DNA from: Roseobacter sp.
GTDB taxonomy: Bacteria; Pseudomonadota; Alphaproteobacteria; Rhodobacterales; Rhodobacteraceae
NCBI GenBank assembly: GCA_011050655.1
Contig: DRFG01000133.1
Span: forward strand, 1 to 45,664
Direction: 5' to 3'
Length of the DNA: 45,664 bases
The stretch's first letter is position 1; each line of letters starts with the position of its first letter. Of the stretch, positions 1 through 45,664 are shown one piece after another. The notes under the pieces were generated by a model. That model was given only the letters and a program-made list of their open reading frames with translations, was not told the origin of the DNA and made no database searches. Both the position numbers and the translations under genes were made by a program.

Positions 1-145
1 AAAGGTGGCCTGTGTCGCGCTGCAATCCATCCGCGAATTCAGCGGGCGTTTGGCGGGCGTAGGGTAATCGCTTGAGGGGATGTCGGTGACGGCACAGGTG
101 ATCCCCGCCTGAGCAAAGATCGCGCGGGCGAAATCAGCCCAGCTA
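1..145. repeat. Terminal direct repeat, left copy (circular overlap)
   Basis: Bases 1-145 are identical to 45520-45664. The repeat lies inside rmlD, and joining the ends through one copy restores an intact rmlD frame. This is what a circular molecule cut open with a duplicated overlap looks like, so I read it as terminal redundancy rather than a biological repeat. The circular unit would be 45,519 bp. Confidence 0.93.
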
Positions 146-795
146 GCATCGGGCGTGCCTGTGAAATGGTGAATTCCAGACTTTTCAGGCTCTGATACGA
201 GGGTTTTAGCAATTGCAACACAGGCCTGTGCGATCTCGGCGGCACCTGTAGGGCCCCCGATCTGGTCTGCGACGATGGTGAGCGCCTCGCGCTCCGTACC
301 AAGGCGCAGCATGGTTTTGACAAAGTTATTGCCATGCGCCGACACCACCCAAGATGTGCGCAATACTGCATAACGTCCACCCGCAGCTTCAATAGCAATC
401 TCGCCATCACGTTTGGTGCGCCCATAGACCCCCTGGGGGTCGCTAGGGTCACAGGGATGCCAGGGGGCAATGCCTGCGCCGGAAAACACATAATCCGTTG
501 AAATAGAGACGAATGGGATATCGCGTGCGGCACAGGCGCGGGCCATGGCCGCTGGGGCCTGGGCATTGATCAGATCGGCGGTTTCCACGTCACTTTCAGC
601 CTTGTCGACGGCCGTGTAAGCGGCGGTATTGATCACGGCATCGGGGGCGTGCGCCTCAATCGCAGCAGCACAGGCGGCGGGGTCAGTTAAGTCGACATCG
701 GCACGGGCGAGGGCGGTGATATGGATATCCGCGCCATCCAGTGCACGCAGTTCCGTAGCAACCTGGCCGCTATGGCCGAAAACGAGGATATTCAT
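1..795 (-). CDS. rmlD: dTDP-4-dehydrorhamnose reductase RmlD, N-terminal 265 codons (cut by window edge)
   Basis: RmlD uses NAD(P)H to reduce dTDP-4-keto-L-rhamnose, the last step to dTDP-L-rhamnose. Starting from ATG at 795, I translated the minus strand and found an open frame to base 1. It shows an N-terminal [12 protein letters not shown] nucleotide-binding loop, the STDYVFSG segment and a YGRTK catalytic Tyr/Lys pair. The start overlaps the rmlB stop by four bases (ATGA), a sign of translational coupling. Across the circular join the frame continues at 45519 and stops at 45448, giving 288 residues, a normal RmlD length. Long open frames on other strands here are shadows of this gene. Confidence 0.93.
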
Positions 796-1829
796 GCTTT
801 GCCTAACCTTTCGCCGACGCCCTGACGGTTTTGCAAGGCACTCCACCAATCTTCATTCTCAAGATACCAATCGACCGTGCGGGCCAGCCCTTCTTCTACT
901 GTGACCGAAGGTTTCCAGCCCAATTCAGCGCGGATGCGCGTCGGGTCAATCGCATAGCGCTGATCATGGCCGGGGCGATCGGTGACGAAGGTGATCAGAT
1001 CGGCATGGGGCGCGCCACTTGGATTGCGCTCATCCAGCAGGGCGCAGATCATCTTGACCAACTCCAGATTACTAACCTCATTCTCTCCGCCAATGTTATA
1101 GCTGCGCCCCAGCTCGCCTTTGGTCAGTACGGTCAGCAGCGCATCGGCGTGATCTTCGACGAACAACCAATCGCGCACGTTGGCACCGTCGCCATAGACA
1201 GGGATCAGCTGCCCGGCGAGCGCCTTGAGGATCACCACAGGCACCAGTTTTTCGGGGAAATGGAACGGACCGTAGTTATTGGAACAGTTCGTCATGATAA
1301 TCGGCAGCCCGTAGGTCTCGCCCCAGGCGCGCACCAGATGGTCGCTTGCCGCTTTTGAGGCGGAATAGGGACTGCGCGGATCATATGGCGTGTCTTCGGT
1401 GAACTGCCCAGTAGGACCGAGAGAGCCGAACACCTCATCGGTTGAGATATGGTGAAACCTGAACCCGTCCGGCTTGCCGGACCCTTGCCAATAGGCCCGC
1501 GCAGCCTCGAGCAAGGTATAAGTGCCGGTGATGTTAGTCTGGATAAACGCGCCAGGCCCGTCAATAGAGCGGTCCACATGGCTTTCCGCCGCCAAATGCA
1601 TCACGGCGTCAGGTTTATGCTGCGCAAATATCCGGTCAAGCGTCGCGCGGTCGCAAATATCGGCGTGTTCGAATGCGTAAAGCGGGCTATCGGCCACGCT
1701 GGCGATATTCTCAAGACAGGCCGCATAGGTCAGCGCATCGAGATTAACCACATTATGGCCCTGTGCCACGGCAAGCCGCACCACAGCAGAGCCAATAAAC
1801 CCCGCGCCGCCCGTTACTAATAGCTTCAT
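792..1829 (-). CDS. rmlB: dTDP-glucose 4,6-dehydratase RmlB
   Basis: RmlB converts dTDP-glucose to dTDP-4-keto-6-deoxyglucose, the second step of dTDP-L-rhamnose synthesis, in the cytoplasm. The 345-residue protein has the usual length for this short-chain dehydrogenase family. Visible are the NAD-binding GGAGFIG loop at residues 7-13, the catalytic Thr-Asp-Glu at 130-132 (in STDEVFG), and the YSASK pair Tyr155/Lys159. The Asp-Glu pair is what distinguishes dehydratases from epimerases. Its ATG follows the rmlC stop directly (TAGATG), and its stop overlaps the rmlD start. The gene is GC-rich like the rest of the rml operon. Confidence 0.97.
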
Positions 1830-2402
1830 CTAGGCACCTTCAAACATAAATGGACTGTTAAGATCAGCCAAACGGGGTGCATTGACGTCCTTTTCAGACA
1901 AAACCGGAGACGTCTCCCCAAGGCCCCAGTGAATGCCGATATCCGGGTCATCCCAAGCAAGCGCGCCTTCGGTGTGCTGCGCATAATAATCGGAACATTT
2001 ATAAATAATCTCGGTCTCCGGTGCGCGCGTCACGAATCCATGTGCAAACCCCGCAGGGACCAGCAGTTGCTTGCCATTCTCAAAGCTCAGCTCAACCCCG
2101 AACCACTGTCCATAGGTTGGCGAGCCCTTGCGAATGTCCACTGCCACATCAAACAAAGCCCCACGCCCGCAACGCACCAGCTTGTCCTGCGCATGGGGCG
2201 GGGCCTGAAAATGCAGCCCGCGAATTGTGCCTAGGGTCATCGACAGTGAATGATTATCCTGCACAAAAGGGATGGTGATCCCATGATCGGCAAGCGCCTT
2301 GGCACTGTAACTTTCCGAGAAAAACCCTCGATGATCGCCAAACCGCGCAGGTGTGATGACGATGGCGCCAGGGAGCGGGGTTTGTTCTATTTTCAGGGAC
2401 AA
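1830..2402 (-). CDS. rmlC: dTDP-4-dehydrorhamnose 3,5-epimerase RmlC
   Basis: RmlC epimerises carbons 3 and 5 of dTDP-4-keto-6-deoxyglucose. The 190-residue cupin-type protein shows FGDHRGFF near the N-terminus, RGLHFQ at 61-66 with the catalytic His64, and the conserved PAGFAHGF segment around 116-123. It is the first gene of the operon rmlC-rmlB-rmlD-rmlA. The start is TTG at 2402; an AAGGTGA ribosome-binding site (reverse complement of 2407-2413) sits four bases upstream and no in-frame ATG is better placed. The operon probably supplies rhamnose for an attachment or biofilm polysaccharide, by analogy with roseobacter biofilm plasmids. Confidence 0.95.
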   Translation of the reverse strand: MSLKIEQTPLPGAIVITPARFGDHRGFFSESYSAKALADHGITIPFVQDNHSLSMTLGTIRGLHFQAPPHAQDKLVRCGRGALFDVAVDIRKGSPTYGQWFGVELSFENGKQLLVPAGFAHGFVTRAPETEIIYKCSDYYAQHTEGALAWDDPDIGIHWGLGETSPVLSEKDVNAPRLADLNSPFMFEGA

Positions 2403-2622
2403 AATATCACCTTATAACTATGATTATGTAAAATAAATGACTTTTGAATTTCAGCTTCCGTAACTTTAATTAATTTGGCAAGCCGTACTGTTCTCTTCAA
2501 AAGCCACTGACAATAATACAATCCGGCGTCAGTTATCAATTGTTACCTAACGCGCCTCGCTTTCAATAACAAATCAACTCAGGTACTCATGCTGAAGCTA
2601 AAAATGAACAGGACCCGCACCC
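2403..2622. promoter_or_regulatory. Divergent promoter region between rmlC and the UDP-GlcA 4-epimerase gene
   Basis: This 220-bp AT-rich gap separates two divergently read sugar genes and must carry the rml operon promoter and probably that of the epimerase. A near-palindrome centred on CAATTG (about 2537-2548, TATCAATTGTTA, two mismatches) is a possible operator. I could not fix convincing -35/-10 pairs by eye. Confidence 0.5.
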
Positions 2623-3633
2623 GTGAGAAAAGTCTTTATCACCGGCACCGCCGGCTTCATCGGATTCCATCTCGCCCAGCTTTTGCTCGTCGAAGGCTTT
2701 AGGGTCCACGGGTTTGACGGCATGACAGATTACTATGACGTCACGCTGAAACAGCGGCGCCATCAGGTGCTGCTGCAAAACCCGCATTTCTCCATGACCG
2801 AAGGGATGCTTGAGGATAATGCGCTGATCACGCAAGTGATCGATGACTTTGCCCCAGACGTGATTGTCCACCTCGCCGCCCAAGCTGGCGTACGTTATTC
2901 ACTCGAAAATCCGCGGGCTTATTTGGATAGCAATATTGTCGGGACCTTTAATGTGATGGAGTCCGCGCGGCGTCTTAAGGTCGAACACCTGCTGATGGCT
3001 TCTACCTCTTCGGTTTATGGCGCAAATGAAGTGATGCCTTTCATCGAGACGGAGAAAGCCGATACAGCATTAAGTTTCTACGCTGCGACGAAAAAGGCAA
3101 CTGAGAGTATGGCACATGCCTACGCTCACGCGTGGGACCTACCGACAACAATGTTTCGGTTTTTTACAGTCTATGGGCCATGGGGAAGACCTGACATGGC
3201 ACTGTTCAAATTCGTCGATGCGATTCTCGAAGGGCGGCCCATCGATCTCTATAATAATGGCGAAATGTACCGCGACTTCACCTATGTCACCGACCTTGTG
3301 CGCGGGATTCACCTGCTAATCGATAGGCCGCCAATTCGCCCAAACAACCGCGAGGTTCCCGTCGGAGACAGTCTGTCGCCGGTTGCCCCCTATCGCATAG
3401 TTAATATTGGAAACTCCGATAAAATACGCTTGCTGGATTTTGTCGATGCGATCGAAGAGGAACTTGGCCAAAAGGCAATCCGCAATTACATGCCTTTGCA
3501 AACTGGAGACCTGCCCGCCACTTGGGCCAATGCAGAGCTGCTGCAAAGGATAACGGATTACAAACCTCGAACATCTCTCAAAGATGGTATCAGTGAGTTC
3601 GTTGCTTGGTTCCGTGATTACTACTCCAAGTAG
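2623..3633 (+). CDS. UDP-glucuronate 4-epimerase (NAD-dependent SDR)
   Basis: Predicted to interconvert UDP-glucuronate and UDP-galacturonate for acidic exopolysaccharide or LPS. The 336-residue protein has the NAD loop GTAGFIG at residues 8-14, a serine-rich STSSVYG segment around 128-133 and the catalytic pair Tyr153/Lys157 (YAATK). The DYYDVTLKQRR stretch at 37-47 and AGVRYSLENP at 88-97 are typical of UDP-glucuronate epimerases (LpsL/CapI group) rather than GalE. The start is GTG at 2623, with no strong ribosome-binding site. It stands alone, divergent from rmlC and convergent with the C45 hydrolase gene. No uronosyltransferase lies beside it, so its product is probably used elsewhere in the cell. 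Confidence 0.85.
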   Translation: MRKVFITGTAGFIGFHLAQLLLVEGFRVHGFDGMTDYYDVTLKQRRHQVLLQNPHFSMTEGMLEDNALITQVIDDFAPDVIVHLAAQAGVRYSLENPRAYLDSNIVGTFNVMESARRLKVEHLLMASTSSVYGANEVMPFIETEKADTALSFYAATKKATESMAHAYAHAWDLPTTMFRFFTVYGPWGRPDMALFKFVDAILEGRPIDLYNNGEMYRDFTYVTDLVRGIHLLIDRPPIRPNNREVPVGDSLSPVAPYRIVNIGNSDKIRLLDFVDAIEEELGQKAIRNYMPLQTGDLPATWANAELLQRITDYKPRTSLKDGISEFVAWFRDYYSK

Positions 3634-3816
3634 GTTTCCGGCAAAGCCTTTTACATATCGTTTCAGGGAGCTTTGCGCTGAACCCGGCAAAAGGTTGATC
3701 CCAAAACGATGCTGCCCATAGTACGTCTGCTTTGCGGCATTAATGAATAACGGTTAGCCCTTGGTTGGGAATAAAACCTGTTTAGGGCCAACTTGATAGG
3801 TGGGGGCAGCTATTTC

Positions 3817-4923
3817 TTAGTTAATATAAGTTATGTTTTTCCAGCCTGGCACGAACCTGCGCCAGTCGGCTTGCCGTCCTGCGGCATATTCCATACCAAT
3901 TTGAACCCAGTCGATACCATCCACTTGCGGCACCGATCTCGTACTCGCAGCGTCATATCGTACCTCCCTTGTGCCTTCCTCGAAGGCATCAAGCGATTGC
4001 GACCAGATCTCACCGTCCCAATGCAGCGTCATATGGCGGCGTTTGGGTTCGTATTCAGCGGTAAAGAGCGTGCCGAAACCTTCGGCATATCGGTGCTGTT
4101 TCAGCGGGGCTTGTGTGAACTGACCGACCAAGGCAGCAGGCTTGGTGCCTTCTGTCAAAATGCTCTCCAGATGATTTGACCTTTGATAGGTACGGGTGAA
4201 CGCGGCTCGATCGGGAGTGCTGCCATCGGTCTGATGGTTTGTGGCAACAAGGCGTGGCTGTACTTTGGCACCGCCACCGGCATAGATCTCGACACTCGCA
4301 GCGGCACCAGAAGCATCAGCTACAACGACGTTATAAGGCATATGGGATGGCACGCGTTGCAGAACGCGCAGGGCTTCAGAGACTGTTTTACAGGTCTCCA
4401 GCACGTAGCGCAGGATTGTGGTGATGCCAAAGCCACGACCGGTTTCTTGCCGCCCGCCATAGGCAAGCGCTATGCTGAGACCAGCGTCGTTGATGCCGTC
4501 GGACAGGCCCCAGATGAATTCAACCATGCCCATGACCCGGCGGCCGGTCCAGGCACTATGCAGCAACAGGCCTTCGTTCAGGTCGGGCGACAGATCGTAG
4601 TTGCGCACAAGGCGGATGTCATCGCGCGATGTCGCCACAGCAAGAGAGCACCCACCCAGATAGCTTGGCGGGCACCAAGTCGACAGGAAACGCGCGGCGC
4701 GATCCGTTCCGCCAGCCAAAGCAGTAAGCTTGGCGTAAACAGGCACTAACTCGGGCATATATTCCTGCAAAGCAGTTTCACAGGCAAAACGGCTGGGGCC
4801 GGTATCGCCGCCGCGCGCGACGAACCACGCCTCATACGCGGGCCAGGACCTTTGCCAACGGGCAGCCCATTTGGGGCCTGGGGCTGCTTCGCTAATGGCG
4901 TCAAAAGTCAGTGAATGGGTCAT
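3817..4923 (-). CDS. C45-family autoproteolytic acyltransferase/hydrolase-like protein
   Basis: This resembles the N-terminal-nucleophile hydrolases of peptidase family C45 (isopenicillin-N acyltransferase, linear amide hydrolases), which cleave themselves before a cysteine that becomes the nucleophile. With ATG at 4923 the protein has 368 residues and the candidate cysteine is Cys92 in YLGGCSLAVA, followed by RNYDLSPD, the usual position for the family. A longer reading frame extends to 5049 but would overlap the upstream gene by over 100 bp; ATG 4923 lies one base after that gene's stop. The substrate is unknown. Co-transcription with an esterase and a small regulator suggests amide or ester catabolism. 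It could instead be an amide hydrolase unrelated to storage polymer. Confidence 0.75.
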   Translation of the reverse strand: MTHSLTFDAISEAAPGPKWAARWQRSWPAYEAWFVARGGDTGPSRFACETALQEYMPELVPVYAKLTALAGGTDRAARFLSTWCPPSYLGGCSLAVATSRDDIRLVRNYDLSPDLNEGLLLHSAWTGRRVMGMVEFIWGLSDGINDAGLSIALAYGGRQETGRGFGITTILRYVLETCKTVSEALRVLQRVPSHMPYNVVVADASGAAASVEIYAGGGAKVQPRLVATNHQTDGSTPDRAAFTRTYQRSNHLESILTEGTKPAALVGQFTQAPLKQHRYAEGFGTLFTAEYEPKRRHMTLHWDGEIWSQSLDAFEEGTREVRYDAASTRSVPQVDGIDWVQIGMEYAAGRQADWRRFVPGWKNITYIN

Positions 4924-4924
4924 G

Positions 4925-6001
4925 TCATGCGGCTTTCGCAGGCAAGTCGAGGAAAAACCGTAGCATTTCGCGGCTGGCATCGGGGCCAGCGGGATCGGTG
5001 TAGGAACCCGCCTTATTACCCCCCGACCATGCATGGCCGAGGCCCGCAATCATCCACTCTTCCATCACTGAATGGCCAGCTGGTGCCAATACCGTCCGGC
5101 GGCTATAGCTCCGCCCTCCCGTTGTGCCATCGTCCAAAAGCTCGGTGCCCGAAGGGGCGGAGGTGTCCGCGATGGCTTGGGCATTTGCGGCATTTACCGT
5201 GCTGTCTGCATCGCCCTGAAAGATAATCGTGGGGATTGATTCACCTGTATTAGAGCCGGTTGCCCCCTGCCCCATCGCCACAAAAGCCGATGGCACATCT
5301 TGAGCGGCTTTATACGGTAGACCGGAATGGGTGCCGACCGCATCGAAAACATCCGCGTAGGTCTGCCCCAGCACGACAGCCATGGCAGCACCCGCCGATA
5401 ACCCGGTAACAAAACTGCGGCCTTTGGCTATGCTGTGATCCCGTTGTAGCTGTTGCATCAGACCGGCCAGGATAGCGGGCTCGCCACTGTCGCGCATCTG
5501 GTCAGCGGGGCTGTACCAATTCCAGCACGACTGCATATTTGCGCCGCGTGACTGCGCAGGATAGACAAGGATCACCCCATGTTCATCGGCAAGCTGGTTC
5601 ATACCTGTGCCCTTGGCAAAATCGACGGGCGATTGTTTGCAACCGTGCAGCATCATCACCAACCCAGCAGGGGCGGCCCCCTTTAGGTCTGGGATATACA
5701 GACGAAAGTCCCGGCTGCCGGCCACGCCGAAAAACGTATCGCTGTCGAACCGTGCGCCTTCCGGCAGAGATGGTTCACGCCCATCGCCCCCCGACATAGC
5801 CGATTGTGCAAGACCAGCGAGCGTTGCGCGTAGTCCCCGGCCTATCTTGGCTCTACCAAAGGGGTTTTTGCTATGCTTAGACATGCGGCCTAGCCCGCCC
5901 GCACCCAATGCGGTTTGGATCGCCTGCGTCGCAGCAGTTGGGTTGCCCGCGCGTACAAGCTCACCGGCCCGGCGCATGGCCGAGTTAAAATCATTGGTCA
6001 T
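4925..6001 (-). CDS. PHB depolymerase-family esterase
   Basis: An alpha/beta-hydrolase of the poly(3-hydroxybutyrate) depolymerase/feruloyl esterase-like family, 358 residues. The oxyanion-hole motif HGCKQS is at 119-124, the nucleophile elbow GLSAG at 200-204 (Ser202), a candidate acid in QGDAD at 262-266, and the histidine in GLGHAWSGG near 323. No classical signal peptide is evident; the N-terminus (MTNDFNSAMRRAGEL) looks phasin-like or granule-associated, so an intracellular esterase is likely. AAGGAAG sits just upstream of ATG 6001. The gene lies between the regulator and the C45 hydrolase with short gaps, so the three probably form one transcript. True substrate may be a short-chain ester rather than PHB. 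Confidence 0.85.
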   Translation of the reverse strand: MTNDFNSAMRRAGELVRAGNPTAATQAIQTALGAGGLGRMSKHSKNPFGRAKIGRGLRATLAGLAQSAMSGGDGREPSLPEGARFDSDTFFGVAGSRDFRLYIPDLKGAAPAGLVMMLHGCKQSPVDFAKGTGMNQLADEHGVILVYPAQSRGANMQSCWNWYSPADQMRDSGEPAILAGLMQQLQRDHSIAKGRSFVTGLSAGAAMAVVLGQTYADVFDAVGTHSGLPYKAAQDVPSAFVAMGQGATGSNTGESIPTIIFQGDADSTVNAANAQAIADTSAPSGTELLDDGTTGGRSYSRRTVLAPAGHSVMEEWMIAGLGHAWSGGNKAGSYTDPAGPDASREMLRFFLDLPAKAA

Positions 6002-6031
6002 TTTGGCTTCCTTTAAAGGATTAAATCGGGG

Positions 6032-6448
6032 TTAGCTAATCCGCTCACCGAGGGCTTTCTTCACGTTCGCACTGGCCTGAAGCGCGCCCAGCACATTGAT
6101 AGAACCAATGGTAGCGAGTGCGAGTTCCGGCGTTACATCGTGCGCGATACGCGCAAGGCCGACCACTTTGATGTGCAGCACCTCATCCGCGGCCTGCACG
6201 GCCTCAAGATCGGCGACGGTATAATCACGCAGGCCAAGCTCCATCGTGTGCCGGTCAATCGATTGCGTTACCATGGCGGACTGGTGATCCAGCTGGTTAC
6301 GGATCGCGGTACGGATAAAATCGCTGCGGTTCGAATAGAACCCTTCCTGCACCAGCAGATCGATCCGCCCCAGATCGACAAAGCCGAGGTTGATGGTGAT
6401 TTTCTCGTTATCGGGCTGTTTATCCCGAAGTTGCCTGACGTTGCTCAT
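6032..6448 (-). CDS. CopG-type ribbon-helix-helix transcriptional regulator
   Basis: A 138-residue predicted DNA-binding protein. Residues about 15-53 match a ribbon-helix-helix fold: a short strand (EKITINLGF), then two helices with the typical YSNRSDFIRTAIRNQL pattern. The C-terminal 80 residues are not recognised and may form an oligomerisation or ligand domain. I chose ATG 6448 over the longer frame beginning at 6523 because GGAGAAG (reverse complement of 6453-6459) is correctly spaced, and the extra residues look non-conserved. It heads the operon with the esterase and C45 hydrolase. Inverted repeats directly upstream suggest autoregulation. There is no toxin partner, so it does not look like an antitoxin. 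Confidence 0.8.
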   Translation of the reverse strand: MSNVRQLRDKQPDNEKITINLGFVDLGRIDLLVQEGFYSNRSDFIRTAIRNQLDHQSAMVTQSIDRHTMELGLRDYTVADLEAVQAADEVLHIKVVGLARIAHDVTPELALATIGSINVLGALQASANVKKALGERIS

Positions 6449-6457
6449 GATGCTTCT

Positions 6458-6485
6458 CCATCCATCTGGATGGTATATGGCATCC
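6458..6485 (-). promoter_or_regulatory. Candidate operator of the ribbon-helix-helix regulator
   Basis: Two overlapping inverted repeats lie just upstream of the regulator's start: CCATCC-ATCT-GGATGG at 6458-6473, and TGGATG...CATCCA sharing its right arm and ending near 6486. Ribbon-helix-helix dimers bind tandem short palindromes, and a site touching the ribosome-binding site would suit negative autoregulation. That function is inferred. Confidence 0.5.
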
Positions 6486-6526
6486 ATTAAGCAGATTGCA
6501 ACAGCCCTGCGATTTTTCTGCAAGTC

Positions 6527-7948
6527 TTAGGCCAACATTTGCACAGCGGCCTTTAGGTCGTCTCTAAACTGGGCGGTAGCATCGGCTTTGGCCTGTGGAT
6601 CGGGTAGTCGCAGCAGATAGGAAGGATGCAACGTCAGCAGCACGGGCGTACGGGACGGTGTTTCTTCAACCTTGCCACGGCGCGACAGGATAGCATCGCG
6701 GCGCCCCGTTAACCCTTCGGCGGCGGTGGCCCCCATGCCAAGGATCAGCTTGGGGCGCACCTGCGTGATCTCGGCATCCAGCCACCAGCGACAATGCTGG
6801 ATCTCGGATGCATTAGGCCGCTGGTGCAGACGCCGCTTGCCGCGCGGGGTGAATTTGAAATGCTTCACTGCGTTCGTGACAAAAGCCTGCCCACGGTCCA
6901 GCCCCGCCTGCCCAGCAATCTGATCGAACAACTGCCCTGCCGGACCGACAAAGGGGCGCCCGCTTAAATCCTCTTGGTCACCGGGCTGTTCGCCCACAAT
7001 CATCAGATCCGCATCCATCGGCCCTTCGCCCGGCACCGCCTGGGTCGCGTTGCAATGCAGCGGGCAGCGGGTGCAGGCGACAATCTCACCGGCCAACGCA
7101 CCGCTAGGCCCCTCCCACGCCGATTGATGCGCGGCCAGTTGCGCTTGCACTTGCGCCATGCGCGCGGGTGGTAAGGACGGCGCGGCTTCTGCCATAGCGC
7201 GGGCACGGGCGGGGGCGTCGGCGATCATCTGGGGGATAAACGCTGCCTCGGGCATGTTCTTCCAGTATTTCTTGGGCATCTCCGATTGCATGGCTTTGAC
7301 CATCAGCCGCGCGGGGTTAAAGATATTCTGGAAATAGGTGATCCACAGCTGCTCGCTGGCATCCTCGGGCAGCGCGGGCTTTTCCTGCCCCTCGCGGAAC
7401 GACAGCGTGCCATTCTCGAATACCACAGAGACTTCCGGCGTCAGGATCCGCCAGTCCATATCGCTGAAGCGGCGCACAAAGAAGTCAGATGTAGGCTCTA
7501 TCGTGTGGTAAGTCGGTTCGAACCACGCGGCGAAGGACCGGCGGGGGGCCTCCGGATCCCCGATCTCGCGGAAGCGCACAAAGGCTTTCATCTTGTGCTG
7601 GCAACGGTGCACGTTCTTTTCCATCGTCCGCAGGCGCGACAATTCGGCATCGCCACGATCCGTCATCAGATGCGGCGTGCCTTTCAACCGCCACAAAAAC
7701 GCATAGAGCCTAGCAAAGCGTTCACGATCAGTGTGCCAAACCACAGTGCTGGCCATCGAGATAAAGCTGCGCGGCACGCTGACCTGACCGCCGGCTTGCA
7801 CGGCACCGGTATCCCCGAACAGATCGGGTGCCGTGCTAGTATCGCCCCACAAGATCGCCTCGGGCGGGATGCCGGCTGCCAGAAACTGCCGCGCCGCATC
7901 GCGCCATGCCTGGGCCGTGCCGATCCGGGGCATCACCGCACGGTGCAT
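6527..7948 (-). CDS. UdgX-type uracil-DNA glycosylase fused to an N-terminal DUF4130 domain
   Basis: Residues about 80-240 form the DUF4130 domain common in this family, and about 280-473 form a family-4-like uracil-DNA glycosylase. The glycosylase shows cysteines for an iron-sulfur cluster (292, 295, and 299 or 386), GEQPGDQEDL at 319-328, the loop KRRLH at 371-375, and HPSYLLR at 441-447. In UdgX proteins the histidine of the KRRIH loop forms a covalent bond with uracil-containing DNA; His375 is in that place, so the same irreversible chemistry is likely. The start ATG shares a base with the upstream stop (TGATG), so it is co-translated with the radical SAM protein. Together they match a known paired 'DNA metabolism' cassette. 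Confidence 0.9.
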   Translation of the reverse strand: MHRAVMPRIGTAQAWRDAARQFLAAGIPPEAILWGDTSTAPDLFGDTGAVQAGGQVSVPRSFISMASTVVWHTDRERFARLYAFLWRLKGTPHLMTDRGDAELSRLRTMEKNVHRCQHKMKAFVRFREIGDPEAPRRSFAAWFEPTYHTIEPTSDFFVRRFSDMDWRILTPEVSVVFENGTLSFREGQEKPALPEDASEQLWITYFQNIFNPARLMVKAMQSEMPKKYWKNMPEAAFIPQMIADAPARARAMAEAAPSLPPARMAQVQAQLAAHQSAWEGPSGALAGEIVACTRCPLHCNATQAVPGEGPMDADLMIVGEQPGDQEDLSGRPFVGPAGQLFDQIAGQAGLDRGQAFVTNAVKHFKFTPRGKRRLHQRPNASEIQHCRWWLDAEITQVRPKLILGMGATAAEGLTGRRDAILSRRGKVEETPSRTPVLLTLHPSYLLRLPDPQAKADATAQFRDDLKAAVQMLA

Positions 7949-9183
7949 CAGAACAGGGTCAACTGTTCGGGCGGCGGTGCGAACCGCGCGCGCAGGTCAA
8001 TGCTGTCAGTCAGCCCGCCGGGGGACCAACCGCCTGCCGTGATAAAACTGCGGGCCTTCTTCATCGACGCGCCCATGCGGATCAGATCTTCATAGCGCAG
8101 GGCACGGTGGCGGCGCGTCGACAGGATGCGGTTTACCGTCTTGACCCCGAACCCCGGCACCCGCAACAGCATCTCGCGGGTGGCGCGGTTCACATCCAGC
8201 GGAAACACCGCGCGATGCACAAGCGCCCAAGCCAGTTTCGGATCAACCTCAAGATCAAGGTTCCCGTCTGCTGTGACCGAGGTAATCTCGTCGAGCTGAA
8301 AATCATAAAATCGCAGCAGCCAATCCGCTTGATAGAGCCTGTGTTCGCGCTGCAACGGCGGCCGGATCAAGGGCAGTTTCGACGAGCTGTCGGGGATCGG
8401 CGAGAAAGCCGAATAATACACCCGCTTCAATTTATAGCTGGAATAGAGCCGCGTGGACTGGCCCAGAATGGCCGCATCATTCGACCCATCCGCACCGATG
8501 ATCATCTGCGTCGATTGCCCCGCGGGCGCGAACCGTGGCGGGCGCTTGCCGGTATGGGATTTGTCTTTCGACACCTCCTTGCGCAGCCGGAAATCGGCCA
8601 TCGCCTTGCGGATCTGGTCAGGCTTCTTCTCGGGTGCGTATTGCTGAACGGAGGCATCGGTGGGCAGCTCGACATTGATCGACAGTCGGTCCGCCAGCAG
8701 CCCCGCTTCGGCAATTAGCTCGGGGGCCGCGTCGGGGATGGTTTTGAGATGGATATAACCGCGAAAGTTTTCCTCGTGGCGCAGCTTGCGCGCGATCTGC
8801 ACCATGTCCGACATGGTCGCATCCGGCGACCGGATCACGCCCGAGGACAAAAACAGCCCTTCGATATAATTGCGGCGGTAAAACTCGATAGTCAGCTTCA
8901 CGACCTCATCGACACTAAACCGTGCGCGGGCCACATTCGACGACGCGCGGTTGATACAATAGCTGCAATCATAGATGCAGAAGTTCGTCATCAGGATTTT
9001 CAGCAACGAGATACAGCGCCCGTCCGGCGCATAGGCATGGCAGATCCCGCTGCCTTCGTTCGATCCCAGCCCCTTACCATCGCGCGAGTCGCGTTTCGTC
9101 GATCCCGAAGAGGCACATGACGCGTCATATTTCGCCGCATCGCTCAGAATCGCAAGTTTTTGATCAACAGTTTGCTTTGCCAT
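7948..9183 (-). CDS. Putative DNA modification/repair radical SAM protein
   Basis: A 411-residue radical S-adenosylmethionine enzyme. The cluster-binding motif is Cys69-x3-Cys73-x2-Cys76 in NFCIYDCSYC. The C-terminal region carries a helix-hairpin-helix DNA-binding motif, RVPGFGVKTVNRIL, around residues 340-356. Family knowledge: these proteins are predicted to act on DNA and are usually encoded next to the DUF4130/uracil-glycosylase protein, as here. The reaction is not known to me; repair of a damaged base, in the manner of spore photoproduct lyase, is a reasonable guess. The start ATG at 9183 has no ribosome-binding site, but a consensus promoter with a LexA box places the transcript start about at the ATG itself, suggesting a leaderless, SOS-controlled mRNA. 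Confidence 0.9.
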   Translation of the reverse strand: MAKQTVDQKLAILSDAAKYDASCASSGSTKRDSRDGKGLGSNEGSGICHAYAPDGRCISLLKILMTNFCIYDCSYCINRASSNVARARFSVDEVVKLTIEFYRRNYIEGLFLSSGVIRSPDATMSDMVQIARKLRHEENFRGYIHLKTIPDAAPELIAEAGLLADRLSINVELPTDASVQQYAPEKKPDQIRKAMADFRLRKEVSKDKSHTGKRPPRFAPAGQSTQMIIGADGSNDAAILGQSTRLYSSYKLKRVYYSAFSPIPDSSSKLPLIRPPLQREHRLYQADWLLRFYDFQLDEITSVTADGNLDLEVDPKLAWALVHRAVFPLDVNRATREMLLRVPGFGVKTVNRILSTRRHRALRYEDLIRMGASMKKARSFITAGGWSPGGLTDSIDLRARFAPPPEQLTLF

Positions 9184-9185
9184 AT

Positions 9186-9218
9186 GTTCACTATATGTTC
9201 ACGTATGGTAGATGTCAT
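9186..9218 (-). promoter_or_regulatory. SOS promoter with LexA box for the radical SAM/UdgX operon
   Basis: GTTC-N7-GTTC at 9186-9200 is the alphaproteobacterial LexA box. Read on the minus strand it overlaps a -10 element TATAGT (9190-9195), which lies 17 bases downstream of a -35 element ATGACA (9213-9218). Each hexamer has five of six consensus bases. LexA bound here would block RNA polymerase. A start about seven bases past the -10 falls on the gene's ATG. Confidence 0.82.
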
Positions 9219-9295
9219 CCCTTGGTGTACACCCAGCCCTGCGCCCCAGTGTCGCAACGGGCGGGTTTATGCCTATAATCAGGTGCGCCCGCTGA

Positions 9296-9670
9296 TTATT
9301 TAGTCTCTAAGTTCGGATAAACCCGCCGCAGCGTTTCGATAAGCTTATCACTGCTCACTGGTTTTTTCACCACCCGGTCATCCGGGCCAAGAAAGCTGAT
9401 TTGTTCTGGATCATAAGCCGTAATGTAGACAAACGGGATACCGCGTTCACGCAAAATATCAGCCACAGGTTTGGAGGTTTTGTTTTGCCCCAAATTTACA
9501 TCGAGAAACGCGATATCAATCTCGCCCTCGCGGGCTTTTACCTTGGCATCCTCTAGGTGAATGCTCGGCCCGACAACATTGAAACCAATATCTTCTAGCA
9601 GATCGGTCATTTCAAAGGCCACAACGACTTCGTCTTCGACAATGAAAATATTCTGTGGGGTATGCGTCAT
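9296..9670 (-). CDS. Single-domain response regulator (CheY-like receiver)
   Basis: A stand-alone receiver domain of 124 residues with no output domain. Acidic residues Glu12-Asp13 (IVEDE), the phosphoacceptor Asp57 (FLDVNLG), a Thr in YITAYD near 89 and the lysine in VVKKPVS near 103 form the standard phosphorylation site. Its ATG overlaps the stop of the upstream histidine kinase (ATGA), so the two are a cognate pair made from one message. With no DNA-binding domain it must act by protein contact or as a phosphate shuttle. On a plasmid dedicated to polysaccharide this could tune motility or attachment, but that is inference. Confidence 0.92.
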   Translation of the reverse strand: MTHTPQNIFIVEDEVVVAFEMTDLLEDIGFNVVGPSIHLEDAKVKAREGEIDIAFLDVNLGQNKTSKPVADILRERGIPFVYITAYDPEQISFLGPDDRVVKKPVSSDKLIETLRRVYPNLETK

Positions 9671-10767
9671 TCGTCTGCCCGGCCTTCCGTCTGTTGCGGC
9701 ATCTCAAGATGCCATTCATATCCGCCCGGCCCAAAGACCGGCTCGATCTTTCCGCCTGTTTCCGCCTCAAGGGCGCGCCCTGTGATAAAGCTGCCAAATC
9801 CTGTCTCGCTGGGTTTTTCGGCGGCCGGTCCACCTGTTTCTACCCAATGAAGCTCAAGGAATAAACCATCGGCATTAGAGGTTTGTTCCCAAGTTAAGTG
9901 TACCCGCCCCTCAGGTACCGAAAGTGCGCCGTATTTCATCGCATTGGTGGCCAGCTCATAGAATGCCATAGAGAATGACAGCGCTTGGCGCGAAGGCACC
10001 TCGACCTCGGGTCCCGACAGGATGATCCGCCCGTTTCCGATTGGTTCCAGTACATCAGCGGCCACGGCCCCGACCGCAGCACGGTCCCATGAGGTGCCCA
10101 CCAATTTGGAATGCGCCGTGGCATAGGCGTTTAGACGTTGGTCGATGGTTTCGCGTACACCGCGCTGAATGCTCATCTTGCGCAGAGATTGGCTGACGAT
10201 GGATTTCACCACACTAAAGGCGTTCTTTACCCGGTGGTTCAGCTCGGCGATCAGAATGTTCTGTGCTTCGCGCAGTCTGCGTTCTTCGTCGATATCAATC
10301 AAGGCGACGGTTGCCCCTATCCGTTTGCCGTCCACATCCATTACCGGCTCGCCGATAATACGCATCCAGAACTGCGTGCCATCGCCGCGCTGGTAGTTCA
10401 CGTCGATCTGGGAATGGGCTTCGTTGTCTCGGATCACCCGTGCAAGAGGATATTCATGGCTTTCCACCCGGCGGCCATCCTCGTGGAACGAAACCCATTC
10501 ACCATAAGCATCCGCGTTTCCTGAATGAAGCACCGGATGGCGCACCATCTTTTTAACATGGCTGTTGCCATAGATGATCTTCCCCTCCGCGTCCGCCATC
10601 ACCACGCCAACCGGTACGGTCTCCATCACGGCTTCAAGAAAATTCAGCCGATGCGAGGCCTTATGCGTCTTGGTCTTATGCGCATCCCTCTCAACATTCT
10701 TCGCCGCCAGCTCTTCTTGTAAGCGCAAGAGCTCCGTCGCCATCTTGTCGGTGGGCTGTGTTGGCAT
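9667..10767 (-). CDS. PAS-domain HWE-family sensor histidine kinase
   Basis: A soluble sensor kinase of about 366 residues with no membrane segment. The order is a coiled-coil start, a PAS domain (about residues 40-165), then a HisKA_2/HWE kinase core. The phosphoacceptor His178 lies in AELNHRVKNAFSVVKSI, followed by FYELATNAMKYGAL (N-box) and GFGSFI. Such kinases are common in alphaproteobacteria, often with light- or redox-sensing PAS domains; the FMN-binding cysteine motif of LOV domains is not visible. I chose ATG 10767 over 10803 because AGGAAAC (reverse complement of 10771-10777) precedes it. The partner response regulator follows with a four-base overlap. The signal sensed is unknown. 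Confidence 0.9.
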   Translation of the reverse strand: MPTQPTDKMATELLRLQEELAAKNVERDAHKTKTHKASHRLNFLEAVMETVPVGVVMADAEGKIIYGNSHVKKMVRHPVLHSGNADAYGEWVSFHEDGRRVESHEYPLARVIRDNEAHSQIDVNYQRGDGTQFWMRIIGEPVMDVDGKRIGATVALIDIDEERRLREAQNILIAELNHRVKNAFSVVKSIVSQSLRKMSIQRGVRETIDQRLNAYATAHSKLVGTSWDRAAVGAVAADVLEPIGNGRIILSGPEVEVPSRQALSFSMAFYELATNAMKYGALSVPEGRVHLTWEQTSNADGLFLELHWVETGGPAAEKPSETGFGSFITGRALEAETGGKIEPVFGPGGYEWHLEMPQQTEGRADE

Positions 10768-10960
10768 TGTGTTTCCTGGGTGATTGGGACGGGGGTATGT
10801 CAAACGACATAGGTCTCAGAAAGGAAAATCCAATAGAGGGCAAGGATAATAGGCCGTTCAGGATGTCAGAGAATAGAACAGTTAACTATGATGATATCTG
10901 TCCAATTGGACTGGGTGTTAATGACATCTCTTCGGCGCTGATACGGGGAAATAACCCACA

Positions 10961-12841
10961 TCAACTCACCTGACTATCATTCTCTTGTACGTGGTATCCC
11001 TCAACCCGCGCAGCAATCAGCCGGCGCAGGCGCACCGTGTCAGCCTCGGTAATTGATCCTTGCAGCTCGCGTACCATTGATGCCACTTCGATCTGACTCA
11101 GCATTCCCTCTTGGGCGCGCAGGATTTTGGCGTGGGGCGTCGGCCGCAGGCTGTCATCGTCGATCAGCAGCTCTTCATAAAGCTTCTCGCCAGGGCGAAG
11201 ACCCGTAACCTTGATCTCAATGTCTCCAACGCCGGTTTTCGGGTCTTTCACCTTGCGACCCGAGAGCGTGATCATGCGATGCGCGATGTCGATGATCTTT
11301 TGCGGCTCACCCATGTCGAGCACAAACACATCGCCGCCCTTGGCATAGGCACCAGCGAGCAACACCAAGCGCGCGGCTTCGGGGATGGTCATGAAAAACC
11401 GTGTGACGTCTTTATGGGTCACGGTCACCGGGCCACCGCGGGCGATCTGCTTTTGAAACAGCGGCAAAACCGACCCTGACGATCCCAATACGTTACCAAA
11501 ACGCACCATGGCAAACTTTGTGGCATCATGGCGGGTCTGGGTATCCTGCACCACCAGCTCGGCCATGCGTTTGGTTGCGCCCATAATGTTTGTCGGGCGC
11601 ACCGCCTTATCGGTCGAAATCAGGATAAAGCGTTCCAGTTTGGCGGCAGCGGCGGCTTCGGCGACGACTTGTGTGCCCAGCACATTATTACGCGCGCCTT
11701 CCAGTTCATTTTCTTCGACCAAGGGCACATGTTTATAGGCGGCAGCATGCAGGATGATTTCCACCCCCTCTTCGGCAATCACGCCGGTCACGCGGGCCTT
11801 GTTAGTCACTGATCCCAGGCGGGCGATCACGGGAATACCCGTCGCCTTGGCTTCGGCCTGCAACTCTTGGTCAATGGTATAAAGCTGGAACTCACCCTGC
11901 TCGAACAGGATGATCCGCGCAGGGTTGCAATTAAGAAGCTGGCGGCAGAGCTCGGACCCGATAGACCCCCCTGCCCCGGTTACCATGACGACCCGACCCG
12001 CATAGGTCTTGGCGATTTCCGGCGTGTCGAGAGCAACCTTGTCGCGACCCAAAAGCTGGTCGGGTGCGACTGTATGCAAGCTTTGCATCAGACCTTTGCC
12101 CGACATCAATTCCACGTAGGATGGCAACACCCGCACTTCGACATCATAGGCCCCGAGTTTGGCAATCACCTCGTCACGCCGTTCTTTCGTCATCGAAGGC
12201 ACGGCCAGCAAAATTTGCTCGATGCCGCGCACAGAAATAAGTTTGCCCAGCTTATCTGGACCATAGACCGGCAACCCCGCCACCATGAGACCATGTAGCG
12301 TGGGGTTGTCATCTATAAAGAATACCGGCCGCGCCTCAGAGGCCTGACGCAAGGCTGCGGCCAGCTGAATACCCGCTGCCCCCGCACCATAAATCGCCAC
12401 AGGTTTGCGATTGCTGTGATTCTGGCTGACCCACCGAAGCAACGACAAACCACAAAGCCGGGCGCAGACCGCAAACATACAAAAGAATAATCCCAACAGC
12501 ACCGGCACAGAGCGCGGGGCCGACAAGTTCAGCACATAGCTCAGTATGATGGCGCTTCCGGTCAGGAACAGAGCCGCCAAAGCGATGTTTGCCATTGAAT
12601 GGGTATCAAAAGCATTGAGCTTGATCCGGTGCAGCCGCAGCGCCCAAATGATGCCCACCCCCCACATGGTCAAGACCGGAAACAGCACCCAGCTATCGGC
12701 AATCGGCATCCAAGGGGTCGCTGTGCCATATCTCAAGGCAAAGGCACAATAGAGTGCGATCGGCACAAGCAGACTGTCTACGGCCAAAAAGATGGCACGC
12801 TTCGCAGCCCTCGAAAGGTCATCGATGCTGTTGATATTCAT
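10961..12841 (-). CDS. WbpM/CapD-like membrane nucleotide-sugar 4,6-dehydratase
   Basis: A 626-residue inner-membrane enzyme. Four hydrophobic segments occupy about residues 17-130; a first Rossmann-like region has GAGAAG at 152-157; the catalytic SDR domain has GAGGSIG at 289-295. STDKAVRPTNIMGATK at 409-424 has Met in place of the usual catalytic Tyr, as in the WbpM large subfamily. WbpM converts UDP-GlcNAc to UDP-4-keto-6-deoxy-GlcNAc, the precursor of UDP-QuiNAc or UDP-FucNAc. The natural partner here is the reductase half of the fusion at 42884-44107. It is read in the same direction as repA, 261 bp downstream, with backbone-like GC-rich composition. It may serve both this plasmid's glycan and chromosomal ones. 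Confidence 0.9.
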   Translation of the reverse strand: MNINSIDDLSRAAKRAIFLAVDSLLVPIALYCAFALRYGTATPWMPIADSWVLFPVLTMWGVGIIWALRLHRIKLNAFDTHSMANIALAALFLTGSAIILSYVLNLSAPRSVPVLLGLFFCMFAVCARLCGLSLLRWVSQNHSNRKPVAIYGAGAAGIQLAAALRQASEARPVFFIDDNPTLHGLMVAGLPVYGPDKLGKLISVRGIEQILLAVPSMTKERRDEVIAKLGAYDVEVRVLPSYVELMSGKGLMQSLHTVAPDQLLGRDKVALDTPEIAKTYAGRVVMVTGAGGSIGSELCRQLLNCNPARIILFEQGEFQLYTIDQELQAEAKATGIPVIARLGSVTNKARVTGVIAEEGVEIILHAAAYKHVPLVEENELEGARNNVLGTQVVAEAAAAAKLERFILISTDKAVRPTNIMGATKRMAELVVQDTQTRHDATKFAMVRFGNVLGSSGSVLPLFQKQIARGGPVTVTHKDVTRFFMTIPEAARLVLLAGAYAKGGDVFVLDMGEPQKIIDIAHRMITLSGRKVKDPKTGVGDIEIKVTGLRPGEKLYEELLIDDDSLRPTPHAKILRAQEGMLSQIEVASMVRELQGSITEADTVRLRRLIAARVEGYHVQENDSQVS

Positions 12842-13102
12842 TGTGACAAACTTCTTTTATTTTAAAAAAGGGCAGACTTTAATAAAGGACTCTTACCAAA
12901 TTATAAGAGTTTTCAGAAGATGTTTCTGCCCTGCTATCAGGTGCTTGGCTGAAATACGCGTAAGCCACATGACGACCTCTCAAGATATAGAATATTGCAC
13001 TATGCTAGAGGCTATATAAGGTTCTCTTTCGAAAGAGAATATGCTGCATTGCAGAAAGCGATACAGCGGTTGAGGCTGTATTATTCAGCAAAACCGAGAG
13101 TT
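12842..13102. promoter_or_regulatory. Upstream region of the WbpM-like gene
   Basis: This 261-bp AT-rich gap lies between the end of repA and the WbpM-like gene, both on the minus strand. It should hold a repA terminator and a promoter for the dehydratase. The only clear structure is the 18-bp perfect palindrome at 13022-13039, listed separately. No gene is evident. Confidence 0.45.
13022..13039. repeat. 18-bp perfect palindrome
   Basis: TTCTCTTTC followed by its exact reverse complement GAAAGAGAA, with no spacer. A palindrome of this length is expected by chance well under once in 45 kb. There is no following T-run, so it is not a standard terminator. It may be an operator for the WbpM-like gene or a second centromere-like site; its TTTCGAAA core recalls the TTTCG/CGAAA arms of the palindrome at 17075-17106. 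Confidence 0.6.
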
Positions 13103-14122
13103 TTAACCGGCCCTGTCCTTCTCTGCCCGCATTTTAACGAATCCCAAGAACGCCGCATCTGCCGCCCGCAGCTTGGGCCTGCCAGAGGCGGCCCAGAACG
13201 CCCGCCAGTCGGCTTCCAGAGCATAGACATCAGCGCCTGGCATGACCGCCCGCGCGGTCTCCATCGCGCGATCCGACAATGGTGGCGCTTCGGGCCCGTC
13301 CTCGATCACGCTGCGCCGGGTAAAGCGGATCATATCGCCGGCTTCTTCCGCCATGCCATAATCGGGCAATTGATCAGCCTCGATCATGTCGCGCAGCATT
13401 TTGCGAAAGACCCGGCGTGGCGATGCAGAGCCGGATTTTTTCAATAGCAACTCGACCGATATCCGCCACGCAGGTTGGCGCCCGCAGTGTTTGCGCGCGA
13501 TCTCATAAACCCGCCGTTCTAGCGGTTTGCGCAGACGAAAATAATCACGGCTCAGCGTCAGCACCGATTTTGACAACACCGCACGGTACAGCCATTCCGA
13601 CAGGGTAACTTTGACGCTAACCATCCGACCACCCCGGGCGCGGCGCGCAATCTCCCAGCTCTCGATCAAACCAAAACCGCTGGTCACTTCCATGCCGCCG
13701 GTTTCCATATTGGTGGTAATGCGGGTGCCGGCCAACCGCTCGAATGCTTCGCGCAGACGCCGGTAGGAATCGCCGGATGTTTCACGATTCGTGGCGATCA
13801 GCATGTCATGCGCGCGCAGCGTCAGCGTACGCCCTACCGTGCGGCCCGCATTAATCGCGGCCATCAACTGACTAATGCAAAAGATCAGGATGTCCTTGTC
13901 GTGGATTGTCGCCAGCCCGCGCATGCTTGGGACCACGGTAATATCGGTACCATTATGGGTATAGCTCAGGATCCGCCGGTCCGGCTTGGTCGAGAGCGAA
14001 AAAATCGGATGCTCCATCGTGGCCAAATCGTCTTTGGGGATCGCGTCGAAAATATCGCAAACAAAAAAGTCCGCCTGATGCCGGTCGGGCAACAGGCCCA
14101 TTGCGGCCACGGGGTCTGACAT
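13103..14122 (-). CDS. repA: Plasmid replication initiator RepA (RPA family)
   Basis: A 339-residue initiator of the RPA/RepA family that drives many alphaproteobacterial low-copy plasmids. Recognisable stretches are MEHPIFSLSTKPD near the N-terminus, YTHNGTDITVVPS, and the winged-helix region KPLERRVYEIARKHCG. The protein should bind the iterons next to its gene and recruit DnaA and helicase. I chose ATG 14122 (MSDPVAAMG), preceded by AAAGGA, over a longer frame starting at 14191. It is divergent from parA, with the presumed origin between them, the arrangement expected of a RepA-type roseobacter replicon. A RepA-I assignment would need a tree, but the linked rhamnose operon fits it. Confidence 0.92.
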   Translation of the reverse strand: MSDPVAAMGLLPDRHQADFFVCDIFDAIPKDDLATMEHPIFSLSTKPDRRILSYTHNGTDITVVPSMRGLATIHDKDILIFCISQLMAAINAGRTVGRTLTLRAHDMLIATNRETSGDSYRRLREAFERLAGTRITTNMETGGMEVTSGFGLIESWEIARRARGGRMVSVKVTLSEWLYRAVLSKSVLTLSRDYFRLRKPLERRVYEIARKHCGRQPAWRISVELLLKKSGSASPRRVFRKMLRDMIEADQLPDYGMAEEAGDMIRFTRRSVIEDGPEAPPLSDRAMETARAVMPGADVYALEADWRAFWAASGRPKLRAADAAFLGFVKMRAEKDRAG

Positions 14123-14237
14123 CTTTATGTCCTTTGCCTGTTGGCAGACCCTGCATCTTTCGTGCTGGCCCCTGCCCTGATCACTGCTCAATGTTCCCTT
14201 TTTGGGAATCGTGGTTTTAGTAACACCACCCTAAAAG

Positions 14238-14246
14238 TTATCCACA
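14238..14246 (+). promoter_or_regulatory. DnaA box
   Basis: TTATCCACA is an exact match to the consensus DnaA-binding site. It sits 40 bp from the first iteron, the usual combination in RepA-dependent origins. Confidence 0.82.
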
Positions 14247-14286
14247 ACGGTTGTCCATCACTCAGCCTCGCACTGGCCTATTTTGA

Positions 14287-14352
14287 TCGGGGGATCAGAG
14301 TCGCTTTATCGGGGGTTCAGAGTCAGTCTTTCGGGGGTTCAGAGTCACTAGA
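14287..14352 (+). repeat. Iterons: three 22-bp direct repeats
   Basis: The core TCGGGGG(A/T)TCAGAGTC occurs at 14287-14302, 14309-14324 and 14331-14346, giving starts exactly 22 bp apart, about two DNA turns. All copies therefore face the same side of the helix, as expected for cooperative RepA binding. The six bases after each core vary. Confidence 0.87.
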
Positions 14353-14539
14353 GTTTGCTAAACTACCCGAAAGCCTTTGAATCACTGAGATAAATAAGTT
14401 TCCCAGATCGCCCTTAACTTGATAATAACACATCATAACACTGGGACGATTTTACATCACGTCTTTAAAACAGCCCAAATTACCCGGCAGATCCCCCCTA
14501 ATTTGCTAAGAAAAACAGATGCAGGACAGTTTTTCTTCC

Positions 14540-14581
14540 ATGTGATGTGTTTTATGGTACATAAGGGCAAACGCATCACAT
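14540..14581. promoter_or_regulatory. Inverted repeat upstream of parA, candidate autoregulatory operator
   Basis: ATGTGATG at 14540-14547 and its reverse complement CATCACAT at 14574-14581 flank a 26-bp spacer ending 14 bp before the parA start. Type Ia ParA proteins with N-terminal extensions repress their own promoters, and this placement fits such an operator. Function is inferred. Confidence 0.5.
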
Positions 14582-14595
14582 AAGCGGATTTCCCC

Positions 14596-15981
14596 ATGAG
14601 CGAGCCCCTGCCCCCTTACTTTAACATCGATCCCGATCAGGCCATGACCGAACTCGGCTCTCCCACCTCGTCGCAAGACTTCCACGCCATGGCCGAGGCC
14701 TGCGCCCGTGGGCGCCAAGACCTTGCCGGTCGGGGCATGGATGAGACAGGTCAGAAACGTCTGCGCCTTTTCTCAACGTGGGAAATCACCAAATATCTGA
14801 TCCCGATCGCCCAGGCCCATTTCCGCCGGGTGCTGCGCAACAATCCCGACCTTCCCCAAGGCTCCTCTGAAACTGCAGGCGGCGCCAAGTGGTTCACCCT
14901 CGACGAAGTCTTGCGCCTGCGTGCCCATTTCGGCGCCGAAGGGTCCAAGACCAAAGAGTACCGCCCCTACCGCCCCAAAGGGCTGCCCGCTAAAATCGTT
15001 TCAGTCGCGAATTTCAAAGGTGGCGTGGGCAAGACCTCGACCGCAGCGCATCTCGCCATGTCCGCCGCCCTTGATGGCTACAAGGTGCTGGTCATCGACC
15101 TCGATAGCCAAGGCTCCATGACCTCCATTTTTGGCGGCCGGATCGAGGATGAATGGGGCACCGTTTTCCCCCTTCTCGCCCGCCATTATGCCGAAGCCGC
15201 CCAAACCGAGAACCGCGCCAAGGCTGCCCGCGGCGAGGCACCTACCCCTCTGGATGACACGCTGTCCGAAGCGCTGAAGATCAACACCGGCGATCTGATC
15301 CGCCCGACCCATTGGCCCAATATCGACCTGATCGGTGCTCAGTTGAATCTTTATTGGGCCGAATTCCAGATCCCGGTCTGGCGCATGGCCACCCGCGGTT
15401 GGAAGCTGTGGGATGCGCTGACCGACCGGCTAGAAGCCGACGGCGTGCTGGATGACTACGATGTAATTTTTATCGACACGCCCCCTGCTCTTGGCTACCT
15501 CACCATCAACGGGCTTGCTGCGGCCGACATCCTGCTGGTGCCGCTTGGTGCCTCCTTTCTCGAATTTGACAGCACCGGCCGATTCTTCGACATGCTGCAT
15601 TCCACCTTTAATTCGATCGAAGAGGGCGAAAACATCGCGGCCCGTGCTTTGGGTCGTGAAGGGCTGCAATTCGAATGGGACGCAGTGCGCGCCGTGATCA
15701 CCCGATATGACGGTGCACAACAGGCAGAACTTGCGGCTCTGATACAGGCCTATTTGGGTAAAACCCTATCGCCGCACCGACAAGATTTTACAGCGCTCAT
15801 CGGGCAGGCTGGCGAAAGTGTCAACGGTATTTACGAGGCGGATTACCGCGATTTCAACCGCGAAACATACGCACGCGGGCGCCAGACCTTCGATTCAACC
15901 TATGCTGCCTTCAAGCGCCTGCTCATCGGTGCCTGGCACCGCGATGCCAAAGCAGCGAACGCAGTAGCAGCGGCTGGTTAA
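14596..15981 (+). CDS. parA: Plasmid partition ATPase ParA
   Basis: ParA hydrolyses ATP on the nucleoid to move ParB-bound plasmid copies apart. The 461-residue protein has the deviant Walker A motif KGGVGKT at 141-147 with signature Lys141, a Walker A' region VLVIDLDSQGSMT around 166-178, and a Walker B-like stretch VIFIDTPPALGYL near 292-304. About 130 N-terminal residues precede the ATPase, including a likely DNA-binding helix-turn-helix, which is the type Ia plan and suggests it also represses its own operon. ATG 14596 has only a weak ribosome-binding site (GCGGA). parB follows 46 bp downstream and is surely co-transcribed. Confidence 0.95.
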   Translation: MSEPLPPYFNIDPDQAMTELGSPTSSQDFHAMAEACARGRQDLAGRGMDETGQKRLRLFSTWEITKYLIPIAQAHFRRVLRNNPDLPQGSSETAGGAKWFTLDEVLRLRAHFGAEGSKTKEYRPYRPKGLPAKIVSVANFKGGVGKTSTAAHLAMSAALDGYKVLVIDLDSQGSMTSIFGGRIEDEWGTVFPLLARHYAEAAQTENRAKAARGEAPTPLDDTLSEALKINTGDLIRPTHWPNIDLIGAQLNLYWAEFQIPVWRMATRGWKLWDALTDRLEADGVLDDYDVIFIDTPPALGYLTINGLAAADILLVPLGASFLEFDSTGRFFDMLHSTFNSIEEGENIAARALGREGLQFEWDAVRAVITRYDGAQQAELAALIQAYLGKTLSPHRQDFTALIGQAGESVNGIYEADYRDFNRETYARGRQTFDSTYAAFKRLLIGAWHRDAKAANAVAAAG

Positions 15982-16027
15982 CCCCACCCGCCTCACCATC
16001 GTACCGCTCAAAAGAGAGGATAAAGAC

Positions 16028-17080
16028 ATGGCTAAACGTAAAAGACTGACCCCGCCCCGCAGCGATTACCTTGCCGGTGAGCCCGTACTAGAAACAGGAC
16101 CCGTTCTGCCGTTAGAGACAAAATCCATGTTTCCTACCTATCCTCATGGTGTGGCACCCAAAATGCGCAGCCCCAGCCCGCCTATCGCTCATGTCGCTGG
16201 TGACGCTGCTACCAGCGCTGCGTTGGCCGAGCTCACAGCCGAGCTTCAATCTGCTCGCGCCGAAGGCCGCATGGTGCAATCCCTACGCCCGGATCAGATC
16301 GACGCAGGTTATCTCGTGCGTGATCGCCTGATTGCTGATGACGAAGATATGGCCGCGCTGCGTGCCTCGCTACGCTCTCGCGGACAGCAAACGCCGATCG
16401 AAGTCGTTGCTACAGGGCAGGGGGGCTATGGCCTGATCTCGGGCTGGCGCCGTTTGACCGCGCTCAGCCAGCTGTATGCTGAAACCGGCCAAGACCGTTT
16501 CAACGCAGTTCTCGCGCTTGTCCGGCACCCCGTCGACGCCGCCGACGCCTATGTCGCTATGGTTGAAGAAAACGAGATCCGCGTTGGCCTGTCGTATTTC
16601 GAACGCGCCCGTATCGTTATGCGCGCAGTAGAAGAGGGGGTCTATACAGATTTAAAATCGGCTCTAAACGGTTTGTTCGGCAATGGTAGCCGCGCAAAGC
16701 GGTCCAAGATCAAAAGCTTTTTACCGGTGGTTGAACAGCTCGGACCGCATCTGACATACCCCGCCGCCATCGGAGAGCGTTTGGGCTTGGCGCTTTCACA
16801 AAAGCTTCAGGCAGATACAGGCTTGGGTCGCCAGATAATGCAAGCTCTGACGGAGCAACCCAAGACCCTAACCCCAGAAACCGAACAAAATCTCCTCAAT
16901 GAATTGCTTCAGACCCGATCCACGCCTGCGGCCATAGCAGCTTCCAAACCAGAAACCCCGGCCCGAGACATCCTCGCCCCTGGGCTCTGGCTTCAACGCT
17001 CCGCAACAACTCTTATCATTGGTGGGCCAGCCCTCACTCCTGAAATTGAAGCCCGCATTCGCGAAGCTCTCAAACCCTAA
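16028..17080 (+). CDS. parB: Plasmid partition protein ParB
   Basis: A 350-residue ParB/RepB/Spo0J-family centromere-binding protein. The N-terminal nuclease-like/CTPase domain runs from about residue 84 (SLRPDQID) and includes GWRRLTAL at 139-146, in the place of the usual GERR, and ENEIRVGLSYFERA at 181-194, the conserved box before the helix-turn-helix. The C-terminal third should dimerise. AGAGGA lies upstream of ATG 16028. The stop codon is inside a 32-bp perfect palindrome that I read as the parS site, so centromere and ParB gene are physically joined. ParA, ParB and this site form a self-contained partition cassette. Confidence 0.95.
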   Translation: MAKRKRLTPPRSDYLAGEPVLETGPVLPLETKSMFPTYPHGVAPKMRSPSPPIAHVAGDAATSAALAELTAELQSARAEGRMVQSLRPDQIDAGYLVRDRLIADDEDMAALRASLRSRGQQTPIEVVATGQGGYGLISGWRRLTALSQLYAETGQDRFNAVLALVRHPVDAADAYVAMVEENEIRVGLSYFERARIVMRAVEEGVYTDLKSALNGLFGNGSRAKRSKIKSFLPVVEQLGPHLTYPAAIGERLGLALSQKLQADTGLGRQIMQALTEQPKTLTPETEQNLLNELLQTRSTPAAIAASKPETPARDILAPGLWLQRSATTLIIGGPALTPEIEARIREALKP

Positions 17081-17106
17081 ATGTTTCGCGCGCGAAACAT
17101 TTAGGG
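17075..17106. other. 32-bp perfect palindrome at the parB stop: candidate parS centromere
   Basis: CCCTAAATGTTTCGCG at 17075-17090 is followed immediately by its exact reverse complement to 17106. The central TGTTTCGCG/CGCGAAACA closely resembles the half-sites of canonical parS (TGTTTCAC/GTGAAACA). The parB TAA is part of the left arm. There is no T-run after it, so a pure terminator role is less likely, though a hairpin in the mRNA could also protect or end the transcript. Confidence 0.83.
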
Positions 17107-17252
17107 CCAACTTACAGGGCTAAGTTCGTTGGATTAAGACAGCTTAATAGAGTAATCGACAGTCATAGTGCTTGCTGCTAAATCTCCGGGCAATATTGGA
17201 AAAATGTCATGCCGTTTCAGGCTTCGCCGCACATATTTAAGGGATTTAAGCA
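17107..17252 (+). promoter_or_regulatory. Leader region of the polysaccharide cluster
   Basis: A 146-bp gap between the parS-like palindrome and the first polysaccharide gene. It should hold the main promoter of the 27-kb cluster unless transcription runs through from parAB. I found no convincing -35/-10 pair and no JUMPstart/ops-like element by eye. AAGGGA ahead of the GTG at 17253 is the probable ribosome-binding site. Confidence 0.4.
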
Positions 17253-18548
17253 GTGGATTTGATTGATAAGCTTAGCAGCAAGACCGCTAGAATAGGCATT
17301 CTCGGCTTGGGCTATGTCGGGATACCCCTCGCCTTGACTGCTGCACGTGCGGGCCTGAATGTTATCGGGTTTGATGTAATCCAAAGCCGAGTAGATCAGC
17401 TTAACGGGGGTAAGAGCCCGATCAGACATATTGCAGATAGCGATATAGCAGCCATGAAGGATGCGGGGTTCGACGCAACCACTGATTTTTCACGCGCTTT
17501 GGATTGCGATGCACTGATCATATGTGTGCCGACACCATTGAACGAATACCGCGAGCCGGACTTGAGTTTTGTTATATCCACAATGGACATGATCGCCCCT
17601 TACTTACGTAAAGGCCAGTTGCTAAGTCTCGAAAGCACAACATGGCCGGGGACTACTAAAGAGATTTTGCTGCCTTATGCTGAGAAGGCGGGCCTTAAGG
17701 TAGGCCAAGATTTTTACCTTGTATACTCGCCTGAACGAGAAGATCCGGGCAATCTTAATTTTGAAACTCAAACCATCCCGAAGGTTGCCGGTGGGCATAC
17801 CCCGGCATGCCTTAAAGCCGCCGAGGCACTTTACGGAATCTTCATTGATAACGTGGTCACAGTGAGCTCAACTGAGGCTGCTGAAATGGTGAAGTTACTC
17901 GAAAACATCCATCGCTCGATTAATATTGGCCTTGCGAATGAAATGAAAATCGTCGCCGACGCCATGGGGCTGGATATCTTTGAAGTAATAGATGCAGCTA
18001 AGACCAAGCCTTTTGGCTTCACTGCTTATTATCCTGGGCCAGGGATTGGTGGCCACTGTATTCCGATTGATCCATTCTACCTTACGTGGAAAGCGCGTGA
18101 GTATGGCGTTCACACGCGCTTTATTGAGTTGGCCGGTGAAATCAACGCTTCCATGCCTCAGTATGTGGTGGACAAGACGGTGCGTGCTTTGAACGAAGCT
18201 GGCAAAAGTTTGAAGAATGCAAAGATCCTCGCGCTCGGTATTGCCTACAAGCGTGATGTTGACGACATGCGCGAAAGTCCTTCGGTTTTTGTAATGGAGC
18301 TTTTGCGTGAATGGGGGGCTGAGGTTGCTTATTCTGACCCTAACGTGCCCGTTTTCCCAGAGATGCGTGAGCATAAGTTCGATTTGTCATCAGTCGATCT
18401 GTCCCCAGACGTTATATCCAGCTACGATGCCGTCATTTTACTGACTGACCACACGGGTTTTGACTATGATATGATTCATGAAAGTTCTCAGCTTCTTGTC
18501 GATACTCGGGGTAAATTCCGCGGTGATATATCTGTTATCCGCGCTTAA
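17253..18548 (+). CDS. wbpA: UDP-N-acetyl-D-glucosamine 6-dehydrogenase (WbpA-like)
   Basis: Oxidises UDP-GlcNAc at carbon 6 to UDP-N-acetylglucosaminuronic acid with two NAD+. The 431-residue protein has the NAD loop GLGYVG at 18-23, substrate segment [10 protein letters not shown] at 158-167, and the catalytic cysteine Cys269 in [11 protein letters not shown]. The [10 protein letters not shown] motif near 217-226 is of the N-acetylhexosamine dehydrogenase group (WbpA/WbpO) rather than UDP-glucose dehydrogenase. The next genes are homologues of WbpB, WbpD and WbpE, which act on this product, so WbpA is the best name. Start is GTG with AAGGGA upstream. Composition turns more AT-rich here, marking entry into the acquired cluster. 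Confidence 0.93.
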
Positions 18549-18560
18549 GGAGCATGTCTT

Positions 18561-18713
18561 ATGGTAATGTTTTCAGAAATAGCTTCTTTTGCGAAAGAAG
18601 AGTTAAGAGCTGTGACGCAGTCGGTACTCGCGAACTTAATGGCAGCTCGTGTGCCAGCAAAGGAAAGCTATCCGCTGATTGACGCACCCAATCTGGTGGC
18701 AAAAGAAAAGTGA
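18561..18713 (+). CDS. Small ORF of unknown function (50 aa)
   Basis: ATG 18561 has a strong ribosome-binding site, AAGGAG at 18547-18552 with an eight-base spacer, and opens a 50-codon frame (MVMFSEIASFAKEEL... ending LVAKEK). I recognise no family. The predicted peptide is mostly helical with no membrane segment. It lies in the 293-bp gap between two enzymes that elsewhere in the cluster would overlap or nearly touch. It may be a real small protein or the start of a gene destroyed by deletion. Confidence 0.4.
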   Translation: MVMFSEIASFAKEELRAVTQSVLANLMAARVPAKESYPLIDAPNLVAKEK

Positions 18714-18838
18714 GAAAACAGCTGCACATTCTTGGTGATTTGCAAGGGGCGCGTTCGACCCTTCTACTGAAAGAGATGGCTGACAACTGTAAGCCTTATG
18801 CATCTCACTCTCAAAATAAACCCAGTAAAAAAGCTTAA
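18710..18838 (+). CDS. Second small ORF, overlapping the first (42 aa)
   Basis: GTG 18710 overlaps the stop of the preceding small ORF (GTGA) and opens 42 codons ending three bases before the wbpB-like start. The peptide begins VRKQLHILGDLQGARSTLL and ends with a lysine-rich tail. No family recognised. The two frames could be one ancestral gene split by a frameshift, or two coupled micro-ORFs that pass ribosomes on to wbpB. Confidence 0.3.
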   Translation: MRKQLHILGDLQGARSTLLLKEMADNCKPYASHSQNKPSKKA

Positions 18839-18841
18839 AAC

Positions 18842-19789
18842 ATGCCAACACAATATGCTCTAATAGGTGCTGCCGGATACATCGCACCACGTCACCTCAA
18901 AGCCATTAAAGATACAGGCGGAAACTTGGCCGTAGCTTACGATATCAATGATAGTGTTGGGATAATGGACAGCCATTTTCCTGATGCCGCATTTTTCACC
19001 GAGTTCGAACGGTTCGAAAGTTATGTCGATGATTTGCGTCGCAAAGGGCAGGGGCCGTCCTATGTGGGAATTTGTTCGCCGAACTATCTTCATAAGGCAC
19101 ACATGGGATTTGCTTTAAGGTCGGGCGCTGATGCTATTTGCGAGAAACCTCTGGTCTTGGATGTCAATGATATCGACGATTTGGCGGCCTTGGAAAAAGA
19201 CACTGGGCATCGCATCAACTCGATTCTCCAGCTACGCCTACACCCCGCCATTATTGCTTTGCGTGACCGCATCGCTGCAGGCCCGAAAGACAAAGTATAT
19301 GATGTAGATTTAGGGTATTTTACTTCACGTGGTGCTTGGTACCACGCGAGTTGGAAAGGCTTTGATCAAAAGTCTGGCGGTATAGCTACGAATATAGGTG
19401 TGCATTTCTACGATATGCTAAGCTTTGTATTCGGTCCGATCCGCGAAAATATTGTACATCATCGCGGTTTGGATGCAGCGGCGGGCTATCTGGAGTTTGC
19501 GCAAGCGCGCGTGCGGTGGGTTCTGTCGATTAACCGCAACCATTTGCCTGCCCACACACCCGCAGGCCAGACGACCCACCGCTCAATCACCGTCGAAGGT
19601 GACGAGATCGAATTCTCTGGTGGTTTCACGGACCTACATACTGCAAGCTACCAAAATGTGCTTGAAGGGAATGGGTACGGTCTAGATGTCGTTCGTCCCT
19701 CGATCGAAATTGTAAGCCACATCCGTACAGCACCAATTGAGCTACGCAAAGGGGAGCAACACCCTGATATTTCTAAGGTGCTGGGATGA
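18842..19789 (+). CDS. wbpB: UDP-GlcNAc-uronate 3-dehydrogenase (WbpB-like, Gfo/Idh/MocA family)
   Basis: Predicted to oxidise carbon 3 of UDP-GlcNAcA to the 3-keto sugar, working as a coupled pair with the aminotransferase WbpE. The 315-residue length equals the known WbpB size. The Rossmann start is [13 protein letters not shown] at 8-20, and the family EKP motif is CEKPLVLD at 100-107 with the catalytic lysine at 102. [15 protein letters not shown] further on holds the conserved histidine region. Its stop overlaps the start of the wbpD-like gene (ATGA). The two small ORFs lie just upstream. Confidence 0.92.
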
Positions 19790-20358
19790 TACATTCTACC
19801 GCTTTTATCCACGAAAGCGCTTATGTGGATGACCTAACCGAGATCGGAGAAGGCACTAAGGTTTGGCATTTCGTACATGTTTTAGCACATACAAAAATCG
19901 GTGCGAATTGTGTGTTGGGACAGAACGTAATGGCTGGTCCGTATGTTACTATCGGTGATGGTTGCAAGGTGCAAAATAATGTGGCGCTCTATAAGGGCGT
20001 TACTCTGGAACGTGATGTCTTTTGCGGGCCTTCATGTGTTTTTACTAATGTCTTAACGCCGCGTGCTCATATTGAGCGTAAAGATGAGTTTGGTGAGACA
20101 CTCGTAAAACAGGGTGCGACTATAGGCGCTAATGCCACAATCGTTTGCGGCCATACGCTTGGGGCTTTTTGTATGATAGCTGCTGGAGCTGTTGTTACGC
20201 GTGATGTACCTGATTACGCCTTAATGGCTGGCATACCAGCAAGACGTATCGGCTGGGTAAGCCGGGCAGGGGATCGGTTGGGTGAAGACCTCATTTGTCC
20301 CCGTACGGGGGAACGTTATGCCGAAACGAATGATACCCTCATATTCATAGAGGAATAG
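19786..20358 (+). CDS. wbpD: UDP-3-amino-GlcNAc-uronate N-acetyltransferase (WbpD-like)
   Basis: A 190-residue left-handed beta-helix acyltransferase with clear hexapeptide repeats ([39 protein letters not shown]). WbpD acetylates the new 3-amino group to give UDP-2,3-diacetamido-2,3-dideoxy-D-glucuronic acid. The [14 protein letters not shown] segment near 83-96 is a landmark of this family and of related amino-sugar acetyltransferases. The gene is coupled to wbpB upstream and ends three bases before the wbpE-like gene. Identification rests on both sequence type and its place inside a complete wbpA-B-D-E set. Confidence 0.92.
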
Positions 20359-20361
20359 ATT

Positions 20362-21459
20362 ATGCAGTTCGTTGACCTTGCCGCTCAACAAAATCGGCTT
20401 CGTATTGAAATAGAAGGTGGTATTGCGCGGGTTTTGGCACATGGAAAATATATTATGGGGCCGGAGGTTGATGAGCTTGAGCAAGCTTTAAAAGCCTATA
20501 CCGGCGCAAAATATTGCATTTCTTGTGCCAACGGGACTGACGCTTTGCAAATAGCACTAATGGCACTTGGGGTAGGGCGAGGCGACGAAGTCATTACACC
20601 TGGTTTCAGCTATATAGCCACTGCTGAAACTGTTGCGTTACTAGGGGCAAAGCCGGTCTACGTCGATATTGATCCCGTGAGCTTCAACATGGATCCTGGG
20701 TTGCTTGAGGCCGCCATTACCCCACAAACTCGCGCGATTATTCCGGTCTCTCTTTATGGGCAATGCGCTGATTTTAGTGCAATCAATGATATTGCCAAAA
20801 AGCATGGGCTGCCCGTAATTGAAGACGGTGCCCAAAGTTTTGGGGCTTCTTATAAGGGAATGAAATCTGGTAACTTATCAACTATCGGATGCACCAGTTT
20901 TTTCCCCTCTAAGCCTTTGGGTTGTTATGGAGATGGGGGGGCAATTTTTACCAATGACGATGAGTTTGGAAAAATCATGCTGCAGATTGCCCGCCATGGG
21001 CAAGACCGCCGATACCACCACTTACGGGTTGGTGTTAACAGCCGCATGGATACGCTGCAGGCTGCAATCCTACTGCCGAAACTGGCTATCTTGGATGATG
21101 AGCTTGCCGCGCGCCAAGCAATCGCTGAACGCTACTATGAGTTGCTGCTAGGCTGTAACTTGCGGGGGCTACCCAATATTGCCGATCACAATAGCAGCGC
21201 TTGGGCGCAATACACAGTTCGTGTCGAAAATCGCGCTGCTGTTCAGTCTAGTTTGAAGGCGGCAGGAGTTCCGACGGCGGTGCATTATCCATTGCCTCTT
21301 AATCGCCAACCTGCGGTGGCTGATACTACTGTGTTTTTACCTCATGGAGACTCTGCGTCCGAAGAAGTGATGAGCTTACCGATGCACCCTTACCTATCGT
21401 TAAGTGATCAACATAAAGTGGCTGAAGCTCTTTTGAGTATAGTGAAAGAGACTTCATAA
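20362..21459 (+). CDS. wbpE: UDP-3-keto-GlcNAc-uronate aminotransferase (WbpE-like, DegT/DnrJ family)
   Basis: A 365-residue pyridoxal-phosphate sugar aminotransferase. NGTDALQIAL at 58-67 binds the phosphate, Asp155 in EDGAQSFGA contacts the cofactor, and Lys184 in FFPSKPLGCYGDGG forms the Schiff base. WbpE transfers an amino group from glutamate to carbon 3 of the keto sugar made by WbpB. The MQFVDLAAQQ start is characteristic of the group. It completes the four-gene WbpA/B/E/D pathway; a WbpI 2-epimerase does not follow, so the product may stay in the gluco configuration. Confidence 0.93.
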   Translation: MQFVDLAAQQNRLRIEIEGGIARVLAHGKYIMGPEVDELEQALKAYTGAKYCISCANGTDALQIALMALGVGRGDEVITPGFSYIATAETVALLGAKPVYVDIDPVSFNMDPGLLEAAITPQTRAIIPVSLYGQCADFSAINDIAKKHGLPVIEDGAQSFGASYKGMKSGNLSTIGCTSFFPSKPLGCYGDGGAIFTNDDEFGKIMLQIARHGQDRRYHHLRVGVNSRMDTLQAAILLPKLAILDDELAARQAIAERYYELLLGCNLRGLPNIADHNSSAWAQYTVRVENRAAVQSSLKAAGVPTAVHYPLPLNRQPAVADTTVFLPHGDSASEEVMSLPMHPYLSLSDQHKVAEALLSIVKETS

Positions 21460-21461
21460 TA

Positions 21462-22721
21462 GTGTCTCAAAAACTCGGTCAAAGCGCGGTGATTTATCTT
21501 GCTGCTAACATCGCGAATGCAGGGGTGCCGTTCTTGCTGCTGCCTATATTGACGCGCGTACTTGATCCGGCCGATTACGGCATTATTGCAATGTTTGCGG
21601 TTACATTGGGCGTTTTTGCTGCATTCGTAGGCCTCAGCGTTCATGGAGCTGTGGGAGTAAGATACTTCCAATACACTTCTGATAAGATGGCAGATTTTGT
21701 GACTACATGCTTGATTATCTTAATGAGCAGCACGATTATCCTTGCAGCAATCGTATTTTTTGCTAGCCCATATTTAACTTTAGCAACGGGTCTACCGCGT
21801 AATTGGCTTGTGTTAGGGGTCTTCATAGCAGCAGCGCAAATTGCAGGGCAAATACGGCTCTCTTTATGGCAGGTAGCTGGTAAACCTATCATCTATGGGG
21901 CGTTTCAGTTCAGTCAGACCCTAACTAATGCACTTTTATCCATTTATTTGATCCTTGCAGTTGGCATGGCATGGCAAGGCCGCCTCATTGGACAGAGCGT
22001 TGCGCTGGTAAGTTTTGGCACATTAGCCCTGCTTTGGCTCTATATGGCAGGGTTTATTGTTAGGCCCCGTGACTTTAGATCACACGCACGCGATGCGCTT
22101 CGGTTTGGGGTGCCATTGATACCACATGTACTAGGTGGGTTAATGATCGTAGCTGTGGACAGATTCATTATTACAGGTCTTTTAGATATTGCCAGTGCCG
22201 GTATTTATATGGTTGCTGTGCAAATAGGTCAGGTTCTTGGCTTATTGACGGATGCTTTCAATAAAGCTTATGCGCCTTGGTTGATGCGGCAGCTCTCGCG
22301 GTCTGATGGGACCCCAGAAAAGGCTATCGTACGTGGCACATACATTTATTTCGCGGTTATCGTAGTGATTGCTCTGAGTATAGGTGTTGCGGCTCCCCAA
22401 ATTATCAGCGTGATGGCAGGTTCAGCGTTTCAAAACGCTGACGCTGTCGTTATATACATGGCTTTGGGATATGCATTCAGCGGTTGCTACCTGATGGTGA
22501 CCAACTACATATTTTTCGAAAGCAAAACGGCTATTTTAGCCTATATGACTTTTGCGGTGGGCCTTTTGAATATTGCTCTTACTTATTGGTTGGTTGGCAA
22601 AAATGGTATAGTTGGCGCTGGACAAGCCTTTGCGGTAAGTCAGTTTATAGCCTTTGTAGGGACTTGGGGGCTGGCACAAAGAGTTCACCCCATGCCTTGG
22701 CGCAAAGCTTTTTCCTCTTAA
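21462..22721 (+). CDS. wzx: Polysaccharide repeat-unit flippase (Wzx-like)
   Basis: A 419-residue integral membrane protein with about 12 hydrophobic helices, of the MOP-superfamily oligosaccharide flippases. It should move the undecaprenyl-linked repeat unit across the inner membrane. The SQKLGQSAVIYLAANIANAG start and the PILTRVLDPADYGIIA stretch are typical of Wzx proteins. The start is GTG at 21462, two bases after the wbpE stop. Flippases are usually specific for the first sugar, so it most likely co-evolved with the initiating transferase at 42884-44107. Confidence 0.9.
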   Translation: MSQKLGQSAVIYLAANIANAGVPFLLLPILTRVLDPADYGIIAMFAVTLGVFAAFVGLSVHGAVGVRYFQYTSDKMADFVTTCLIILMSSTIILAAIVFFASPYLTLATGLPRNWLVLGVFIAAAQIAGQIRLSLWQVAGKPIIYGAFQFSQTLTNALLSIYLILAVGMAWQGRLIGQSVALVSFGTLALLWLYMAGFIVRPRDFRSHARDALRFGVPLIPHVLGGLMIVAVDRFIITGLLDIASAGIYMVAVQIGQVLGLLTDAFNKAYAPWLMRQLSRSDGTPEKAIVRGTYIYFAVIVVIALSIGVAAPQIISVMAGSAFQNADAVVIYMALGYAFSGCYLMVTNYIFFESKTAILAYMTFAVGLLNIALTYWLVGKNGIVGAGQAFAVSQFIAFVGTWGLAQRVHPMPWRKAFSS

Positions 22722-22748
22722 CATATTCGTATAAACAAGGTGACAAAT

Positions 22749-23729
22749 GTGAAAAATATTCTGGTAACAGGGGCTGATGGATTTATTGGTTCACATCTTG
22801 TTGAGATGCTGGTGGCCCAAGGCCATCACGTTAAAGCATTGTCACAATACAACTCCTTTAACTCTTGGGGGTGGCTCGAAGACATTCCCGCACTTAACAA
22901 AATAGAAGTGCTGAATGGAGATGTTCGAGATGCTCATTATTGCAAACACATCACTAAAGATATCGACATTGTATTTCATTTAGCCGCTCTAATAGCCATT
23001 CCCTATTCCTACGTGGCACCGGACAGCTATGTAGACACCAATGTTCGCGGCACGCTGAATATTTGTCAGGCAGCGATGGAAAATGGCGTATCCCGTGTCA
23101 TTCACACCTCGACATCAGAGGTATATGGAACGGCGCAATACGTACCTATAGATGAAGAGCATCCGTTGCAGGCGCAATCTCCTTACAGCGCATCCAAGAT
23201 TGGAGCAGATGCAATGGCAATGAGCTTCTATAACGCTTTTGATCTTCCCGTAACTATTGCGCGCCCTTTTAATACATATGGTCCGCGTCAGTCAGCCCGT
23301 GCGGTTATTCCAACAATTATTACGCAGATAGCTGATGGAGCAAAAGAGATAAAACTAGGGGATGTTACTCCGACGCGTGATTTCAATTATGTGTCTGATA
23401 CCTGTCATGGGTTTTTGGCGCTTGCTGAGTCTGACAAAACTATTGGTGAGACAGTAAATATAGGCTCTAACTTCGAAATTTCCGTGATCGATACGCTCAA
23501 CATGATCCGCGATATTATGGGGAGCGAAGTTAAATTTGTTCTTGATGAACAGCGTCAGCGGCCCGGTAAATCTGAAGTATTCCGGCTCTGGTGCGATAAT
23601 ACCAAAATTCATACGCTGACAGGTTTCACCCCTAAATTGACCATCCGTGAGGGTTTGGAAAAAACAGTCGATTGGTTCAGCCAACCTGCGAACCTGGCTA
23701 AATATAAGTCAGGAATCTATAATGTTTGA
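22749..23729 (+). CDS. legB: Nucleotide-HexNAc 4,6-dehydratase LegB
   Basis: First dedicated enzyme of legionaminic acid synthesis, removing water from UDP- or GDP-GlcNAc to give the 4-keto-6-deoxy sugar. The 326-residue SDR protein begins KNILVTGADGFIGSHL; the catalytic region is TSTSEVYGTAQ followed by YSASKIGADA (Tyr/Lys pair). I chose GTG 22749 because AAGGTGA (22737-22743) is properly spaced; a GTG nine bases earlier lies inside that site. The next seven genes supply the remaining steps to the CMP-activated sugar, which makes the pathway assignment strong. Its end overlaps the legC-like start by eight bases. Confidence 0.92.
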   Translation: MKNILVTGADGFIGSHLVEMLVAQGHHVKALSQYNSFNSWGWLEDIPALNKIEVLNGDVRDAHYCKHITKDIDIVFHLAALIAIPYSYVAPDSYVDTNVRGTLNICQAAMENGVSRVIHTSTSEVYGTAQYVPIDEEHPLQAQSPYSASKIGADAMAMSFYNAFDLPVTIARPFNTYGPRQSARAVIPTIITQIADGAKEIKLGDVTPTRDFNYVSDTCHGFLALAESDKTIGETVNIGSNFEISVIDTLNMIRDIMGSEVKFVLDEQRQRPGKSEVFRLWCDNTKIHTLTGFTPKLTIREGLEKTVDWFSQPANLAKYKSGIYNV

Positions 23730-24888
23730 TCCGCTCATCGCCTTTATACGGGACCAGTATCAGACTAATGATCCTATCCCTCTTCATGCTCCTACGTTTG
23801 GGGGGAATGAGCGTATCTATGTAGATGAAACCATCACCTCTACTTTCGTGTCCAGCGTAGGGAGGTTTGTTGATCGCTTCGAAGCTGACATGGCAAGTTA
23901 TACGGGAAGCCCGCGTGCAGTGGCGGTCATGAACGGGACCGCAGGGCTGCATATGGCGCTGATGCTGGCAGGAGTTGCGCGCGATGAGTATGTTATCACT
24001 CAGGCTTTAACTTTCGTGGCCACGTGCAATGCCATTTCATATTGTGGAGCCACTCCAATCTTTGTGGATGTAGACCATGATACCATGGGGCTGTCCCCTA
24101 CTGCGTTAGAAGCATGGTTGGAACAGCATGCTGATCAAAGCGACGATGGTCTGTGCAGGTATAAAGCCGATGGGAAGGTTATCCGAGCTTGCGTGCCAAT
24201 GCATAGCTTCGGCCATCCCGTTCATTTGCATGAACTTGTGCGCGTTTGTAAAACGTGGGGGCTGGTCTTGGTCGAGGACGCTGCAGAATCTTTGGGTAGT
24301 ACCTACCATGGGCAGCATACGGGCACCTTCGGGGCGATTGGCGTCGCCAGCTTTAATGGCAACAAAACCATTACTACTGGGGGCGGTGGAATGATTTTAT
24401 GCAGCGAAGCTTTGGGCAACCGTGCCAAACATCTGACCACCACAGCGAAAAAGCCTCATAGCTTTGAGTATGTCCATGATGCGGTTGGCTATAATTTTCG
24501 GATGCCTAATTTGAACGCAGCATTGGGGTGCGCCCAATTAGAGCAGCTTCCTGGATTTGTGGCAGCTAAGCGGGCATTAGCAGCCGCTTATCGTTCTTTT
24601 TTTGCCGATAGCTCGCTGAGTTTCTTTTCGGAGCCCTCAGGTTGTGAATCAAACTATTGGCTTAATGCGGTGATCTGTTCGGACCGTGCAGAACGTGACA
24701 GAATGCTAGAAGCTACTAATTCAGCGGGTATTATGACCCGTCCTATCTGGGCTCTTATGACACGCTTACCAATGTATGACACGGCTCCACGCAGCGATGA
24801 ACTCACACAATCGAATTGGTTCGAGGATCGGGTGGTCAACTTGCCGAGCAGCGTTATTCCCGGCCTAATCCCAGATAAAGCACCATGA
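23722..24888 (+). CDS. legC: Sugar 4-aminotransferase LegC (DegT/DnrJ family)
   Basis: Predicted to aminate carbon 4 of the LegB product. The 388-residue PLP enzyme has NGTAGLHMAL at 71-80, Asp186 in VEDAAESLG and Lys215 in SFNGNKTITTGGGG for the Schiff base; the GNK and glycine-run context is typical of the LegC/PseC-like group that acts on nonulosonic acid precursors. The N-terminal IPLHAPTFGGNE is another landmark. ATG 23722 is preceded by AGGA and was preferred over a frame extending to 23647 that would lie within legB. Coupled to legG by an ATGA overlap. Confidence 0.92.
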   Translation: MFDPLIAFIRDQYQTNDPIPLHAPTFGGNERIYVDETITSTFVSSVGRFVDRFEADMASYTGSPRAVAVMNGTAGLHMALMLAGVARDEYVITQALTFVATCNAISYCGATPIFVDVDHDTMGLSPTALEAWLEQHADQSDDGLCRYKADGKVIRACVPMHSFGHPVHLHELVRVCKTWGLVLVEDAAESLGSTYHGQHTGTFGAIGVASFNGNKTITTGGGGMILCSEALGNRAKHLTTTAKKPHSFEYVHDAVGYNFRMPNLNAALGCAQLEQLPGFVAAKRALAAAYRSFFADSSLSFFSEPSGCESNYWLNAVICSDRAERDRMLEATNSAGIMTRPIWALMTRLPMYDTAPRSDELTQSNWFEDRVVNLPSSVIPGLIPDKAP

Positions 24889-26048
24889 GCCGCAAGATTG
24901 CCATCTTCACGGGGACGCGTGCAGAATATGGCCTGCTGCATTGGTTGATGCGCGATGTTCAGAACGACCCTGATCTGACGTTGCAAGTTATCGTAGGAGC
25001 CATGCATTTATCTCCTGAATTTGGCCAAACTTGGAAAGAGATCGCCGCCGATGGATTTTCTATCGACGCTAAAGTCGAGATGCTCCTGTCCTCTGATACG
25101 GCAGTAGGAGTAGCAAAATCCATGGGCTTAGGTGTTTTAGCCTTCGCCGATGCTCTGGACCGACTTTCACCAGATATGTTGGTTGTGTTGGGGGATCGAT
25201 TTGAGGCTTTGGCAATCGTTCAAACTGCAATGGTTCTTCGCATACCCGTTGCTCATATTCACGGGGGAGAAGTGACGGAAGGAGCTTACGATGATGCCAT
25301 TCGACATGCTATCACTAAGATGGCCAGCCTGCATTTTGTGGCGGCTGAGCCGTATGCCCGCCGAGTGATTCAGATGGGAACGCCCCCTGAAAGAGTGTTC
25401 AACGTGGGGGCCGTTGGCCTCGATCAAATTAAACGAGAAGAGGCGATTGATCGCACAGCTCTATCAGCTGAACTTGGCTTTGATTTGGTCCGTCCTTATG
25501 TTTTGGTAACATATCATCCGGTAACAGCCGGTGCTGAAGATCCCGTAAAAACCACTGAAGCATTACTGAATGCTCTGGATACCATTCCAGACCATCAAGT
25601 TATCTTAACCTTTCCTAATGCGGATAATGGAGGGCGCGCGATAATTCCGCTTTTAAAAGCCTACGCTGCTCGCGACAGTGCCCGAGTACTGGCTTTGCCA
25701 TCTTTGGGTTTTAGACGCTACAAAGCTGCAATGGCCGGGGTCTCGGCTGTGATTGGCAATTCTTCAAGCGGCATAATCGAAGCACCATCGTTTCGTGTGC
25801 CAACAGTCAACATAGGTGTCCGTCAGCATGGCCGGTTAGCAGCATCTTCCGTGCTTAACTGTGCCGCCGACGAACACTCCATTACAGAAACGATTAAGAA
25901 AGCTCTTTCTGCCGACGTACAGATATCTGCCCAGGGCACCGTAAATCCGTATGGAGCCGGAGATGCCACGCGACAGATCATCGCCGCGCTCAAAGCCAAC
26001 CTAGGACCTTTCCCTCAAACTTTCTATGACCTGGAGGCTGTTCTATGA
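24885..26048 (+). CDS. legG: Hydrolysing NDP-diacetamido-sugar 2-epimerase LegG (NeuC-like)
   Basis: A 387-residue GT-B-fold enzyme of the hydrolysing UDP-GlcNAc 2-epimerase family. It inverts carbon 2 of the 2,4-diacetamido sugar and releases the nucleotide, giving the 6-deoxy-mannose analogue used by the synthase. FTGTRAEYGLL at 8-18, GDRFEAL at 103-109, HIHGGEVTEGAYDD at 124-137 and the GNSSSGIIEAP segment near the end are family landmarks. The start overlaps legC and the end overlaps legI, both by ATGA, so the proteins are likely made in fixed ratio. Confidence 0.94.
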   Translation: MSRKIAIFTGTRAEYGLLHWLMRDVQNDPDLTLQVIVGAMHLSPEFGQTWKEIAADGFSIDAKVEMLLSSDTAVGVAKSMGLGVLAFADALDRLSPDMLVVLGDRFEALAIVQTAMVLRIPVAHIHGGEVTEGAYDDAIRHAITKMASLHFVAAEPYARRVIQMGTPPERVFNVGAVGLDQIKREEAIDRTALSAELGFDLVRPYVLVTYHPVTAGAEDPVKTTEALLNALDTIPDHQVILTFPNADNGGRAIIPLLKAYAARDSARVLALPSLGFRRYKAAMAGVSAVIGNSSSGIIEAPSFRVPTVNIGVRQHGRLAASSVLNCAADEHSITETIKKALSADVQISAQGTVNPYGAGDATRQIIAALKANLGPFPQTFYDLEAVL

Positions 26049-27133
26049 TCCATCCTGATCCATCCTATACATACATCATAGCCGAAGCAGGCGTGAACCA
26101 TAACGGATCGCGCGACTTGGCGTTTGAGTTGATTGATGCTGCTGCAGATGCGGGCGCAGACGCGGTAAAATTCCAAACTTTTAGCGCAAAAAGACTGGCG
26201 AGCAAGTCTGCCCCCAAGGCGGCTTATCAAATGATAACGACTGATGCACAGGAGAGCCAATATGAAATGCTCTCACGTTTGGAGCTCCCTCTTGAGTGGC
26301 ACGCGCCGTTACAAGAGTACGCGCGTACACGGAAAATAGAATTCATATCCACGGCTTTTGATGTTGATAGCTTGAACTTTTTAACCAGCCTAAATATCCC
26401 CTTTTTCAAGGTACCTTCCGGCGAGATAACCAATGGGCCTCTGCTGTGGCAGTTTGCCAAGGCAGGTAAGCCGTTGGTCGTCTCGACTGGCATGGCCACT
26501 TTGTCAGAGGTGGAACAAGGGCTGGCTGTAATCTCTCATGCATTGTCCAACCCTAAAGAACCTAATGACATGACAGAAGTCTGGAAGAACTGGAGCGATG
26601 CTAAAAGCCGTGCACGGTTGGACAGACACGTTAGCCTCCTGCATTGTACATCGCAGTACCCAACGCCCTTTCAAGCAGCCAACCTGCGGGCGATGGATAC
26701 CTTGCGGGATGCGTTCGGACTAGAGGTCGGATATTCTGATCATACTCAAGGTATTTTGATGCCGGTTGTTGCTGTCGCCAGAGGGGCACGGGTCATTGAG
26801 AAGCACTTTACACTTGATCGTAGCTTACCTGGCCCAGATCATCAGGCCTCACTAGAGCCAAGTGAATTGACACAGATGGTTTCAGATATCCGATCTATAC
26901 AAATTTGCCTCGGTACGGGGTATAAATCCCCTCAGCTTAACGAATGGGACACGAGACAGGCTGCCCGTCAACATGTGGCTGCGGTATGCGATATGCCAGC
27001 AGGACATGTGTTTACACGAGATGATTTAACGACAGCGCGTTTGGGTCAAGGTTTGTCGCCTACGGAGCTATGGCGCTTAGTGGGGCGTCCGGCGACACGA
27101 TCATATGTTGCAGGTGAGGCGATTCTTGAGTGA
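26045..27133 (+). CDS. legI: Legionaminic acid synthase LegI (NeuB family)
   Basis: Condenses the C6 sugar with phosphoenolpyruvate to make the nine-carbon legionaminic acid. The 362-residue protein has the NeuB TIM barrel (EAGVNHNG at 14-21, KFQTF at 42-46, VGYSDHTQG, EKHFTLDRSLPGPDH) and a C-terminal antifreeze-like SAF domain (MPAGHVFTRDDL ... ARLGQGLSP). The neighbours LegB, LegC and LegG indicate legionaminic rather than sialic acid, because sialic acid needs no dehydratase or aminotransferase. Pseudaminic acid is less likely since its pathway starts with an inverting dehydratase and uses a PseG hydrolase, neither of which is adjacent. Confidence 0.94.
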   Translation: MIHPDPSYTYIIAEAGVNHNGSRDLAFELIDAAADAGADAVKFQTFSAKRLASKSAPKAAYQMITTDAQESQYEMLSRLELPLEWHAPLQEYARTRKIEFISTAFDVDSLNFLTSLNIPFFKVPSGEITNGPLLWQFAKAGKPLVVSTGMATLSEVEQGLAVISHALSNPKEPNDMTEVWKNWSDAKSRARLDRHVSLLHCTSQYPTPFQAANLRAMDTLRDAFGLEVGYSDHTQGILMPVVAVARGARVIEKHFTLDRSLPGPDHQASLEPSELTQMVSDIRSIQICLGTGYKSPQLNEWDTRQAARQHVAAVCDMPAGHVFTRDDLTTARLGQGLSPTELWRLVGRPATRSYVAGEAILE

Positions 27134-27783
27134 AGGATGACAAAATATATGTGCTCTTGGGCGCTGGTGGACATGCCAAAGTAGTTTTAAGTCTCCATCA
27201 GGCAGCCGGCTTGAAGCTTGTGGGTGTATGTGACCCCAAGTTGGTAAGTGCGGGTGCGCTTACTTGGCAGGGTAATGATGTTTTGGGGGGGGACGAGGCT
27301 CTTGCCGTATTAGACCCAACACAGACACGGCTCCTGAACGGGATTGGCATAATGCCAAATCAAGATTTACGAGGCCGCCTGCAAGCGCACTGGGAAGCGC
27401 GTGGCTTTATTTTTCCCGTTTGCGTTCACCCTACTGCGTGGGTAGCACCTGATGCCGTGTTGGGAAGCGGTGTACAGGTTATGGCGGGTGCAGTGATACA
27501 GCCTGGCTGCACGATCGGAGCAGGAACGATTATCAATACAAGAGCTTGCGTTGACCACGACAGTAAGATCGGTAAACAGGTGCACATTGCTCCAGGGGCT
27601 ACATTGTGTGGTGATGTTACTATAGGAGATGGAGCTTTTATTGGCGCTGGCGCAACCGTGGTCAACGGGCGTGAAATTGGGGCACGGGCATTTATCGCGG
27701 CCGGTGCTGTGCAAGTTGATGATGCAGGTGAAAACGAGCGATCCTTTGGGCTTTACACGTTACGGAAAAGGGTGTCGCAATGA
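27130..27783 (+). CDS. legH: Legionaminic acid-pathway N-acetyltransferase LegH (PglD/NeuD-like)
   Basis: A 217-residue acyltransferase with a small N-terminal nucleotide-sugar domain (GAGGHAK at 11-17) and a C-terminal left-handed beta-helix of hexapeptide repeats. The candidate catalytic base is His143 in ACVDHDSKIG. It should acetylate the 4-amino group left by LegC. PglD, NeuD and LegH are close relatives and only the cluster separates them: with the other leg genes around it, LegH is the natural role. Start is GTG overlapping the legI stop (GTGA); the end overlaps ptmE. Confidence 0.88.
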   Translation: MKDDKIYVLLGAGGHAKVVLSLHQAAGLKLVGVCDPKLVSAGALTWQGNDVLGGDEALAVLDPTQTRLLNGIGIMPNQDLRGRLQAHWEARGFIFPVCVHPTAWVAPDAVLGSGVQVMAGAVIQPGCTIGAGTIINTRACVDHDSKIGKQVHIAPGATLCGDVTIGDGAFIGAGATVVNGREIGARAFIAAGAVQVDDAGENERSFGLYTLRKRVSQ

Positions 27784-28838
27784 AGCGAGGTTATGAGATG
27801 GAGTGGACTGAGACCTTGATGCCTGCCACGGCAACCTTGCGTGATGCCATTGCTAATTTGGATCACTCTGGTTTGCGGATCGTTTTGGTTGCTGGCGCAG
27901 ATAAGCAATTGCTTGGCACTGTTACCGATGGTGACCTCCGAAGAGCATTGCTCCGCGGAGATAACCTGGAAACGCTTATATCAAGCATAATGTTTAAAAA
28001 TCCTTTGGTGGTAAACGTCGATATGGATTACGATAGTGTTCTCAATCTTATGGGAATAAACAAGATCCATCAGTTGCCAGTGGTGGATTCTCAGAACCGT
28101 CTGATAGGCCTGCATATCTGGGATGAAATGCTCGCCCCTGAACTCCATGATAACACAGTCTTGATCATGGCTGGCGGCTTCGGCAAGCGAATGCGCCCTC
28201 ATACAGAAAATTGCCCAAAGCCAATGCTCAAGGTGGGTGGAAAACCAATGCTTGAGCATATTATTAGACGTGCGGCCGCAGAAGGGTTTCGCAAATTTGT
28301 AATTTCTCTATTTTATCTGCCCGACGTTATCACCGATTATTTCGGGGATGGCTCTAAGTTTAATGTGGAGATTAGCTATATAAAAGAAACGTCCCCATTA
28401 GGCACAGCGGGGGCTGTTTCACTGATAGAAAAAAGGCCAGAAATACCCTTCATAGTGACAAATGGCGATGTCATGACAAATATTCGCCTGAGCGAATTAT
28501 TGGACTTTCATAAAACACATCAAGCGACCGCCACAATGGCTGTGCGTCAACATGAATGGCAGCATCCTTTCGGCGTAGTGAAGACAGCTGGAATTATGAT
28601 CAATGGCTTTGAGGAAAAACCCGTTTATCGGTCTCATGTCAACGCAGGCATCTATGTGTTGGACCCAATCGCTCTGGATCATTTGGTAGTAGATCAGGTT
28701 TGTAATATGCCTACTTTATTTGAGCGTTTAAAAAACGGAGGCTTTGCCACAATTGCCTATCCGATGCACGAAGCGTGGATGGATGTAGGCAGGCCCGAGG
28801 ATTTAGCCAGCGCTAATAGAGATATTTCTCAGTCATGA
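27780..28838 (+). CDS. ptmE: CBS-domain sugar-1-phosphate guanylyltransferase (PtmE-like)
   Basis: Residues about 1-120 form a pair of CBS domains, and 127-352 a nucleotidyltransferase with the signature MAGGFGKRMRPHT and CPKPML near 130-150. In Campylobacter jejuni the enzyme with this plan, PtmE, makes GDP-glucosamine and so commits the legionaminic pathway to GDP- rather than UDP-sugars. A complete leg set around it suggests the same here. The companion PtmF and PtmA genes are absent, so glucosamine-1-phosphate must come from the host. CBS domains usually bind nucleotides, hinting at feedback control. ATG 27780 overlaps legH; ATG 27798, preceded by GAGG, is an alternative. Confidence 0.85.
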   Translation: MKRGYEMEWTETLMPATATLRDAIANLDHSGLRIVLVAGADKQLLGTVTDGDLRRALLRGDNLETLISSIMFKNPLVVNVDMDYDSVLNLMGINKIHQLPVVDSQNRLIGLHIWDEMLAPELHDNTVLIMAGGFGKRMRPHTENCPKPMLKVGGKPMLEHIIRRAAAEGFRKFVISLFYLPDVITDYFGDGSKFNVEISYIKETSPLGTAGAVSLIEKRPEIPFIVTNGDVMTNIRLSELLDFHKTHQATATMAVRQHEWQHPFGVVKTAGIMINGFEEKPVYRSHVNAGIYVLDPIALDHLVVDQVCNMPTLFERLKNGGFATIAYPMHEAWMDVGRPEDLASANRDISQS

Positions 28839-29548
28839 GCCATTCTGATACGAACTTGTCGAAAGTAACGGATCCGACTGTTCTTGCAATCATTCCGGCT
28901 CGCGGCGGATCGAAAGGTTTACCACGTAAAAATGTATTAGATATGGCTGGGAAACCTTTGATTGCCTGGACTATCGAGGCGGCGATGAAGGCAAATTGTG
29001 TTACGCGCACGATTATTAGCACTGATAGTGATGAGATCGAGAGCGTAGCACGGGCTGCAGGAGCGGATGTGCCATTCCGCAGGCCTGACGCTCTTGCGTC
29101 GGATACAGCAACATCATTGGATGTTGCTCTTCACGCAATTGAAAGTATTGATGAAGTTTACGACTACATTGTTCTTCTCCAACCTACGTCACCGCTCCGT
29201 ACTGCAGCCCATATAGATGCTGCTTTTGAGCTGTTGCGTGCACGCAATGCTCCGTCATGTGTTTCAGTTTGCGAAGTAGCGCAATCGCCTTATCTCATGG
29301 TTCAGTTCGGGGGTGGAGATCAGATTGTCCCAGTGCTATCTACCGAAAATAGAAGCCTCCGAAGGCAAGATTTGCCGCCTACGTACGAACTAAACGGAGC
29401 AATTTATATGACCACACCGGATGCTTTGCGGAATTTCCGGAAATTTATAACTGACGAAACGGTCGGCTTGATTATGCCCCGCCATTTATCTGGCGATATT
29501 GACACCTGTGCGGATTTTGAAGCCGTGCAGAAATACCTGATTGAATGA
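28835..29548 (+). CDS. legF: CMP-legionaminic acid synthetase LegF
   Basis: Transfers CMP from CTP to the nonulosonic acid, making the activated donor. The 237-residue protein has the cytidylyltransferase signature PARGGSKGLPRKN at 21-33, then QPTSPLRTA and RQDLPPTYELNGAIY, all typical of the NeuA/LegF/PseF family. It completes the leg pathway begun at 22749. The ATG overlaps ptmE's stop. The acetamidino triad begins nine bases downstream, so amidation could be part of making this same sugar. Confidence 0.93.
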   Translation: MSHSDTNLSKVTDPTVLAIIPARGGSKGLPRKNVLDMAGKPLIAWTIEAAMKANCVTRTIISTDSDEIESVARAAGADVPFRRPDALASDTATSLDVALHAIESIDEVYDYIVLLQPTSPLRTAAHIDAAFELLRARNAPSCVSVCEVAQSPYLMVQFGGGDQIVPVLSTENRSLRRQDLPPTYELNGAIYMTTPDALRNFRKFITDETVGLIMPRHLSGDIDTCADFEAVQKYLIE

Positions 29549-29556
29549 GGACTCCT

Positions 29557-30870
29557 ATGCAAAAATATCCTAGCCGTCGTGAAATAGATTTTTCAGCATT
29601 CGAAAAAGATGACAACTTGGGCGCTCGATATGGGTTGCCGACCAATGTCGAGTTTTGTTCAAAATGCATCATTTCAAATCAGCGACCAAATTCTGCAGTT
29701 GAATACGCACACACTAAAGATAGTAAAAAGAAGACTATCCATTTTGATGAGAAAAATGTGTGCGATGCCTGTAAAGTTTCAGAGCAAAAGCATGCTACAA
29801 TTGATTGGGATGAGCGCGAGCGTGAATTGCGTGCTCTCTGCGATAAGCATCGTAGTAAAGATGGGAGCTATGATTGTGTTGTTCCGGGATCCGGAGGGAA
29901 AGATAGTTTTTACGCAGCTCACAAGCTTAAATATGAATATGGAATGCACCCCCTGACAGTTACTTGGGCTCCGCATATCTATACAGATTGGGGTTGGAAG
30001 AACTTCCAATCTTGGCTGCATGCTGGTTTTGATAACTTTTTAATGACGCCTAATGGCCGTATTCACCGACTTGTTACACGGCTAGCAGTGGAAAATCTTT
30101 TTCACCCGTTTCAGCCGTTTATGTTTGGCCAAAAATCGCTAGCCCCTAAAATGGCTATTCTTCACAAAATCCCACTCGTTTTTTATGGCGAGAATGAAGC
30201 AGAGTATGGCAACCCTATTGAAGACACTCAATCGGCTCGCCGCGATTGGTCTTACTTTACGTCTGATGATAAGTCTAAAATCCATTTAGGTGGAACATCT
30301 TTAGCTGATTTAGATGAACACTTTGGTGTTGATGAAAGTGAACTACAACCTTATCTACCTGCAAATCCAGATCAAATTACAGATAATAACATTGAGGTAC
30401 ACTATTTAGGCTATTACATGAAATGGCATCCGCAGAGCTGCTATTATTATTCTGTCGAGAACGGTGGTTTTGAAGCGTCTCCAGAAAGAACCCCTGGGAC
30501 TTATAGTAAGTATAACTCTATTGATGATCGCATTGATGATTTTCACTATTATACTACATTGACTAAATTTGGCATTGGTCGGGCTACCTATGATGCCGCT
30601 CAAGAAATTCGTTCAGGCGATATTGATCGCGATGAAGGCGTCGCTCTTGCGAAACGTTATGATGGCGAGTTTCCTGAACGATTTGCTGAGGAAATCTTTC
30701 AATATCTGAGCATACCAGAGAAAGAGTTTCCAAAAGCCAGTCAGATGTTTGAGCAGCCAATCATGGACCGAGCTTATTTTGATAACTTAACAGATTCGTT
30801 CCGGTCACCACATTTATGGAAATATGAAAACGGGCAGTGGTCTTTACGTCATGTTGTATGGGAGCGGTAA
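29557..30870 (+). CDS. N-acetyl sugar amidotransferase, first copy (WbpG/PseA-like)
   Basis: Predicted to activate an N-acetyl group with ATP and replace its oxygen with ammonia to give an acetamidino group. The 437-residue protein has a zinc-type set Cys34/Cys37 and Cys69/Cys72, then a PP-loop SGGKDS at 112-117 of the ATP-pyrophosphatase type. It works with the HisF- and HisH-like proteins encoded next, HisH supplying ammonia from glutamine. I chose ATG 29557, preceded by GAGGA, over ATG 29545. Position right after legF suggests legionaminic acid as substrate. It is longer and clearly different in sequence from the second copy at 35126. Confidence 0.88.
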   Translation: MQKYPSRREIDFSAFEKDDNLGARYGLPTNVEFCSKCIISNQRPNSAVEYAHTKDSKKKTIHFDEKNVCDACKVSEQKHATIDWDERERELRALCDKHRSKDGSYDCVVPGSGGKDSFYAAHKLKYEYGMHPLTVTWAPHIYTDWGWKNFQSWLHAGFDNFLMTPNGRIHRLVTRLAVENLFHPFQPFMFGQKSLAPKMAILHKIPLVFYGENEAEYGNPIEDTQSARRDWSYFTSDDKSKIHLGGTSLADLDEHFGVDESELQPYLPANPDQITDNNIEVHYLGYYMKWHPQSCYYYSVENGGFEASPERTPGTYSKYNSIDDRIDDFHYYTTLTKFGIGRATYDAAQEIRSGDIDRDEGVALAKRYDGEFPERFAEEIFQYLSIPEKEFPKASQMFEQPIMDRAYFDNLTDSFRSPHLWKYENGQWSLRHVVWER

Positions 30871-30874
30871 GCCT

Positions 30875-31639
30875 GTGATCAACAAGCGTCTGATTGCCAG
30901 ACTTGATATAAAAGGCCCTAATCTGATCAAAGGTATCCAACTTGAGGGGCTTCGTAAGTTGGGGGACCCACAGGTTTTTGCCGATCGTTATTATGCTCAA
31001 GGTGTCGATGAGCTGCTCTACATTGATATTGTTGCAAGTCTCTATGGCAGGTCAAAGCTCACAGAAATTGTGCGCCGAGCGGCGCGTGACGTTTTCGTGC
31101 CTATGACTGTTGGTGGAGGCGTGCGTACGGTAGATGACGTCAAAGAACTGCTGCGTGCGGGGGCGGACAAAGTGGCGATCAATACTGCCGCCGTGGCCCG
31201 TCCCGATCTTATAAGGGAGGTTGCTCAGCGGTTCGGCTCTCAATGCATGGTATTGTCTGTGGAAGCGAAGCAGCAGGCTCCAGGCCAATGGGAAGTCTAT
31301 ACCGACTGCGGACGGGAGCGCAGTGGATTGGACGTTATTGAGTGGGTTCAACGCGGTATTGAATTGGGTGCCGGAGAAATTTTGGTCACTTCAATTGACA
31401 AAGAGGGTTCTCGTAGCGGTTTTGACATTGGCCTGACGCGAGCAGTAGCCGCTGTGGCTGATGTACCAATTATTGCCAGTGGCGGATATGGAATACCATC
31501 ACACGTTAAAGATGTCGTGAATGTTGGTGCGGATGCCGTGGCTGTGGCTGATGCATTGCACTATAATCGAATTACGTTGCCCGCTCTACGCCAGTCAATG
31601 CGCGAGATGGATATTCCAGTCAGAAAGGTTAATGTCTGA
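30875..31639 (+). CDS. HisF-like ammonia-channelling subunit, first copy
   Basis: A 254-residue TIM-barrel protein of the HisF family. In histidine synthesis HisF uses Asp11 and Asp130 for catalysis. Here Asp11 is kept (IARLDIKG) but the Asp130 position is glutamate (VLSVEAKQ), and no other histidine genes are near. So it is probably the HisF2 type, passing ammonia from HisH to the sugar amidotransferase rather than making imidazole glycerol phosphate. GTG 30875 gives the standard family length; the open frame extends back to 30824 inside the preceding gene. Stop and next start share a base (TGATG). Confidence 0.87.
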   Translation: MINKRLIARLDIKGPNLIKGIQLEGLRKLGDPQVFADRYYAQGVDELLYIDIVASLYGRSKLTEIVRRAARDVFVPMTVGGGVRTVDDVKELLRAGADKVAINTAAVARPDLIREVAQRFGSQCMVLSVEAKQQAPGQWEVYTDCGRERSGLDVIEWVQRGIELGAGEILVTSIDKEGSRSGFDIGLTRAVAAVADVPIIASGGYGIPSHVKDVVNVGADAVAVADALHYNRITLPALRQSMREMDIPVRKVNV

Positions 31640-32277
31640 TGAAGGTCACCATCATTGATTATGGTATGGGCAATCTCTTTAGCGTTCAACGTGCGGTAGA
31701 GATCTGCGGGGTCACTAATATTACTTTGGGAACAACCCCAGATGATATAATTGGCGCAGATTGCCTTATTCTTCCAGGAGTGGGAGCGTTTAAGGACGGG
31801 ATGCAAGGTCTGAAAGCTGCGGGTTTAGTGGAGCCGATAAAAGCTTATTCAGGCTCAGGGAAACCCTTATTGGGCATTTGCCTGGGGGCGCAGATGCTTG
31901 CAACTACTGGTGAGGAATTCGGGACCCATGAAGGGCTCGATCTGATCAGCGGTAGGGTGACCAAAATACCTGCTCAGGCAGGAGAGTTTACTCAGAAACT
32001 ACCGTTTATCGGATGGACACCTTTAAGCGCACCGCGGACTAATGGATTTGCCGATACTGCATTACAACGCCTTAATTCGGAAGAATCTGTTTATCTTGTC
32101 CACTCCTTTCATTTGGAAGTAGCTGATTCCGCCGATCTATTAGCAACTTATGACTATGGTGGCGTACCTGTTACTGCTGCTATTCAACGGAAAAACGTTA
32201 CCGGAATGCAGTTTCATCCTGAGAAGAGTAGTGTTGTGGGCTTGCGTATCCTGTCAGATTTCTTAGCTCAAGTATGA
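31639..32277 (+). CDS. HisH-like glutamine amidotransferase, first copy
   Basis: A class I glutaminase of 212 residues that releases ammonia from glutamine. The nucleophile Cys81 is in GICLGAQML, and His193/Glu195 in FHPEKS complete the triad; DYGMGNL at 7-13 and PGVGAF at 46-51 are HisH landmarks. All catalytic residues are present. It should dock on the adjacent HisF-like barrel and feed the WbpG-like enzyme. The second HisH-like gene at 33760 differs considerably in sequence, so the two triads are not recent duplicates. Confidence 0.9.
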   Translation: MKVTIIDYGMGNLFSVQRAVEICGVTNITLGTTPDDIIGADCLILPGVGAFKDGMQGLKAAGLVEPIKAYSGSGKPLLGICLGAQMLATTGEEFGTHEGLDLISGRVTKIPAQAGEFTQKLPFIGWTPLSAPRTNGFADTALQRLNSEESVYLVHSFHLEVADSADLLATYDYGGVPVTAAIQRKNVTGMQFHPEKSSVVGLRILSDFLAQV

Positions 32278-32314
32278 TAGTCCTACAGATATCACAGTGG
32301 AAAGCTTTACAGTG

Positions 32315-33760
32315 ATGTCATTGACTTCAGATACTATAAGGTTTGGCCATATATCGGATATGGAGCGTGTTCTACAAGTAGAAGATGATCCGCGATTAGC
32401 CAATATGGTTTGCCCAGAGACAGATATGCTACTCTGGCCTATGGTGAGGACTCCCTTTCTTCGATTGATCTTATCCGATCTTCTATACGAAACACCAATC
32501 CCGACAGGGCGGGGGGCAGGGCGTATAGATCAGATTCAGGGGTTGGTACAAGCGGAGCTACACAATAAATTTAAAGGCAAAATGCGTGGCGAAATAACTA
32601 TTCGAGCCTCTGCAATTGGTAGCAATACTAAAGAAGGCCTATTGTTCAATAGGCTAAGTGACTACTTTGTAGATCAAGATCCACAAGGCACAGTCGTACT
32701 GGAGGATTTGGGTGGTAGGGTTATGCCGCAGAACCGGTACAACTCTCGGGTGCTTTACCATGACCCAATATTGGTTCGTGCAACCATAGCCGCTCGGCTA
32801 AATGCAAAGCAACATTACCAGACTGCTACAGATCTTGTTGACCTACTCGAGACGCGCGCTAAATGCGAACTGGGGTGGACATTGTCAGCTGCTAATCGTG
32901 ATTGGTATTTAGCGCTTGTAGCACGCTACATTGCGAGGGCACCCCGCTTACTCTCTGGCTATAAAGCCTTGTTGCAGAAATTAGGGACCAAGCTGCTTAT
33001 CGCCGAGGAAGCTTGCTATGGTAATTCCATGGTTTGTTTGATAGCAGCAGCTCGTGAGTTGGGTATTCCATCAGCAGAATATCAACATGGTATGGTGTCA
33101 AGAGGCCATGACGCTTACGCTTTAGCTCCAACATTGGCCGCAAGCCCAGCATATAGAAAAATGCTCCCTGATTATTTTCTTGGGTATGGAAGATGGTGGA
33201 ATGCCCAATTAAAGGTTCCGGTGCTTCCCGTAGTAATAGGGAACCCTCATGGTGACGCGATGAGAGCCAATATCCATCACGGGACCAGCATAAAAACAGA
33301 TGTTTTGATTTTAGGCGATGGTATCGAAAGTGATACTTATATCAATTTTGCACAGAAACTTGCATCGCAGCTACCGAAACAACAGATCATTTTTCGTCCA
33401 CACCCGCAGGAACGCAGCTATTTTTCAAGCAAATACCGAACAGGCCAAATGGGTAGTGTCAAAATTGATCAAAATCCCGATATATACTCTAGTTTGAATG
33501 CGGCACATGCAGTGGTTAGCGAAATGTCGACCGGGCTATTTGAAGCAGTGGGGCTAGCCGATAGAGTTCTCATGTGGGCCACACCAAAGGCAAATTTTTA
33601 TCTCCCCTCACACCCGTTCGAAACATTCAGCGACGTTGAGGCTTTAGTGAAAGCACTGAGTGTGCCATGTACAAGGCCGCTTGAGTGGACGGTTGATGAT
33701 ATTTGGGCACCCAATTGGCAGGAAAATTACCGCTCCTTTATTCAAGAGGTTATACGCTGA
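32315..33760 (+). CDS. Putative GT-B-like glycosyltransferase, possible legionaminic acid transferase
   Basis: A 481-residue soluble protein that I cannot place in a named family. The C-terminal half looks like a GT-B nucleotide-sugar domain: AEYQHGMVSRG, a strand-turn LILGDGIESD, IIFRPHPQERS and SEMSTGLFEAVGL, the last two resembling the RPHP and S-x-S/T-G-x-x-E motifs of CMP-sugar and CDP-polyol transferases. It sits exactly between the two amidotransferase triads and ends by sharing a base with the next start (TGATG). A role in transferring the amidinated nonulosonic acid is attractive but inferred. ATG 32315 has GGAAAG upstream; GTG 32297 and GTG 32312 are alternatives. Confidence 0.6.
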   Translation: MSLTSDTIRFGHISDMERVLQVEDDPRLANMVCPETDMLLWPMVRTPFLRLILSDLLYETPIPTGRGAGRIDQIQGLVQAELHNKFKGKMRGEITIRASAIGSNTKEGLLFNRLSDYFVDQDPQGTVVLEDLGGRVMPQNRYNSRVLYHDPILVRATIAARLNAKQHYQTATDLVDLLETRAKCELGWTLSAANRDWYLALVARYIARAPRLLSGYKALLQKLGTKLLIAEEACYGNSMVCLIAAARELGIPSAEYQHGMVSRGHDAYALAPTLAASPAYRKMLPDYFLGYGRWWNAQLKVPVLPVVIGNPHGDAMRANIHHGTSIKTDVLILGDGIESDTYINFAQKLASQLPKQQIIFRPHPQERSYFSSKYRTGQMGSVKIDQNPDIYSSLNAAHAVVSEMSTGLFEAVGLADRVLMWATPKANFYLPSHPFETFSDVEALVKALSVPCTRPLEWTVDDIWAPNWQENYRSFIQEVIR

Positions 33761-34365
33761 TGATCACTGTTATTGACTATGGGATCGGTAATATTGGATC
33801 CATTTTGAATATGTTCCGCAAAATTGGGGCTCCCTGCCAGACGACCAAGGATCCTGATACAATTAGTCATGCAGAAAAACTTGTTTTACCAGGTGTTGGC
33901 TCTTTTGATGCAGGCATGCGTTCTCTCGTGGAAACTGGAATGGATAGAGCGATAATTAACGCCGCAAATAAAGATACTCCGTTGCTTGGAGTTTGTTTAG
34001 GGATGCAACTAATGACAAGGGGGAGTGCTGAAGGTACTCTATCAGGACTAAACTTAATATCTGGCCACTGTGTCAAGTTTGATTTAAAAAACCAAGGGTT
34101 ACGTGTACCACATATGGGATGGAACGTGGTTACTCCAACTGATACCGCCCGCCTGTTCAATCTCGATGAAGAAGAATTGCGTTATTACTTTGTACATAGT
34201 TACCACGTGGTCTGTGACGATGCCTCGGATATTGCTGCAGAAACAACATATGGATTAAAATTTACTTGTGCATTCCAGCACGGAAACATTTACGGTGCGC
34301 AATTTCATCCTGAAAAAAGCCATCGTTATGGGATGGATATGTTTCGCAAATTTGCAAAGGTTTGA
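33760..34365 (+). CDS. HisH-like glutamine amidotransferase, second copy
   Basis: A 201-residue class I glutaminase with Cys79 in GVCLGMQLM and His183/Glu185 in FHPEKS; DYGIGNIGS at 6-14 and PGVGSFDAGM complete the HisH pattern. ATG 33760 overlaps the previous stop (TGATG) and was preferred over a frame opening at 33703 within the preceding gene. It begins the second amidotransferase triad, here in the order HisH-HisF-WbpG, opposite to the first. Its partner HisF-like gene starts three bases after its stop. The best inferred substrate for this triad is the 2,3-diacetamido uronic acid of the Wbp pathway, as in Pseudomonas aeruginosa. Confidence 0.9.
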   Translation: MITVIDYGIGNIGSILNMFRKIGAPCQTTKDPDTISHAEKLVLPGVGSFDAGMRSLVETGMDRAIINAANKDTPLLGVCLGMQLMTRGSAEGTLSGLNLISGHCVKFDLKNQGLRVPHMGWNVVTPTDTARLFNLDEEELRYYFVHSYHVVCDDASDIAAETTYGLKFTCAFQHGNIYGAQFHPEKSHRYGMDMFRKFAKV

Positions 34366-34368
34366 TCA

Positions 34369-35133
34369 ATGCTGCGTACACGCGTCATTCCTACTCTGCT
34401 TCTCCAAGATGGTGGTTTGGTAAAGACAATAAACTTTGCCAAACCGAAATATGTGGGCGATCCTATTAATGCAGTTCGTATTTTCAATGAAAAGGAAGTA
34501 GACGAACTTATTCTGCTCGATATTACTGCCTCCCGCGAAGGCCGAGAGCCTGACTATGACTTGATCAATGATATTGTCAGCGAGGCTTTCATGCCCATTG
34601 GATATGGGGGAGGCGTGCGGACTGTATTGCAAGCACAGCGGTTAGTTTCTTTAGGATTAGAGAAAATTTCCTTTAACAGCACAGCACTAGACAGCTGGAC
34701 CGTGATTTCTGAGACCTCGGCAAGACTGGGATCGTCCAGTACTATGGTATCAATTGATGTTAACATGGATTGGCGGGGTCGGTATCGTCTTTACGACGCG
34801 CGTAAAAAGAAAAACCTGAAGCGAGATTTGATGGTTCACATTGTTGAAGCCGTCGCTGCGGGGGCAGGCGAGCTTTTCATCAATGATGTGAGCAGAGATG
34901 GAACGCGTAAAGGTTACAATATTGATTTAGTAGCTAAGATTTGCAGTGCCGTGGATATACCTGTAATTGTTTGCGGTGGGGCAGGCACATTAATGGATTT
35001 TAAGATAGCGGCAGATGCACAAGCGGCGGGTGTATCTGCAGGTAGTATGTTTGTATATATGGGAAAACATCAAGCAGTTATGATAAATTACCCTAGTCAC
35101 ATCCAACTCAAAGGCATTTTCGAAAATGAATGA
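34369..35133 (+). CDS. HisF-like ammonia-channelling subunit, second copy
   Basis: A 254-residue TIM barrel of the HisF family. The Asp11 position of true HisF is leucine (VIPTLLLQDGG), while Asp130 is kept (VSIDVNMDW), the reverse of the first copy. Loss of Asp11 should abolish cyclase activity, which fits a role limited to ammonia transfer. LDITASREGREPDY and YGGGVRT keep the barrel and phosphate-binding loops recognisable. The end overlaps the WbpG-like gene by eight bases. This is the HisF2/WbpG-associated type rather than a histidine gene. Confidence 0.88.
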   Translation: MLRTRVIPTLLLQDGGLVKTINFAKPKYVGDPINAVRIFNEKEVDELILLDITASREGREPDYDLINDIVSEAFMPIGYGGGVRTVLQAQRLVSLGLEKISFNSTALDSWTVISETSARLGSSSTMVSIDVNMDWRGRYRLYDARKKKNLKRDLMVHIVEAVAAGAGELFINDVSRDGTRKGYNIDLVAKICSAVDIPVIVCGGAGTLMDFKIAADAQAAGVSAGSMFVYMGKHQAVMINYPSHIQLKGIFENE

Positions 35134-36220
35134 TTATCAGATATGCACACGCTGCATTATGGATACCACCGACCCTGATATCACCTTTGACGACAATGGC
35201 ATCTGTAACCATTGTTATCGGTATGACAAGATAGCCTCGAAAAGGCTGATAGTTAACTCAGATCAACGCAAAGCTGCTTTGGACGAAGCCGTTGCTGAAA
35301 TGAAGCGGCAGGGAAAAGGTAAAAGCTACGACTGCATCATAGGTGTCTCTGGTGGCGTGGATAGTACTTATGTTGCTTATTTAACTAAAGAGCTAGGATT
35401 GCGCCCGCTGGCTGTTCACTTTGATAATGGATGGAACTCCGAATTAGCAGTGGCGAACATCGAGAAGACCCTTGATAGGCTTGGCATTGATCTAGAAACT
35501 TTTGTTGTAGACTGGCCTGAGTTTAGGGATCTACAACTCTCCTTTCTAAAAGCGTCCACACCGGATGGAGAAGTTCCTACAGATCACGCTATCGCAGCGC
35601 TACTTTATAAAGCAGCTCATAAATATGGGTTACAGTACATTTTAACTGGAGTTAATGTAATATCTGAAAGTATCATGCCAATACGTTGGGGGTATGGGTA
35701 TTCTGATATGCGCTATATAGGTGGGGTGCATAAAAAGTTTGGTACTAAAGCATTAAAAACCTATCCAAACTACTCGTTGCCGAAACTTTACTACTACACA
35801 AAAATTAGACACATAAAAATGTTTCCCATTCTTGATTATGTTACATATGAAAAAGAAGACGCAATGGAGTTGATCCAAAGCAAACTGGGTTGGATATATT
35901 ATGGAGGGAAACACTACGAAAGTATCTATACCAGATTTTATCAATCTCAGGTTTTAGTTGAAAAATTCAATATAGATAAGCGTAGAGCTCATAATTCAAA
36001 CCTTATTTTATCCGATCAAATAAGTCGAAGTGATGCGCTCGAGGTTTTGAAAGAACCTGTTTGCGCCTCTGATTTGGCTACATCAGACAGAACTTATGTG
36101 CTTAAGAAATTCGGTCTTTCTGATAATGAGTGGGGAGATTTAATGGGGCGAGAAGTTAAATATTTTACTGACTACCCAAATTCTCATGCATTAATTGAGA
36201 AAGCCAAAAAATATATTTAA
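35126..36220 (+). CDS. wbpG: N-acetyl sugar amidotransferase, second copy (WbpG-like)
   Basis: A 364-residue sugar amidotransferase. Cys7/Cys10 and Cys27/Cys30 form the zinc-type set, and SGGVDS at 75-80 is the PP-loop that adenylates the acetamido oxygen. Length and start (YQICTRCIMD) match classic WbpG, which with HisH2 and HisF2 makes the acetamidino group of P. aeruginosa O5-type O-antigen. Because the wbpA-B-D-E genes are on the same plasmid, this triad probably modifies that diacetamido uronic acid. The region from here to about 38.6 kb is the most AT-rich in the window. Confidence 0.9.
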   Translation: MNDYQICTRCIMDTTDPDITFDDNGICNHCYRYDKIASKRLIVNSDQRKAALDEAVAEMKRQGKGKSYDCIIGVSGGVDSTYVAYLTKELGLRPLAVHFDNGWNSELAVANIEKTLDRLGIDLETFVVDWPEFRDLQLSFLKASTPDGEVPTDHAIAALLYKAAHKYGLQYILTGVNVISESIMPIRWGYGYSDMRYIGGVHKKFGTKALKTYPNYSLPKLYYYTKIRHIKMFPILDYVTYEKEDAMELIQSKLGWIYYGGKHYESIYTRFYQSQVLVEKFNIDKRRAHNSNLILSDQISRSDALEVLKEPVCASDLATSDRTYVLKKFGLSDNEWGDLMGREVKYFTDYPNSHALIEKAKKYI

Positions 36221-36235
36221 GGTTGTTAGCTTTGC

Positions 36236-37306
36236 ATGCATACAAGAAATATAATATCAAATGGCGTCCTTTGGCTGCTCTTTGGAGTACTGGGCTGCTT
36301 TGTTACTATAAGTTTTTTTGTATATGGGCTGCCCAGTTTGCGTGGTGAGTTGTCCGTTGCTTTATATGCGGATACTCACACCTATGAAGACGCAGCCACA
36401 GGACGAATCTATGTCCCTGAACTTATTTCAACAACCTCCAATCTTTTCGGACCAGTGTTGATTTTTGATGCTCTAGGACATAATAGAGTTGCTGTGTTTT
36501 TCTTTAATTTGGCTGTAGCCGCTGTGGGGATATATTACCTTACTACTCGCGAAAACATCATGCGAGTGCGATTGTTTTTTCTACTGTCTACCTCGTCAGT
36601 TTTTATTTTCAGCTTTTACGGTGTGAATAAAGAGATTTTAATTTTCACAGTTAGTATTATGGTTTACCTGTTTGTGAGGACAAATATATTTACGTACATA
36701 GCGGTTGCTCTGGTATTGTCCATATTCATACGCTGGCAAATGACTATTTTTTGTGTCCTTATTTTGATATTCTGGACTGTTCCAATTATTAAGAAGAACC
36801 GTAAATTCTCCATAATTGGACTTCTTGCATCATTTTCTCTAGTTATTGGTGATGGAACACAGGGCGCCTTGGCGCATGTGAATGAGGTCGCTGATCTTGG
36901 CTCTATTGCAGAAAGTGGGAGTGGCGCAAGTGGGTTGTTTTCATTAATGTTGGGCATTCAAAATAGTTACGGATATATCATTATATTTATACCAAAAACA
37001 GCAATGCTACTGTTTGGGCTGATTGCGCGGTTTGATTTGTCGAGAGTCGCTGACGACTTTTGGAATTACTTTGTCATCATGTTTCAATCGATTCAGAATC
37101 TTTTAGTCTTCGGATACCTTTTTATGAAAGGTAAGATTAGATTGGAGAACGATATATTCTTTATAATGATTATATATTGTGCATTGTTTTCAATTACACC
37201 AATATTCGGCCCCCGATACTTGTACCCAGTATCTATCTGGGCAATATTATCATGTTGTAAGATAGAAGATTTTCTTGTGCAGAATAAATCGTTAAAATCT
37301 GAATAG
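36236..37306 (+). CDS. Multi-pass membrane protein, probable polysaccharide polymerase (Wzy-like)
   Basis: A 356-residue hydrophobic protein with about nine or ten predicted membrane helices and a larger loop near residues 205-235. Wzy polymerases share little sequence, so the call rests on topology and place: the cluster has a Wzx flippase and an initiating transferase and needs one polymerase, and this is the only other polytopic protein. It could alternatively be a membrane acyl- or glycosyltransferase. ATG 36236 has only a distant AAGG upstream. AT-rich with rare codons, pointing to horizontal origin. Confidence 0.6.
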   Translation: MHTRNIISNGVLWLLFGVLGCFVTISFFVYGLPSLRGELSVALYADTHTYEDAATGRIYVPELISTTSNLFGPVLIFDALGHNRVAVFFFNLAVAAVGIYYLTTRENIMRVRLFFLLSTSSVFIFSFYGVNKEILIFTVSIMVYLFVRTNIFTYIAVALVLSIFIRWQMTIFCVLILIFWTVPIIKKNRKFSIIGLLASFSLVIGDGTQGALAHVNEVADLGSIAESGSGASGLFSLMLGIQNSYGYIIIFIPKTAMLLFGLIARFDLSRVADDFWNYFVIMFQSIQNLLVFGYLFMKGKIRLENDIFFIMIIYCALFSITPIFGPRYLYPVSIWAILSCCKIEDFLVQNKSLKSE

Positions 37307-37317
37307 GGCCGTTTGTT

Positions 37318-38514
37318 TTGAAAGTTTTATACCTTAGCCCATTCATAGCCTTTGGCGGGGCAACGCGTAGCTTGGTAGAAGTCATGCGTGCAATGCCCTC
37401 AGATATTGTAGACAAGCACGCCATCGTTGCAAAAGGAGTAGTGGAAAAAGCTTGGTATCCGAAGGACACTACTCTAACAGAGGTCTCTGGACTGATGCAG
37501 TGGGATAACACTTGGTTCAGCCATTACCGCGGGCATCGGTGGCTTGTCCTGCTGCGTGAATTAGCAAGCTGGCGTACAAGTCGAAAAGTTTTACTTCAGG
37601 TGCAAGAGGCCGGTCCTTTTGATATTATTCACTGCAACGAAATTACGTTGTTGCCGACAGCTATTATGGCAAAAAAAATACTTGGGGCATCTCTTGTCGT
37701 ACACGTACGATCACTGCAGGCTGGACCACTTACTCCTCGTAGAACTAAGTGGATTACAAAGGCTCTTGCTCGCCATGCAGATGCGATTATTACTATTGAT
37801 GAGGCGGTTCAGCGAACCTTGGATCCCGATCTGCAGACGGATATAATTTATAATAGCATGCCAATCCCCGACGAAAGAGCCACAATATCTGATGATAGGA
37901 AACCTCTTACCTTTGGGATTATTGGCAGTCTATCGACTTCCAAAGCCGTATTGGAAACTGTCGAAGCCTGCATAGAGCTTAAACGTCGGCAAGTTCCTTT
38001 TCGTCTTTTGATAGCGGGAGAAAACGTACGGAAATTAACAGGTGTTAAAGGTTTTATTTTAAAATCATTCAATCTGGCTCGTGATATCGAACTAGAAGTT
38101 CAGGAAATGGTTAATACCCACCATATGGAAGACAATGTTCAGATGCTTGGCTTTGTATCTGACATCGGATCAGTCTACGACCAATTGGATGTCTTGTGTT
38201 TTCCATCTCACCTTGACGCGCCAGGCCGACCAGTATTCGAGGCCGCATTAATGGGGGTGCCGTCGATAGTTGCAATGAGAAACCCTACTAAAGACGTGAT
38301 TGAAAATGGTGTTACTGGTTTTGTAATAGATCATCCAGACCCAATTTTAATTGCAACCGCGATGGAAGCATTTCACGATAATCGTAGCCGGATGAAGAAG
38401 ATGGGCAGGGCTGCTAGAATGGCCGCAATTTCTCGATTTGATAGCAGTTGTGCTGCTGCGAAGATAATCAAAGTTTATAATAGAGCTTTACATCGTTCAG
38501 AGACCCACTTTTAG
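37318..38514 (+). CDS. Glycosyltransferase family 4
   Basis: A 398-residue GT-B enzyme. The N-terminus MKVLYLSPFIAFGGATRSL is the usual glycine-rich acceptor loop, and the donor domain carries LGFVSDIGSVYDQLDVLCFPSHLDAPGRPVFEAALMGVP, with the glutamate of FEAALMGVPSIVA where family 4 places its donor-binding Glu. It should add one sugar of the repeat at the inner face of the membrane; which sugar cannot be told from sequence. The start is TTG 37318, AGGG lies about ten bases upstream, and no ATG is nearby. It is followed by the first clear pause in the operon. Confidence 0.85.
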   Translation: MKVLYLSPFIAFGGATRSLVEVMRAMPSDIVDKHAIVAKGVVEKAWYPKDTTLTEVSGLMQWDNTWFSHYRGHRWLVLLRELASWRTSRKVLLQVQEAGPFDIIHCNEITLLPTAIMAKKILGASLVVHVRSLQAGPLTPRRTKWITKALARHADAIITIDEAVQRTLDPDLQTDIIYNSMPIPDERATISDDRKPLTFGIIGSLSTSKAVLETVEACIELKRRQVPFRLLIAGENVRKLTGVKGFILKSFNLARDIELEVQEMVNTHHMEDNVQMLGFVSDIGSVYDQLDVLCFPSHLDAPGRPVFEAALMGVPSIVAMRNPTKDVIENGVTGFVIDHPDPILIATAMEAFHDNRSRMKKMGRAARMAAISRFDSSCAAAKIIKVYNRALHRSETHF

Positions 38515-38530
38515 ATACGTTAATGTATTA

Positions 38531-38555
38531 GCCTAGTGTTTAAGTTAGGCGTTTT
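38531..38555 (+). terminator. Weak hairpin in the gap before the qnl-like genes
   Basis: GCCTA (38531-38535) pairs with TAGGC (38546-38550) and is followed by GTTTT. The stem is only five pairs, so at most it attenuates transcription between the GT4 gene and the next module. This 57-bp gap is one of the few breaks in the cluster. Confidence 0.25.
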
Positions 38556-38571
38556 CCGGAGATAAAGCATA

Positions 38572-39438
38572 GTGAAAAATAAGATTTTAATTTTAGGTGC
38601 AACCGGTATGCTGGGGAACGCTATGATGCGTCACCTTTATAAGACGAAGACGGATTGTGAGGTGTATGGTACCTTACGCTCTGCGGCTGGAATGCGTCAT
38701 TTTCCCGAAATCCCACAAGATCGCTTTATTACAGGTATAGATGTAGAAGACCAAGATTGCCTTTTATCTCTATTTTCTCGAGTTAATCCAAACGTGGTTA
38801 TCAATTGCATAGGACGCGTCAAACAGCACGCTGAAGCAAACGATGTGCTCTCAACGCTGCCTATCAACGCCATGCTACCCCATAGGTTGGCAAGGCTATG
38901 TGCGGTAGGTGGTGCCCGGCTCATACATATCAGCACTGATTGTGTCTTCAACGGAGAAAAAGGTGGTTATTTGGAGACGGATACGTCAGATGCAACAGAC
39001 TTATACGGAAAGTCGAAGTTCATAGGAGAACTTCACGAACCACATACGATTACTTTGCGCACATCGATTATAGGTCATGAGTTGGGTGATGCTTCTAGCA
39101 GTCTGATAGATTGGTTTTTGTCTCAAAAGGGCGAGATAAATGGCTATACCAACGCAATTTTTTCGGGACTGCCTACAGTAGAGCTAGCCGAGGTTATCGG
39201 TTCTTACGTTCTACCTCGACCAGATTTGTCCGGTCTCTATCATGTTGCAGCAACTCCGATCTCAAAATTCGACCTGCTATCCATTGTCGCCCGAGTTTAT
39301 AGTAAAGACATAACCATCGTTCCAGAACATACGTTTTGCATTGATCGCTCCTTGAACGGGAATAAATTTTCTCATGAGACTGGTTATAGTTCAGATAACT
39401 GGCCAGCCTTAATCAAGCGTATGTATGATTTTAACTAA
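38572..39438 (+). CDS. qnlB: NAD(P)-dependent 4-keto-sugar reductase (QnlB/WbvR-like, RmlD family)
   Basis: A 288-residue RmlD-type reductase: ILGATGMLGNAM at 8-19, STDCVFNGEKGG at 121-132, and Tyr145/Lys149 in YGKSK. It is not the rhamnose reductase, since a complete rmlD exists elsewhere. Next to a WbjB/CapE-like dehydratase and a 2-epimerase, two fates are known: CapF/WbjC (about 370 residues with a C-terminal cupin) leads to UDP-L-FucNAc, whereas WbvR/QnlB (RmlD-like, under 300 residues) leads to UDP-L-RhaNAc and then UDP-L-QuiNAc. The cupin is missing here, so the L-QuiNAc route is favoured. GTG start with GGAGA upstream. Confidence 0.78.
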   Translation: MKNKILILGATGMLGNAMMRHLYKTKTDCEVYGTLRSAAGMRHFPEIPQDRFITGIDVEDQDCLLSLFSRVNPNVVINCIGRVKQHAEANDVLSTLPINAMLPHRLARLCAVGGARLIHISTDCVFNGEKGGYLETDTSDATDLYGKSKFIGELHEPHTITLRTSIIGHELGDASSSLIDWFLSQKGEINGYTNAIFSGLPTVELAEVIGSYVLPRPDLSGLYHVAATPISKFDLLSIVARVYSKDITIVPEHTFCIDRSLNGNKFSHETGYSSDNWPALIKRMYDFN

Positions 39439-39449
39439 GGAAATTAACG

Positions 39450-40460
39450 TTGTTCAAAAATAAGACACTCATGATTACCGGTGGTACCGGATCATTCGGA
39501 AACGCCGTCCTGAGTCGATTTATAACTTCTGACATTCGCGAAATCCGTATTTTTAGCCGGGACGAGAAAAAACAAGAAGACATGCGCATTGCGCTTAACA
39601 GTGACAAGCTGAAATTCTATATCGGGGATGTGCGCGATTATGACAGCGTGAGCCAAGCGATGTCAGGTGTGGATTACGTCTATCATGCCGCTGCGCTAAA
39701 ACAGGTCCCTTCTTGTGAATTCTACCCGATGCAAGCAGTCAAAACCAATGTGCTTGGTGCAGAAAACGTTATGCGCGCAGCACAAGCTGCTGGGGTGAAA
39801 CGAGTGGTGGTGCTTAGTACTGACAAGGCTGTTTACCCGATCAATGCCATGGGTATATCCAAAGCGATGATGGAAAAATTAATGGTGGCCCAAGCACGGA
39901 TGGCACGAGAAGGAGAGACTGTTTTTTGTGCAACCCGTTATGGGAATGTTATGGCATCGCGAGGCTCTGTCATCCCTCTTTTTGTTGACCAGATCAAAGC
40001 CGGGAAAGCTTTGACACTCACAGATCCGAAAATGACCCGATTTTTGATGTCGCTGGAAGATTCCGTGGACTTGGTTTTGCATGCGTTTGAACATGCCGAA
40101 CAAGGGGATATTTTTGTGCAAAAAGCGCCAGCCTGTACCGTTGAATCTCTCGCAACTGCTCTGCAGGAACTTTTCGGTGCCGAGACTGGCCTGAAAATCA
40201 TTGGTACCAGACACGGAGAGAAGCTTTACGAGACATTGCTTTCTCGTGACGAAATGGCGAAAGCAAAAGAAACTGACCGTTATTATCACGTCCCCATGGA
40301 CGCGCGAGACCTGAACTATGCTAAATATTTTGTTGACGGAGAGGAGCATGTCTCTGTGTTCAATGACTATACTTCTCATAATACCGAGCAATTAGATGTG
40401 GCAGGTGTCAAGAAGCTCTTGATGACACTTAGCTTCATTAAGGAGCATATAAATGCTTAA
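39450..40460 (+). CDS. qnlA: UDP-GlcNAc 4,6-dehydratase/5-epimerase (QnlA/WbjB/CapE-like)
   Basis: A 336-residue soluble SDR enzyme that converts UDP-GlcNAc to the 4-keto-6-deoxy sugar and inverts carbon 5, entering the L-sugar series. MITGGTGSFGNAVL covers the NADP loop; STDKAVYPINAMGISK contains the Ser, Met and Lys of this family's active site. The AAALKQVPSCE stretch is typical of CapE/WbjB. TTG 39450 is preceded by AAGGAA at good spacing. It overlaps the next gene by eight bases. Product goes to the reductase upstream and the 2-epimerase downstream. Confidence 0.88.
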   Translation: MFKNKTLMITGGTGSFGNAVLSRFITSDIREIRIFSRDEKKQEDMRIALNSDKLKFYIGDVRDYDSVSQAMSGVDYVYHAAALKQVPSCEFYPMQAVKTNVLGAENVMRAAQAAGVKRVVVLSTDKAVYPINAMGISKAMMEKLMVAQARMAREGETVFCATRYGNVMASRGSVIPLFVDQIKAGKALTLTDPKMTRFLMSLEDSVDLVLHAFEHAEQGDIFVQKAPACTVESLATALQELFGAETGLKIIGTRHGEKLYETLLSRDEMAKAKETDRYYHVPMDARDLNYAKYFVDGEEHVSVFNDYTSHNTEQLDVAGVKKLLMTLSFIKEHINA

Positions 40461-41583
40461 GGTCATGACTGTGGTTGGGACCCGCCCTGAGATCATTCGC
40501 CTGTCACGAGTGATTGATCGGCTGGATCGATATTGCGACCACACATTGGTGCATACTGGTCAGAACTATGACTACAATCTGAACCAGGTTTTTTTTGATA
40601 ACTTGGGTATCAGAAAGCCAGATGTTTTTCTTGAGGCCGCTGGTGTCTCTCCAGCGGAAACGATTGCCCAAGTTATTGCAAAAGTCGATACCGCTATCGT
40701 AGATGCACAGCCTGAAGCCCTGTTGTTACTTGGTGATACTAATTCGTGCTTGGCTGCTATTTCAGCCAAACGCCGTAAGGTACCAATTTTTCACATGGAG
40801 GCAGGTAATCGTTGTTATGATTTCCGGGTTCCCGAAGAGATCAACCGTCGGATTGTCGACCATGTGGCTGATATCAACCTGACCTATAGCGATATCGCGC
40901 GAGAGTATCTTCTACGCGAAGGTTTCCCAGCCGATCAAATTATCAAAACGGGGAGCCCCATGCAGGAGGTCATCGCCTATTATGCAAAGGACATCCACGC
41001 AGCTGCCCCCTGTGCTGCTTTGGGTTTAACACCCGGCGAATACTTTCTTGTAAGTACCCACCGTGAAGAGAATGTTGATGACCCTGCGCAGCTAGAGAAG
41101 ATCATTTCCATCCTAAATATGCTTGCGTCTGAATATGATAAGCCCGTCATCGTATCGACCCATCCTCGCACCCGTAATCGGCTGGAGGCGATGCAACATG
41201 ATGTGCATGTAAAAGTCAGATTTCTAGAACCATTCGGCTTTTTCGACTATGTGAATTTGCAGCTCAATGCCTGCTGCGTTCTGTCTGATAGTGGTACCAT
41301 AACTGAAGAATCTTCAATCCTCAACTTTGCTGCATTAAATATGCGGGAAGTTCATGAACGGCCCGAAGGCTTCGAGGAAGCGGCTGTTATGATGGTGGGC
41401 CTTGATATAAATCGTATAAGAGATGGTTTACGTATTCTTGCTGATCAACCTCGTGGAAGTGAACGGATTTTGCATTTAGTACGCGACTATGCTCCCGATA
41501 ATGTATCTGATAAAGTGCTGCGAATACTCCACAGCTACACTGGTTTCGTGAATCGCAGGGTTTGGGGAAAGCTGGGCGCGTGA
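40453..41583 (+). CDS. qnlC: Non-hydrolysing UDP-sugar 2-epimerase (QnlC/WbjD/CapG-like)
   Basis: A 376-residue enzyme of the WecB-like 2-epimerase family. VGTRPEIIRLS near 7-17, GQNYDYNLN, HMEAGNRCYDFRVPEE and VSTHREENVDD are landmarks; the EAGNRC(Y/F)D stretch is the subgroup acting on 6-deoxy L-sugars. It should epimerise carbon 2 in the last step to UDP-L-QuiNAc, or L-FucNAc if the reductase is of the CapF type. AAGGAG precedes ATG 40453. It might also serve the Wbp pathway in place of the missing WbpI, but its subgroup argues for the qnl role. Confidence 0.88.
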   Translation: MLKVMTVVGTRPEIIRLSRVIDRLDRYCDHTLVHTGQNYDYNLNQVFFDNLGIRKPDVFLEAAGVSPAETIAQVIAKVDTAIVDAQPEALLLLGDTNSCLAAISAKRRKVPIFHMEAGNRCYDFRVPEEINRRIVDHVADINLTYSDIAREYLLREGFPADQIIKTGSPMQEVIAYYAKDIHAAAPCAALGLTPGEYFLVSTHREENVDDPAQLEKIISILNMLASEYDKPVIVSTHPRTRNRLEAMQHDVHVKVRFLEPFGFFDYVNLQLNACCVLSDSGTITEESSILNFAALNMREVHERPEGFEEAAVMMVGLDINRIRDGLRILADQPRGSERILHLVRDYAPDNVSDKVLRILHSYTGFVNRRVWGKLGA

Positions 41584-42809
41584 CCGATGTTAAGAAGTAT
41601 GGGTCGTCATCTTTACGAATTGCTATAGTTACGGAAAGCTATGCTCCCCTGAATACATCAGCGGCCGTTCAGCTAGCTGAGCTGAGCGTCGCCCTGCGCA
41701 ATCAAGGGCATGTGCCCGTAGTTATTGTACCTACAGACCCAAGCCCGAATACCCCCGCAGTTCAGCGCGTTCAAATAGAAGGCACTACAGTCTTTCGGCT
41801 TGCGATGCCTTTTTCTAAAAAGCAAGGCTACGCTCGTCGGTTAGCTTATGAAACTTTAATGCCGTTTTGTATGATTAGACATTGGCGCAAGGCTATAGCA
41901 AACACAGAAAATCTCGATGGTGTGGTCTGGTACTCACCATCTATCTTTCACGGTATCTTCACACACTATCTCAAGCGGCGGCACAAGATCAGAGGCTATT
42001 TGATCTTGCGCGATATTTTTCCTGACTGGGCCGTCGATTTAGGCATTATGAAGCAATACAACCCTGCATATTGGTTCTTCAAGGCCGTGGAGCACATTCA
42101 GTATCGGACAGCAGATGTGATCGGAGTACAAACCCCGGGAAATCTGCCACATATTCAAAAGTGGGCGCGCAGCGGAGGGCGGCGCGTTGAGGTGCTGCAC
42201 AATTGGTATAAACCAAAGGACACCACTCACTGCAGTATCGACATCAGAAATAGTTCTCTTTCAGAGCGCAAAATATTTATTTATGCAGGTAATATAGGTA
42301 TTGCCCAAAATATGAAGCTGTTTGTAGAACTCGCTAATCGGATGCAGCACCGAAAAGACCTTGGCTTTGTTTTTGTAGGTCGTGGCACACATTTTGCGAA
42401 CATTGCCGCGGCAGCACAAAACCTAGATAATGTCCTTTGCTTCGATGAGATCAACTCTGATGAGATTCCGGGGCTCTATAGGCAGTGTCATTACGGTATT
42501 GTGTCTCTGCATCCACATCATATGACGCATAATATTCCGGGTAAGTTTATTTCGTATATGGGGCATGGATTACCAGTATTAGCGGCTGTAAACCAAGGTA
42601 ATGATCTGATTGACTTGATTACACAGTACGGCGTTGGACTGGCGACAGATACAACTAGTGTTACGAAGCTTGAAGCTATGGCAACCGAGCTGGCAAATAG
42701 TAAAGAAACCCCCTTAGAATGGGCACGCCGCTGCACAATGCTCTCCCAATCGCTCTTTCGCCCTAACGCCGCGGCCGAACAGATTGTTAGTACCTTTGTG
42801 CAGCCATAA
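41580..42809 (+). CDS. wbuB: Glycosyltransferase family 4, WbuB-like (L-FucNAc/L-QuiNAc transferase)
   Basis: A GT-B glycosyltransferase of about 409 residues. LRIAIVTESYAPLNTSAA opens the acceptor domain; YLILRDIFPDWAVDLGI near the middle and the acidic donor-domain stretch ending with the NIPGKFISYMGHGLPVLA region are characteristic of WbuB, which follows the FucNAc or QuiNAc genes in enterobacterial O-antigen clusters. The same neighbourhood here makes transfer of the qnl product the likely role. I prefer GTG 41580 (overlapping the upstream stop, GGGGAAAG upstream) to TTG 41562. Confidence 0.85.
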   Translation: MTDVKKYGSSSLRIAIVTESYAPLNTSAAVQLAELSVALRNQGHVPVVIVPTDPSPNTPAVQRVQIEGTTVFRLAMPFSKKQGYARRLAYETLMPFCMIRHWRKAIANTENLDGVVWYSPSIFHGIFTHYLKRRHKIRGYLILRDIFPDWAVDLGIMKQYNPAYWFFKAVEHIQYRTADVIGVQTPGNLPHIQKWARSGGRRVEVLHNWYKPKDTTHCSIDIRNSSLSERKIFIYAGNIGIAQNMKLFVELANRMQHRKDLGFVFVGRGTHFANIAAAAQNLDNVLCFDEINSDEIPGLYRQCHYGIVSLHPHHMTHNIPGKFISYMGHGLPVLAAVNQGNDLIDLITQYGVGLATDTTSVTKLEAMATELANSKETPLEWARRCTMLSQSLFRPNAAAEQIVSTFVQP

Positions 42810-42883
42810 TGCCATTATCCTAACATTCAATCTGCGACGACGCCTTAGGATATATTGTAAGACCCCTTGCTAGGAAATGATCG

Positions 42884-44107
42884 TTGTCAGACCAATTAAA
42901 AAACTCAAAAGTTATAGTAACCGGTGCCACAGGCTTTATTGGCCAAATTCTAGTGCCAGAACTGGTAAGTGCAGGTCTAGAAGTCATTGTTGTTGGCCGG
43001 GACAAAGCGCGCTTAACGGCTGCTTTTCCCGATTTAAAGAGTTGCACTTATGATGAGATGCCCCAACAAGGCGAAGATGCGGACTTATTGGTCCATCTTG
43101 CTGTCATCAATAATACAAGCGACGTGGACAGCGCAACTTTCGATGCCGTCAATACCGATTTAACTATTAAACTTGCACAACAAGCCCGAGATATGAATAT
43201 TCGCCAATTCGTAAATGTTTCATCCTTACACGCGCTACCAGATGGCCCGCAAACCGACTATGCACGCAGCAAACGTGCGGCGATCACTAAACTTGAGCAA
43301 ATGCAGCTCACATTTATTACAACATTGTTTCTACCTGCCGTCTATGGAGACCGTTTTGCAGGTAAACTTGCAAAACTTAATAATCTACCACGCCCCGTTG
43401 CCCGTGCGCTTTTTGCTTTACTTGCTGCAGCGAAGCCAACTCTTCACATTTCGCGACTGGCTCAAACTTTGATCAACATGATAGGTCAACAAAATCCTGC
43501 GACGCTCATTTTAACGGACGGACAGGAAAATAATTTCATTTATCGCGGTATAAAACGCAGTTTAGATCTGCTTTTTGTCGTTACAGTCATCGGACTACTA
43601 TGGTGGCTCCTTTTGGGCGTCTGGATAGCAGTCAAAGTAGGTTCAGCAGGCCCAGGCATATTTGCGCAAGAGCGGGTAGGGCAGTTTGGGAAAATCTTCA
43701 CCTGTTATAAGTTTCGCACTATGCAGCAAGGCACAAAGCATATGGGGACCCATGAAGTATCAGCAGCTTCCGTAACGAAATTAGGCGGCATCTTGCGAAA
43801 AACAAAAATAGATGAGTTGCCTCAAATATGGAATCTTTTGTGCAACGATATGAGTCTGATCGGACCTCGTCCCGGCTTGCCTGTTCAAAAACAGCTCTTT
43901 ACCGCCCGGCAATCAGCCGGTGTTTTCCAAGTTAAACCCGGTATAAGTGGACTAGCCCAAGTCAATAACATTGACATGAGCGATCCCGATAAACTGGCTG
44001 TTTGGGATGCCCGCTATATCGCGTTACAATCTCTCGTATTGGATTTTAAGATCACCATACGTACCATTCGAGGGGGCGGCCAAGGGGATAAAATACAGCG
44101 CGTCTGA
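42884..44107 (+). CDS. Fusion of an NAD-dependent sugar reductase with a polyprenyl-phosphate sugar-1-phosphate transferase
   Basis: Residues 1-215 form an SDR domain (GATGFIG at 14-20; catalytic pair Tyr126/Lys130 in DYARSK), similar to WbpV-type reductases. Residues about 220-407 form a small PglC/WbpL-type initiating transferase: membrane helix at about 226-250, Arg/Lys-rich YKFRTM, catalytic Asp310-Glu311 in TKIDELPQ, GPRP at 327-330 and KPGISGLAQV at 351-360. One protein could thus reduce UDP-4-keto-6-deoxy-GlcNAc (from the WbpM-like enzyme at 10961) and load the product on undecaprenyl phosphate. TTG 42884 is preceded by TAGGAAA. It ends in a possible IS end. Confidence 0.85.
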   Translation: MSDQLKNSKVIVTGATGFIGQILVPELVSAGLEVIVVGRDKARLTAAFPDLKSCTYDEMPQQGEDADLLVHLAVINNTSDVDSATFDAVNTDLTIKLAQQARDMNIRQFVNVSSLHALPDGPQTDYARSKRAAITKLEQMQLTFITTLFLPAVYGDRFAGKLAKLNNLPRPVARALFALLAAAKPTLHISRLAQTLINMIGQQNPATLILTDGQENNFIYRGIKRSLDLLFVVTVIGLLWWLLLGVWIAVKVGSAGPGIFAQERVGQFGKIFTCYKFRTMQQGTKHMGTHEVSAASVTKLGGILRKTKIDELPQIWNLLCNDMSLIGPRPGLPVQKQLFTARQSAGVFQVKPGISGLAQVNNIDMSDPDKLAVWDARYIALQSLVLDFKITIRTIRGGGQGDKIQRV

Positions 44108-44533
44108 TGTGATCCCCAAAAGCGTCCCCGTTTTTGGTCGTCGTTTTAGGCTAGATTTTTCTTAGCTGGTAATGGAGCGGAAATCCATGAAAGCATCAAA
44201 CTTCACGAACGCACAGACGACGTTCATCATCAAGTAAGGCTAAGAAGAAAAGACGGCTGCTGAAATTTACCGCGAGGCCTGGGCGTGGGGTGTCGACGCT
44301 GAACAAGTAGATCACGGCGTGGACCGGGTTTCCCCTCTTATCGCTGCAAGCAGCCACCGCCGGGCAAGATGCGTCTGAACGGTATATCTGTAGTCAGAAC
44401 CCGCAAACATAAAGTCACGGCGGACAGTAATCACAAGCTCAACATCGCGCTTAACCTGCTGGACAGGAAGTTCACCACAAACGAACCAAACCAGAAATGG
44501 GCAGCGAATGAGCGGAAAGGGAAATTGCTATGA
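44104..44533 (+). pseudogene. Decayed IS3-family insertion sequence (orfA and orfB remnants)
   Basis: From ATG 44187 the translation reads MKASNFTNAQTTFIIK, then stops and resumes as EEKTAAEIYREA, matching the N-terminus of IS3-family OrfA but broken by stop codons. From 44369 a 54-codon frame reads RLNGISVVRTRKHKVTADSN ... LLDRKFTTNEPNQKWAA, matching an internal part of IS3-family OrfB; the rest of the catalytic DDE region is absent. The GATCCCCAAAAGCG sequence at 44111-44124, just past the preceding stop, resembles an IS3-type left end. The 449-bp gap between the fusion gene and rmlA is therefore mostly transposon debris. Confidence 0.78.
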
Positions 44534-44556
44534 TAACACCGCTGTTGAAATGTGCT

Positions 44557-45441
44557 TCATATCCCGAGCAAACTCTCCAAATACACCCCGTAATCGTTTT
44601 TGGCGAACAACTTAGCCCGTTCCTCCAGCGATGCTGCACTGATCCAGCCCTGATTGAAAGCGATCTCGTCAGGGCTTCCCGTTTGCAGTCCTTGGCGAGT
44701 TTCCAGCGTACGGACAAAATTGCCGGCATCCAATAAGCTGCCATGCGTGCCTGTGTCCAGCCAAGCATAGCCACGGCCCATGCGTTGGACGTTGAGAAGG
44801 CCGTCGTGCAGGTAGGTTTCGAGCAAGGTGGTAATCTCTAGCTCGCCGCGGGCCGAGGGTTTCACGTTTTTGGCCCGTTCAGACGCAGTGTTGTCCAAGA
44901 AATAGAGCCCGGTAACGGCGTAGTTCGACGGAGGCACTTCGGGCTTTTCGATAATCTGGCGAGCTTGGCCGTTTTCGTCAAAATCCACCACCCCATAGCG
45001 TTCGGGGTCAGAGACGCGGTAGCCAAAGACAGTGCCGCCCTCGGTTTGTGCATTAGCGGCGGCCAGAATTTCGGGCAAACCGTGGCCAAAGAAAATATTG
45101 TCCCCCAAGACCATCGCTGAGGGCGCACCGTCGAGGAAGTCTTCGGCCAGCAGATAGGCTTGCGCCAGACCGTCGGGGCTGGATTGAGTGATATAGGTCA
45201 GCGATACGCCCCATTGAGACCCATCGCCAAGCGCACGTTTGAACTGCTCGGCATCCTGAGGCGTGGTGATGATCGCGATGTCGCGGATACCGCCCAGCAT
45301 CAGTACTGACAGCGGATAGTAAATCATCGGTTTATCGTAGATCGGCAGTAGCTGTTTAGACACAGAAATGGTGATCGGATACAGCCGCGTGCCGGAGCCG
45401 CCAGCGAGGATAATGCCTTTGCGTTTGGGCGTCTGGGTCAT
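44557..45441 (-). CDS. rmlA: Glucose-1-phosphate thymidylyltransferase RmlA
   Basis: First enzyme of dTDP-L-rhamnose synthesis, making dTDP-glucose from glucose-1-phosphate and dTTP. The 294-residue protein has the nucleotidyltransferase signature [13 protein letters not shown] at 12-24, [22 protein letters not shown] near 92-97, and [10 protein letters not shown] with the metal-binding aspartate. VTGLYFLDN and [10 protein letters not shown] also fit RmlA. It is the last gene of rmlC-B-D-A, starting six bases after the rmlD stop. IS3 debris lies 23 bp beyond its stop. The length and all motifs are normal. Confidence 0.96.
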
Positions 45442-45447
45442 GGAAAA

Positions 45448-45664
45448 TCAGTCCTTGGTAAAATCAAGTTGGGTCAAAATCTGGGTCAGGCTGGCGTGCC
45501 AATCGGGGCGGGTGATGCCAAAGGTGGCCTGTGTCGCGCTGCAATCCATCCGCGAATTCAGCGGGCGTTTGGCGGGCGTAGGGTAATCGCTTGAGGGGAT
45601 GTCGGTGACGGCACAGGTGATCCCCGCCTGAGCAAAGATCGCGCGGGCGAAATCAGCCCAGCTA
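45448..45664 (-). CDS. rmlD: dTDP-4-dehydrorhamnose reductase RmlD, C-terminal part (joins 1..795 on the circle)
   Basis: The minus strand from 45519 to 45448 encodes the last 24 codons including the stop (GITRPDWHASLTQILTQLDF then TKD), continuing the frame of 1-795. Bases 45520-45664 repeat positions 1-145 and encode the same residues a second time. The stop lies six bases before the rmlA start. Confidence 0.92.
   Translation of the reverse strand, partial: SWADFARAIFAQAGITCAVTDIPSSDYPTPAKRPLNSRMDCSATQATFGITRPDWHASLTQILTQLDFTKD
45520..45664. repeat. Terminal direct repeat, right copy (circular overlap)
   Basis: Exact duplicate of bases 1-145; see the left copy. One copy should be removed to obtain the circular sequence. 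Confidence 0.93.

Follow-up and report, generated by a model that had tools for sequence, protein, structure and literature searches.

Among the described systems closest to the locus, the LpNASAT/PtmG route of Legionella and Campylobacter leads to CMP-Leg5Am7Ac, WbuX/LfnA serve L-FucNAm in E. coli O145 and P. aeruginosa O12, and WbpG, together with its own HisH2 and HisF2, serves ManNAc3NAmA in P. aeruginosa O5, where it acts on a diacetamido uronic acid (PMC10607449). LpNASAT contains a stretch between its CxxC pairs that is reported to be missing in other family members (PMC10607449). For P. aeruginosa O12 the acetamidino group was proposed by the authors to account in part for pH-dependent adhesion (PMC11637443), and in a roseobacter attachment was lowered by loss of a plasmid-borne rhamnose operon (PMC11481893).

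The window analyzed here (the whole stretch of 45,664 nt) encodes two amidotransferase triads on one contig. With a probability of about one half, they would serve a single Wzx/Wzy-type polysaccharide with two amidino sugars, triad 1 yielding CMP-Leg5Am7Ac and triad 2 an amidinated L-6-deoxyhexosamine.

Plasmid type and gene content

The first-pass annotation had taken the contig for a plasmid, which was borne out by a RepA-I-like replicase and by contig ends that overlap by 145 bases; the plasmid would measure about 45.5 kb and, judging from this terminal overlap, is probably circular. RepA was 75% identical over approximately 90% to a record annotated as RepA-I as well as to the 65-kb plasmid of Phaeobacter inhibens DSM 17395, and the rml operon was complete, with rmlA, rmlB and rmlC recognized by family models and rmlD read by eye. 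Both hallmarks of the roseobacter RepA-I rhamnose plasmids are therefore present, and replicase type, rml operon and polysaccharide cargo are common to these plasmids and ours (PMC4148953, PMC11481893). Unlike them, it carries a segment (17253-42200) with one close DNA match, of 328 bases, among 72,556 plasmid records searched. The features discussed below are listed in Table 1.

Table 1. Plasmid features with coordinates in the window, strand and supporting match or remark.
Feature	Position	Strand	Match or remark
RmlD	1-852	-	read by eye
CapD/WbpM-like 4,6-dehydratase	10961..12841	-	PseB model 182.5 bits, residues 282-566, below cut-off
RepA replication initiator, RepA-I type	13103..14191	-	Pfam PF10134 331.6 bits
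WbpA-like nucleotide-sugar dehydrogenase, diacetamido uronic acid branch	17253..18548	+	TIGR03026 417.5 bits
WbpB-like Gfo/Idh oxidoreductase	18842..19789	+	weak family matches only
WbpD-like hexapeptide acyltransferase	19786..20358	+	
WbpE-like aminotransferase	20362..21459	+	below cut-offs
Wzx flippase	21462..22721	+	PF01943 52.3 bits
LegB 4,6-dehydratase	22740..23729	+	TIGR04180 521 bits, cut-off 475
LegC aminotransferase	23647..24888	+	TIGR04181 521.1 bits, cut-off 420
Hydrolysing 2-epimerase, NeuC/LegG type	24885..26048	+	TIGR03568 467.5 bits
Synthase, NeuB/LegI type	26045..27133	+	TIGR03569 447.8 bits
Acetyltransferase, NeuD/LegH type	27130..27783	+	TIGR03570 193.8 bits
PtmE-like CBS + nucleotidyltransferase protein	27780..28838	+	domain matches, all below cut-offs
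CMP-nonulosonate cytidylyltransferase, LegF-like	28835..29548	+	PseF 176.2 bits, cut-off 205.7
WbuX1 (triad 1), N-acetyl sugar amidotransferase, PtmG/LpNASAT type	29545..30870	+	TIGR03573 398.1 bits
HisF1 (triad 1), HisF-like partner	30824..31639	+	first ATG; second in-frame ATG at 30851
HisH1 (triad 1), HisH-like glutaminase	31639..32277	+	TIGR01855 176.7 bits; Cys/His/Glu motifs present
GTB, GT-B-like protein, candidate nonulosonate transferase	32297..33760	+	no Pfam match
HisH2 (triad 2), HisH-like glutaminase	33757..34365	+	TIGR01855 216.4 bits on longer reading from 33703
HisF2 (triad 2), AglZ/HisF2 family	34369..35133	+	NF038364 324.5 bits, cut-off 310
WbuX2 (triad 2), N-acetyl sugar amidotransferase, other (hexose) tree side	35126..36220	+	TIGR03573 277.5 bits
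Wzy-like membrane protein	36236..37306	+	from position and hydrophobicity; no family-model match
GT4 glycosyltransferase	37318..38514	+	adjoins triad 2 in several relatives
RmlD-like 4-reductase, QnlA-type, 288 aa	38572..39438	+	genes next to fnlA in L230 and L251 match it at 351 and 359 bits
FnlA-like 4,6-dehydratase/5-epimerase	39450..40460	+	TIGR04130 554.6 bits, below cut-off 730
Non-hydrolysing 2-epimerase, FnlC/QnlB type	40453..41583	+	
GT4 glycosyltransferase, WcaI-like	41562..42809	+	NF007640 65.6 bits, below cut-off 276
SDR reductase / initiating sugar-phosphate transferase fusion	42884..44107	+	PF01370 53.4 bits, PF02397 161 bits

Two divergent triads in mirror order

All seven genes of the run that had been read as WbpG-HisF-HisH, a GT-B-like protein and HisH-HisF-WbpG proved to be open reading frames of the plus strand, arranged as stated. 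Both amidotransferases exceeded the curated cut-off (203.2 bits) of TIGR03573 (N-acetyl sugar amidotransferase, WbuX family) and carried the PP-loop SGGxDS (SGGKDS/SGGVDS) as well as two CxxC pairs, as members of this family do, and the genome held no further match to the model at E <= 0.001. Likewise, both HisH proteins passed their cut-off (105.4 bits) with intact GxCLG and QFHPE motifs; the start of HisH2 is most likely 33757, giving 202 aa. At the sequence level, two full, putatively acetamidino-forming triads on one plasmid were confirmed. In each of them ammonia freed from glutamine by HisH would be channeled by the HisF-like protein and then used by the WbuX-type PP-loop ATP pyrophosphatase to turn a sugar N-acetyl into an acetamidino group. 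In both triads the reading frames are open and the WbuX and HisH motifs are intact; that either of them, or both, should be silent or inactive is very improbable.

HisF1 fell just under the cut-offs of the HisF (276.8 vs 294.55 bits) and WbuZ (267.4 vs 299.7) models. Histidine-pathway imidazole glycerol phosphate synthase needs both cyclase aspartates, which we take to be positions 11 and 130 in T. maritima numbering. This pair reads D/E in HisF1 (Glu at position 130) and L/D in HisF2 (Leu at position 11), and such a role was rejected for both; the genome's own HisF, which sits with HisA on a separate contig (C158), keeps both.

Identity between the triads was low (WbuX 30% over 124 aa, HisF 27%, HisH 38%), and WbuX1 and WbuX2 lay on opposite sides of a branch with 100/100 support. 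The triads are therefore not recent paralogues; the clustering as such that a phylogeny was to look for was not seen, and the view of two different types rather than a tandem duplication held. Their mirror order is real. The order amidotransferase-HisF-HisH (X-F-H) was found in 17 of 71 type-1 triads, where X-H-F was commoner (28), and H-F-X in 52 of 79 type-2 triads, a few HisH/HisF pairs being counted with two amidotransferases. Since each order occurs elsewhere in its own triad type, no inversion is needed to explain it.

Probable substrates of the two triads

The assignment of triad 1 to legionaminic acid stood up well. LegB, LegC, NeuC, NeuB and NeuD all scored above their family cut-offs, and the CMP transferase and the CBS and nucleotidyltransferase protein that we take to be PtmE-like scored below theirs. 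The first start codon of legC overlaps legB, and the ATG at 23722 is likelier. WbuX1 (441 aa from the first ATG; the 437 of the earlier reading correspond to a fifth-codon start) follows this operon, as in the LpNASAT/PtmG route, and aligned with crystallized Legionella LpNASAT (PDB 8wex) at 798 bits over 434 residues (5-438), with the inter-CxxC stretch covered as well. On its side of the tree NeuB was nearby in 21 of 32 rows. This full-length similarity and the nonulosonate genes alongside are those of the PtmG/LpNASAT subtype, and the product is likely CMP-Leg5Am7Ac, which would be formed from CMP-Leg5Ac7Ac. Unlike in that route, WbuX1 is half of a plasmid-borne two-triad locus with its own HisF and HisH adjoining.

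The GT-B-like protein between the triads (GTB) was rejected as a member of any known, curated nonulosonate transferase family, having no Pfam match and 27.4 bits against TIGR04396 (cut-off 125). Its AlphaFold model (pLDDT 83) bears a loose likeness to GT-B-fold 2-epimerases and glycosyltransferases. GTB belongs to an orphan GT-B-like family that is linked to nonulosonate genes (11/17 vs 0/62 loci) and offers a concrete nonulosonate transferase candidate.

Triad 2 had been assigned to the diacetamido uronic acid genes; wider gene content partly favors this, but sister proteins and adjoining genes favor an L-6-deoxyhexosamine. WbuX2 grouped with proteins of Rubrivivax rivuli (L230) and Nitrococcus (L251) (support 97/91), both with a qnlA-fnlA-epimerase cassette downstream, and its four best-scoring relatives (61-66% identity) all have fnlA. 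The FnlA-like protein was 70% identical to that of R. rivuli. The 2-epimerase scored 520 bits to FnlC and 571 to the R. rivuli gene, against only 151 for the WbpI-type gene in Limimaricola (L030), and was rejected as WbpI type; it was the genome's only match to the latter gene at E <= 1e-5. As it is of FnlC/QnlB type and no other is present in the genome, a D-manno product as in P. aeruginosa O5 is unlikely. The reductase is QnlA-type, and a search of the window found none of FnlB type, which points to L-QuiNAc/L-RhaNAc; fnlA-qnlAB marks QuiNAc in Proteus (PMC5560731). A literature search for QuiNAm returned unrelated words only among the matches listed. Most likely, UDP-L-QuiNAc or L-RhaNAc from FnlA, QnlA and the epimerase would be converted to the 2-acetamidino form.

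Like the WbuX/LfnA system, triad 2 combines amidotransferase, HisH and HisF with adjacent fnlA-type, 4-reductase and 2-epimerase genes, and an L-6-deoxyhexosamine is the probable substrate. It differs in its QnlA-type reductase and in the position of WbuX2 outside the compact clade of X-H-F triads beside fnlABC, in a tree of the surveyed loci. WbuX2 may resemble LfnA/WbuX in function without being an orthologue.

Alternatively, triad 2 might amidinate the diacetamido uronic acid of the WbpABDE-like genes, giving GlcNAc3NAmA (D-gluco because a WbpI-type epimerase is absent) beside Leg5Am7Ac, a possibility to be taken seriously though we favor it less. With P. aeruginosa O5 the plasmid shares WbpABDE-like genes, here in the same order as in Limimaricola L030, and an AglZ/HisF2-family HisF. 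WbpB/WlbA-like and WbpE-like genes lay within approximately 25 kb of the triad-2 gene in 10 of 13 chosen close relatives (the WbpE-like protein being 65-67% identical to such genes of Ramlibacter and Nitrococcus), and fnlA was found in five of 12 searched, one of them at 47% identity. It was absent from G845 and G1181, whose identity to WbuX2 is likewise 61%, as well as from Massilia and Ramlibacter relatives (57%) with uronic genes, and automatic labels for all 79 scanned loci comprised ten uronic-type and four fnlA-type. A WbpE-like gene (58%) is present in R. rivuli, located on another contig. Against this, the nearest relatives among the surveyed loci lean to another substrate: in R. rivuli, the one with the highest identity (65-66%), fnlA/qnlA are present, whereas WbpB gave no match at 1e-10 and WlbA none at 1e-25. 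Moreover, the uronic genes lie approximately 14 kb upstream of WbuX2 and the qnlA-fnlA-epimerase genes approximately 2-5 kb downstream, and no WbpI-type epimerase was found in the genome.

Action of triad 2 on an initiating D-QuiNAc/D-FucNAc, for which a number of loci have suitable dehydratase/reductase genes, or on a second legionaminic acid position is quite improbable. No such amidinated sugar was found in the portions of the literature available, WbuX2 and the legionaminic type occupy opposite sides of the tree, and in the viewed region of several relatives no nonulosonate marker was seen.

Export, proposed repeat unit and recurrence

One Wzx and one Wzy-like gene occur in a single-strand gene run from 17253 to 44107, and homologues of the Wzy-like protein are found at the corresponding position in L251 and L232. 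The plasmid's rhamnose genes would be compatible with the triads serving two polymers (e.g. one a polysaccharide, the other a glycoprotein or lipid), yet this run and a transferase count fitting one four-sugar unit (three transferases plus one initiator) make that improbable. In the favored single polysaccharide with an amidinated L-6-deoxyhexosamine, the WbpABDE-like genes would contribute a diacetamido-glucuronic acid without amidination, and the unit would be initiated on D-QuiNAc or D-FucNAc by the SDR/transferase fusion. A 2,3-diamino-glucuronic acid, an amidinated L-sugar and D-QuiNAc occur together in the published structures of P. shigelloides O51 and in structure 7, which is presented alongside P. 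rubra and V. vulnificus (PMC3210612).

Acetamidino groups bring positive charges to otherwise acidic surface glycans. Tentatively, and with more doubt than confidence, a repeat with Leg5Am7Ac and amidinated L-quinovosamine/L-rhamnosamine beside acidic groups might form a zwitterionic attachment glycan encoded by an exchangeable cassette of the plasmid, the GTB family providing its nonulosonate transferase. If so, paired nonulosonate and hexose amidination would be a recurrent, unrecognized glycan design across phyla, and a plasmid swapping in such a doubly amidinated glycan would tie plasmid content to surface charge.

A glycan with amidino groups on two different sugars from one plasmid had been thought unusual. 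Double-triad loci were uncommon (8/134 sampled loci, this plasmid included) but not unique. Of 13 chosen close relatives, eight had a WbuX1-like gene no more than approximately 12 kb from the triad-2 gene. This pattern in distant lineages raises the question why bacteria retain two amidination systems. Two complete triads, one triad-1-like and one of the triad-2 side, were present in G845, Rhizobiales AFS079129 (L277), G759 and Azospirillum TSA2s plasmid p2. Their hexose branch differs from that of this plasmid: the best FnlA-like match in the G845 genome was only 35%, and L277 and G759 carry FnlABC.

Comparison of the two amidination triads

The two amidotransferases of the locus, WbuX1 and WbuX2, matched the family model TIGR03573 with 398 and 277 bits, respectively, and fell on opposite sides of a branch with 100/100 support in a 74-row tree that contained every row on the WbuX2 side (type-2) and only a sample of those on the WbuX1 side (type-1). 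Identity was 30% over 124 residues between the amidotransferases, 27% between the HisF-like and 38% between the HisH-like proteins. Together with the tree split, these low values rule out tandem duplication of one triad, in agreement with the first-pass annotation, which had considered the triads unrelated by such an event. An inversion was not needed to account for the mirror order, since both gene orders occur elsewhere. NeuB was found within 11 kb in 21 of the 32 rows on the WbuX1 side, and a NeuB label alone was present in 5 of the 42 rows on the other side. The ATP, tetracysteine and glutaminase motifs were intact in both triads.

HisF1 and HisF2, the HisF-like partners, each lacked one of the two residues we take to be the cyclase aspartates, which excludes them as histidine biosynthesis genes; the genome's own HisF kept both. 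In the survey, both aspartates were retained by only 2 of 157 such proteins (2 of 69 beside type-1, 0 of 88 beside type-2 amidotransferases). Two forms of loss were observed: Asp/Glu next to enzymes resembling LpNASAT (25 of 31 HisF beside amidotransferases scoring at least 300 bits against WbuX1), and Leu/Asp next to most others (26 of 38 beside lower-scoring type-1 and 84 of 88 beside type-2 enzymes).

Triad 1 and the protein between the triads

The alignment of WbuX1 with LpNASAT (PDB 8wex) spanned residues 5-438 and scored 798 bits. It takes in the stretch between the CxxC pairs, which an excerpt of the LpNASAT paper describes as missing in other family members (PMC10607449), and the Legionella gene is, according to part of a second source, homologous to ptmG, whose product makes CMP-Leg5Am7Ac (PMC3766260). 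With a legionaminic operon directly upstream, these likenesses argue strongly for CMP-Leg5Am7Ac as the predicted product of triad 1, and its earlier placement with legionaminic acid held up.

The GT-B-like protein between the triads had no Pfam match. Its AlphaFold model, based on an 11-row alignment, reached a pLDDT of 83.4 and a pTM of 0.86, and its nearest, though loose, structural likenesses in Foldseek were with UDP-GlcNAc 2-epimerases and further proteins of GT-B fold (best E 9e-9; among the 50 matches listed, query TM was 0.35-0.47 and rmsd 6-13 A). Nonulosonate markers were present in 11 of the 17 loci with this family vs none of the 62 without it (79 loci, not independent of each other; Fisher p = 1.4e-9), with a family profile built partly from proteins beside these same triads. 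This orphan family without a Pfam model was tied to nonulosonate genes in distant phyla. Counting against a role as nonulosonate transferase, Flavobacterium ZT3R18 (L232) carried the gene, yet no nonulosonate marker was visible around it, and its genome yielded no WbuX1-like match. On balance, we lean slightly towards reading the protein as a nonulosonate transferase.

Substrate of triad 2

For triad 2, a diacetamido uronic acid made by the WbpA/B/D/E-like genes is a possible, if rather doubtful, substrate. The 74-row tree put G845 and Massilia nearest WbuX2, and 10 of 13 close relatives had WbpB/WlbA-like plus WbpE-like genes no more than about 25 kb from the triad-2 gene; these relatives were chosen by hand, leaving out L234 (short contig), L238, L243 and L271 despite similar scores. 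A wider scan of named genomes with a WbuX2-led alignment (best 79 loci of a longer list) and a 49-row tree (36 best new and 13 older rows) shifted the preference to an L-6-deoxyhexosamine, UDP-L-QuiNAc or L-RhaNAc, made by the QnlA/FnlA/epimerase genes. In this tree the proteins of Rubrivivax rivuli and Nitrococcus mobilis were the sisters of WbuX2 (97/91). Both sister loci encode, in almost the same order as the window, a GT-B-like protein, HisH, HisF, amidotransferase, a membrane protein at the position of Wzy, GT4, QnlA, FnlA or a FnlA-like protein (47% identity in Nitrococcus) and an epimerase. R. rivuli carries another triad, whose amidotransferase is WbuX1-like (31%), as well as a WbpE-like gene (58%) on another contig, and gave no WbpB match at 1e-10 and no WlbA match at 1e-25. 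Nitrococcus has Leg-type genes and gave no WbuX1-like match at 1e-15; its locus L251 and the part of contig NZ_CH672427.1 upstream of it showed a near-identical gene order, no triad 1 and a WlbA-like gene with one in-frame stop.

Linkage of fnlA to the triad-2 gene was found in 5 of the 12 chosen relatives searched, including the four best-scoring ones. G845 and G1181, also 61% identical to WbuX2, were without fnlA, and a 43% FnlA-like match in G1180 was taken as another putative dehydratase. Automatic labels within +/-10 kb in the 79 loci were uronic-type in 10 and fnlA-type in 4, with Nitrococcus under the fnlA threshold. The 2-epimerase of the window was of the FnlC/QnlB type (520 and 571 bits) and not the WbpI type (151 bits), and a search of the genome found no other 2-epimerase of such kind; ManNAc3NAmA is unlikely as second amidino sugar because a WbpI-type gene is absent. 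Among the O antigens of Proteus, fnlA-qnlAB is associated with QuiNAc, and fnlABC with FucNAc (PMC5560731, in part), and an amidinated L-sugar occurs together with 2,3-diamino-glucuronic acid and D-QuiNAc in known structures (PMC3210612, in part). Because of the sister loci, fnlA in the four best-scoring relatives, the epimerase type, the Proteus pattern and these structures, the L-6-deoxyhexosamine is the preferred predicted substrate of triad 2, with a probability of about 0.5.

Plasmid setting and recurrence of double loci

The window is one entire contig within a 4.10-Mb genome, and since its ends (1-145 and 45520-45664) overlap exactly over 145 bases, it probably represents a whole circular plasmid of some 45.5 kb. 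Its replicase shared 75% identity, at about 90% coverage, with both a record labelled RepA-I and the 65-kb plasmid of Phaeobacter inhibens DSM 17395, and rmlA, rmlB and rmlC were identified by family models. An excerpt of PMC4148953 describes a RepA-I plasmid dominated by polysaccharide genes and bearing a full rhamnose operon, and deletion of a plasmid-borne rhamnose operon reduced attachment according to part of PMC11481893.

Features of the contig
Feature	Position	Strand	Content or basis
rmlD	1-852	minus	assigned by reading translation
RepA replicase	13103-14191		PF10134
Glycan block	17253-44107	plus	WbpA/B/D/E-like set, Wzx, legionaminic operon, triad 1, GT-B-like protein, triad 2
Glycan block, rest			Wzy-like membrane protein, two GT4 transferases, QnlA/FnlA/epimerase set, SDR + initiating transferase fusion
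Legionaminic operon			LegB, LegC, NeuC, NeuB, NeuD, PtmE-like, CMP transferase
WbuX1	29545-30870	plus	triad 1 amidotransferase
HisF1	30824-31639	plus	triad 1
HisH1	31639-32277	plus	triad 1
GT-B-like protein	32297-33760	plus	between the triads
HisH2	33757-34365	plus	triad 2
HisF2	34369-35133	plus	triad 2
WbuX2	35126-36220	plus	triad 2 amidotransferase

Since positions 17253-42200 gave a single megablast match of 328 bases against 72,556 plasmid records, whereas parts of 1-17200 matched roseobacter plasmids at 74-81% (among the best 20 matches listed), we infer that the glycan block may be an exchangeable cassette. A block at 3875-10787, encoding a radical SAM protein, a UdgX-type protein, a HWE histidine kinase, a PHB depolymerase and a C45 peptidase, was about 80% identical to Sulfitobacter plasmids.

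Every enzyme type in the locus has been described before. No account of two different amidination systems paired within a single plasmid cassette was found in the literature searched, most subscription journals lying outside it, and the portions of text it offered held no published glycan with two amidino sugars. The Salmonella arizonae O61 polysaccharide probably contains an amidinated 8-epilegionaminic acid and may also contain L-FucNAm; were both present, a glycan with two amidino sugars would not be new chemistry.

In even-draw surveys of class, phylum and family, with overlapping sets, TIGR03573 matches over the cut-off were obtained in 78 of 385 genomes, 41 of 398 and 14 of 394, respectively, and in 13 of 193 relatives. 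The 134 loci analysed comprised the window, 6 plasmid and 127 genomic stretches, 20 further planned stretches being left out. Two or more WbuX genes were present in 20 of these, and two complete triads in at least 8, window included, when triad members had to be adjacent and HisA not close by, or in 4 of 134 when histidine-type HisF competed in the scoring; both triad counts are lower bounds because role matching missed two (L107 and L120) of the 20 clustered pairs found by the family model among genomes. In 8 of the 13 chosen close relatives, a WbuX1-like gene (29-74% identity) was no further than about 12 kb from the triad-2 gene, among them Alpha- and Betaproteobacteria, a Bacteroidetes MAG and an Anaerolineales MAG, several of the eight being MAGs. 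From the two-triad loci and these relatives, double amidination loci are, as judged by gene content, uncommon but recurrent.

Three loci (L103, L112 and L115) combined two type-2 amidotransferases with a single HisH and HisF, a different route to two amidination steps. The triad-2 amidotransferase on an Armatimonadetes MAG contig nearly matched the one of G845 (L234 and L104; path of about 0.05 in the tree), reflecting either recent transfer or a misbinned contig. WbuX-like stretches were also located in very long open frames of 1425-3000 aa (L021, L022, G118:C119, NZ_CP106737.1 and NZ_CP108680.1), and two plasmid matches among them sit in genes whose annotation is non-ribosomal peptide synthetase or condensation-domain protein; peptide synthetases may therefore include amidotransferase domains.
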